Origin: Stentor roeselii
Lineage: Eukaryota; Ciliophora; Heterotrichea; Heterotrichida; Stentoridae
Reading direction: 5' to 3'
Assembly (NCBI GenBank): GCA_006503475.1
Contig: RSEH01000306.1
Location: forward strand, 1-44,276
DNA length: 44,276 bases
The position numbers were made by a program, and so were the translations under genes. Below are positions 1-44,276 of the stretch, in pieces; position 1 is the first letter of the stretch, and every line of letters begins with the position of its first letter. The notes below the pieces were generated by a model. It did no database searches. It had not been told where the DNA came from and saw nothing but the letters and a program-made list of their open reading frames with translations.

Positions 1-515
1 AATTTATTATATGTATTGATTATCTTCTCTTCTAATTTATATAATATCTACATAATAACTATATCTCTCAATTTATTTCTCAGAATAAATAATTGATATT
101 AAAAGATCATGAAGATTTTCAACAAAGTAATCATATCAAGAGCATCATTATAAAAATTGAATATTTTAGAAATTTATTTGTTATGCCAAACTATCCAATA
201 TTTAAAATCGAACTGAAAAGAAGAAAACCTATAAGTTATATAAAAACATTTCCAGTTAGTTTTCTTCCTATTCTCTGATTTGTTTATCAATAAATAGCTC
301 CAATAACATAACATCGAAATTCATTGATTATTAATTTCACATTTAAAGTAATGATACTCTAATCCTTGTAACTCTATAATCTACCTATTAAACCGTCTCC
401 AGTCCCAAACCCCAACTTTTTCATCCTTTAATCAATTCTTATTTATCTTCCTCCATTCCTACAAATAAATCTTACAATAAATTAAAAAACACTAACCTTC
501 TTTAATTCATTACTA
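1..515. other. Intergenic, no gene seen
   Basis: AT-rich sequence with scattered stops in all frames. A 61-codon open frame at 93-278 has no recognisable domain and ordinary AT-driven composition, so I do not call it. Positions 340-515, just past the 3' end of the first gene, are C- and A-rich on the top strand, as are the other left-hand flanks in this window. Confidence 0.6.
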
Positions 516-1400
516 TTAAAACGAAACAAGCTGCCACTTATCCTTATCCTTCAAAGTAACGACACATCCTCTATCATGCGGATCTTCACTGGCACAACAA
601 GACCAAATCATCCTGTCCAAAGCATGATTAAACCCAAAAATTCCATCATGTCTAGTTTTTTTCACTAAATTTTTTTTCCCAGTAGCAGAAGTATCAGGTT
701 TAAACCTTTCCTCAACAACTCCATAAAACTCTTCCTGTTTATCCTTTTCCTTCCTTTCCTTTAAAATTTTCTGAACTAAAGCCGAAGCTTTTTCCCTGCT
801 GATATCAGGGTGTTGATGAAGAACATTTTTCAAGATCTCATTTTTTTCATTCAAGTCGTTTTCCTTGCTGTTCCTTGCTTGACTCAAGATAATAACCTGC
901 CTTTCAAAAGGTTTCGTATAAGGTTTATTTGACAAGATTTCTCTTGCTCTTTGGGCTGAATTGTTCCGGGCTTTCAAGTTGACTTTGAAGTGGTTGTCTT
1001 TGTGTTCTTTTGACGAGTACTCGACTGAGACGTTCCACCCAGTGTATCGATTTCGAGTGTCGACCCCTTCGTACAACTTCGGATGTGAAGGAAGCGGGTT
1101 CGAAATGTCTCGAAGGCCTTTGCGGATCTCAAGGTGAAGTTGAGGAGTTGAGACTTGCTGATGGTATTCTTTTGTCTTGTCGAGAAGAACACTTGGGTTC
1201 CATTTTGAAGGGTTTACTCCTAGGATGTCGCTTTGAACTGAAAGTTTCACGTCTGAACGAATTCCACGAGCTCGAAGGGGCATGTTGTTTGAATCGAATG
1301 CGGGAATGTGCTTGGAGAAGTTGATTTGGTCACAGTAGATTGTCCCTACCTTGCTTTTTTCGATACGTCTTTGAGAGGCTTCTTGACGGAGTTCTTGCAT
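516..1400 (-). CDS. Hypothetical protein with C-terminal WSCC...GC motif
   Basis: The protein has 294 residues and starts at MQELRQEASQRR. I do not recognise a named family. The body is basic and hydrophilic with no signal peptide or membrane segment. A Lys/Glu-rich helical stretch lies at about residues 185-225. The last ~40 residues hold a compact cluster, W-S-C-C, then G-C about ten residues later, then a conserved-looking Trp. Cys arrangements of this kind (WxCC ... GC) recur at the ends of ciliate and other protist proteins and could bind a metal, but that is inference. The ATG is preceded by an AT-rich spacer, and the next gene on the same strand ends 95 bp upstream, so this is probably an independent gene. 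The uninterrupted frame and sensible composition make it a confident gene; its function is unknown. Confidence 0.8.
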   Translation of the reverse strand: MQELRQEASQRRIEKSKVGTIYCDQINFSKHIPAFDSNNMPLRARGIRSDVKLSVQSDILGVNPSKWNPSVLLDKTKEYHQQVSTPQLHLEIRKGLRDISNPLPSHPKLYEGVDTRNRYTGWNVSVEYSSKEHKDNHFKVNLKARNNSAQRAREILSNKPYTKPFERQVIILSQARNSKENDLNEKNEILKNVLHQHPDISREKASALVQKILKERKEKDKQEEFYGVVEERFKPDTSATGKKNLVKKTRHDGIFGFNHALDRMIWSCCASEDPHDRGCVVTLKDKDKWQLVSF

Positions 1401-1495
1401 TTAAATAAGAAGAATAATTGGAAATGGTTTATGGGGATTCGATGAGAAGGATTAGGTGAGAACTGGATGAAGATTGAAGGTTTAACTAATTTAAA

Positions 1496-2035
1496 TTAAC
1501 GATTTTTGTGTTTCTTTTGTGCATGCTTTACTAGGATTTTGCGCCCATTGAACTCAGCATTATTCATCTTGTCTATTGCTTTTTTAGCTTGAAGACTGGT
1601 TCGAAACTGTAAAAATCCGAAGCCCTTGCTTCTTTCATCGATATCTTTGGGGATGTCCACCCTAACAACCTCTCCAAAAGGCGCGAAAGCATCTCTAAGC
1701 TGTTGCCAAGTGACAGAATAAGGCAAGTTCTTCACATAAACCTGGTTCGACTTACGCGACGACCTAGTCACTTTAAAACCTGTATTTTCTCTTACCTCAA
1801 CAGCTTCACCTCGCAATTCAAGCCCATCAAGCTGCTGAATCGCGCGCTCTGCTTCTAAAAATGATGAATAAACAACAACTGCAGAAGACTTTTCACTATT
1901 CTTCTCAGATACTATCTCGACTTTCACCACTTCCCCTGCCCGGTTCATGAATTTCTTTACTTCTCGCCAGTCTGTCTTGAGGGGAAGGTTCGAAAGAACT
2001 ACTTTTCTTGAGCTTCGATTTGGAAATGAGGACAT
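1496..2035 (-). CDS. RNA-binding protein with two RRM domains
   Basis: The protein has 179 residues and consists almost entirely of two RNA recognition motifs. RRM1 spans about residues 10-85 with a weak RNP2 (VVLSNLP) and a degenerate RNP1 (SSAVVVYSS). RRM2 spans about 97-173 with good RNP2 (VYVKNLP) and RNP1 (KGFGFLQF) sequences, including the aromatic residues that stack on RNA bases. The basic tail ends KKHKNR. The layout resembles small hnRNP-M/Gbp2-type or SR-like proteins that bind mRNA in the nucleus; the exact orthologue cannot be named. RRM1 lacks the aromatic RNP1 residues, so RRM2 probably does most of the RNA contact. The start at MSSFPNRSSRK places RRM1 at the usual distance from the N-terminus. 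Confidence 0.93.
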   Translation of the reverse strand: MSSFPNRSSRKVVLSNLPLKTDWREVKKFMNRAGEVVKVEIVSEKNSEKSSAVVVYSSFLEAERAIQQLDGLELRGEAVEVRENTGFKVTRSSRKSNQVYVKNLPYSVTWQQLRDAFAPFGEVVRVDIPKDIDERSKGFGFLQFRTSLQAKKAIDKMNNAEFNGRKILVKHAQKKHKNR

Positions 2036-3646
2036 TTTATTCCAGGTGGCAGAGAAGGATTGTAGGATAGAGAGGCTTGCTTAGGGGTTTGGGGATGTTT
2101 CGCGGGAATTCTGCTGGGTTGCGTAGAGGCTTGTGTGAATTTAAAATGATATAAGATTTTAATGAAATTTGTTTGGGTGTTTTGGGTCATTTTTATTGGA
2201 GAGTGTTGGGTATCAGGATAGTTTTTTTGATAAGATGATTCTTTTGAAATTGATGGTATTAAAACTGTAGATTTCAAAATTAGAGTTTTAGATAATTTAG
2301 GTGTGAGATTTAGATTTTGGGTAATTTAGGTCATTATTAAATATTTTTGATATTTATCAATCATTTCATGAAATCGCGAGTGATAAGGAAAATTTTAAAA
2401 GTAATCAAGAAAGATATTTCTAGAATTTTTCAATTAAATGAAAATTAGTCTAATAATTCAATATGAATTCATTTGAGTGAGTAATGCGAACTTTATGATT
2501 TTTTATATGTTCACATATAAATAAGATAATAAATAACCAACTAAGGAATGTTTTATTATAATTTCAGTTGGAAAATCTAAAGAATTTAGATTTTATTATA
2601 GATATTGATTGAAATGATTCCTAATGCTAGTAATTTATAGATTATTATTGTATGTTTCTTTTTCTGAAAATATTAAAAATGTGTAGGAGATCTACTGGAG
2701 CAGTCTTTTTAGGCTTAGTCAATGAGAGTTAAATAAAAATAAGAATAATCAATGAACCATAATGAAAAATTTTTATAAATTATCAAATATTAGGCTTTTT
2801 AGTGGTAAGAGTAGCTTAAATTTTCATTATTGTTGGTTTAATAAACCAGAAAAAAAATTGATATGCTTGATGATTAAAAAAAATAAAGATAGTTTGTTTA
2901 TTTTATTAAAATAATCTGAATAGCAATTAAATTGTCGATATCAATATAGTAATAATATCACAATTTATCAAGTTTACTATTTTATAAACATTAACTTGTG
3001 ATATCAGAGATACAAATCCTTAAGTTTGAGAAATTTATAATTCTAATTATAAGGTACAAGATGCTAATAATTTACGCCACAGAATAAATATTTAGATATA
3101 AACTAATTTAATGTTTGTTTCATTAATCAAAGAAAATATGAAGCTTTTACTTATTTAGTATTCCTAATCACATAATAAAACAATTTCAAAGATAAATTTT
3201 TGTGAAAAAAAATACATTAGATATCAAAAATAATGAACTATGTGGATTTAATAACAATACTGATCCTAGTAAATAATTCGAAGATTTATTTGAAAAATGG
3301 ATTCATAATTAGGACTTTATTTATAGTTAATAGAGGAGGTAACAATGAATTTTTTTATAATTGGTAATGACCACTGGATTATCTATGAAATAATTTCTCT
3401 GATTTCCATTTATATATCAAGTACTTCAATTTCAAACCTTCAGAAATATAATTAATCATAATAGGTCTTTTAATTTCTAACACATGACCAACGAATCACC
3501 AATTTTCCATTCCCTAAACTTTCAATAAAAATTCCTGAACCAATCTAATCCAAAACAATTCCAAATCCCCCCATAAATCTCCTCTTCCAAATCAAACCCT
3601 ACTCCTCTACAACTAACTTCAACCTCCTCTTCAGATGAAAAACTAC
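2036..3646. other. 1.6-kb intergenic spacer
   Basis: No coding frame or RNA gene can be supported. The first ~300 bases are G- and T-rich on the top strand, the middle is very AT-rich, and the last ~170 bases (3480-3646) are C- and A-rich. This G/T-to-A/C order recurs in other spacers here. A 92-codon frame at 1999-2277 overlaps the RRM gene start and looks incidental. Confidence 0.6.
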
Positions 3647-4288
3647 TTAAGAAATTATGCATTCACATATCTTTCTCGCATTAGATTCATTACTAGCTTC
3701 AACCAAGCTATGAATCTGGTCCTTTAGTTCAAAATTTTCATTCTTTTGCTTTAAAATTTCGTTTTGGCTTTCCACGATTTTCCTATTGGCCAAAGCCAAA
3801 TCGCACTTGATTTTATTCAATTCATTATAAATCAAGTGCATCGGCTTCTCCGGGTAATCCGGAAGCGTTTTAGCCCTATTTCTCACTTCATTCGTCTTTT
3901 CAGCAGTGGCTTCTTCAGCGATAAGTGAAGTTTTTTTCGAAAAGTTGACTGAACAGAACTCTCTTGTCGTTGTTCTAAGCTCATTGATTTTTTCTGAGCA
4001 GTCTTTTTTCAGCTCTTGGTTCTTTTTCTTGATGCTCGTGATCAAAGATGTGTCGTTCAAAGAAATCATTGAATTTTCTGGCTGCTGGATTGAAACTGAC
4101 TCGTCAATTTTAGAATAGTCTTCAGAATCTTCGCTGAATGAACTTCCTCGGGAAATTTCTGAGAGCTGGTTCAATGTTTTCATCAAATCGTCTGTCATGT
4201 CAAGGCCTGACTCGTGGGAGGCTTGTTGGAGTTTAACAACTCGATCTGTCACTTCTGCAAGGAAAGTTTTAGAAGATCTTCGCTTCAT
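3647..4288 (-). CDS. Small coiled-coil protein, hypothetical
   Basis: The protein has 213 residues. The N-terminus is basic (MKRRSSKTF) and is followed by a helical segment, a Ser/Asp-rich linker at about 47-75 and two helical stretches. The stronger one is at about 155-200 and shows heptad spacing (LALANRKIVESQNEILKQKN). There are no catalytic motifs, membrane segments or signal peptide. It could be a cytoskeletal or basal-body-associated adaptor like many short ciliate coiled-coil proteins, but the sequence shows nothing beyond coiled-coil potential. It ends in a Cys-containing tail (KICECIIS). It stands alone, with 1.6 kb on its 3' side and 0.87 kb on its 5' side. Confidence 0.75.
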   Translation of the reverse strand: MKRRSSKTFLAEVTDRVVKLQQASHESGLDMTDDLMKTLNQLSEISRGSSFSEDSEDYSKIDESVSIQQPENSMISLNDTSLITSIKKKNQELKKDCSEKINELRTTTREFCSVNFSKKTSLIAEEATAEKTNEVRNRAKTLPDYPEKPMHLIYNELNKIKCDLALANRKIVESQNEILKQKNENFELKDQIHSLVEASNESNARKICECIIS

Positions 4289-5156
4289 TTATTATTATTT
4301 AGATTGGCGAGATGATTCGATTTGGATGTATTGTTTAATTGTAGGTTAAGGAACATGGGCTTTGAATGGTTGGGAAATTTTTTGGTTTTAGAATATGGTA
4401 AAGGATTAGAAATAGAGAATTTAAATAGAAGATTTAGAAATGATAGAGAATTTTTGTTTTTTGGAAGGAAGGGGTTATTGAAATAATAGGGATTTATTTG
4501 GTTTGGAATGAAATAGTTATTTTTTAGGATTTTAGTGAGTTTTTAGTATTTAGTATTGGATGGGTTTTAATGAAATTTATGTATTATTCAACTTGAAGAA
4601 TTTTTATTAGTTTTTGGTTATTTATATGCATATTAATGGTTTTCTGAGGTTTGCATCTTGAAAGATTCGCAAGTTTATAAAATATTTACTTAAATTTAAT
4701 CATTTACGAATAATAATTACTAAATTCGATTACACTAATAACTTCACAACAGATTCTTCAAAAATATACGAAAATGAAAACATAATATTGAAACACTTAT
4801 AATTCAAAAATCGAACCAAAAACAGTTCTTCCTCAATTTTCCTAGTCCCAGTCTAAAAGGTCAATGTCTTAAACCTTCAAACCCAAACAACTTTCTCAGA
4901 AACCCAGCAATAAATAAAATTCAGGGAAGTAAAAACATAAAAATTCCAAGTCTAATACAAAAATCCACAGAAAATATAAAATTCCATCAAAAAACCTCTT
5001 ATTTTAATTTAAATCGCTTAAAAATCTTCAAAAACTTAAGGAATCACCAAACAACTCTAAACAGAACCTAATAAACCACTTAAAACAAAAGGCTTCAATT
5101 TTTAAATAGAAATTGTTTGAGACCCATTCCTTATTTCCAGCCATTAATTACTTATA
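4289..5156. other. Bidirectional intergenic spacer
   Basis: This spacer lies between two divergent genes and has no supported gene. Top-strand composition runs from G/T-rich next to the left gene (4330-4620) to A/C-rich next to the right gene (4720-5110). Both promoters must lie here. The sequence just before the right-hand ATG is TTATAATGG. Confidence 0.55.
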
Positions 5157-5630
5157 ATGGACTCCAAACCAGACGAAAAAGAAAGAAGCCTGAGTCTTCC
5201 TTCTCCTATCTTTCTATCAACAGTTTCTAAACCAAGGACCAGACCTCATCCGTCTTGTGACATCTGTGGATTAATATTTTACAAAGAACATGAACTAAAA
5301 ATGCACTTGGATGAAGCTCAGTGGGCTAGCTATCAAGAAGAAGTTTACAATGAATGCTTTAAATGCAATGAATGTTGCATGTTTTTCAAGTCGGAGCGCG
5401 GATATAAACAGCATGTGGTAAAAATTCATTCTGAAAAACACATGCATTTAAAGTGCAAGATTTGCAAAAAAAAATTTAAAAATAAGTCCGCAGTTAAATT
5501 TCACAAGAAGCAAGCACATATGAAAGAAATTCGAGGGGAGTGCCCGATATGTGGAAAAGAATTTTACAACAAGTACCTTCTTCCCAAGCACATCGAAAAA
5601 TGCAAAAACGAGCTGATTAATAAACTTTAG
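5157..5630 (+). CDS. C2H2-type zinc-finger protein
   Basis: The protein has 157 residues and four consecutive Cys2-His2-like units in the C-terminal three quarters. Finger 1 (CDICGLIFYKEHELKMHL, about 38-55) has the Cys pair and one His but no clear second His. Fingers 2 (CNECCMFF...HVVKIH) and 3 (CKICKKKF...HKKQAH) are complete C-x2-C-x12-H-x4-H units. Finger 4 (CPICGKEF...HIEKC) is C2HC. Consensus Phe and Leu core residues are present. Linkers do not match the TGEKP type, so single-finger DNA recognition cannot be predicted; such short proteins may bind DNA, RNA or protein. The first ~33 residues are Ser/Pro/Lys-rich. The start at TTATAATGG resembles the context of two other + strand genes here (18563, 25739). 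Confidence 0.92.
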   Translation: MDSKPDEKERSLSLPSPIFLSTVSKPRTRPHPSCDICGLIFYKEHELKMHLDEAQWASYQEEVYNECFKCNECCMFFKSERGYKQHVVKIHSEKHMHLKCKICKKKFKNKSAVKFHKKQAHMKEIRGECPICGKEFYNKYLLPKHIEKCKNELINKL

Positions 5631-5912
5631 GAAAAAATTTACGATGATTATTCGTCTAAAAATTAGATTCTAAAATATGTCAACATATATTAGGTTTAAT
5701 GGCTAGTAGAATTATGGAAATTTGAATATTTGTCTCGGTATCTAAAGAAATGGAGACCTTAAGAAAGCTCTCTTATTAATTTATAATATTTCCTCACCCA
5801 ATCCTAATCCAGAACAAAGAATAATTCAAAAGCTTCACGTATAAAAAAATATAAAAATAACCTACCTATATCTATTTCAAAGACATTATCTACACTAGAT
5901 ATCTTTACATTA

Positions 5913-7082
5913 TCAATCCTGGTCCTCACTTTCAGATGAATAAGAAGATTCACTTTCCTCTTCCTGACTTTCCTCCAACTCATTCAAATTGAGTTTCGGG
6001 ACAATTTCAGGTTTTTTGACATCAACAGGTCTTCCACTGACCAAGTCTTCATTTTCACTGTCATCGACGACAGGTTCATCACAAGTGAGAATTCTTTTCT
6101 TTTTTTCTTTATGAACGTCTTGCTGATAGACCTCCTCAACAGGGTACCCTCGATTTTTCAATGCGACGACAAGTCTCACAAGTTTCTTTTCCTTCCTCGA
6201 CAAATGTTTGATATCTTTCCGCATTTCCTCACAAACCTTAATCAAATGTTGATTCTCAGAAACAAGGTACTTCCAAGAGTTCTCATCAGTTGGAACCTCT
6301 TCCATTTCAATTTTGCTTAATTTTATAAGTTTATCTTGAAGGTCCATATATCTTGATTCACGGTCTTCTAAACTTCTGCTGATTTCCACGTTTTCCTTCG
6401 CAAGTTTTTCAATCTTTTTAATCAAAAACTTTTTCTGTTGTTTATTTTTCAGTAGTTTTTCCCTTAACCCGTTGATTTCATCTTTAAGTTTTTCAATCAC
6501 ATCTTTAGAAAGATCAACTTTTTCAAATTTCATTCTTTGTTCATAAGCCTCTTTGATTTTTTTCAGTAAGGTTCCATAAACTTCATCCTTTTCAATGATT
6601 TCTTCAAAGGCGAGTTGATAAGCTTCGAACCTATTCGATCCCATATGTTTTTCTTTGATTTTTTTAAGAGTTCCTAAAAGTCTCTCTTCGATGACTTTAG
6701 AAGTGTTTTTCCCAGAATTTAAATTTTGAGACAAAAATTTCTGTTTTAGGTTCGAGACCATTTCACTTGGATGCTGGGAAAAAGACGCTTGGGACTTGTT
6801 TTTTGATAGAAGCGAGGTGGAAGTACTGCCGTTTAATGGAGTGGAACTTGTTTTGTAGCTTGACTTTAACTTTATGTTTGAAATTGAACGCTGCTTTGAA
6901 AGACCTTGAACTTGTGCGTAAGGCGACTCTGAGATTATGTCGATCAGGTGCGTTTTCGTGATTTTTGGCTTTGGTGGCTGTGCGATTAACCCGGATTTCG
7001 CCCTTCTTGTCCCTTTTTTTAAGCTTTTGAAGCTACTGTGAAAGGCTTCTTCTCCTGGATTGTCTCCACTAAAATAGCTCAT
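5913..7082 (-). CDS. TSNAXIP1-N-like coiled-coil protein
   Basis: The protein has 389 residues. A basic, Ser-rich N-terminal ~150 residues precedes a helical region of about 150-320, then an acidic Glu/Ser tail (ESQEEESESSYSSESEDQD). The start of the helical part (AYQLAFEEIIEKDEVYGTLL) followed by IKEAYE matches the pattern I associate with the N-terminal domain of translin-associated factor X-interacting protein 1. Near the end, a G-Y-P-V-E-E-V-Y segment also recurs in ciliate members as I recall them. Members of that family occur mostly in ciliated organisms, so an axonemal or basal-body role is plausible but inferred. It is a single-exon frame. The 5' flank contains two TTGTAGTGAAAAA copies near 7200-7235. 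Confidence 0.72.
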   Translation of the reverse strand: MSYFSGDNPGEEAFHSSFKSLKKGTRRAKSGLIAQPPKPKITKTHLIDIISESPYAQVQGLSKQRSISNIKLKSSYKTSSTPLNGSTSTSLLSKNKSQASFSQHPSEMVSNLKQKFLSQNLNSGKNTSKVIEERLLGTLKKIKEKHMGSNRFEAYQLAFEEIIEKDEVYGTLLKKIKEAYEQRMKFEKVDLSKDVIEKLKDEINGLREKLLKNKQQKKFLIKKIEKLAKENVEISRSLEDRESRYMDLQDKLIKLSKIEMEEVPTDENSWKYLVSENQHLIKVCEEMRKDIKHLSRKEKKLVRLVVALKNRGYPVEEVYQQDVHKEKKKRILTCDEPVVDDSENEDLVSGRPVDVKKPEIVPKLNLNELEESQEEESESSYSSESEDQD

Positions 7083-7224
7083 AATTTATATTCAATTTTA
7101 GGTGTTAGGAAAATAGTTGGTGATAGGAGAGGAAGTTAAAAAAATCGAGAAGGATTGAAAAGTGGGTTGAAAGATTTTTTCGTGAAATAAGAAAAGTTTT
7201 GTAGTGAAAAAAAAAAAGGCTTGT

Positions 7225-7239
7225 AGTGAAAAAATCACT
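7225..7239. other. Small perfect inverted repeat upstream of the 7082 gene
   Basis: AGTGA and TCACT arms of 5 bp surround an A5 loop, about 145 bases upstream of the minus-strand start at 7082. The left arm belongs to the second copy of a TTGTAGTGAAAAA motif (first copy near 7198). It could be a regulatory site or chance in A-rich DNA. Confidence 0.3.
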
Positions 7240-7378
7240 GGCTTTAGATTTAATGGCGAAAAAGTTAAAATAATACGATTTATAAGATTGAATTAAAATT
7301 AATGAATTTTTTTCTTAAATATTGTGAAGTCTAAAAATATCTGATTCTAAAACTCTCAAGAATCTAAACTACATTAAA

Positions 7379-10009
7379 TTAAAACCTTTCCTTTCCAGGA
7401 GTATCAAAATCTCTGATTGCCCGAGTTCTAAACCGCATTGGAGTTTCAACCCTACCAGCGAGGTACTTCTTATAGTTCAAAATTTGTCTTTCACAGAGTC
7501 CCAGTTTCTGAGACACTTCATGAAAAAGTGCAGAATCCTTACCTCTATGTTGTCCATCAATTTTCAACAACTGAAACTGAAAGTCAAGTCTATCTCTTTC
7601 CAAAACCTGCAACTCTTGACTCAAATTTTCTATTTTCGCTTCTTTTTCATTATTTTGATATCCTTCAACTTGATCATTTCTCACTTTTGACCTGTTTTCA
7701 AAGTAATCCGAGTTTCTTTTAAAATTTTTCAAAGTTTGTGACTGGAAACTTCGAGAATCGTTATTTTTAACTGCAGGAGTCACAAGTTCTGACTTCAAAA
7801 TCGAATTTTCTCGTAGAAGGGAATCGATTTGCCCGGAATAAGCCGTCAGATGAACTTGAAGAGCAGAGAGTTCACTTGAAAGTTCCTTGTTTTCGCCTTG
7901 AAAACGAGAAATTTCCAGATTTTTACTGTTAATTTCGCTTTGAAGCGAAAAATTGACTTCTGATAAAAATTTCAACTGGTCTGCTGCTTGTTCTGAAAAT
8001 TCGCAGAGAATATTCGGGTCTGGACTTGCTTTGTTTCGAAGTTTTTTTAGAAGAACTTGGAAAGAATCAGATAAAATTGAAGAAAAACGTGAAAAAGTGT
8101 CTTCTGTGAATGGAAAGTGAGAGAGGATGACTTGGAATGTTGATGAAATTTTGTTTTTATCGGAGAGGGATGAAATTTCTTGGTTTTCTAGTTTGAAACT
8201 CGCCTCGTTTAGCTGTTCTTTAGCGATTTGGAAGCTTTTTTCTTGCTCTTTAAGCTGTTTCTGTAGAAAATTAAGTTCATCAGCAAGTCTCGACTGGTTT
8301 TCAACATGTTCCTTGACTTTATTTTCCAAGAAGTTCTTGTCACCAGCGATAACTTCCTTAAAATAGTTCATAGACTTTTTTTCCTCTTCAATCATTTGTA
8401 GCAAAAACTGATTTTCATTGACAAGTCTAGAAAAATCCTTCATTTTTTCATTTAATTCACAGTTTTCCCCTTTTAATCTTTGAATCTCAACAAAAAGTTT
8501 ATCAACTTCAGAAGCGACTTCATTATTTTTCACATGTAATTCATTTATAAGTTCATTTTGAGAGTTTTCTCTGAATTTTAACTCAAGACTTTCTTTTTTC
8601 AGGTTTTCCAGCTCGGCCTTGCATTGATTCATTTTAAAAACTTCAGATCTGAGGTTTTTTTCTTCCTGGACCCTCTGCCTCAGCTCGAGTTCTAAGGTCT
8701 TGACTTGACTTTCAAGTAAAAGACTGGATTCTTGAATTTTTAGCGACTTTTTAGCCTCCTGTTCGAAACTTTTGGAAAATCGGGACTTTTCCTCGATATT
8801 TGAAAGGTTTTCCATCTCGAGTGAGTGATTTATCACTTTTAATGAAGAAAGCTCTTGGTTTCTGCTGATTACTTCGGACTTCTGTTGGAAAATCAGCTCT
8901 TCTTTCTCGAGAACTGCTTTTTTTAGCTTCTCGATGAGTAAGGAGTTGGAATCAGACTCGCTTTGAAGTTCTTTTAAAGTTTCTGATAAAGTTGCTATGT
9001 TCGCGAGAAGACTTTCACATTTTTTATCGACTTTTTCTTTATCTTCTTTAACTGAAGCTAATTCTTTTTCAGTATTCTGCAGTTTTTCCTTGAAAACAGC
9101 AGAGTTTTTTTGTACTTCTCTTGAAAGTCTGATGTTTTTTTCTAGTTCTTCAGTTAAAGTCTGAATTTCATTCATGCAATTTTTATTTTTTACTTCTTCT
9201 TCTTTAGCCCTTTTCGAAGAATCTTCAAAGTTTTCCTTCATCGTTTGAAAAAGAGTTTCAAGTTCTTTCATTTCAGCCTCCATCTCTATTTCCTTCTGTG
9301 AATGTTCATCAACATAATCAATAAGAGCAGATTTTTCTTCTTCAAGTTTCAAATTTTCTTCTTTCGACTCTTTCAAGCCATTTAAAAGTTTCTGGACCTG
9401 TTTTTCCAGATTTTCTTTTTCACCAAACAAGATTTTTATCTCATTTTCTTTTGACTTTGAAAGATTTCTACTTCTTTCAACTTGACTTTCCAGGTCTTTG
9501 ACGAGATTTTTCAGGTTGGCAAGTTCTCTTCTTGATTCAAGACTAACAGTTTTAACTGAATCTGATTTTTTTCTGTTGATTGAAAGGCTTTCTTCTAAGG
9601 CTTGCTTGAGAATCTCGATGTAGGCTCGTTGTTCTTCGTTGTTTAGCATCTCTGCTCGAAGACTTTCTTCAAGTTGCAGTTTTTCTTTGATCAGTTGAGA
9701 GTATTTCAAAGGAATTGAATCTGGAAAGTCTTCTAATGGACTTGAAGAGTTGGAAAATAGTTGTTGTTCGAGTTTGGATATCTTTTGTTTCGCTTTTTGA
9801 AGGTCTGAAAGGTATGGATTTGATTGACCGAGATGAGATTCTGAGATTGGAAGAGGATGATCTGGGTATATTTCTAAAATTCGCTTTTCGCATAGGTTTT
9901 TGTAGAGTTCTAATGATTTTAACTGCTGGTTTATGCTTCGGTAAGGGTCTGGTGATTGGTTTCTGGTTTTTTTTATCGGAGTCTCGGATTCGGAGTTAAC
10001 GAATTCCAT
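7379..10009 (-). CDS. Large coiled-coil protein
   Basis: The protein has 876 residues, nearly all predicted helix with heptads of Leu/Ile/Val and dense Glu/Lys, from about residue 65 to 835. A short Pro/Ser-containing head (MEFVNSESETPIKK) and a basic tail (RFRTRAIRDFDTPGKERF) flank the rod. There is a possible break near 615-680, where the sequence becomes less charged (SHFPFTEDTFSRFSSILS). There is no motor head or other enzymatic domain. Proteins of this form act as scaffolds or tethers, for example at basal bodies, cortical fibres or Golgi, but similarity between coiled coils is compositional and I would not name an orthologue. The whole 2.6-kb frame is intact with no intron detectable. 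Confidence 0.85.
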   Translation of the reverse strand: MEFVNSESETPIKKTRNQSPDPYRSINQQLKSLELYKNLCEKRILEIYPDHPLPISESHLGQSNPYLSDLQKAKQKISKLEQQLFSNSSSPLEDFPDSIPLKYSQLIKEKLQLEESLRAEMLNNEEQRAYIEILKQALEESLSINRKKSDSVKTVSLESRRELANLKNLVKDLESQVERSRNLSKSKENEIKILFGEKENLEKQVQKLLNGLKESKEENLKLEEEKSALIDYVDEHSQKEIEMEAEMKELETLFQTMKENFEDSSKRAKEEEVKNKNCMNEIQTLTEELEKNIRLSREVQKNSAVFKEKLQNTEKELASVKEDKEKVDKKCESLLANIATLSETLKELQSESDSNSLLIEKLKKAVLEKEELIFQQKSEVISRNQELSSLKVINHSLEMENLSNIEEKSRFSKSFEQEAKKSLKIQESSLLLESQVKTLELELRQRVQEEKNLRSEVFKMNQCKAELENLKKESLELKFRENSQNELINELHVKNNEVASEVDKLFVEIQRLKGENCELNEKMKDFSRLVNENQFLLQMIEEEKKSMNYFKEVIAGDKNFLENKVKEHVENQSRLADELNFLQKQLKEQEKSFQIAKEQLNEASFKLENQEISSLSDKNKISSTFQVILSHFPFTEDTFSRFSSILSDSFQVLLKKLRNKASPDPNILCEFSEQAADQLKFLSEVNFSLQSEINSKNLEISRFQGENKELSSELSALQVHLTAYSGQIDSLLRENSILKSELVTPAVKNNDSRSFQSQTLKNFKRNSDYFENRSKVRNDQVEGYQNNEKEAKIENLSQELQVLERDRLDFQFQLLKIDGQHRGKDSALFHEVSQKLGLCERQILNYKKYLAGRVETPMRFRTRAIRDFDTPGKERF

Positions 10010-10436
10010 TATTTTTGGGATTGAGAAGTTTAAATTTTTTTTGGGTTTTGGGGGGTTAGAGGTTTGGATGTGGTTTGGGAGATTTGGAAAAGTGTTGATG
10101 GAGGTTTAGGGTTTTTGGAATGGTTTAAGGTGGTAGGATTTTATCAGTCTGATTATGGAGTTTGGATGGAATTAGAAGTAGAATTTAACTATGTGGTGTC
10201 ATGCGAAATGATATAAAGTATGTTTGTTTCCAACCTTAATATCTATTCATATACATCAATTTTGGCCTTCCTGACTAGGTTTGATTTTATATGAAAACCC
10301 TATTTGTGGCTAAGGTTAGTTTAAAAGTACAAATGAAGACTGAATATGCTTTGGAATCAAGTGGCTATTATAATATGAAGTGTCTTATAAGAACTTCAAA
10401 CGAGGAAAACCATAAAATGGGATGCAAATATAATAA
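10010..10436. other. Intergenic spacer left of the RNA candidate
   Basis: The first ~180 bases are strongly G/T-rich on the top strand, next to the start of the long coiled-coil gene. The remainder is ordinary AT-rich DNA. An open frame at 10291-10551 runs into the RNA candidate and has no protein-like features. Confidence 0.5.
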
Positions 10437-10657
10437 TTGTGCGATGACAAGAAATTCACCAATTTCGTATGCCCGGGTCCTACTATCAGGAATCGACCGA
10501 ACGGGCTATGGAACGAGACGAGCTCGGGATTATTCCCGTATAGAGTTATGAAGAACTCTGGTTCATGGTCAAATGGACCGCCTTCGCCGACTAGGCGACT
10601 ACAGTCAAGACTTTCGATGGAAAAGACAATGAATAATTGTCATTCAATCTTTTTTTT
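10437..10657 (+). ncRNA. Candidate structured RNA gene, family unassigned
   Basis: This intergenic island of clearly higher GC contains several perfect hairpins. The first is a nested stem: GCCCG (10471-10475) with CGGGC (10502-10506), enclosing GGTC (10476-10479) with GACC (10495-10498). The second is CGGGA-TTAT-TCCCG at 10525-10538. The third is AGAGTT with AACTCT at 10542-10559. The fourth is GGTTCA with TGGACC near 10560-10580. A final GACAAT/ATTGTC hairpin at 10625-10641 is followed by T8 at 10650-10657, as expected for an RNA polymerase III end. I compared it by eye with U1-U6, U3, SRP, RNase P/MRP, 5S and telomerase RNA signatures and found no convincing match. The open frames through it are not protein-like. 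The strand is inferred from the T-tract, and the 5' end is approximate. Confidence 0.5.
10625..10657 (+). terminator. Hairpin plus T8, probable pol III-type end
   Basis: A perfect 6-bp stem with a 5-base loop is followed nine bases later by eight Ts. RNA polymerase III terminates at T-runs; the hairpin is compatible with a protective 3' stem of a small RNA. Confidence 0.4.
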
Positions 10658-10882
10658 CAAAATCCTGAGTTAATTTAACTTAATAGTTAGTTTAATTAAT
10701 CCTTTCCTAAAAACCTGATTTCCAGTCCCTACCTCCAATTTTCTTAAAAAATCCCTAAAATCCACCTAAAATCCAAAAAAATCCCTTTCATCAAAATCCC
10801 TTCGAAATCCTTTTCCCAAAAAAATCCATTTTCTAAAAGTCTATATCAAAAAACCCCTAATCTCTCCAAAAAACTAAAAAAA

Positions 10883-11488
10883 TTAACAACACTTTTTCTC
10901 TTTCTTAACCTCAGCCGGTTTCGGTTTAACAGTAATTCCAGAAGTTTGATTCTGCAAATCAATCGACCCAGTAGCGATTCTATCAAGAATATCCTTGCAA
11001 CTATAATTAAAAGCTTCAGCGACTCCCAAGTTATTCTTCGCCGAAGCCTCTAAAAACAAGAGTCCATTATCAGTTGCCCACTTTTTGCCTTCATCAGTGA
11101 GAACTTCCCTTTGTGTATGAAGATCAATTTTATTGCCAACAACAATAACTGTAATATTCGGGTTTCCATTGATTCTGGCTTCTTCAAGCCACTCGCCGAG
11201 ATGTTCAAATGATTCTTTGCGAGTCGTGTCATAAACGAGTATAGCTGCAGCAGCAGCTCTGTAGTAAGAACGAGTGATGCTTCTGTATTGCTCTGACCCT
11301 GCCGTGTCCCAGATCTGCAGTTTGACCTTCTCGCCATTCACTTCGATTATCTTCGCGCCGAACTCAACTCCGACTGTTGGTTCGTGACGATTTCTGATGG
11401 TGTTTGAGAGAAAACTTTGCATTAAACAGGACTTTCCCACTGATGAATCTCCTATAATGATGTACTTGAATAAATATGTGTACGACAT
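10883..11488 (-). CDS. Rab2-like small GTPase lacking the switch II glutamine
   Basis: The protein has 201 residues, the normal Rab length. G1 is GDSSVGKS (13-20), the effector loop is PTVGVEFG (37-44), G3 is WDTAGSE (60-66), G4 is NKID (about 119-122) and G5 is SAK (about 149-151). The C-terminus KKEKKCC carries the double Cys for geranylgeranylation. The N-terminus SYTYLFKYIIIGD, the run ITRSYYR and the late SGI-V-KP segment are closest to Rab2, with Rab4 and Rab14 next. Residue 65, Gln in nearly all Rabs and needed for GTP hydrolysis, is Ser. The following YYRGAAGA stretch has become YYRAAAAA. The protein may therefore hydrolyse GTP slowly and stay active, probably in ER-Golgi or phagosomal traffic by family analogy. 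Only 41 bp separate its ATG from the divergent transporter gene. Confidence 0.95.
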   Translation of the reverse strand: MSYTYLFKYIIIGDSSVGKSCLMQSFLSNTIRNRHEPTVGVEFGAKIIEVNGEKVKLQIWDTAGSEQYRSITRSYYRAAAAAILVYDTTRKESFEHLGEWLEEARINGNPNITVIVVGNKIDLHTQREVLTDEGKKWATDNGLLFLEASAKNNLGVAEAFNYSCKDILDRIATGSIDLQNQTSGITVKPKPAEVKKEKKCC

Positions 11489-11529
11489 ATATTTTTACTA
11501 CATGTTTGAGGATATTCATGGAGGTTTGA

Positions 11530-12885
11530 ATGGGTTTGAAAACTAGATTTTTTTATAATATGAAAGAAGAATCGTCACAGAGGAGCTTTTATTCTTTTGA
11601 ATTGTATCCGACTGATACGGTCTCTGCTTCTGAATCTGGAACGACTGGCAGAAAGCATATTTTTAGACTATTAGTCCTGCTTAATATCGTGCTTAATTAT
11701 GATTCTGGAGTGATCCCTGCCTCACTACTTCAAATCAATGAAGACGTTCCTATGACCTACACAGAAACTGCAGGACTTGTATCAATCTCATATCTAGGTC
11801 TCGGTTTTTCATCACTCTTCGTATCTTCAATATTCCAAAAGTACTCAGCAACAAAAGTGATTCTTTTCACTCAATGTTTGAATTCAGGATTTTGCCTTCT
11901 TTTTTCCTTCAGCTCTTCAGTTCCAATGATGTTAGCTTCAAGACTAGGAATGGGTTTTACCCAAGCCTTTCTAGTAGTCTACGCTCCAGTGTGGATAAAC
12001 GAGTTCAGTCCGAAGCAAAAGGAAAGTTTATGGATGGGGATCCTTCAAGGATCAGTGCCGATTGGAGTAGTCCTGGGGTATTCTTTAGCAGCTTTTTTCA
12101 GAGTGATTGACTTGTTCACTTGGAGGTTTTCGATTCAGGTCCAGTCAATTTTGCAGCTTCCGCTTATCGTCTGGTTCGGGTACCTTGAAGCTGATGACGT
12201 CGACATCCTGGACCATTCTCAAGACTCTTTTCAGCTGGCAGGACTGAAGGACCAGGTTAAAATGTTGCTACTTAACAAGCTTTACCTTTTGCTAGCATTT
12301 GCACTTGGGTCTCTTTACTTTGTAGTCTCTGGAGTTCAGTACTGGGTCACTCTTTATATGCTTCGAGTACTTCAACAGAAATTCGCTGTCGTTATTCTTT
12401 GCTTTGTTGTTACTTCTGTCACTGCACCGCTTACTGGTGTATTTTGTGGAGGAAGGGTTATTGAATTTGTTGGAGGGTATAAAGGCAAAAATCTAGTAGA
12501 TGCTTTATGGGTTTGTTTTATTTCCGCCCTACTCGCTGCTTTTTGCACATTCCCTGCATGCATAGCAAATGGAGCTTTTGGGGCTTTTGTTAGTATCTGG
12601 CTTATGCTTTTCTTTGGTGCAGCTGTAGTTCCCTGTGCAACTGGCGCTTGTGTGAATTCAGTTGAAAGGGAGTACCAGGCAAATACCTCTTCGTTTTTGC
12701 AGATCTGTGCAAATGTTGGAGGTTTTTTTTTAAGTCCTTTGGTGAGCGCTTTTTATATGGAAAGGTTTGATGACCAAACTGAAGGGCTTAAGTGTGGATT
12801 TCGACTTGTTCTGTCAGTTAGTTGGATTGGCTGCTTTTTCATGGGGATGGCTTTGTGGACTGCTCGGAAAAGACTGAATATTTAA
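11530..12885 (+). CDS. Spinster-like major facilitator superfamily transporter
   Basis: The protein has 451 residues and about twelve hydrophobic segments (roughly 45-66, 80-103, 108-130, 135-155, 168-188, 195-215, then a loop, 252-280, 286-310, 323-345, 347-374, 385-410, 423-446). Spinster/SPNS-type marks include LNYDSGVIPASL in TM1, the RLGMGFTQA stretch in TM4, and a P-x-W-I-N-E-F-S-P-K-Q-K-E-S segment. The classical DRxGR loop is not obvious. Spinster proteins carry lipids or lipid-like molecules in lysosomal and endosomal membranes; substrate and location here are inferred. The second Met (position 11, base 11560) is an equally good start and would lengthen the shared divergent promoter with the Rab gene from 41 to 71 bp. 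Confidence 0.88.
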   Translation: MGLKTRFFYNMKEESSQRSFYSFELYPTDTVSASESGTTGRKHIFRLLVLLNIVLNYDSGVIPASLLQINEDVPMTYTETAGLVSISYLGLGFSSLFVSSIFQKYSATKVILFTQCLNSGFCLLFSFSSSVPMMLASRLGMGFTQAFLVVYAPVWINEFSPKQKESLWMGILQGSVPIGVVLGYSLAAFFRVIDLFTWRFSIQVQSILQLPLIVWFGYLEADDVDILDHSQDSFQLAGLKDQVKMLLLNKLYLLLAFALGSLYFVVSGVQYWVTLYMLRVLQQKFAVVILCFVVTSVTAPLTGVFCGGRVIEFVGGYKGKNLVDALWVCFISALLAAFCTFPACIANGAFGAFVSIWLMLFFGAAVVPCATGACVNSVEREYQANTSSFLQICANVGGFFLSPLVSAFYMERFDDQTEGLKCGFRLVLSVSWIGCFFMGMALWTARKRLNI

Positions 12886-13130
12886 TGAATTAAGTTGAAA
12901 TACTGAATATCACGGATGGAATTTACTTGCTATGCTGATTTATATTTAAATCATCTAACAAAGAAATTTTTACATTCTGCAAAAAATAACTCTTAAAACT
13001 CACTCATTCAACAACCAGCCTAACCAAAAAATATCCCTGATAATAAAGTCCCCAAATCCCACCGAGCCATTAAAATCCTTCATCTCTAAAAAAACTAAAA
13101 ATCCATTAAATTTTTATCCTCCACACATAA

Positions 13131-15065
13131 ATGCGTCCAGGCATAACAAAACTAAAGTTAATCGAAGATGTAGAAGACCGTTTAAAAGACGAGATCCCTT
13201 CACTTGCATACATCCAATCAGAGCTAAAGCAAAAACTTCATTTAAACTCGACAAACGAGCGAGAAGTGCGGTTTTCCGAGCTAGTCTACGACGAAAGCTG
13301 CGACCTTCTCGTGAAAACAATGGATTCAATGCGGTCCTCACAGCGGGTTCAAGACTTCCAAAACCAAGTCAAGCGAATTTACAAGTATCGAGTCGAAGCA
13401 GCAACAAGAGACAGTTTAATTGAAAAGACTGAATCGCCTTGGATCATTCATTCAGAAGTCGTGGGGAATATTTTAGAACAGGCCAGTTATAATAAGGACC
13501 TTCTTCAGCCTTTTTTCAATAAAGCTCTTCCGAGACAATTGAGGAGAAATGTTTGGAGAGCGTTGTTGACATACCCTGAGGCTGAAGAAGATTACTTGGT
13601 ATTGTTTAAAGAAGCTAAGTGGAAGACGATTTCATTGAATGAAGTGGAAATTACGAGGAAAAGTGTGGAATTGCTGTCTGAGCATTGTGGGAAACTTGCA
13701 TATAATGAAAAGGTAGTGACTGCTATGAAAGTTGTTTTGAGTTATATTGAAAAAATTATTGAAAGACGACTTCCTGAGTATATGTTTTATATCATGCTGC
13801 CTATTATGTATATTCTCTCTGACCTGGCCTCCAGCCTGCCGCGTCTAATCGGTATCTGTTTAAAACTAGCAGAGATCCAAACAACAGTCTGGTTAAGCAG
13901 CAAAGAAACTCCATTAATCCAAGTGTTTTTCCAAAGTCTCGACATGATAAACCCTCAAGTCACTGAAAAAATCCATTCATTACTCGACCTAAACTTCCAA
14001 GAAAACAACTTAAAACTAGAAAACTTCATCCGTCCGTTCATAGCACGTTTAAGCACAAGTTACTTCCACATCGACACAACCTGCGTAGTATACGACCAGC
14101 TGATAATGATTAACACCCTGAACAAAATGCTCTTCATTCTCGCCTTATCTCTCGATCACATCTCTTCCGCTTTGATGACCGTTCAACACTGGGACGATTT
14201 TTGCGTAACTTTCTTAAAAGGCATGAAAAAAATCAGCCCTTTAACTCTTGAGAGTTTTTTAGAACGACTTCCTGCAACTGAAGACTTAGAAGCGAAGGTA
14301 AAAATTCCTGCTGATTTAAAAGGGCAGGATTATCTCCAGTATCGAGTTCAGGCGCAGTTTGACTTGGAAGATTCGAAGACCAATCAACATGGAGACCTCT
14401 TGTCTCATAAGCGAATTTTAGCAGAAGACCCTGTTTTCGGCATTCAACAACAGAAGATCATGAAAAATAACTTGATGGAAGCCGCTTTGAACCAAAGTGT
14501 TCGACCAGACCGGAAAAGAAACACTTTAATAAATGCGAACCTTACAAGGATCAGTGTGAATTCAAGAGAACGGTTCTCAGGACAGGTCTCTCCAGCTTTA
14601 AACCTATCAAAAGAGTCAAAAGTTTCAAAAGAAATCATAAACTTATCAGGGTCTAACGACATGTTCATTGAAGAAAATTCTTTTCCTAGGAAGAAAAAAG
14701 ATGATTCAAGTAAATCGATTTTTCAGGATTCTTCATTTGACCCTAACGTTTCGCCGATGATTTTAAAAAATAACAGACTAGCTGACAGTACTTTTGACCA
14801 GAAAAACATGATATCAAGCAACAGGACGATCAAAGATGTGATCCCGTCGAGTAAACTCGAGTACTCAATGGAAAAACCTAACTTTCAGGTCTCTCCAAGA
14901 ATTATTCCTTCGGACATGTCGGGTGAGTCCCCCAGGATCCCCCCTGGCCAGGAGAATTCTTTTGTGGAAGACTTGCAGGACTTGTCGTATTTGGAATGTG
15001 GGATACTTGGAGTACCTGACTTTGAAAAGCTGAAACCGAGACTTTTAGATGGGTTTGATGATTAA
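13131..15065 (+). CDS. Divergent TBC-domain-like protein
   Basis: The protein has 644 residues. About 130-400 has the outline of a TBC (Rab-GAP) fold: an entry motif F-x-K-A-L-P-R-Q-L-R-R-N-V-W-R-A-L-L at 130-150, then all-helical sequence with a LPEYMFYIMLPIMYILSDL stretch at the place of the central helices, and a later Y-F-H-I-D-T-T-C-V-V-Y-D-Q segment. The finger motifs that make TBC proteins GAPs, IxxDxxR and YxQ, are not visible, so a catalytically weak or non-GAP member resembling TBC1D19 is the best reading. The last ~240 residues are polar, Ser/Asn-rich and probably disordered. Its stop codon abuts the stop codon of the next, convergent gene without a spacer base. Residue-level homology would need a profile search. 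Confidence 0.72.
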   Translation: MRPGITKLKLIEDVEDRLKDEIPSLAYIQSELKQKLHLNSTNEREVRFSELVYDESCDLLVKTMDSMRSSQRVQDFQNQVKRIYKYRVEAATRDSLIEKTESPWIIHSEVVGNILEQASYNKDLLQPFFNKALPRQLRRNVWRALLTYPEAEEDYLVLFKEAKWKTISLNEVEITRKSVELLSEHCGKLAYNEKVVTAMKVVLSYIEKIIERRLPEYMFYIMLPIMYILSDLASSLPRLIGICLKLAEIQTTVWLSSKETPLIQVFFQSLDMINPQVTEKIHSLLDLNFQENNLKLENFIRPFIARLSTSYFHIDTTCVVYDQLIMINTLNKMLFILALSLDHISSALMTVQHWDDFCVTFLKGMKKISPLTLESFLERLPATEDLEAKVKIPADLKGQDYLQYRVQAQFDLEDSKTNQHGDLLSHKRILAEDPVFGIQQQKIMKNNLMEAALNQSVRPDRKRNTLINANLTRISVNSRERFSGQVSPALNLSKESKVSKEIINLSGSNDMFIEENSFPRKKKDDSSKSIFQDSSFDPNVSPMILKNNRLADSTFDQKNMISSNRTIKDVIPSSKLEYSMEKPNFQVSPRIIPSDMSGESPRIPPGQENSFVEDLQDLSYLECGILGVPDFEKLKPRLLDGFDD

Positions 15066-16568
15066 TTAATAAATCGAGTAACGGACTACTACTGAGACTT
15101 GAGGATTTACTTGATTTAAAGTGTTTTTAAGGGTTTCAGTTATTTTGTTGTTTCTGATGTAAAGTTTTAGGTTTTTTGTCTTTTTTGTGAGAATTGGGAG
15201 AAGAAGTTTCGCTCCTTCGTCGTTGATATCGTTGTCGTCTAGGGATAGGTCTTGAAGAGAGTCTTTTGAAAGGATCTGGATGATGAATGGAATGCTTTTG
15301 CTTGAAAGTTGAGTCTTTTGAAGGCCTAAAGCCTCGAATTCTGAGAGGGTTGGAAGAATGTCGCAGAGGTATATTAATCCTTCGTCTGATATGCTGTTTT
15401 GGTTTAGGGAAAGAAGTTTTAAATGGGGAGTTGAATGTAATGAGTAGCTGAGAAGTTGTCCTGATATTTCGGTTAAAGCGTTTTTGTGCAGGAAGAGGCT
15501 TTCTAGTGATGGGAATGAGGATAATGAGTTGCACAGATATTTGCACCCTTCATCAAGAATGTAATTTTCCCCTATATTAATATCAGATAATTGACTTAAA
15601 GAGCCAGTTGATGAAAACAAAATTTTACACCCATCTGATCCCAGACCTGCCCTTGAAACATCTAGACTTTTCAACTTGGTAAAAATTCCGATAACAACAG
15701 ACAAATCCTTCGCCACATATTTATAATCATCTCCAATAAATATCCTGTCTTTTTCCACACCATCCAAGGCATCCTTAAACAAACCTTTGATACTCTCAGG
15801 CATATTTTGCTGATTTTTTTCGAAGTGTTCATAAATTTTCAAATAATCATTATTAAAACTTCCCAGATTATTTTTTATTTCGATAAAGTTTTTAAACATT
15901 TCCAAATTAAAGGTAACAGTGAAAATTTCTAGATTTTTCACTATTTTTTCTATTCCTTCATAGTCATTTTCTTCGATTATCCGGAAAATCTTGTCGGATA
16001 AATCGAGTTTCAGCTCAAACTGTGCCTTAGTGACTTTTTCACTTAATAAATCCAAGTCTTTTTCAATATTTTCCAGTTCTTTTAATGCAATTTCTTTACT
16101 TTCTTCAAGTTTTAGGTAAGTTTCTTGAAATACTTGAAGAATTTTATTTTTATACCCTTTGCAGTTTTCTATACTAACCGAAAGAAACTCTTTTAGCTTT
16201 TGAACTTTACTTTTGCGATTCAAATAGTTAGAAACACTTGAGTCTTTCACAAACTGAACCGCTTTCAAAGGTTCTAAAGAATGAGAAATATCAATTTTTG
16301 AATGGTTCAATAGACAACCTGAGCAAAGAAAGTTACTTCGACCTTGACAAAGACAAACGAAATCAGGATTATTCAAATTGCAATCTTCACAAATTTCTCC
16401 ATCCTGCAGGTCTTCCGTGCAGATCTCCCAAAACTCATGCCTTAAATTCGGCAATTTTTTTCGATGATCCCTAAAATGATCAGCACAAAATACCTTTTGC
16501 CTAAATTTACAAACACAATTGATCTCAGCCCGATTGAGACACAATTTAACAGAGCATCGAGTTTCCAT
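15066..16568 (-). CDS. B-box-like zinc protein with coiled coil and RI-type LRRs
   Basis: The protein has 500 residues. Residues 1-95 hold two tandem Cys/His clusters, C-V-C-K-F-x5-F-C-A-D-H with following His residues and then C-E-D-C-x8-C-L-C-x6-L-C-S-G-C with following H-S. This is the spacing of paired B-box-type zinc fingers, as in TRIM proteins. About 105-270 is coiled coil. About 290-485 has five to six ribonuclease-inhibitor-type leucine-rich repeats (pattern L-x2-L-x-L-x2-N-x-I-x-D-E-G). No RING finger precedes the B-boxes, so ubiquitin ligase activity is not indicated. The role is probably a protein-interaction scaffold. Its start lies 18 bp past the stop of the kinesin-like gene on the same strand, an unusually close tandem arrangement, so its promoter must sit inside that gene's 3' end. 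Confidence 0.82.
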   Translation of the reverse strand: METRCSVKLCLNRAEINCVCKFRQKVFCADHFRDHRKKLPNLRHEFWEICTEDLQDGEICEDCNLNNPDFVCLCQGRSNFLCSGCLLNHSKIDISHSLEPLKAVQFVKDSSVSNYLNRKSKVQKLKEFLSVSIENCKGYKNKILQVFQETYLKLEESKEIALKELENIEKDLDLLSEKVTKAQFELKLDLSDKIFRIIEENDYEGIEKIVKNLEIFTVTFNLEMFKNFIEIKNNLGSFNNDYLKIYEHFEKNQQNMPESIKGLFKDALDGVEKDRIFIGDDYKYVAKDLSVVIGIFTKLKSLDVSRAGLGSDGCKILFSSTGSLSQLSDINIGENYILDEGCKYLCNSLSSFPSLESLFLHKNALTEISGQLLSYSLHSTPHLKLLSLNQNSISDEGLIYLCDILPTLSEFEALGLQKTQLSSKSIPFIIQILSKDSLQDLSLDDNDINDEGAKLLLPILTKKTKNLKLYIRNNKITETLKNTLNQVNPQVSVVVRYSIY

Positions 16569-16586
16569 GATAAAAAAACCAAATAA

Positions 16587-18476
16587 TTATTTACTTTTCA
16601 CCAAAGTCATTTTCTTCAACATCGCATTATCCGAGCTTAATTTTTCTATTTCCAAATCATATTTCCTTCGAATCTCTTCAATTTCCTTATCCTTAAAAGC
16701 CAAAACCTCAGTTTTTATATTATTGAGTTCCTGGTTAAGTGCTTCAATTTCCTCATCCTTTTTCTTCACCTCCTTCTTCAAGTCGACATCAGCCATGGCC
16801 CTTGCAAGTTTTTCCTTACATTTATTTTTGAATCCCAAGACTTCAATTTGGAATTCCGCAAAAGTTTCCTTGACTTCAACAAGTTCTTTTTTTATTTTCG
16901 AGTTTTCAATTCGAGTAGAGACTAAATCGTTTTCAACTTCTTGTAAATATTTCAGCTTGTTTGAGTGAATGTCTTGCAAATTTGAGAGCTTCTGTCGGAT
17001 GAACTGGTCACGGTTTTCGTATAAAGAAAGAAGAGAAGAGACTCGGTTGTATTCCTGTTGAAGAGTGTCTTCACAGTCAGTGCGAACCAGTCCAATCGCC
17101 TTGAAAAGTGTGGTGATTATCTGGTAATAAGAAAAATGGTCTAAAGTCTCTCTTGGGACTTCAAAGTTCAAAAGGTCTTCCTTGTCTTTCAAGACTTTCA
17201 ATGAAGACCTTGCGTATTCCAGGTCTTTTGAAAGCTCTTCAATGCGGGTTAAAGCAGTTCTCTCAGTTAACGCGAAGGACTTTATTGGAGAAGTTGCAAA
17301 GTCTTGACTGATGTTTTTTCTGCTGAAGTCAAGTTCCATCGCTAGAGGGTCTTTTTTAAAACTCGGTTTTTTTTCGAGGCTGTCTCGACGAATTCCTTTC
17401 ATTTCATTAAGTTCATCGAGTTTTTGTTCAAGTTCAGCGAGTTCTGCTTGTTTTATCAGGTATTTTTCTTGGAACAGGCTGATTTGTTTCATCATTTTTT
17501 CTATTTCCTGGTCTTTTCGATAGTTGAAAATTTTATCTTTCAAGCTGGAATTTTCTAGATCACTGACTTTTTGCTCTTGTTTCATCTTTTCAATCATTTT
17601 TTCTCTTTCTTCAGAAATTTTTTCAAGTTCAAGATTTCGAGAGTTGACTTTTTTTAGTTCTAACATCAAAGTTTTCATGCAAATTCTGCCGATTTTTCCC
17701 TTTTTTTCGTTGAAAAGACTGAGAAACTCGAGGAGGGACTTGGTCTGGTTGATGTGAGGAGTGATTGGCGAGATGTTTCCAATTATTAGAATTTTTGGGT
17801 AATAAGCAAGAGCCTGTCCAAGTGCATCAAAAATCGCGTCATCTCCTGGAATTTTATCAGTGATTTCTTTGTTAGTTAAAAAGTTCAGGACCAGGTCTGT
17901 CGTCTTCCCAGTCGAGAAAAATTCACAAAAGAGGAAAACTTTTTTATTGAAATTTTTTTCTACTTTCACAAAAGTCATCAAAAGTCCTTCTCGTGACTTG
18001 TCAATTGAATTGAAATTTTCGAGGACTTTTTCTAAGTCAGTTGATGAGGAAATTGCCTGAGAGAGAAGAGAAATCATTCGACCTTGATGTAAAAATGATG
18101 AAGAGACTTGAACTGACATGTTTTCTTGAAGAGCTGAGGAGACTGTTTGACTGATGAATCCTGATTTATTAGAAAAAGTGTCAGATTTTCCAATTGAAAT
18201 TATTATTGAACTACGGCTGGAGTCGAGAATTGGAAAGTCAGTGATAATCGAGTCAAATTGAAAGATTTTCAAAGGAAACTGCATCAGTTCCTCAGGCTGT
18301 TGACTTAAAATATTGCTGGTCGGGCTGTAAACAAGTTTATCTTTCTTCAAAAACCCGTCAATCATAGTTGCTGGACTTTCAAGAATCTCCACAGAAGTCT
18401 TGTTAAGCACTTTGATAGATCTTTCATAGCTACAACAAAGCGGGTCTTCAACGATTCTCAACATCACATTCATCAT
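16587..18476 (-). CDS. Degenerate kinesin-like protein (pseudo-motor)
   Basis: The protein has 629 residues. The first ~265 align by order and spacing with a kinesin motor. There is an initial beta strand (VMLRIVEDP), F-Q-F-D-S-I-I at about 72-78, and a position for the P-loop at about 92-108. The final motor block is strong: IPGDDAIFDALGQAL followed by ILIIGNISPITPHINQTKSL at about 218-255, which matches the kinesin IPYRDSKLTRLLQDSL / NISP / ET-STL stretch. The catalytic elements are gone. GQTGSGKT is replaced by IGKSDTFSNKSG, switch I SSRSH by DKSREG, and switch II DLAGSE by EFFSTGK. ATP turnover is therefore unlikely. Residues 265-629 are long coiled coil. By analogy with VAB-8 or Costal-2 it may be a microtubule or kinesin-binding scaffold. 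It diverges from the SPRY gene across 86 bp. Confidence 0.78.
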   Translation of the reverse strand: MMNVMLRIVEDPLCCSYERSIKVLNKTSVEILESPATMIDGFLKKDKLVYSPTSNILSQQPEELMQFPLKIFQFDSIITDFPILDSSRSSIIISIGKSDTFSNKSGFISQTVSSALQENMSVQVSSSFLHQGRMISLLSQAISSSTDLEKVLENFNSIDKSREGLLMTFVKVEKNFNKKVFLFCEFFSTGKTTDLVLNFLTNKEITDKIPGDDAIFDALGQALAYYPKILIIGNISPITPHINQTKSLLEFLSLFNEKKGKIGRICMKTLMLELKKVNSRNLELEKISEEREKMIEKMKQEQKVSDLENSSLKDKIFNYRKDQEIEKMMKQISLFQEKYLIKQAELAELEQKLDELNEMKGIRRDSLEKKPSFKKDPLAMELDFSRKNISQDFATSPIKSFALTERTALTRIEELSKDLEYARSSLKVLKDKEDLLNFEVPRETLDHFSYYQIITTLFKAIGLVRTDCEDTLQQEYNRVSSLLSLYENRDQFIRQKLSNLQDIHSNKLKYLQEVENDLVSTRIENSKIKKELVEVKETFAEFQIEVLGFKNKCKEKLARAMADVDLKKEVKKKDEEIEALNQELNNIKTEVLAFKDKEIEEIRRKYDLEIEKLSSDNAMLKKMTLVKSK

Positions 18477-18562
18477 TTAAATTATGGCGCGTTTGAAAGT
18501 CCCACATTTAAACTATGAAAATTTAATACACCTTCTCAACTTTATTACTATTTAAGTCTATA

Positions 18563-20968
18563 ATGGACCACATCACTTACATCGACGAAATTTTATACTT
18601 AAAAAAAGACTCTTTTCAAGAAGTTCCTGAATTTTCACTAAAAATCGAAGAGACAACTTACAAAATCACTAAAAAATTGAAAGAAAATCACTTCATCGGC
18701 CGTGCTTCAGACAACAACTTTCTTCTCCAGATCTTTCCAGAAGGCGAGTTTTCCGAGTCCGAGCTTTTAAAACGTGAGTCAATGATTCCTGTGATAAACG
18801 GACTTCAGAAGTCTTTTCATAAAGTTTCAGGCCAAGTGGTTCTTTTAAGTAAAGAAACTAGAAGAGTGAGTCTTCAGGAGTACTTCGAGTATAAAAGAGA
18901 TGCAAGGATCCCGAAGACACTTCGAGAAAGTACCGAGCTTTGTGTTGATGTCATAATAAAAGCTTTGCAAGAAGTTATTTCAAGTGTCGCTTCTTTGGAA
19001 AACCATGATTTCGTCTTGCCTAGTCTTGACCCTTCTGAGATTTTTATTGAAATAACACCCAACCCACTACACCCAATATTGATTACTGAAAACTTAGGAA
19101 TAGAGATAAAAATCGACTTGCTTATCATCAAGCCATCATTTGAAAACCCTTTAAAAGGCCTGGCCTTATGCGTTTTTTCTGCTTTAAAGAATAAACTTTG
19201 CAGGCAGGTTAATCTTGAATCAAAACAACTGAAAAACCCTAAAAGTCAGAAAGGTTATCCCTTCGCTTTATGTGGATTGATCAGTTCGTTAATGGAACCT
19301 GAAGCTAAAGCTCAGGAAATTTTATTTTCGCCTTTTGTTAGCACCTGGATCTTCTTGTTTAAGGACAATGACTCGATACCTCAGCCGACTACTTTTGACA
19401 TTGATGCTCTACTTGCAGGGCTTTACTTTAAAAATAAAGCAAGTAGAACTAAAGCTGTTTTTACGATGATTTCACAGGAAAGGGAAAGGTTAATTGATGT
19501 CATTCGTGCAAAACCTTGCTTTAATGAAAATTCCAAAAGAATCATTAAGACTATTGCCAGGGTTAGACATTGGCAAAGGTTTTTACCTTTTGTTGAAATG
19601 GCTGTTGCACTTTTAGATGAACTTATTGATGAAAAAGCGGTTTTTGAAGCTGGACCTTTGAAAATGTTTAAAGTTATTCATATGCCTAAGATTACTTTTG
19701 AGGTTATTATTAAGATTTGCTCGAGTAAAACTATGACTGCGGCTTGCTTGCTTGCGAATTCGAGGGTACTTGTTGATAAGATTGCTGAGAGGAAGGAGGA
19801 TTTTATGAGTATTCTTCCGTTTATGGGGTTTCAGTCGATTTCGTACCTGGCAGAAAGCAACATTCTAGGTCCATACGAGAAGTTAAAAGTCCTCTCAAAA
19901 GTCCCAATAAAAGTAAAGCGTCTCAGAACACAAGACATAGTCGAAATAATCCAAAAGAACATCCAACTATCCTGCCAAAAAGTAGGTCCATCCAAAACAG
20001 TTCTAAAATGCTTAAAAATAATCCGAGAGATTTTCTACGACGGAAAACAAGCTCACGAGCAAAACAAAGCCGGCCGTTGTTTCAAAAACGAAAAAAAGCT
20101 AAACGCGAGTGTCCTAATGGTCTACTGTCAAAAATGCACAAGTTACATGTGCCTTGTGTGCGGTAGTTCCCACACAGAGATCCACGACAAAAAGCACTTA
20201 AAATACGTGCATTCAAACGAGTCCTGCAAGAAATCCGGTGAATCTTTCGAGTTATTAAAAGACATTTTCGCATTAAACGAAATAAAACTGGAATTCTTCG
20301 ATTCTCGTGGAAACCTTTCAACTGACGGTATTTTTTCAAGTCAGAACTCGAGTGAAGAGGTTTCAATAACGACGACAGAAGGAGTGGTCACGATTTATGA
20401 TGACTCTTCTCACAGTACTTTGCTTTACTATGAAGTAGAAGTGATCAGTGCTGGCTTCAGTGAAAATATCAGTGTCGGGGTTGATGGGGTCGGAATTTTT
20501 TACACGGGGCATAACGGGTTCATCACTAATGAAGAAGGGATAGTTTTGAAGCAAACTGCGAAGTTTGGGACTGGAGATATCATCGGCATCGGCTTCACGT
20601 CAAGTCACTTTTTGTATTACACTTACAACGGGTATAACTTGCATTTTTATACTAAATGTCTCAATGTTCAGAATATTCGACCTTTGATCAGGTTCAAGGG
20701 AAGAGGTATTCAACTCAGAGTTGTCACTAAAAACTTTTTGTTTAGCCAGGCTCCTTATTTGGATCACTCGAAAAATACTGAAGAGGTTATTGATGTTATT
20801 CGCAAGTCGGTTTTAAGGTCGAATGATAATGAAAAAAGATTGAATAAGATTAATGATATTATTCAAGATGTTCCGTTTTTTAAGGACTTTCAGTTGCCCA
20901 AGACTGTTAAAAAAAATTCTGAACGCAAACAAATGAATGCTTGTAAAGATTCGTGTGTTATTAGCTAG
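18563..20968 (+). CDS. Pseudokinase-like, zinc-motif and SPRY domain protein
   Basis: The protein has 801 residues. Residues ~25-215 resemble a decayed protein kinase: a LKENHFIGRASDN strand pair, E-L-L-K-R-E-S-M-I near the alpha-C position, L-Q-E-Y-F-E-Y as hinge, and N-H-D-F-V-L-P-S-L-D-P-S-E-I-F-I in place of HRDLKPENI. No catalytic Lys/Asp/DFG set is visible. About 220-500 is helical and armadillo-like. About 505-555 has a Cys/His cluster (C-x22-C-x2-C-x4-C-x2-C, then H-x3-H-x3-H) like a B-box. About 600-755 is a SPRY domain, with L-L-Y-Y-E-V-E-V, I-S-V-G-V, F-G-T-G-D-I-I-G-I-G and Y-T-Y-N-G. SPRY domains bind protein partners. The kinase call is inference from pattern order. The start context is CTATAATGG. 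Confidence 0.78.
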   Translation: MDHITYIDEILYLKKDSFQEVPEFSLKIEETTYKITKKLKENHFIGRASDNNFLLQIFPEGEFSESELLKRESMIPVINGLQKSFHKVSGQVVLLSKETRRVSLQEYFEYKRDARIPKTLRESTELCVDVIIKALQEVISSVASLENHDFVLPSLDPSEIFIEITPNPLHPILITENLGIEIKIDLLIIKPSFENPLKGLALCVFSALKNKLCRQVNLESKQLKNPKSQKGYPFALCGLISSLMEPEAKAQEILFSPFVSTWIFLFKDNDSIPQPTTFDIDALLAGLYFKNKASRTKAVFTMISQERERLIDVIRAKPCFNENSKRIIKTIARVRHWQRFLPFVEMAVALLDELIDEKAVFEAGPLKMFKVIHMPKITFEVIIKICSSKTMTAACLLANSRVLVDKIAERKEDFMSILPFMGFQSISYLAESNILGPYEKLKVLSKVPIKVKRLRTQDIVEIIQKNIQLSCQKVGPSKTVLKCLKIIREIFYDGKQAHEQNKAGRCFKNEKKLNASVLMVYCQKCTSYMCLVCGSSHTEIHDKKHLKYVHSNESCKKSGESFELLKDIFALNEIKLEFFDSRGNLSTDGIFSSQNSSEEVSITTTEGVVTIYDDSSHSTLLYYEVEVISAGFSENISVGVDGVGIFYTGHNGFITNEEGIVLKQTAKFGTGDIIGIGFTSSHFLYYTYNGYNLHFYTKCLNVQNIRPLIRFKGRGIQLRVVTKNFLFSQAPYLDHSKNTEEVIDVIRKSVLRSNDNEKRLNKINDIIQDVPFFKDFQLPKTVKKNSERKQMNACKDSCVIS

Positions 20969-21191
20969 ATTATTTAGATTATGTGGGTTTTAGGTCAATG
21001 GGTTGTGATTTGATGGATTATTTAGTTAAATTCATGGAGTAGGGTGAATGAAAAGGATATAATTTTAATCCTAGATAAAATTTTTTTACAATCAATTCTC
21101 TAATAAATTTTTCCTAAACACAAACCATAAAATTAAAAAATCCATTAAATTTCACACAACTTTCATTTTCCTACTTATCAAAAACCCTATA
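20969..21191. other. Convergent spacer
   Basis: These 223 bp lie between two convergent stop codons. The left part (to ~21060) is G/T-rich and the right part A/C-rich on the top strand. Both 3' ends must be formed here. No gene seen. Confidence 0.5.
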
Positions 21192-22358
21192 TTAAACATC
21201 ATCCATAAAATTTCCTTCATTCTTGAATCCAAAACTAACAACCTCAATAATCTCTTCACTAATTCCCCAAAGCCATTCAAAATGTTTAAGCTCCCTAACA
21301 AGGCTCTGCGGAATCATTTGAAACCCAAGTTTACACCCAAGAATAGCTCCAGCAACAGCAGCATTAGTATCAGCATCTCCTCCCCTGCAACAAATTTCTC
21401 TAACGGCAAAACTCCAGTCATCCTGCCTAGCAGCCCAAAAAGCCGCAGCAAGGCAAAGATAAGTAAATCCCTGATTTTCTCCATCAAAAGGTTGAAACTC
21501 ATCAATTTCTCCAAAAATCCATTTATCAAATCCCTCTTCTTGAAAATTTCCATTTTTTTCCATTAAAAACTTCTTAAAAAACTTACACCCAGCACTACGA
21601 ATCCATTTTTTTTCAATAGTTTCAGTATAAATCTTTAAAGTTTTCCTACCAATTTCCGATGCTAATTGAAAAGCATCTTGAAAATTATGTCCTTGCAAGT
21701 GCAAAGCGATATTAGAAGTAAGAGCAACACAAGAAGCGACACATCTGGGGTCAGCATGAGTGACAATTGCGATATCAACCGATTGTTTAACGACTTGAGT
21801 GATATCATTGAAGTTCACAACACCCAAAACGCTAGTTCTCATAAGTGCCCCATTCGCTGCAAGCTGAAACCAAGAATTTTCCCAGATTTCAAAAGAAGCT
21901 AAAAAAGGCTCTTGAAGGTAATCAGGGTGGTTCAGAACTGAATTAACAGTTGACCCGATGCCAAGTCCGATAGTGTCTCCTAGTTCTGGAAATCCATGAT
22001 TTTTCCAGGTAAGAAGGCGTCGAGCGAAGTCTTTGGGATCTACAGAACCTGAAGATAAAAAACTCTGAAGAATTAAAATCATCTGGTCGGTGTCGTCTGT
22101 CCAGTCATTTCTGGGAAAAGGACGATTGTACTCTGGCCAGTCATCTAACTGCAAATTTTCTGATTTCCAGATGTTCTTAGCTGATGTACTTGAAAAAAAT
22201 TCAGTTCTAACACCCAGAGCATCTCCTAAAGCGTTGCCGAAGATGACTCCTCGAATTTTGTCTTGAAAGACTTGTAGAGAATGAGGAGTCGCTTCAGGGA
22301 TTTGAATGTCTTTCAGGATTAGATGAGAAAGTTTTGATGTATTCAGAGGGGAAAACAT
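21192..22358 (-). CDS. ADP-ribosylglycohydrolase family protein (copy 1)
   Basis: The protein has 388 residues and carries the full DraG/ARH fold signature. It opens with IRGVIFGNALGDALGVRTEF at about 33-52. The first metal-binding motif is DWTDDTDQMI at about 85-94, followed by NGALMRTSVLG and THADPR at about 201. The second metal motif is GGDADTNAAVAGAILG at about 327. The Asp/Thr residues that hold the two Mg2+ ions are all present, so it should be active in removing ADP-ribose from proteins or related substrates; the specific linkage cannot be told. It is clearly paralogous to the gene at 25739-26872, sharing the same motifs, similar length and FGNALGDALG. Its ATG lies 33 bp downstream of the stop of the VIT-VWA gene on the same strand. 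Confidence 0.94.
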   Translation of the reverse strand: MFSPLNTSKLSHLILKDIQIPEATPHSLQVFQDKIRGVIFGNALGDALGVRTEFFSSTSAKNIWKSENLQLDDWPEYNRPFPRNDWTDDTDQMILILQSFLSSGSVDPKDFARRLLTWKNHGFPELGDTIGLGIGSTVNSVLNHPDYLQEPFLASFEIWENSWFQLAANGALMRTSVLGVVNFNDITQVVKQSVDIAIVTHADPRCVASCVALTSNIALHLQGHNFQDAFQLASEIGRKTLKIYTETIEKKWIRSAGCKFFKKFLMEKNGNFQEEGFDKWIFGEIDEFQPFDGENQGFTYLCLAAAFWAARQDDWSFAVREICCRGGDADTNAAVAGAILGCKLGFQMIPQSLVRELKHFEWLWGISEEIIEVVSFGFKNEGNFMDDV

Positions 22359-22391
22359 ATTAATTTAACAGATTGGATCAGAAATTATTTT

Positions 22392-24782
22392 TTAAGAAAA
22401 GGTTATGAATTTATTTACTTTTTTAGTGATATCGATGATGTCTACTGAGTTACTTCGAAGCCACTTCAGAGCTTTTCGCTCTACCAGCTCCCACTCTTCA
22501 TGTTCACTTGAATGGTAGTGGTTAAGATAAGCCAATATAAAAACTGTCATAAAAATATCAAGGTTTTTATTTAGAATGTCTTGAGGGACTTTTGAAATTT
22601 CTTGGAAAGTTTGAATGTTTTCATTATATAACCAGAAACCTTCAGGGTGTTGTTTGATGACGATTGATAAATATTTAGAAAATACAGAATTTTTTATTTT
22701 CTGGTTTTTTGCTTTAGTTGGTTGAATTCGACTTTTTTCATTTATTTGGGGCATCGTTGGAAGGGGATCAAGAAAAGGACGATTTGATGCCTTTATTTCA
22801 CTTCGACTCATCATTAATTCTTCACCACCTGAGTATCCTGTTGGGCAGCATCCTGTTGAACAGCATCCTGATGAGCAGCATCCTGAAGTACGGGCATTTC
22901 TTCTATTCATGTTAGCGCTGAGCTTAATGGTGGGACTATTTTTTGATTCTGAATACATATGACTTCGATCAATAAAATTAGAGCAAGGTATTTGATTTGA
23001 ATTTAGATTTACAGATTGAGTATTTATGATATTTAAAACTGTAAATATTGAACTCGTGTTAGGAGAGAACCTGGATGTGACATTAGAATGTTGATTGAAG
23101 ACTCGAGCATCAAGGTCAAGTAAATTTGTAAAATCATTTAAACCATTTATCTCAGAAACAACTTTCCCATCATTCTCCTTGATACACAAAAACGAAGTTA
23201 AACATGTAGGAATTCCAGATTCAACGGAAATCGCTATAATTTCATCTGCATTTTTCTTTAGATCCTTAAAAAGTTCATCCATTTTATACTTAGTCCAAAA
23301 TTTAGCAATTTCACATCCAGGAACAACAGGAAAATCACTAATAACCACCTGCACCTTTTGTTTAACTGAGCTATCAAAATACTCTAAACAAGCAGCCTGA
23401 TTAGGAAGAGCATCGATTTTAACAAACTGTGCAAATCGTTTCCCATAAAACACACTTCCAAGGGAATCAAAAGTAGGATAAGCCTCTCCATCAAACGATA
23501 ATTTCCACTCTGAAAAACAAGGCAAAATTGATAGCTTCAGAGCTTTGATAACACTTTTACATATCTGACTCGGGTCCTTTACAATAAAAGAAGATCCTTT
23601 TCCAAGTTTCGCAGCATTTTCAATGAAACTTTGACTGATGTTACATCCGATTCCAATACAATGAAGCATATTTTTATCCGAGTTCTTTTTTATCAAACTC
23701 AAGACCTTCTCAGTGTTATTAACCTCGCCATCAGTGAGTAAAAAAACAACTCTCAAATGGTTTTTCTGACAAGGTTTCTTATAAACCTCGAATAACGGAT
23801 TAAACATTTCAGTCCCATCTAAATCTGCATCAAACTCTTGAATAATCCTAATCGCTTCATCCAAAGAGTCACTTTTCCTCGACTCTGGAAACAAGAACTC
23901 AAATTTAGACCCAAAGCTAACAACATTAAAAAAAGCATTAAAAGGCAAGCTTTTCAGAAAAAAAAACAAAGACTGTTTAGCCATTTCGATTTTTTCACCA
24001 TACATTGACCCACTCCTGTCAAGTACAAATAAAAACTCGCCAAGTCCTTCATGATCAATAAGACTCTGAGTGTCTTGAAGATAAGGAATGAATGAAAGCA
24101 TTCCATAATACGAGCCGTTGAAGTTCTGCACTAAAAATGAAGGCTTTGTCGTGAGTTCATCTCGAAACTTGACCCAGATCTCAGACTCGACTCGGACAGG
24201 CCCTGAGGTCAGGAGTCCGACGACTTCTGAAGAGTCTTCATTCGAACTCCAATCAAGGGGCAAGCTACTTGAGTAGTCTTGAAGTGACGAAGAATGAATG
24301 TGGGCAGTGAAGTCAAATGAACAGGAAGGGTCTGAGGGAAGAATTGAACTCGAAATAGATAATTTCCAGAAGTTTGAGTCACAGGAGAGGAGGATTATTA
24401 GGGAAAGCTCGATGGTTAGACTTTCCTTTGGGCTTAGGTTCCCGATTAGCACGGAAAATTTACCTGCTCGGGTTAAGTTGGTTAGAATGCTTGTGTTTCC
24501 TGAGGAAAGAATGTCTTGATATGACTCTTTTGATGAGTTGGTCTCTTTAAGGACTCCGATTAGCTTGGTGTTGTCTGGAAGGGTCACCTGGAATTGAGAG
24601 ATTAAAGAATCGTTGGGAAGAGGAAATGAATACTCACATTCTAAAGTGGTTTTTGAAGTGTTCAGGAAGGACTGTGATAAAGACAGTGTGCAAAGACTTT
24701 GACGAAGGCTGGCTGATAATGAAAAGGATTTTAAAGCTAGATGATTTTTTTCTGAGGTCTTCTGAGATCTTGGCTTTAACAT
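22392..24782 (-). CDS. VIT and von Willebrand factor A domain protein
   Basis: The protein has 796 residues. A VIT domain occupies about 15-145 (E-C-E-Y-S-F-P-L-P-N-D-S then G-K-F-S-V-L-I-G-N-L-S-P). A vWA domain spans about 248-425 and its MIDAS is intact: DRSGS at ~254, the Thr of DGTEMF at ~322 and the Asp of LTDGE at ~348. No signal peptide is seen, so it belongs with the intracellular VWA5A-like branch rather than with secreted inter-alpha-trypsin inhibitor chains. About 625-645 is a Cys-rich insert of three CCxxG units. The C-terminal ~100 residues resemble the conserved tail of VWA5A-like proteins (W-L-R-S-N-S-V-D). Such proteins bind partners through metal-dependent adhesion. Two ADP-ribosylglycohydrolase paralogues flank it. 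Confidence 0.9.
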   Translation of the reverse strand: MLKPRSQKTSEKNHLALKSFSLSASLRQSLCTLSLSQSFLNTSKTTLECEYSFPLPNDSLISQFQVTLPDNTKLIGVLKETNSSKESYQDILSSGNTSILTNLTRAGKFSVLIGNLSPKESLTIELSLIILLSCDSNFWKLSISSSILPSDPSCSFDFTAHIHSSSLQDYSSSLPLDWSSNEDSSEVVGLLTSGPVRVESEIWVKFRDELTTKPSFLVQNFNGSYYGMLSFIPYLQDTQSLIDHEGLGEFLFVLDRSGSMYGEKIEMAKQSLFFFLKSLPFNAFFNVVSFGSKFEFLFPESRKSDSLDEAIRIIQEFDADLDGTEMFNPLFEVYKKPCQKNHLRVVFLLTDGEVNNTEKVLSLIKKNSDKNMLHCIGIGCNISQSFIENAAKLGKGSSFIVKDPSQICKSVIKALKLSILPCFSEWKLSFDGEAYPTFDSLGSVFYGKRFAQFVKIDALPNQAACLEYFDSSVKQKVQVVISDFPVVPGCEIAKFWTKYKMDELFKDLKKNADEIIAISVESGIPTCLTSFLCIKENDGKVVSEINGLNDFTNLLDLDARVFNQHSNVTSRFSPNTSSIFTVLNIINTQSVNLNSNQIPCSNFIDRSHMYSESKNSPTIKLSANMNRRNARTSGCCSSGCCSTGCCPTGYSGGEELMMSRSEIKASNRPFLDPLPTMPQINEKSRIQPTKAKNQKIKNSVFSKYLSIVIKQHPEGFWLYNENIQTFQEISKVPQDILNKNLDIFMTVFILAYLNHYHSSEHEEWELVERKALKWLRSNSVDIIDITKKVNKFITFS
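22842..22896 (-). repeat. 15-bp coding repeat encoding CCxxG units
   Basis: Three to four near-identical 15-base units (AGCATCCTG on the top strand repeating every 15 bases) encode SGCC-SSGCC-STGCC-PTGY in the VIT-VWA protein. Paired Cys residues in a cytosolic protein could be acylated or bind metal. The copy number is likely to vary among alleles. Confidence 0.75.
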
Positions 24783-25286
24783 TAAAATTTATAGATAATT
24801 AAATTATTGATATTTTGAAGTCGTAATGTTAGTTATTTAGTAAATTTAATAATAAATATTTTGATTTGACGATTTTAAGAAAATAATTGAACATTTAACA
24901 GTTCCTTATTCATTATGTTTAAACAGATTGTATTCAGATTTGACTTTTTCATATATCTGATTAAATTTATATTCAGCAATAATTTCTCTGATGAATTAAA
25001 ATTATTCAGTTCACAAAAAGAATTCAAAGAAATGAGTAAGAACATTAGAATTAAAAGCAACAAATCGCGAAAAACTTAACTTGAAGAAACAGCTAGATTA
25101 AAAATTAAATGACAACTTCGAGTATATGAAGAGTTGAATGGTAAATATAAATAAAAATAGATGATTATAAGAGAAATCAATAAGAAGAAAAGAAGACCTT
25201 ATAAAGAAGGAGTCTTGAAAACTAATGCTGAGCTAGAAAAAGGAAAAGGACATATGTGAGATCGGATTTATGATTAGTTTTGATAC

Positions 25287-25316
25287 GACCTGAAAGTGTA
25301 TCACTTCCAAGAGGTC
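25287..25316. other. Imperfect hairpin, possible small RNA element
   Basis: GACCT (25287-25291) pairs with AGGTC (25312-25316). Inside it, AAGTG and CACTT pair around a TAT loop. It lies in the longest spacer of the dense part of the window. No family is recognised and there is no clear promoter or T-run. Confidence 0.25.
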
Positions 25317-25609
25317 TTTATTTAAAGAAGTGAAAGGCTAAGCAGTAAAAACTTAGATTTCTTGATTGTTGATTATACAGTTCTAATAATCACCTTAAAA
25401 TTAAAATTACTTATCTATAGATAATCACACTAAAAATGAAAAATTAAATTATATAACAATCAAACAACTGATAATTGACATGCTCGCTCATAATAAATCT
25501 TTCGATAACTAATCGCATCTCTCAATTTAATTTCAACCTAAAAAAACCAATCATTAAAAAAAACTCTAAAATTCCTCAAAAATAATTTAATCAAACCATT
25601 CTTCCAAAT

Positions 25610-25735
25610 AAATCCAAAAACCCAAAATCCCAAAAAATCCAAAATCCAAAAAATCCAAAATCCAAAAAATCCAAATCCAAAAAAATTCAAATCCAAAAAA
25701 ATCCAAATTCCAAAAAACCAAAAAAAATATCTATA
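25610..25735. repeat. A/C simple-sequence repeat upstream of the second ADP-ribosylglycohydrolase
   Basis: Irregular units of the type ATCCAAAA, with runs of four to seven As, are repeated about fifteen times with essentially no G on the top strand. The tract ends ~10 bases before the ATG at 25739. It may be part of the promoter or 5' leader, or simply the extreme of the A/C-rich left-flank composition seen at other genes here. Confidence 0.75.
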
Positions 25736-25738
25736 AAA

Positions 25739-26872
25739 ATGGACTATAAATCAATAGTCGATCGTCTATTCAACTCTCTAACAATTCCAAAATCTCCACC
25801 TCTTTCCTGCAAAGATTTCAAAAACAAAGTATTAGGAGTGATATTCGGGAACGCTCTCGGGGACGCATTAGGTCTACGAACCGAATTTTTCACTGAAAGC
25901 GAATCAATCCAACTATGGGGAAACGACGAGTTCCGCCTAACAAACTGGCCAGACCAGCAACGTGGTTTTCCCGAAGGAGACTGGACAGACGACACCGACC
26001 AAATGATCTTAATTCTTCAAAGTTTCCTGGAATCCTCTTCGCTTTCTCCTCAAGACTTCGCCAGAAGACTTCTTCATTGGATCCATCACGGAATTGAAGA
26101 ATTCGGCGATACATGCGGAATGGGCTTAGGAGCCTTAGTCGCATCAGTCACATTTTCAAGCACTTTTCTAAACGAACCTCAACAAGCAGCACTCGACCGA
26201 TGGACAGCTTCAAACTTCACAGCAGCCCCAAATGGCGCTTTGATGAGAACCAGCATTTTAGGAGTCATCAACTACGACGATTTACCTCAAGTTGTCTTTC
26301 AAACTGTCAACATCGCAACTGTCACTCATGCTGACCCGAGAAGTGTCGCTTCTTGTGTGGCTTTGACTTCAATTATCGCTTTGATCTTGCAAGGACATGA
26401 ATTTTTTAAAGCTTATGAATTTTCAGTGATTTTAACGAAAAATTTCATTTTTGAGTACACCCAAGAAGTTGAAAAAAAAATTATTGCAAATCAGGAAAAA
26501 GGTCAAATTTTTCAAGCTGTGAAGAAAAATTTTTCAGCAGATGTGCTTGAATTTTACTTGAAGGCAGAAATTGATCAAGTTGGGAGAATTGACTTGGAAA
26601 CTATGGGATTTACTTATTTTTGTCTTGCTTGTGGATTCTGGGGAAGTAGGCAGGAGGATTGGGTTACTGCGATGAGGAAAATTGTGTTGAAGGGAGGCGA
26701 TGCTGATACGAATGGCGCTGTTGCTGGAGCTGTTCTTGGGTGTAAACTGGGTTTTGATGCCTTGCCGCAACATTTGGTGACTGGGATGAGGCATTATTCA
26801 TGGCTTAAGGAAAAAGCTGATTTATTGATTGAAAAAATACGCCCGAGTATTGATGAGTTATATTCAGATTAA
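25739..26872 (+). CDS. ADP-ribosylglycohydrolase family protein (copy 2)
   Basis: The protein has 377 residues and is paralogous to the 21192-22358 gene. Metal motifs DWTDDTDQMI (about 80-89) and GGDADTNGAVAGAVLG (about 319) are intact, with FGNALGDALGLRTEF at about 37-51, PNGALMRTSILG and THADPRS. All expected metal ligands are present, so it should be an active ADP-ribose-removing hydrolase. Unlike copy 1 it is on the + strand and separated from it by the VIT-VWA gene, so the duplication was inverted or rearranged. The two differ most in the segment between THADPR and the second metal motif, which suggests different substrates. Codon choice moves from A/C-ending in the first half to G/T-ending in the second. 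Confidence 0.94.
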   Translation: MDYKSIVDRLFNSLTIPKSPPLSCKDFKNKVLGVIFGNALGDALGLRTEFFTESESIQLWGNDEFRLTNWPDQQRGFPEGDWTDDTDQMILILQSFLESSSLSPQDFARRLLHWIHHGIEEFGDTCGMGLGALVASVTFSSTFLNEPQQAALDRWTASNFTAAPNGALMRTSILGVINYDDLPQVVFQTVNIATVTHADPRSVASCVALTSIIALILQGHEFFKAYEFSVILTKNFIFEYTQEVEKKIIANQEKGQIFQAVKKNFSADVLEFYLKAEIDQVGRIDLETMGFTYFCLACGFWGSRQEDWVTAMRKIVLKGGDADTNGAVAGAVLGCKLGFDALPQHLVTGMRHYSWLKEKADLLIEKIRPSIDELYSD

Positions 26873-26905
26873 TCAACTTATCATGATTTTTAAGTTACAG
26901 TCTTA

Positions 26906-28876
26906 TCATCTACGTGTATCAACCTCTGGAGTGAATGAACTTCTTTCGGTTTTTTGTACAGTGTATGAAACTCTTGGAAGACAGACAGGTTTACCGTCAG
27001 GTAAACAGCTTAACCAGTTTTCTTCGATGTTTTGGACGTCGCTGGTTTTGTTTGAACGGTAGTATCGGTGCTTGCTGGTTAATGTTGGAGTTGCAGAACT
27101 CACACGGCTGTGGCTCTTTCTTTCTATGCAGTCTCTGTACCCTTCCGCTGACTTCAGCACAGACTTCTGACTCGGAGGTCTAACATTAAAATCTTCAATC
27201 AGCACTCTAACCATTTCCTGATTTCTTCGTATTTCTTCAACCAAAGTCGAGCTTTCACGAGTTTGATCAGAAACCAAACTACAAAGCGGTCCCCTTACTT
27301 CTTTTATTTCACTTCTCACTTCTTGAAATCGAATTTTCATACATTTTTCATTATTTTCTTCAAGTTTCTTCAGATCCTTGACTTCCTTCTGCAACAAGCT
27401 GACAGTTTCCACGAACTTCAAATGACTTTCTGACATTTCCTTAACCTGCTCCCTGATAAACTTCTTAATCAATCCAAAATCATTAGAAACTTTCGTGATT
27501 TCAAGTTCAACCCTAACCATTCTTTTAAATTTTTCATCAATTTCCTTGAAAACTTTTTGAATTTCCTGAGATTTTTCTACTTTTTTCTCTTTTTTCTCAA
27601 CAATCTGAGGTTTTTCCTTAGTAACTCCACTTCTTCTAAGAGCTCTAAGGAAGCTTGCTTGCATGACTTCGATTTGTGATGCGAAATCTTTGAGTTTCTG
27701 TTCAATTAAGTTGATATTTTCTCGAATGTCTCCGATTTCATCGTCGAATCTTGAAGTACTTTCTTTGAAAAGTAGGAAGTCTTGTTGGTTGTCGTCGATT
27801 TCTTTTTTTACGGTTTCGAGTTTTTTTGTTAGATTGCGAATAGCGGCTGATCCCATCATTCGACTGGCGGCGCTGCTTGTTTTGCTGTTTTTTCTCATGT
27901 AACTTCGAGAATCCGCTCGACTTGAAGTGATGTTTTTAGGAGAGTCTTCGGCTTTCATGACGGTCGGGATTCTTACTTCGATTTCTTCGATTTTTTCTTG
28001 TTTTTCGTGTTTTTCGTGTTTTTCGTGTTTTTCGTGCTTTTCGTGTCTTTCTGTTGATCCTGATCTTTCTACTCTGGTTTCAGTTTCCGAGTTTTCGTTT
28101 TTTGATTTGTCTTTTGTTTCGATTGAGTCTTTCATGTCGCTTGCATCGTTTGAGCTATCGTCTTGAATCTCGATTGACTTCTTGTCTTTTAGTACGGCTC
28201 TCTCCAGATCATCCATCATACCATCCAACTCTTCTTGACTATCATAATCCTCATCAAGCATCTCTTCATTAAAAAGCTGCTGCAACTGCTGTTCAATTCC
28301 AGCAACTTTCGTTTTAAGTTGCAAAACCTCTTCAACAACAGCAGGTTCCTGTGTTTTTTTCGGCTTCAAAACATTACTAAGTTCAATTTTGAGTTTAGTT
28401 TTAAACCCTTCAAATTCAGACAAGATATGTTTTTCCATTCGAGTCTTCATCATTCCAACTTCTTGACTCAAAGAGTTGAAACTACTCCACGGAACTCGTT
28501 TATTAAACAGACTTTCCGCATCTTCTGAAGTAATTTTATTATTCAACTGAGACAAAACCGATACACTGAGTTCATCAACTCGATTTTTCACAGACTTGTC
28601 CAAAACATGCGAAACTTCATCAATCCTCGCATTGAAATAATTGACTGAAACAAGATGTTCAAAGCGAGACCTCATTTCAGTCAACAGGTTTTCATGATTT
28701 TTTATTTGCGTTGAAATTTCGTGAATGTGGCTGAAGGCTTCTTTTGAAAGTTCTAGTTCTCGGATTGCCTCGCTTAAAGATATCTTTCCTTTCGTTACTT
28801 CAGAAATTTGCTTTGCTAGCTCTGATGAAGCCATTAATAAGAAGTTTGAATATGTCGAAGACTGATAATAATTCAT
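26906..28876 (-). CDS. Coiled-coil protein with HEK repeats
   Basis: The protein has 656 residues if begun at the first ATG, or 642 from the second Met (MASSELAKQ, base 28834). The second start is more likely because the first overlaps the start codon of the divergent gene. Helical coiled-coil segments run at about 20-210 and 345-560. An acidic, Ser/Glu-rich linker separates them. It contains a run of HEK triplets at about 276-292, encoded by a 9-bp tandem repeat. The C-terminal ~90 residues are basic and Ser/Thr-rich (KSHSRVSSATPTLTSKHRYY). No catalytic domain is present. It is probably a structural or adaptor protein of the cytoskeleton, but no family is recognised. Confidence 0.8.
   Translation of the reverse strand: MNYYQSSTYSNFLLMASSELAKQISEVTKGKISLSEAIRELELSKEAFSHIHEISTQIKNHENLLTEMRSRFEHLVSVNYFNARIDEVSHVLDKSVKNRVDELSVSVLSQLNNKITSEDAESLFNKRVPWSSFNSLSQEVGMMKTRMEKHILSEFEGFKTKLKIELSNVLKPKKTQEPAVVEEVLQLKTKVAGIEQQLQQLFNEEMLDEDYDSQEELDGMMDDLERAVLKDKKSIEIQDDSSNDASDMKDSIETKDKSKNENSETETRVERSGSTERHEKHEKHEKHEKHEKQEKIEEIEVRIPTVMKAEDSPKNITSSRADSRSYMRKNSKTSSAASRMMGSAAIRNLTKKLETVKKEIDDNQQDFLLFKESTSRFDDEIGDIRENINLIEQKLKDFASQIEVMQASFLRALRRSGVTKEKPQIVEKKEKKVEKSQEIQKVFKEIDEKFKRMVRVELEITKVSNDFGLIKKFIREQVKEMSESHLKFVETVSLLQKEVKDLKKLEENNEKCMKIRFQEVRSEIKEVRGPLCSLVSDQTRESSTLVEEIRRNQEMVRVLIEDFNVRPPSQKSVLKSAEGYRDCIERKSHSRVSSATPTLTSKHRYYRSNKTSDVQNIEENWLSCLPDGKPVCLPRVSYTVQKTERSSFTPEVDTRR
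28002..28050 (-). repeat. 9-bp coding repeat encoding HEK triplets
   Basis: On the top strand TTTTTCGTG is repeated five times in tandem with one T-to-C change, giving consecutive His-Glu-Lys triplets in the coiled-coil protein. It is an in-frame microsatellite with period three codons and is likely to be polymorphic in length. Confidence 0.85.
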
Positions 28877-30923
28877 GCCTAAACCTGCGGATATTCAAAG
28901 AATCAAAAAAAATAAAGGAATGCTGGAAAAGGAAGAAATCGCTTTGGTTGATGATCAGGGTGCTGTTGTTTCAGTTACTTATAAATATAAAAACCCGATT
29001 TTTTCTATCTTTGAAGATGATTTGTTTGCTGAACTTTATAATGCGCGTTGTCATGACTCTGGAGAAAATCTTGATACTGATAGTGCGAAAACTTTCAGGG
29101 AAGAGATTTTGAAGAGGAATGATCAGAATGTTGATGTGATTATTTTGAACTCTTTGAGACTGGGGATCAACTCGATTATTTCTTTGGCTAATTCTTTGAT
29201 TTGTAGAAGGTTGCTGAAATTGAATATTGCGGATAACTCCATCTCAGATTATGGAGTTCATGCAATCAAAAACATCTTAGAATGCACTGAAATCCAACAT
29301 CTCAACCTAGCCTCGAACATGATATCAGGAGAAGGCCTTGAACACCTAGTCGAGGTCCTCTCTGAGCACAAAACTCTAAAATATTTAAATCTCGGTCTCA
29401 GTGAAGGAAGTATGAGAAAAAATTCCCTTGGTCTTCAAGGCGCCACAAGTCTTGCCAACATTCTTTTCCTGAATCAGTCAATAGAAACTCTTATACTAGA
29501 AGACAATGACATCGGGACTCCTGGAGGTGAATGCTTTGGATTGACCCTTACTCGGAACAGTACATTAAAATTTCTGAAAATAAGTGAAAATGAACTGAAA
29601 ACTGAAGGAGCCGTTCATATTATCAAACATGCTTCGAAATTGGAAACTTTGGACTTGAGTAAGAATTTTATCACCTCTGAAGCTGGACCTGCTATTGAAA
29701 AATTGCTAAATCAATCCAAAAGGCTAAAGAAACTCACTTTGGAGTATAATGAACTTTTGGCTCCTGGAGCTGAAGCTATTGCGAGAGGACTTAGAAGGAA
29801 TGGAACTTTGAATAGCTTGAATTTGAAAGGGAATATTTTGGGTGATGAAGGTGTCGAGTCACTCCTAACAGTCCTCCAAAACAACCGAAGCATAACCGAT
29901 CTAAACCTCTCTCTAAACGAGATGGGTCCAGAAGGAGCATCATCTTTAGCCGAGATCCTTTCAAACACCAAAATAAAATCCTTAGACCTAAGCAAGAACT
30001 ACCTTGGCAACGAGTCCACTTTAGTCTTCGCACGAATCCTGCAGCCTCCAAAGCCATGCAAGTTAAAATGGTTAAATCTTTCTTCCTGTCGAGTAGGCGA
30101 CACAGGAGCTCAAGTCCTTTTCAGCTGTTTAATCGAAAACCAATACCTTCAAACTTTAAACCTTTCCGACAACTTCATCTCAGAGAAACTCGAGTCACAC
30201 ATCCTGACATCAGTCGAACAAAACTACTTCCTCTGCTCCGTGGCCCTCAAAGGAAACCGGCTAAGTCACAGCTGCGTCTCTAGGGTGTTAAAAATCTGTG
30301 AAAGAAACAAACGCGAAAGAGAAAACGCGGAACCCACTCGCCTTCAAAATGAACAATACCGACTCGAATTTGAAAGAAAAAAAATGATCATGGCTGAAGA
30401 GAAACTCATTCGAAAAGCAGAAGAAGTTGATAAGGCAAAAGAACTTCGACAGGATATTTTCAGTCAAATTGAAGTTTTAAGGGAAAATGAGAAGTCTAAG
30501 AGGGAATATGAAAGGCAGAAGATTCAAGAAGAAATTCTTAATGTCGCTGAAAAACAAAGCAGAATTGAAAAAACTAGAATGGAATTAGTGCAGGTTAAGG
30601 AAAAGTATGAGAAAATGTTTGAAGAAATTAAAAGTGAGTATCTTGAAACTGTTAATGAAAAAGATAAGATATTGAAGGAAATTCAGGAAATTACTGAAGA
30701 AAGTAAAAAGTTTGAAGAAAGTGTTCCTCTCGTCGTCAGCGCTGTCAGAGAAAAAATAGAAGAAACTAAATTCCAGACCTTGATGTTCGAACAAGAAAGC
30801 AGAGCACTTCGAGAAGAAATCGCGAAGGCCGATGCAGAGATAACTGAACTAAAATCAAAACAAGCAGAAAGTCTCCAAATCTCAAAAATCAAGAAAATAA
30901 AAAAAAACCTGAAGAAAAAGTGA
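28875..30923 (+). CDS. RI-type leucine-rich repeat protein with C-terminal coiled coil
   Basis: The protein has 682 residues. After ~85 residues of N-terminal sequence, about 90-480 contains twelve to fourteen ribonuclease-inhibitor-like repeats of ~28 residues (L-x2-L-x-L-x2-N-x-I-x2-E-G-x3-L), as in NLRC3 or T-complex/NPH-like LRR proteins but with no NACHT domain. About 490-680 is a continuous, highly charged coiled coil ending in Lys-rich KIKKIKKNLKKK. Proteins of this architecture are usually scaffolds, and several ciliary ones are known. A later Met (MLEKEEIAL, 28920) could also be the start. It is divergent from the HEK coiled-coil gene with touching start codons and convergent with the next gene across 25 bp. 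G/T-rich and A/C-rich codon blocks alternate along it. Confidence 0.88.
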   Translation: MPKPADIQRIKKNKGMLEKEEIALVDDQGAVVSVTYKYKNPIFSIFEDDLFAELYNARCHDSGENLDTDSAKTFREEILKRNDQNVDVIILNSLRLGINSIISLANSLICRRLLKLNIADNSISDYGVHAIKNILECTEIQHLNLASNMISGEGLEHLVEVLSEHKTLKYLNLGLSEGSMRKNSLGLQGATSLANILFLNQSIETLILEDNDIGTPGGECFGLTLTRNSTLKFLKISENELKTEGAVHIIKHASKLETLDLSKNFITSEAGPAIEKLLNQSKRLKKLTLEYNELLAPGAEAIARGLRRNGTLNSLNLKGNILGDEGVESLLTVLQNNRSITDLNLSLNEMGPEGASSLAEILSNTKIKSLDLSKNYLGNESTLVFARILQPPKPCKLKWLNLSSCRVGDTGAQVLFSCLIENQYLQTLNLSDNFISEKLESHILTSVEQNYFLCSVALKGNRLSHSCVSRVLKICERNKRERENAEPTRLQNEQYRLEFERKKMIMAEEKLIRKAEEVDKAKELRQDIFSQIEVLRENEKSKREYERQKIQEEILNVAEKQSRIEKTRMELVQVKEKYEKMFEEIKSEYLETVNEKDKILKEIQEITEESKKFEESVPLVVSAVREKIEETKFQTLMFEQESRALREEIAKADAEITELKSKQAESLQISKIKKIKKNLKKK

Positions 30924-30948
30924 AATTTTTTACTAATCTTCTATATTT

Positions 30949-33189
30949 CTACAATTTCTTCAACATCAAAAACCCTTCAGAAGACTCTCCAGTGAACCCA
31001 ACACTGACCCTCGCTCTTGCAGGTAAAGACAAAAACTCCGAGCAAGTAAACCCGACAACATTTCCCGAAGAATGTTTTCCGATGACTCTTCCCTGCAAGG
31101 CAGAGTCATTAATAACAGTTTCTCCATTGACCATAAGTGAAACAGACCCTTTTTTCCTGCAAAAGACTCCAAAGGCAACAGAATAAAGCCCAGGAGTAAG
31201 AGCGAGGACCTGAGTTTTATCTTTTTCCCATACAAAGTTCTCAGGGCAGGTGTTAAGTGACTGCACTTCCCAAGGCACGCAGCCGGTTTTTAAGTCTCCA
31301 CTTTTCCAAAGCCACCTTGCGACACAGTTTTCAGCGCATAAGGCTTCATTGATGCAGTTTTGCTCTTTTAGCTTCTCAGTCAGTTCGTCAATAGCGACTT
31401 TCGCGTCTAGTTCAGAGTGAAGGTCTTCTAAGGCATGGTTGACGTCATCAATATTCGCTTTGATATCGAGTAAAGTGCAGATGTCTTTTATGTTTGCTTT
31501 TAAAAGGACTTCTTTTCCTATTTTTTCTACTTCTGAAGAAAGACTGTTAAAAGAAACTTCCCAGTCCTGTCGTTTTACAGAAGTCGATTTGAAGTCTTCC
31601 AGGTAAGAATGAAGATTGTCCATGGAACTTGTCTTCGCAGCTAAAGAACTAGAAAAAGCTTGTAAGTCTCTTTCAGTTTTTACTAAAGAGTCCTTTGTGG
31701 TCAATGCCAGGTCCTGTATGCGAGAAGCGAGATGTTCTACTTTTGACTGAAGGTCTTCCTGAGAGTTTCTCAAGTCTTTCACGTCTCTTGACTCTGGCCT
31801 TCTGGACTCTTCTGCTCTGAACCTTTTAGAGTCTTCAAGTTCTCTTTGAAGTTTTTCCAGGTCGTATCTGAACTGCCGGGATTCTTCATTTTTTGATCTT
31901 TCTGAAGTTTTTGCGAAGTCTTCTAAGTCGATTTTTACCTTTTCTGATGCTGTCCGGATTTGGTCTTTGACGGTAAATTGTTCGGATTCGATGGTTTTGA
32001 ACTTGTTTTCAATGAAGTTGACCTGTTCTTTCCAGGTGCTTTCAAGTCTTTTCAGCTCTTGCTTGTTTACCTGCTGTTGAGAGGTTATCATTGAAGAGTA
32101 GTCACTTTTGAAGCTGTTTAGCAAGTAGTTCGCTTCTTCGCTATCGAGTTTTTTTAGAACCATTTCGCTGATTCTTTCGATTTCTTTGAAGTCGACCTTT
32201 TTCTCAATTTGACTTAAAAAAGTCATTCTTTGCATTTCCAGTTCGCTTTTTAAGTCACTCACGTAACTGCTGAATAAAATACTCTGTTGTTGAAGTTTTA
32301 TCTCAACTTCTCTTTTCAAGCTGTTTAAAGATGTTAAAACTGAATCAATTTCTCCTTTATCCCCTTTTTTTGATAGTTCCTCACGAAAAACCTTTTCGAA
32401 AATACTTAAATCCGCCTTTTTTTCCACTTCAGAAACAAGTTTGTTAAAAGAAGAAAGACTTGCTTTTGACTCTAAACTAGAAGTCAGGGTCTCTAAAGCT
32501 GAAAAATTCACTTTTTCTGAAAGTTGTTCGTCGACGTCAGCTTTGTTGGCTTTTTTGTGAAGAGCGTTTGCGACACTTGTTTTTGTTGCCTTTTCGTTCA
32601 GGGCCGCGTTCATTTCTGATTGGTCTGCCTTGGCTTCGAGGAGTTTAAGTAAAGAGTTTATGTCACGTTGGGTTGCCGCTGATTGAAGGGAGGTCACGAC
32701 GAAGTGCTTTAAATCGTCGAATGCGTTTCGGACTGACCTTAACTCGTTTTGAAGGTCTTTTACATCTGCTTTGAACTCGATCGCTGTTCTGAATTCCTCG
32801 ATACTCACTTTACCTTGAAGAAGGTGCAGAAGGTCTGATTTGCTTACCCGGTCTTCGAGGACTGACCGGATTTCTTCGTAGCTTATTTTGTTGTCGAGAG
32901 AAGCCCGGGTCTCTGCTACAGCTCTAGAAAGATCAGAAAGATTAGCTTTCAACGCGAGATTCGAGGCGACTTCTGACTTTAAAGCGAAATCTCCCTGACA
33001 AAACTGTAGCTCCTTTAATCCAGTGCCCTGATACTTGGCAAGGTCGGCAAGTGCGCGGCATGTAAGTCTTACAATATCTTGAACGTTGCGCCACTCATTA
33101 ATGCCACTTAGAAGATCTTCAACAATAGTGCAACTACTTGGATGTTCATATTCTTGCGCTCTCGAAAGAGGTAAATCACGATTGTTCAT
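30949..33189 (-). CDS. Repeat coiled-coil protein with C1q-like C-terminal domain
   Basis: The protein has 746 residues. About 70-300 has degenerate repeats of ~20 residues with a K-A-(N/D)-x2-(D/E) step (NLALKANLSDL, LLEAKADQSEM, LHKKANKADVDEQL), each a helical turn-and-restart unit typical of ciliate coiled-coil proteins. About 300-600 is continuous coiled coil. The last ~110 residues are a compact beta-rich domain. It has W-E-V-Q-S-L-N at its start, L-T-P-G-L-Y-S-V-A-F-G-V-F then C-R-K-K-G-S-V-S-L-M-V-N-G-E, and ends A-R-V-S-V-G-F-T-G-E-S-S-E-G-F-L-M-L-K-K-L. This matches the strand order of a C1q/TNF-like jelly roll. No signal peptide is seen, so unlike animal C1q proteins it is probably cytosolic. 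The jelly-roll assignment is inference from pattern. Confidence 0.8.
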   Translation of the reverse strand: MNNRDLPLSRAQEYEHPSSCTIVEDLLSGINEWRNVQDIVRLTCRALADLAKYQGTGLKELQFCQGDFALKSEVASNLALKANLSDLSRAVAETRASLDNKISYEEIRSVLEDRVSKSDLLHLLQGKVSIEEFRTAIEFKADVKDLQNELRSVRNAFDDLKHFVVTSLQSAATQRDINSLLKLLEAKADQSEMNAALNEKATKTSVANALHKKANKADVDEQLSEKVNFSALETLTSSLESKASLSSFNKLVSEVEKKADLSIFEKVFREELSKKGDKGEIDSVLTSLNSLKREVEIKLQQQSILFSSYVSDLKSELEMQRMTFLSQIEKKVDFKEIERISEMVLKKLDSEEANYLLNSFKSDYSSMITSQQQVNKQELKRLESTWKEQVNFIENKFKTIESEQFTVKDQIRTASEKVKIDLEDFAKTSERSKNEESRQFRYDLEKLQRELEDSKRFRAEESRRPESRDVKDLRNSQEDLQSKVEHLASRIQDLALTTKDSLVKTERDLQAFSSSLAAKTSSMDNLHSYLEDFKSTSVKRQDWEVSFNSLSSEVEKIGKEVLLKANIKDICTLLDIKANIDDVNHALEDLHSELDAKVAIDELTEKLKEQNCINEALCAENCVARWLWKSGDLKTGCVPWEVQSLNTCPENFVWEKDKTQVLALTPGLYSVAFGVFCRKKGSVSLMVNGETVINDSALQGRVIGKHSSGNVVGFTCSEFLSLPARARVSVGFTGESSEGFLMLKKL

Positions 33190-33490
33190 ATTATAAAGAA
33201 TAATATGATTTAATGCCTGTTTATTAGACTTGGGTTATCTTGATTGATATAAGTAGAGAGACTTTAGGTTTGATTAGGGAAAATTTTAGATATTGATAAG
33301 TATTTGCCTGAGTTGAGAGATATTTATAATTTATTTTATTAAGGGAGATCTGATTCGATATTATTTGATTCGCAATAGATGATATCTTTAAATCTAAACT
33401 CAGCAATCAATATGAATCATGATCTCCTCAAATCCTAAAATCTCCACTTCCCCTACAAATCATTAAAACCCCCATCCAAATTGACAGTAT
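33190..33490. other. Spacer between two minus-strand genes
   Basis: These 301 bp are G/T-leaning at the left and A/C-rich at the right end (33400-33490). It should contain the promoter of the coiled-coil/C1q-like gene and the 3' end of the VPS26 gene. No RNA gene or coding frame is supported. Confidence 0.5.
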
Positions 33491-34444
33491 TTACTTACTC
33501 TTATAAGAAATGATCCCTTCCCTAACGATTTTTTCATCAGGTCTCCAAATAACAATTTCCTGTTCCTTGCTAAAAGTCCTTCCCTCCTCATCCCTCATCA
33601 AAAGAAAGATGAAATACTTAACAGAAGCCCGATTGCTAATATTAGTATAAGTCGGTGTAACTCCACAACTTTTCAAAAAAACTCTAATCGGAATCGAGTC
33701 TCCTTTAGCAACAGGTCCATCAAGTATAACAAAATGTCCAATAACATCATCATAAACAGTAGCATCTCTTCCAACTCCAATAATTTCCTTTCTAATAACT
33801 TTCAAAGTAACTTCTTCAAGTCTAACTCTAATGATATGAAAATAAACCCTTCCCAAAAGTACATCATTATTATGATGCTTTAACTGAGCAAGTTCCAACT
33901 CAGTTTGAACCGCGTCTTCATATCCACATTCAATTTTCACAAAACAATTAACAGCAGGTTCTTTTGAGAAGCGTACGACGAAGATTTCGACTTCTTTAAC
34001 AATGCTACTTGATAAGTTCTTCTCAATCGTCAGACGAAGAAGGTACTTGACTCTGAGGTTCGAGCCGTAGTAACTTTCATAAGACTTGTCCACGTCAGTG
34101 AATTGAAAAGGAATCGTTTTTCCATCTGATAAGCTTCCTGAAGACTCAAGAGTTCGAGTCACGTGGAGAAAAGTTGTTTCTGAAGAAGTGATAAGTGCTT
34201 GTTGAGAGATACATCCAATGATTCCTAAAATTTCAAGCTTCAAGCCATGGTGCTCTAAAGTCTTACCTCGCTTCAGGCAGATCATTACTACTCCACGGAT
34301 CGGCTCAATGTGCTGAGTAAGGATTACACTGTAGACTGGAATTCGCTTGTCTCCTACTTTGAAGTGCTTTCGACCTTGAAGTCCTTCTAGGTAGATCTCT
34401 GCGTCGTTGCTTGAGGAAAATAGCTAAGTAATACTTGCCATCAT
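33491..34444 (-). CDS. VPS26: Retromer subunit VPS26 (two exons)
   Basis: The exons are 34439-34444 and 33491-34423, joined over a 15-base intron. The protein has 312 residues, close to the ~300-330 of the family. VPS26 landmarks are clear: L-E-H-H-G-L-K-L-E-I-L-G, S-Y-E-S-Y-Y-G-S-N-L-R-V-K-Y, V-L-L-G-R-V-Y-F-H-I-I-R-V-R, R-K-E-I-I-G-V-G, K-G-D-S-I-P-I-R-V-F-L and E-Q-E-I-V-I-W-R. It is the arrestin-like subunit that, with VPS35 and VPS29, forms retromer on endosomes and returns cargo receptors to the Golgi. Without the intron the frame from the start codon stops after five residues (TAG). The next usable Met is 48 codons later, inside the first arrestin lobe. Residues encoded between (GRKHFKVGDKRIPVYS) belong to the VPS26 fold, so the splice is well supported. 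It is a single-copy housekeeping gene in most eukaryotes. Confidence 0.95.
34424..34438 (-). other. 15-nucleotide GC-AG intron in VPS26
   Basis: Read on the minus strand it is GCAAGTATTACTTAG, exactly 15 bases, directly after two ATG codons. Removing it keeps the frame and deletes an in-frame TAG. It starts with GC rather than GT, has an A at position 10 where a branch point would be expected in tiny heterotrich introns, and ends TAG. It is the only intron I could demonstrate in the window. Confidence 0.82.
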
Positions 34445-35586
34445 TCGACTTAGAAGTTTTTATGAGGGGTGATTTTTTTTTGGGAATTGAGAAGGGTTGG
34501 GGTTGGAATGTGAAAATGTTGAGGTTGGTGGAGTGATTGGGATTTGTGGGGGTTATGAGGATTTAGGGGGTGGGTTTGGTTTTTGATTATAGTGATTTAT
34601 GTTTAAAATGTGATCTTGGACTTCGTTTTAGAAATATTGGTGAAAATTTATTTGGTTTCGTGATTTATGGGGTTTTAATGGAAAAATTGGATAATTTGTT
34701 AGAGTTAGATAATAGAATATATATTAGATGTTTGAGGAGGGTAGTTAAAAGTAGTGTAAGTGACTATTTAGCATCATTCCTTCAATGAAAATATTGGAAC
34801 TTATTATTTTTTGACTGAAATCAAATGTTAAAATATCGATAATTTAAAATATATGCTTATTAGATATTAATTCAATCATCTTGTTTTATTTAAACATATA
34901 TTCATTTCTTAATAATTATTTCACTTATCTATATAAAATTTTCTGTATTCCCAATAATAAAAACATCTATTTTCAATGATACTTTATTCAAGGAATAGTT
35001 AATCAATCATAAAGATTTTCATATATATTTATCTGTTTCTAATTGTGACTTTTAGATCTTGTAAAAATGTGAAAGTCAGGCTGAAAGTAATTCAACTTAA
35101 TCGAGCATCGAATACTATTATCAGGATCTCAAACCCCAATTTATTTGAAAATTCATTTCAAAGTTTAAGTAAACTATTGAATTCGATGTCTTTCTAACAC
35201 TAATATATTAAAATTTATGATAATCCTAAATCTTGCTATATCTAAAGCATTCGTAAGCATGGCTAATTATTAACTTTGGTTTTCTTTAATACATTATATT
35301 TTGAAGAAACCCATTATGTTCAATTGATGTTCTGATAAAAAAGTAATTTAGTATAAAGTTAAACGCCAAAAAACCAAATATAAAAAAAACCTTTTTTAGA
35401 ATCTTTCAAACAAATCATCTAAGTTATAGCTTCTTTAAACTTAACCTTCAAAGACTTTTGATTACTATACCTAAAAAAATATACTCTCAAGTCTTAAAGA
35501 TAAAAATTTCTCAAAATACCCCTTTATTTATATATTCCAGTCTTTTCATTTGAGCATTAAAGAAATCACTAGTCCTGTCAATAATT
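34445..35586. other. Gene-poor spacer with dispersed repeat
   Basis: The first ~130 bases are extremely G/T-rich (upstream of VPS26), then AT-rich. A 72-codon frame at 34570-34788 is not protein-like. A segment at 35231-35305 is similar to the far right end of the window. From 35370 the top strand becomes A/C-rich and runs into the tandem repeat. Confidence 0.55.
35231..35305. repeat. Dispersed repeat, copy A
   Basis: This is similar over ~75 bases, with a few substitutions and a one-base indel, to 44191-44266. The exact shared core TTTGGTTTTCTTTAATACA is at 35275-35293 here and 44235-44253 there. It lies ~1.15 kb upstream of the first Ser-rich secreted protein gene. Confidence 0.75.
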
Positions 35587-36200
35587 AAAGCCTAAAAAAC
35601 TCTATATACACAAAAATCTTTACAGAGGACTCAAATCTATGAGTAAAAATCAACTTTTGAAAGATCATCTAAAAAAAACTATATGTTTAAAGCCTAAAAA
35701 AACCTCTCTATACAGAAAAATCTTAACAGAGGACTCAAATCTATAAGAAACAATCAACTTTTGAAAGATCATCTCAAAGAAATTATTTGTTTAAAGGCTA
35801 AAAAAACTCTCTATACACAAAAATCTTCAAACAGGACTCAATCTAGGAGTAAAAAATTACCTTTTGAAAGATTATCTCAAAGAAACTATTTGTTAAAAGC
35901 CTAAAAAACCTCTCTATACACAAAAATCTTCACACAGGACTCAAATCGATGACTAAACAATCAACTTTTCCAAAATCACCTCAAAGAAATTATTTGTTTA
36001 AAAGCCTAAAAAACCTCTCTATACACAAAAATCTTCACACAGGACCCAAATCGATGAGTAAACAATCAACTTTTGAAAGATCATCTCAAAGAAATTATTT
36101 GTTTAAAACCTAAAAAACCTCTCTATAACAAAAATCTTCACACAGGACCCAAATCGATGAGTAAAAAATCAACTTTTCCAAAAATCATCTCAAGAAACTT
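35587..36200. repeat. Tandem repeat, six copies of ~103 bp
   Basis: Units begin at about 35587, 35689, 35793, 35896, 36001 and 36105 (periods 102-105) with AAAGCCTAAAAAA. They share CTCTATACACAAAAATCTT, a CAGGACTCAAATC block, ATCAACTTTTGAAAGATCAT and AAAGAAATTATTTGTTTAAA. Copies differ by scattered substitutions and short indels. Several units hold the small inverted repeat ACTCA...TGAGT. The units have no open frame. The array ends ~240 bp before the start of a secreted protein gene and could be a promoter-proximal minisatellite. Confidence 0.9.
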
Positions 36201-36300
36201 ATAATTATAATTTACATAACAAACCTTAAGCATGGCTACTTTATTCCTTCTTCAAGAAAAGAGAGCCTTTGAGACTTTTCTACCATCCAAGGATTAATAA

Positions 36301-36331
36301 ATTCGAATCCTCAGAGCTGAATCGAATTAAC
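36301..36331. promoter_or_regulatory. Inverted repeat upstream of the first Ser-rich gene
   Basis: AATTCGA and TCGAATT arms (7 bp) surround TCAG/CTGA arms (4 bp), giving a cruciform-like element ~110 bases before the ATG at 36440. A regulatory role is a guess from position and symmetry. Confidence 0.35.
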
Positions 36332-36425
36332 TAAGGAAAAATTATATAAAATAACTAGGAGCTTAAGGAAAAAAATTAAAATAAAATTAATCAGTATTAT
36401 TACTTATATGGCTTATCGACATAAA

Positions 36426-36439
36426 ACGGATATATAAAT
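36426..36439 (+). promoter_or_regulatory. Leader motif ACGGATA shared by the Ser-rich genes
   Basis: ACGGATA lies 7 bases before the ATG of the first Ser-rich gene, and the same heptamer lies 10 bases before the ATG of the second (41764-41770). Both are embedded in AAACGGATA followed by an AT-rich stretch. No other gene start in the window was seen to have it, so it may mark co-regulation or common descent. Confidence 0.4.
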
Positions 36440-38326
36440 ATGGCTCCTAGAGTTATCGTCTTAGTGGCTCTGCTTTTCCTTACAAAAGCACTAATTAATG
36501 ACCCTGCATTGAAACAGAAAGCTTTAGCAAACGAGTTTTTACAACTAACTGAGAGTAGTACCTCTTCATCAGAAAGTGATAGCTCTGAATCAGATAGTAG
36601 CACCTCTTCGTCAGAAAGTGATAGCTCTGAATCAGAAACAAGCATATCTACATCAGAAAGTGAAAGCTCTGAATCAAGTGCATCTTCATCAGAAAGTGAA
36701 AGCTCTGAATCCAGTGAATCTTCAGAAAGTGATGACTCTGAATCCAGTGCACCTACACCAGAAAGTGAAAACCCTGAACCAATAACATCTACATCAGAAA
36801 GTGATAACTCTGAATCCAGTGAATCTTCAGAAAGTGAAAGCTCTGAATCAAGTGCATCTTCATCAGAAAGTGAAAGCTCTGAATCCAGTGAATCTTCATC
36901 AGAAAGTGATGACTCTGAATCCAGTGCACCTACACCAGAAAGTGAAAACCCTGAACCAATTACATCTTCATCAGAAAGTGAAACCTCTGAGTCAAGTGAA
37001 TCTTCATCAGAAAGTGAAAGCTCTGAATCCAGTGAATCTTCAGAAAGTGAAAGCTCTGAATCCAGTGAATCTTCAGAAAGTGAAAGCTCTGAATCCAGTG
37101 CATCTACATCAGAAAGTATTGACTCTCAATCCAGTGCACCTACACCAGAAAGTGAAAACCCTGAACCAATTACATCTACATCAGAAAGTGAAACCTCTGA
37201 GTCAAGTGAATCTTCATCAGAAAGTGAAAGCTCTGAATCAAGTGAATCTAGATCAGAAAGTGAAAGCTCTGAATCAAGTGAATCTTCATCAGAAAGTGAT
37301 AGCTCTGAATCAGAATCAAGTATATCAGAAAGTGATAACTCTTCATTAGGAAATGGAATCAACCCTTCAGAGACCTCGAATTCAGAAAATACTGAAACAA
37401 CTTCAGATACTTCGAACTCAGAAAATAGTAACACCTTAACAAGTTCAGGCACTATTACTTCAGAAAATACTGAAGAAAACTTAGAAAATACTGAAGAAAA
37501 CTCAGAAAATAATGAATCCAACTCAGAAAATACTGAAGAGGACTTAGAAAATACTGAAGAAAACTCAGAAAATAATGAATCCAACTCAGAAAATACTGAA
37601 GAAAACTCAGAAAATAATGAATCCAACTCAGAAAATACTGAAGAGGACTCAGAAAATACTGAAGAAAACTCAGAAAATACTGAAGAAAACTCAGAAAATA
37701 ATGAATCCAACTCAGAAAATACTGAAGAGGACTCAGAAAATACTGAAGAAAACTCAGAAAATACTGAAGAAAACTCAGAAAATACTGAAGAAAACTCAGA
37801 AAATACAGCAAGCGACCATTCAACTAATGATAATAATGAAAGCTCAAGCCAAAATTCTGAAAATTCAAATAATGAAAATTTCTCTAATGAAGAGGCTGCA
37901 GGCTCAAGTTCAAATACAGAAGGCATAACTACCGAAAATTCGGCAAGTTCAAGCTCAGACTCTGAAAATTCAGCAAGTTCAAGCTCAGACACTGATAATT
38001 CATCAAGTGCAAACTCAACTACTGATGATTCACCAAGTAGCGCCTCAACTACACAAAATACAATTAGCACTTCCATTAGTATAGAGGGTTCGTTGACCAT
38101 ACCTGATGGAGCAATTTCAAAATTTGAAATTTCTTCAAATTCTTCACCATTATCTGAATTATCAAACAACAATCCTGATGCGATAGCCCAATCATTAAAT
38201 TCAAATATAAACGAGGCGATAGAAGGTTTGAACCATCTCATCAATAGTAATTCTGGCCAAAGCATATCATCTACATCCTTTTCATTCTTGGATTTAAATA
38301 GGACAACTAATCAGATATCTAGTTAA
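36440..38326 (+). CDS. Secreted Ser/Glu-rich repeat protein (copy 1)
   Basis: The protein has 628 residues. The N-terminus (MAPRVIVLVALLFLTKALIN) is a signal peptide with a hydrophobic core at 5-14. About 35-300 consists of Ser/Glu/Asp repeats (SESESSESS units) interrupted three times by APTPESENPEP. About 340-455 consists of Asn/Glu repeats (ENTEENSENNESNS), then SSSDSENSA units. The last ~90 residues are less repetitive (IEGSLTIPDGAISKFEIS...) and may be a small folded domain. There is no Cys, so no disulphide framework. Numerous S-x-E sites suit secretory-pathway kinases and would make it a strongly acidic, calcium-binding or mucin-like polymer. A role in the extracellular coat, mucus or extrusome contents is inference. 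It shares its leader with the gene at 41781. Confidence 0.82.
   Translation: MAPRVIVLVALLFLTKALINDPALKQKALANEFLQLTESSTSSSESDSSESDSSTSSSESDSSESETSISTSESESSESSASSSESESSESSESSESDDSESSAPTPESENPEPITSTSESDNSESSESSESESSESSASSSESESSESSESSSESDDSESSAPTPESENPEPITSSSESETSESSESSSESESSESSESSESESSESSESSESESSESSASTSESIDSQSSAPTPESENPEPITSTSESETSESSESSSESESSESSESRSESESSESSESSSESDSSESESSISESDNSSLGNGINPSETSNSENTETTSDTSNSENSNTLTSSGTITSENTEENLENTEENSENNESNSENTEEDLENTEENSENNESNSENTEENSENNESNSENTEEDSENTEENSENTEENSENNESNSENTEEDSENTEENSENTEENSENTEENSENTASDHSTNDNNESSSQNSENSNNENFSNEEAAGSSSNTEGITTENSASSSSDSENSASSSSDTDNSSSANSTTDDSPSSASTTQNTISTSISIEGSLTIPDGAISKFEISSNSSPLSELSNNNPDAIAQSLNSNINEAIEGLNHLINSNSGQSISSTSFSFLDLNRTTNQISS
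36556..37332 (+). repeat. Coding minisatellite, Ser/Glu units
   Basis: Units of about 18-33 bases built from TCAGAAAGTGAAAGCTCTGA and variants are arranged in higher-order blocks that end in the segment coding APTPESENPEP (three occurrences). This gives a super-repeat of several hundred bases. The alternative frames of this stretch are also open, an artefact of the repeat. Confidence 0.9.
37461..37805 (+). repeat. Coding minisatellite, ENTEENS units
   Basis: A 21-base unit (GAAAATACTGAAGAAAACTC-A, coding ENTEENS) alternates with a variant coding ENNESNS or ENTEEDS to form longer repeats. The unit boundaries keep frame throughout, so selection on the protein is likely despite repeat turnover. 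Confidence 0.9.
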
Positions 38327-39359
38327 TCAATTAGGAATTAGAAATTAAGAGTCTTTAAAGTATTAAGTGATTTTTCCTTTGTATAAATCCCATTTTTTAT
38401 TATATTTAAATTATAGAGATATTTACTTCAGATACTATTCGTATTCAATGAGTGATCTGAAGATAAGGATTTTCGGTATAAGAATTAAATGGTTTAATTG
38501 TTATAATATGATTAGTTGTATGTGACTTTCTGATAGAAAAAGATCCTAGATACTGAGAAGATTGTTTCATATCTACCAGAATCATCTAACTCACATGCAT
38601 TCTCACTACAGTCGATTAGCATCAATAATATCATTAAAGGAAATTCATATCGCAAATGAATTTATTTAGAAACCCAAAAACCTAAATTCGACCTGCCAAT
38701 AGTCCTTCCTGCAAAACTGCTTTATGACTAATTTACTGTGATGATAATGGAAATGGCAACATAGGATTTTTTTGCTATCTAGGAAAGATTTTAAAAGATA
38801 AGATAAATTTGTTTGTGGATAGCCCTAAAACTCCTCAAAAAAATTTCCTAGTAATTATTTTGTATTCTAAATGCAAATCTAAAAAATAAAAGTGTTAAAA
38901 TAAATTACTTTGGAAATACTCTATGTCCACTTTAATTCTTCAATATGGTAAAAAACATTGAGGTGATTGTAAATAAAATCAGAATTTATCACAATTAAAA
39001 GTAAAATATTAGTGAAAGGAATATCTAATAAATGCTTTTCTTCTATTTCCTAATATTTTCAGTTAATTCATCGTCGTTAAAAACTTTTTTACCAACATGT
39101 TCAAATGAGACTGAAACTTAATTCAAGGTGTTAATCAAATAATCTGGTCCATCTAAAAAAATATTAAAAGTTGATTCTTTTCATTGCAGATAGACTAGTC
39201 TAGACTTTGTTGATTTCTTCATGGTCAGCATGTTTTCATTGAAAACTTTCTTCGAGTCATAACTATTTCCAGAGGATTTCCCTGATGTGAGTCTTGAATA
39301 TTGAAGGATTCAGTTAATTGCCAAACATTTGAAGTATTTCTGAACTTCTGTTAAGATGT

Positions 39360-39395
39360 CGGTCTAGCCTTTTGGAAGAAAAGGCTAGAAGACCG
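39360..39395. other. Long stem-loop, possible small RNA
   Basis: The left arm 39360-39373 (CGGTCTAGCCTTTT) pairs along its whole length with 39379-39395 apart from a three-base bulge, leaving loop GGAAG. The stem has fourteen base pairs. A T6 run follows ~30 bases later on the top strand. No family is recognised. Confidence 0.4.
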
Positions 39396-41763
39396 AAGTG
39401 AAGGTCAAGGATTTGTCTTTTTTAAGCAGTTGTTGAAAACCATGAGCAATTCAAATAATTGCATAATTAAAGATACGTTTTTCTTCATTCTTCTCAGAGC
39501 TTTATTCAAATGACTTAAAGGAGGTCCAGAGTTATCTTTGGTATTCACTCATTTAGAAAATGATTGAATTTCAAGAAAATCGATAGTTTTTATAAGGTTC
39601 ATTCGTAGTTTCTCACAGTTTTTGGAGACTCTCGTCATTAGTAGCCACTTTTTGTGTTTCAATGTTTGGAAACCTCGAAGTTTTCTTTGCCTTAGCAGCA
39701 GCTTTGATTATTATTAGAAATTTCCTTCTTCATCAATGCCCATGAGAAGTATCAATGCTGAACTGGTCTAAACCTGATTAATTTTTCTCTTTTCATGAAA
39801 AATGATTTTCTATCATTTTCAGTGAAGTGTAAATCTGGATCTAAGAACTGAAAATTTAGCAGGTTTTGGTAATGATAATAAAAATCAACTAGTTAAACCT
39901 ACTCATCTTGCCTATTTTCTCGTTAAACAGCTTTAATCTGTAGTTTTTTACCAACCGGGAAAAATTTCTATTAGAACTTCAGCCGTATTGAAATTTTGAA
40001 TTTACTCCTAAGCTCTTGCTTACTTACTTAATTTGAAATTTTTTACTGTAATATTCCTTAAGATAATCCTAAATCAACTACCTTCTTACTTCTGAACTGT
40101 TTTAATCAGACAAAGAGTTACTAATCCTCTCATATCTTAGTAATTTTCCAGGGATAAATGGAATGATTTATGCTTGGGGAGGTCAGAGGAATTTAACCTC
40201 GATACAAGTTGATCTACACAAAGTCTCATAACTGATATTAAGCGCCTCTTATATTGTTTGAAAGCAGCTTTAATTCAAGGAAAAGAAATTGCTCAAACTT
40301 AGCAATAAGATTTTAGAGGGTGAATTATATGAATGATATTATGGAGTTTAGGTTGGATCATTTAAAAAATGAACAACATAAGAGCGTATCTCTCTTGATG
40401 CCTGCATAACTGAGATGGTAACTGATACAAAGACAAAAAAGTTAAATTTTAAAGTTATTAAATAAAGTATTTATAATAAAAATATTCGCATAGATTGAAA
40501 TAATCCACTGAAAACAATATATAAAAACTAGAAAATAGATAAAATTCATTTAATTTGAACTTTTTATTCTCAATTTCCCTTATATAAATATTCCAACATT
40601 CTTTAACTATTCAGCTCTTTAACCAAACTATTGACTCTAAAATCCACCCAGATAAATAAAATAAATTCAACAGTAACACTACCTAAAGCGAAAGGAAAAA
40701 AAAACCCATACTTAAAAACAACTTGAATATCTAGGCCGCTTCAATAAACCCCATCATCATCAAGTGCAAGTTGTAAATACAGCTCTCATTTAAGCCTTTG
40801 AAATCCAAGATAGGCTGAAACCCTTTACTTAAAGATCAAAGGTATTAAATCCTTTAAGTTAATTAAATAAGGATCATCACGCATCTTTAGCCTAAGCCTC
40901 AGCTGAATGAGCATCAAAAGTCTTTTTTCATTCTTCCACTAAAAAAAAATCATGTCTGCCTCCTTCAAAATCCTCTAAGCTCGTCCCTCAAGACCCAGGT
41001 CCTGAGAATGACTTAAAATTTAATCACTTTGTAAAAATTGATTAAAAAGTCGTGATCTTTGAGTATTTCAACTTCAAAGCATCCAAGTTCATATCTGAAA
41101 TATCTGAAGTCTTCACCTTTCTTAGATTGGTTTAAACCCGTGAGATCCTGGAAAAGTTTTTTTATTTAATTACGAAGAAACTCGCCTTCTTCACATTTTT
41201 TAGCCTGAAAGGTAAGACTGGGTCTTTTGATGTCTTTAATTTGAAAAGACATTGACTCATCTTTCAAGTTTTACCTTTTTTTGCTTTTAAATCGACTTTT
41301 GGACTTCTGACATTTTTTAGTTAGGAGAAGAGCCAGGCATTAGTTGAATTAAATATTTTTTTATATTTAGAGGATTTACTAAAGGTGAATGATTGAATTG
41401 TCAAATATTTCTCAGTATCACCGGGCTGTAGTCAAAGTCACTTAGTAGACGACTTAGTTCGAGTAATAAAAGTGAAAAATAAAAATAGAATCAAGAAATA
41501 AAATAAATTTTCCTATTTTAGAAAATTTTTTATTCAAGCCTTTTGTGATGGAAGATTAGAAAGGGATAAGAGAACTAAGTTATCTAAAACTAAGAAAATC
41601 CTAAGATTTAGGACTTGTGAGGTTCAGGAAGTGAAAATGAATATTTAGAACCATTTATATACATAAAATCCCAAAACTTGATATCTTTATTCAATCAAAA
41701 ATATCAACAAATATAAAAAAAAAGTATAAAAAATGAAAAAACCTTAAACTTTTTAGTCAAGAA

Positions 41764-41780
41764 ACGGATAGATACTAAAT
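41764..41780 (+). promoter_or_regulatory. ACGGATA leader motif, second copy
   Basis: ACGGATA at 41764-41770 lies 10 bases before the ATG. It matches the motif before the paralogous gene at 36440. Confidence 0.4.
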
Positions 41781-42809
41781 ATGGTTCCTAGAATGGCCAT
41801 CATAGCTACTGTGTTACTTGCAGCTAAAGCTTTAATTGATGACCGTGAAATGCATCAAAAGTCTTTAACAGGATTTCTTGAGATATCAGAACAAACTGGT
41901 ATTCAAGGATTGGTTGTATCTCCATCTAATTTTCTTAGTCAACCTTTGGAATCAGAAATAGTCACTGAAAATCAAGAAGAATCAAGTGAAACAGAGTCAA
42001 GTGAAGCTGAAAACGATTCGATTGATAGTTCTAGCTCAAATGATTCTGAAGAAAAAAATTATGATTCAACCGAGACAGCCAGCGATTCTGAGGAAAGTGA
42101 AATATTACAAGAGATAAGCGAAAATTTTGAAGATGAAGTAATCGACTCTCAAATAATGATTGAAGATGATTCAGAAGAAAATGAAACTGAGGAAAGCGAT
42201 AGCAATAATAATTCAACAGATTCTGAATCAAACTTGGCAGAAGAAACAGTGGTAATTCAACTGACTACCTCGCAAAATACAGCATCTTCTTCTTCGAACA
42301 ACAATACATCTGTAAATACAAGCGCAAATAACTCAGCAAATAATGGTGCATCAAATTCAAATGCATCCTCATCGACAAATTCAGGCACTTCTTCCTCTGG
42401 AAGTACTGGATCATCGAGTTCAGGTACTTCTCCCTCTGGAACTGCTGGATCATCAAACTCAGGTACTTCTTCCTCTGGAACTACTGGATCATCGAGTTCA
42501 GGTACCTCATCAGGTACTTCTTCCTCTGGATCATCGAATGCAGGAACCACATCATCAACAAATTCAGACACTTCAAATACTGAGGCATCATCAAATTCAG
42601 GAGCAACCCCATCAACAAGTTCAGAAACTTCAAATACTGAGGTATCATCAAGTTCAGGATCAACCCCATCAGCAAGTTCAGGTGATTCCTTACAAATGAG
42701 CGAGACATCATCGGATTCAGGTACTTCCTCATCTACAGTTTCAAATACTACTTACTCAGATGACGATGGAGCACCGAAAATATTAGTGGTTGTCGTAAGT
42801 ATTACTTGA
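41781..42809 (+). CDS. Secreted Ser-rich protein (copy 2)
   Basis: The protein has 342 residues. The N-terminal 45 residues align with copy 1: M-(A/V)-P-R, a hydrophobic core, A-K-A-L-I-(N/D)-D, a Gln-Lys pair, and F-L-(Q/E)-x-(T/S)-E. This shows common descent and a signal peptide. Residues ~60-155 are acidic Ser/Glu/Asp, about 160-330 are Ser/Thr/Gly/Asn repeats (SSSGTTGSSSSGTS), and the end is D-D-D-G-A-P-K followed by a short hydrophobic tail I-L-V-V-V-V-S-I-T. The body has diverged completely from copy 1 while the leader is conserved, typical of fast-evolving secreted polymers. The final codons coincide with an intron-like 15-mer (GTAAGTATTACTTGA), so the true C-terminus is uncertain. 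Confidence 0.78.
   Translation: MVPRMAIIATVLLAAKALIDDREMHQKSLTGFLEISEQTGIQGLVVSPSNFLSQPLESEIVTENQEESSETESSEAENDSIDSSSSNDSEEKNYDSTETASDSEESEILQEISENFEDEVIDSQIMIEDDSEENETEESDSNNNSTDSESNLAEETVVIQLTTSQNTASSSSNNNTSVNTSANNSANNGASNSNASSSTNSGTSSSGSTGSSSSGTSPSGTAGSSNSGTSSSGTTGSSSSGTSSGTSSSGSSNAGTTSSTNSDTSNTEASSNSGATPSTSSETSNTEVSSSSGSTPSASSGDSLQMSETSSDSGTSSSTVSNTTYSDDDGAPKILVVVVSIT
42390..42700 (+). repeat. Coding repeats, Ser/Gly/Thr units
   Basis: Units of about 30 and 36 bases recur (TCAGGTACTTCTTCCTCTGG coding SGTSSSG, then TCAAATACTGAGG coding SNTEA/V). The array stays in the protein's frame. The antisense frames are also open as a by-product. Confidence 0.85.
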
Positions 42810-44276
42810 TTTTTAAATTAAAGAATAGATGATTTAGATAATATTATTAATAAATAGCATGATAATAGTAATATTTATAGAAAATATATTCATTAAATCA
42901 GAAATTAATATACCTTATAATGATCATCAATATAAATAGTTTCATTCTGATATGAAGCCTTAATCTTATAAATTTTATTTACAATAAGATATAAAAATTG
43001 ATATAGAAGAAAATCTCTTAAATTGGGCATTAAACAGATACAATCAGAAATAATTTAATTATTCCATCTCATCTTTATACCTCAATACTTTTTCATTATT
43101 TTCTATCAGATCTCCATGACGAGAAGAAGGTAAATTGATGAATATTAATTCAGAGACAATATCTGATACAAATTCATTTCCATAGTATTTTTATAGATAA
43201 TTAAGGAACATTTCTGATATTGAAGATCCATTTAAATTTTTTATTTTAGATACAATATCAATAAATTTTAAATAGAAACCTCATTAGTTTTTGAGTTTTA
43301 AATCGAAAAAAGAAGATTCTAATTCGGAAAAGATGATTGAAATTATTTGGCCTGAGTTACTTGAAGAAATCAATGGTTTTAGTGAAAATTTTCATTGAGG
43401 TTAAACCTGCCTGATAAGAAATTCTTTGAAACATTAGAAGAATATAGTCGTATCAATAAGACGATAACTTTATCTTAACAACTATCGCATTTTCCTATAG
43501 TTTCATTACATTCTTCTAAAGTGATACTAAACTAGCTTTTATTTTTGAATAATTAATCTATGAATTTATGAGAAATTTGCAGATTTTCGCTGATATTTGT
43601 ATATAAATTAAAAACACAATCAGATATTCAATTATTTTTAAAATTCCTGAAGAAATAAGATTGTGATAAGAGTATTTCAAGTTTTTGAATTGAAACTAAA
43701 TGGATTATTTATTAAGTAATAATGATTTTGCATGTATAAATAGACTCATTAAAAATACATTCATTAATTTAACTAATGATTAAAAGCTTTTTTGTTAATA
43801 ATTTACAATCTTCATTATTATATCAAAAGTATGAAATTAGAATAAATTTTAGAATCATCTGATTATCATATGTAGATTTAATACTGATTTAATGATAATT
43901 GTTTTAGAAACTTTTTGCCATGACCAGTTTTAATAATCAAATTTACTAGAGGACGCGAATCATACTTAAACGCAAGTTTTTCCCTTTTGACAATCCTGAT
44001 CAAATAGAGCATATATCTTCTCAGAGCTTTTTACTATAATTTATGTATTAACTTTAAACTTTAGGTGAAACAAGGATAGCTTTTTTAAATCAAATTGACT
44101 TAATTTAATACTTTAATTCCAAGGATACTAATTAAGATTCCAAGAAACTATTAAACATAAAGTCTTTGTTAAAAATTACCCCTTTCTAGTCCTTGCTGAA
44201 TGTAAAAGCATTTCTAGTATGGCCAATGACTAATTTTGGTTTTCTTTAATACACTTGAATATTCCAAAAATTACCT
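42810..44276. other. Right-end gene-poor region
   Basis: AT-rich with no coding frame or RNA gene that I can support. The last ~85 bases are the second copy of the dispersed repeat described at 35231. Confidence 0.55.
44191..44266. repeat. Dispersed repeat, copy B
   Basis: This matches 35231-35305, including the exact 19-base core TTTGGTTTTCTTTAATACA. In copy A the core lies ~1.15 kb before a Ser-rich secreted protein gene. By analogy another such gene may start about 1-1.3 kb beyond the end of this window. Confidence 0.75.

Follow-up and report, generated by a model that had tools for sequence, protein, structure and literature searches.

A kilobase-scale sawtooth of keto skew that resets within genes of Stentor roeselii

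Contig RSEH01000306.1 of Stentor roeselii (positions 1..44,276, the whole 44,276-nt stretch, hereafter the window) carries two adjoining open frames of opposite orientation. The reverse-strand frame (26906..28876, 656 aa) has no Pfam match at an E-value of 0.001, and the forward-strand frame (28875..30923, 682 aa) encodes leucine-rich repeats (PF13516). Along both of them the keto skew of the top strand, i.e., G and T against A and C, is organized in blocks bounded by abrupt downward steps, which we call falls (upward steps are rises) and which we scored by their z in a step scan. The first block (27138..28200) lies within the reverse gene, starts A/C-rich and ends G/T-rich, and its bounding falls have z of -5.8 and -6.0. 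The second (28201..29235) spans the border between the two genes and ends inside the forward one (z -5.9). The third (29236..29859, end fall z -5.2) lies entirely in the leucine-rich repeat gene, as does the fourth (29860..30729, end fall z -4.4 at 30729). In other words, the reverse frame holds the falls at 27138 and 28200, and the forward frame those at 29235, 29859, and 30729. At third codon positions the residual skew drops from 0.47 to -0.60 at the end of the first block (28197), from 0.65 to -0.46 at that of the second (29237), from 0.31 to -0.64 at that of the third (29862), and from 0.37 to -0.36 at that of the fourth (30722), where the raw skew reaches only z -1.5.

Similar falls occur elsewhere in the window. 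The strongest (19840..19850, z -7.2 at 19844, residual from 0.81 to -0.48) is inside the forward frame 18563-20968, another (13805..13862, z -4.9 at 13815) is inside the forward frame 13131-15065, and a third (15532..15543, z -5.2 at 15532), missing from the preliminary description of this sequence, is inside the reverse frame 15066-16568. Two are in spacers: one at 12947 (z -5.0) with forward genes on both sides, and one at 21050..21087 (z -4.7 at 21087) downstream of both the forward frame 18563-20968 and the reverse frame 21192-22358. A further fall (4660..4697, z -4.9 at 4669) lies in DNA without a predicted coding segment. Seven of the eight resets named in the preliminary description were recovered at z<-3 (27138, 28200, 29235, 29859, 30729, 13815, and 19844), the first of them 45 bp from the position given there (27183). 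The eighth, at 19045, is weak (z about -2), yet it counts among the 25 largest falls of the raw skew (19049). The accompanying counts are exact, with G 32 and C 11 at 29761-29860 against G 16 and C 30 at 29861-29960, and a G+T content that goes from 0.68 to 0.37 between 19741-19840 and 19841-19940 and from 0.68 to 0.43 between 28081-28200 and 28201-28320.

The sawtooth, a slow rise of keto skew followed by a sharp fall, is about 1 kb long, resets even within genes, and extends beyond the window. We analyzed 241,029 bases (241 kb), comprising the window, contig C1, and part of contig C20, and counted falls of z<-3 as detected resets. Falls outnumber rises by 137 to 101 at |z|>3, 58 to 13 at |z|>4, 26 to 1 at |z|>5, and 8 to 1 at |z|>6. 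Coding segments, which fill 63-70% of the contigs, contain 68% of the 137 falls, and 30 of the 37 segments of at least 1500 bp have an internal one. Hence the resets are sharp, mostly one-directional, and often intragenic, as had been proposed. The raw keto skew, which requires no gene model, yields 56 falls and 18 rises at |z|>4. The corresponding numbers are 1 and 0 for 100 kb of control DNA (50 kb of Escherichia coli K-12 and 50 kb of phage T4). A general property of DNA is thereby ruled out for these bacterial and phage controls. The T4 control gives a z of +2.2 at 300 bp, with a sign opposite to that of the sawtooth.

At 150 bp, the skew difference has a third-moment asymmetry with z of -3.3 in the window, -6.8 in C1, -4.1 in C20, and -8.5 when pooled. 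It is present only at scales of about 100-400 bp and gone at 600 bp (pooled z -0.2). The G/C axis shows more of it at 150 bp (pooled z -5.0) than the T/A axis does (-2.9, and -1.4 in C1 alone), and the purine axis shows none (pooled z 0.3). Chance and noise in synonymous choice were ruled out by 200 phase-randomized surrogates of the window (z between -4.1 and -4.8 at 100-200 bp), by 30 synonymous shuffles within gene and codon block, which the sawtooth exceeds at 150 bp (skewness -0.387 vs +0.083±0.035, standard deviation 0.292 vs 0.190), and by the replication on C1 and C20. Third-position skewness is stronger in forward genes (-0.499 at 150 bp, -0.377 at 200 bp) than in reverse genes alone (-0.130 and -0.046). 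A piecewise-linear segmentation gave 196 rising and 138 falling segments, against 184-219 and 183-209 in 10 surrogates, with 133 strong negative jumps (surrogates 109-144) and 95 strong positive ones (107-147). What stands out is the shortage of falling segments and of upward jumps, whereas the count of downward jumps does not. At held-out sites the falls are a step, from +0.21 at -75 to -0.20 at +75, and the rises a slope with extremes near 225 bp. Held-out skew increases about linearly across blocks no longer than 1.2 kb; in those of 1.7-3 kb, where internal resets may have been missed, it is seen only at the block ends. Spacers clearly share the keto pattern and codon positions 1 and 2 do so weakly.

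Within genes the pattern is carried largely by synonymous choice, in line with the preliminary description. Codon use switches along with the skew, GAT making up 82% of the Asp codons on one side and 25% on the other, and Asp, Asn, Tyr, His, Phe, Leu, Arg, Gln, and most other amino acids with a codon choice shift along the same keto axis, with little change in Glu and Lys. Amino acid usage is drawn along with the skew. Selection on codons, mRNA, or DNA shape, instead of mutation, might produce a pattern of this type, and Gly codons behave in a way that suits it: on keto-rich gene strands the share of GGT and GGC falls instead of rising (GGT.11 vs.31), and the GGT/GGA ratio of spacers shows no such change. 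However, the spacers have the sawtooth too, and a shift that runs through most amino acids along one axis, down to amino acid usage itself, speaks against selection, which we regard as a very improbable cause.

At the resets, A and T choices swing, as do G and C, and C/T and A/G sites move jointly and by similar amounts, with an asymmetry already near its maximum 60-120 bp from the fall and a zero crossing at about 450-550 bp. Around 65 falls located on other degenerate sites only, the 2703 fourfold sites on the strand ending at the fall have A.256, C.076, G.204, and T.464, for a folded background of.355,.145,.145, and.355, respectively. A and C are thus both depleted on the strand whose 3' end is at the site, and the depletion fades with distance. 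The context matters as well: C/T sites following G are nearly exempt (slope 0.18 vs 0.99-1.46), and in the context G-Y-T the effect is reversed (slope -0.51±0.08).

Replication could leave such a trace if dense origins were located at the resets and spread-out termination between them gave the gradual rise. The polarity of Saccharomyces cerevisiae, Kluyveromyces lactis, and Candida albicans makes an origin a downward keto step, and in human sharp jumps at origins are joined by linear change between them (PMC3459929), a shape shared by the sharp fall and gradual rise seen here. The yeast polarity gives the right direction (PMC3459929). The sign would nevertheless be wrong under the bacterial or human polarity, where the leading strand is G/T-rich, and origins 0.6-1.2 kb apart would replicate one another passively. 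Known replication skew domains are far longer than the period of about 1 kb observed in Stentor. The end-confined skew of the 1.7-3 kb blocks, unless resets were missed there, would differ from the linear change across the block expected of origins. Finally, the GC-skew jump near selected falls reaches about 0.9 at fourfold sites, as against an average of 9% at S. cerevisiae origins (PMC3459929), a rough comparison of averages that differ in kind. A GC-skew jump of 74% is reported at C. albicans centromeres, where it is not ascribed to replication (PMC3459929). The very short replication units offered as one of three causes in the preliminary description are possible only with a yeast-like polarity and an implausible strength, and we consider origins an improbable explanation.

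The relation to genes requires some care. The preliminary description took the equal polarity in forward and reverse genes as an argument against a coding-strand cause. This argument fails, since the shape of a sawtooth is invariant under reverse complementation: the equality is true by construction and, as the sawtooth reads alike on both strands, uninformative on gene-linked causes. There is in fact a gene-anchored component. On the gene strand, coding segments have a third-position residual of -0.15 at their 5' end, which climbs to about +0.1 at 540-720 bp and is back at -0.15 near 1020 bp; at their 3' end it stands at +0.08. This profile reaches back beyond the coding start, with a T/A component that hardly varies. 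Downward steps are found across the spacers of tandem genes (-0.21, t -3.9, n=44) and divergent genes (-0.145, t -2.3, n=17), while the step across convergent-gene spacers is not significant (-0.11, t -1.4, n=23). Transcription-linked mutation might account for these observations if gene ends were C-biased in 5' and G-biased in 3', as in unicellular fungi, and if the internal resets corresponded to internal or antisense units. The sign, with C-biased 5' and G-biased 3' gene ends observed here too, the upstream reach, and the near-flat T/A part match the fungal case, in which the skew also continues into the flanks and alters amino acid usage (PMC3315797). Yet the fungal skew is an averaged gradient along genes (PMC3315797), whereas a reset-free increase along genes is not what we find: a fall interrupts 30 of the 37 long coding segments, the swing at the resets includes A and T choices, and no more than about 7% of the variance in local skew (0.0050 of 0.068) comes from the gene-anchored mean profile. 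When this profile is removed, in a corrected track restricted to segments of 600 bp or more, the third-position asymmetry at 150 bp becomes stronger (z -6.4 vs -3.9). This rules out the gene-end gradient alone as the cause. A ciliate germline nucleus is moreover reported to be transcriptionally silent (PMC5585995), and transcription appears to us an unlikely main source of the sawtooth, on a par with replication origins.

We tentatively favor another explanation, to which we give a probability of roughly 0.4: the resets may be fixed germline sites at which 3'-ended strands are exposed over about 0.5 kb, with mutation there from A and C to G and T. The starting points are the discrete sites, the mostly one-way steps, the decay over about 0.5 kb, the matched C/T and A/G shifts, and spacers that behave like codons. 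Strand-asymmetric mutation, rather than selection, would begin at discrete and evolutionarily stable sites about 1 kb apart, in spacers and genes. The strand with its 3' end at the site would be single-stranded for about 0.5 kb on either side, as after a break followed by 5'-to-3' resection, and its A and C would become G and T through deamination or error-prone fill-in. The top strand would then change from G/T-rich on the left of the site to A/C-rich on its right, and tails from adjacent sites would fuse into the gradual rise between resets. The end-confined skew of the 1.7-3 kb blocks is expected of fixed-length tails, although their flat middles could equally stem from undetected resets. 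In a ciliate, the silent germline nucleus would be where this process acts, with the somatic sequence displaying no more than its imprint. Since Tetrahymena has very low germline mutation and a silent germline nucleus (PMC5585995), a rare source in the sexual phase could presumably dominate mutation. The genome encodes a SPO11-type domain (PF04406, 70.7 bits). Among paralogues, the skew profiles of 18 aligned pairs have correlations from -0.21 to 0.90, with 12 of the 18 positive and shifted alignments often similar; in the pair from the window (51% identical) the correlation is 0.84 when aligned and 0.78 when shifted by 60 codons.

Vertebrate mitochondrial DNA shows graded changes from A to G and from C to T on its exposed strand. 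It has one such gradient per organelle genome, produced by strand-displacement replication, whereas these nuclear contigs have more than 100 units that reset. The flanks of human meiotic breaks show a strong asymmetry, with C>N and A>N mutations on one strand opposed to G>N and T>N on its complement, and this is ascribed in part to single-stranded DNA (PMC7615360). The flip at the site, the partition of A/C and G/T by strand, and flanks of kilobase order are shared. The human pattern, however, is that of the rare-variant spectrum around PRDM9 sites, with no asymmetry in the central ±100 bp, some mutation types peaking 700-800 bp out, and a reach of 2 kb (PMC7615360). The Stentor sawtooth has shaped the standing sequence, with a spacing of about 1 kb, tails of about 0.5 kb, and neither a motif nor a GC rise found; its asymmetry, near its maximum at 60-120 bp, is unlike that of human hotspot centers. 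Known meiotic hotspots are also far sparser than genome-wide sites about 1 kb apart. Further points count against breaks. The exemption after G and the reversal in G-Y-T are not predicted by plain spontaneous deamination, rises of z>3, with 101 cases, are hardly rare, and reverse genes show less of the asymmetry. The GC rise expected from biased gene conversion, which concerns recombination hotspots and not every break, was not found (third-position GC residual 0.007±0.006 within 100 bp of falls, 0.023±0.006 near rises).

The search for a motif was similarly negative. Most of the 3- to 6-mers that emerged at the 100 strongest falls were pyrimidine words, the same kind as the artefact of fine mapping described next, and TA, AT, CG, and GATC densities are near flat at the 90 strongest falls. 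A purine/pyrimidine tract at the resets was discarded as mostly such an artefact, with a small real excess possible: over the first 10 bp it amounts to -0.173 at fine-mapped falls and to -0.113 at 282 random points handled alike, and at unmapped falls to -0.021 (z<-4 set, not significant) or -0.061 (all, z -3.1). A search for the PiggyBac family had no match, and neither had its controls.

The resets might instead mark the locations of internal eliminated sequences (IESs) in the germline genome, with a mutagenic process at the IES ends (cutting, repair, or insertion) shaping the retained segments from both sides. In Blepharisma stoltei, 41 Mb have 39,799 IESs, about one per kb, of which about 70% are intragenic where genes make up 77% (PMC9942856). 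Here, our 241 kb have 137 falls, of which 68% lie in coding segments (63-70% of the contigs), and, judging from sequence, tiny introns of heterotrich type (12 candidates of 15 bp, the commonest length between 10 and 79 bp, followed by 6 of 21 bp). The similarity thus concerns a density of about one per kb and a mostly intragenic location. The words "skew" and "asymmetr" are absent from the main text of that study (PMC9942856). The two species differ in their code, as Blepharisma reads UGA as Trp (PMC9942806) and TGA acts like a stop codon in this genome. On the other side, the 90 strongest falls show no excess of TA (69.8 per kb up to 20 bp away vs 65-70 at 20-100 bp, a comparison of low power), and breaks made by somatic excision are not inherited, so that this explanation would still need a germline process. 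We find it unlikely, albeit less so than origins or transcription. Overall, among the causes listed in the preliminary description, a DNA process acting from the ends of segments of about 1 kb is the best fit.

Among the papers listed by our searches, we found no earlier account of a kilobase keto sawtooth of this kind. An asymmetry so large, flipping every few hundred bases within genes, is unlike the effects of replication and transcription that we found described for nuclear genomes. If the exposed-strand explanation is extended to its full consequence, the somatic sequence would preserve, strand by strand, a fossil map of cutting sites that are fixed in the germline, about one every kb and possibly at IES positions. 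Germline mutation would have come mainly from strand exposure at these sites, over a time sufficient to write codon usage itself. We hold this extension to be unlikely. Were it true, the borders of germline segments or the break sites could be read from a somatic assembly alone. Similarly, if the sawtooth originates at break ends or IES borders, the places and the extent of single-strandedness in germline DNA would be apparent from plain genome sequence, in organisms where these experiments are hard. Codon usage, amino acid usage, and the statistics used by gene finders vary here with the position in the block as well as with the gene. Hence, analyses of codon usage, selection, or phylogeny that assume a single composition per gene could mislead in this organism.

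Top-strand keto skew (K, scored +1 for G and T and -1 for A and C) is strongly asymmetric along this DNA. Our sample comprised the window, which is an entire contig (C238, 44,276 bases), all of contig C1 of the same genome (156,753 bases), and a part of another contig (C20:1-40000), that is, 241,029 bases or ~0.5% of the 44.4 Mb and 522 contigs of the genome. The skewness of the K difference between adjacent windows was -0.372 at 150 bp in the pooled data (z -8.5), and it was negative in the window (z -3.3), C1 (z -6.8), and C20 (z -4.1). The asymmetry has a scale of ~100-400 bp and is absent at 600 bp (pooled z -0.2), and the purine axis lacks it (pooled z 0.3 at 150 bp). The contribution of the G/C axis (z -5.0) exceeds that of the T/A axis, for which z is -2.9 overall and a non-significant -1.4 in C1 alone. 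Among the matches listed in the open-licence literature, going by their titles and the opening of their abstracts, we found no description of a kilobase strand-composition sawtooth in a nuclear genome.

Coding segments were predicted by codon score under the standard code, resulting in 19 in the window, 72 in C1, and 17 in C20, which fill 63%, 66%, and 70% of the sequence, respectively. All three standard stops are in use (TAA 56, TAG 35, and TGA 16, at the end of 107 of the 108 segments), and the frame continues for 40 codons past the stop at 0/16 TGA, vs. 8/56 TAA and 5/35 TAG. Among candidate introns of 10-79 bases, a length of 15 was the most frequent (12 cases, 7 of the form GTA...TAG). 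Tiny introns are reported for Stentor, and those of the heterotrich ciliate Blepharisma are predominantly of 15 and 16 bp (excerpts of PMC9942806). We provisionally took the genetic code to be standard and the organism to be, from its sequence, a heterotrich or close to one.

We then located individual steps by comparing 150 bp on either side, using third-position residuals and noncoding bases and keeping steps at least 300 bp apart. Falls outnumber rises in the 241 kb at every threshold: 137 vs. 101 at |z|>3, 58 vs. 13 at >4, 26 vs. 1 at >5, and 8 vs. 1 at >6. Raw K, without gene model, gave 56 falls and 18 rises at |z|>4; the controls gave one fall and no rise (50 kb of E. coli) or neither (50 kb of T4, GC 34%). 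The base counts of the preliminary description were exact on recount. Seven of its eight resets are among the falls at z<-3, and the one at 19045 is weak (z ~-2); in the region 27183..30950, the scan places falls at 27138, 28200, 29235, 29859, and 30729.

Codon noise does not account for the sawtooth. At 50,804 third positions, where T was set against C only, or G against A only, within a codon block, skewness at 150 bp was -0.387, vs. +0.083+-0.035 in 30 shuffles within gene and block, and the standard deviation was 0.292, vs. 0.190+-0.004. Sites of C/T type and A/G type covary, and tracks from half of the data are weaker (skewness -0.148 and -0.055, respectively). In a held-out comparison, one half of the sites served to locate steps and the other to measure them (263 falls and 332 rises with both halves combined); falls were abrupt, from +0.21 at -75 bp to -0.20 at +75 bp, and rises gradual, from -0.09 to +0.11 with extremes near 225 bp. 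Noncoding bases change likewise around 108 falls located on third positions; the change at codon positions 1 and 2 is of the same kind and weak.

The preliminary description had argued that equal polarity in + and - genes excludes a coding-strand cause. This does not follow: a slow rise with a sharp fall is unchanged by reverse complementation, so its occurrence in genes of both strands is inevitable. Third-position skewness at 150 bp is -0.499 in + genes and -0.130 in - genes (-0.046 at 200 bp). There is also a gene-anchored component. On the gene strand of segments of at least 900 bp, the mean residual starts at -0.15 (5' end), reaches ~+0.1 at 540-720 bp, returns to -0.15 around 1020 bp, and ends at +0.08 (3' end). 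In raw counts over 66 segments and 150-bp bins, where a single fall may score for two genes, the two bins that cover 150-450 bp ahead of coding starts hold 22 falls, the bin 900-1050 bp inside segments holds 12, and the three bins spanning -150 to +300 bp around coding ends hold 27 together; each remaining bin has 0-9. The closest description of this component is the fungal gene-end skew (excerpts of PMC3315797), and transcription-linked mutation of that type could produce the sawtooth, which we consider improbable. The mean gene-anchored profile has a variance of 0.0050, vs. ~0.068 for local skew, and its removal takes the third-position asymmetry from z -3.9 to -6.4 (150 bp, segments of at least 600 bp). 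An internal fall at z<-3, lying 200 bp or more from both ends, is present in 30/37 coding segments of 1500 bp or longer; for internal steps at |z|>4, the 24 + genes have 22 falls and 6 rises, and the 13 - genes have 7 and 2. Falls were detected in 17/44 tandem, 4/17 divergent, and 8/23 convergent spacers, which indicates no clear preference for promoters.

With local skew computed without the codon in question, gene-strand stretches of high and low keto skew differ in their use of GAT (.82/.25), TAT (.80/.22), AAT (.80/.28), TTG (.38/.06), AGG (.42/.06), and CAA (.42/.82); Glu and Lys codons shift little. Gly is exceptional: on keto-rich gene strands, pyrimidine-ended codons decrease (GGT.31 to.11, GGC.19 to.06) and GGA and GGG are commoner. 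Since the GGT:GGA ratio in spacers is nearly constant (263:364 vs. 53:69), a coding-specific effect acts on GGT. Selection as the source of the sawtooth as a whole is very improbable. Keto-rich stretches encode more Val, Gly, Cys, and Phe, and keto-poor ones more Ser, Pro, Thr, and Gln, over the 241 kb as a whole. Two paralogues in opposite orientation, 21192-22358 (-) and 25739-26872 (+), are 51% identical and have similar skew profiles (r 0.84 aligned, yet 0.78 shifted by 60 codons); we take their sequence to resemble ADP-ribosylglycohydrolases. The products of 36440-38326 (+) and 41781-42809 (+) are Ser-rich, of low complexity, and alike in their hydrophobic N-termini, and are perhaps secreted; a Pfam search of the former gave no match.

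The median distance between detected falls is 1231 bp. Between consecutive falls 800-1200 bp apart, held-out skew climbs from ~-0.26 to +0.27; longer blocks (1700-3000 bp) show it only at their ends and are close to zero in the centre, to which missed resets may contribute. Autocorrelation is positive up to ~250 bp, reaches its minimum (-0.028) near 500 bp, and is weakly positive, non-significantly, near 950-1000 bp. Folded on the fall-ending strand, C/T and A/G residuals cross zero ~450-550 bp from the fall, with a contribution of neighbouring tails. That strand is poor in both A and C and rich in both G and T, with shifts of similar size that leave GC nearly constant. Substitutions A>G and C>T run along this amino-to-keto axis. 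GC is not elevated at falls, and no sequence motif was left there after controls.

We tentatively favour, at a probability of about 40%, that resets are resected ends of germline breaks made at discrete sites. The strand whose 3' end lies at the reset would change from A,C to G,T, with an effect fading over roughly 0.5 kb from the break. Discrete sites, a sharp flip, a decay over ~0.5 kb, and the A,C-to-G,T direction are the expected trace of such ends. In the flanks of human meiotic breaks, one strand carries C>N and A>N and the opposite strand G>N and T>N (excerpts of PMC7615360), where we infer the assignment of sides to strands from resection polarity; unlike in this genome, these flanks lack asymmetry within 100 bp of the centre, according to the same excerpts. 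An N-terminal domain of SPO11/TP6A is encoded on contig C316 (L024, G000:C316:14907-15089; 70.7 bits, the sole match reported genome-wide). Tetrahymena has a silent germline nucleus and a very low rate of germline mutation (excerpts of PMC5585995), so that a rare mutation source tied to sex could dominate. Dense replication origins at the resets would agree in sign only under yeast polarity (excerpts of PMC3459929) and would require jumps ~10x those at yeast origins; we consider them unlikely. The somatic sequence is possibly a map of fixed germline cutting sites, and a favoured form of this idea, in which resets would be borders of internal eliminated sequences, agrees in density (excerpts of PMC9942856) and is doubtful.

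The asymmetry also depends on sequence context. Regressed on held-out local skew, C/T choice has a slope of 0.18 where the preceding base is G, vs. 1.46 for A, 1.08 for C, and 0.99 for T, and the slope is reversed in the context G-Y-T. A C/T site after G is almost exempt, with values of 0.54 on the gene strand and -0.28 on the template. This G-context rule could help to name the polymerase or deaminase responsible.
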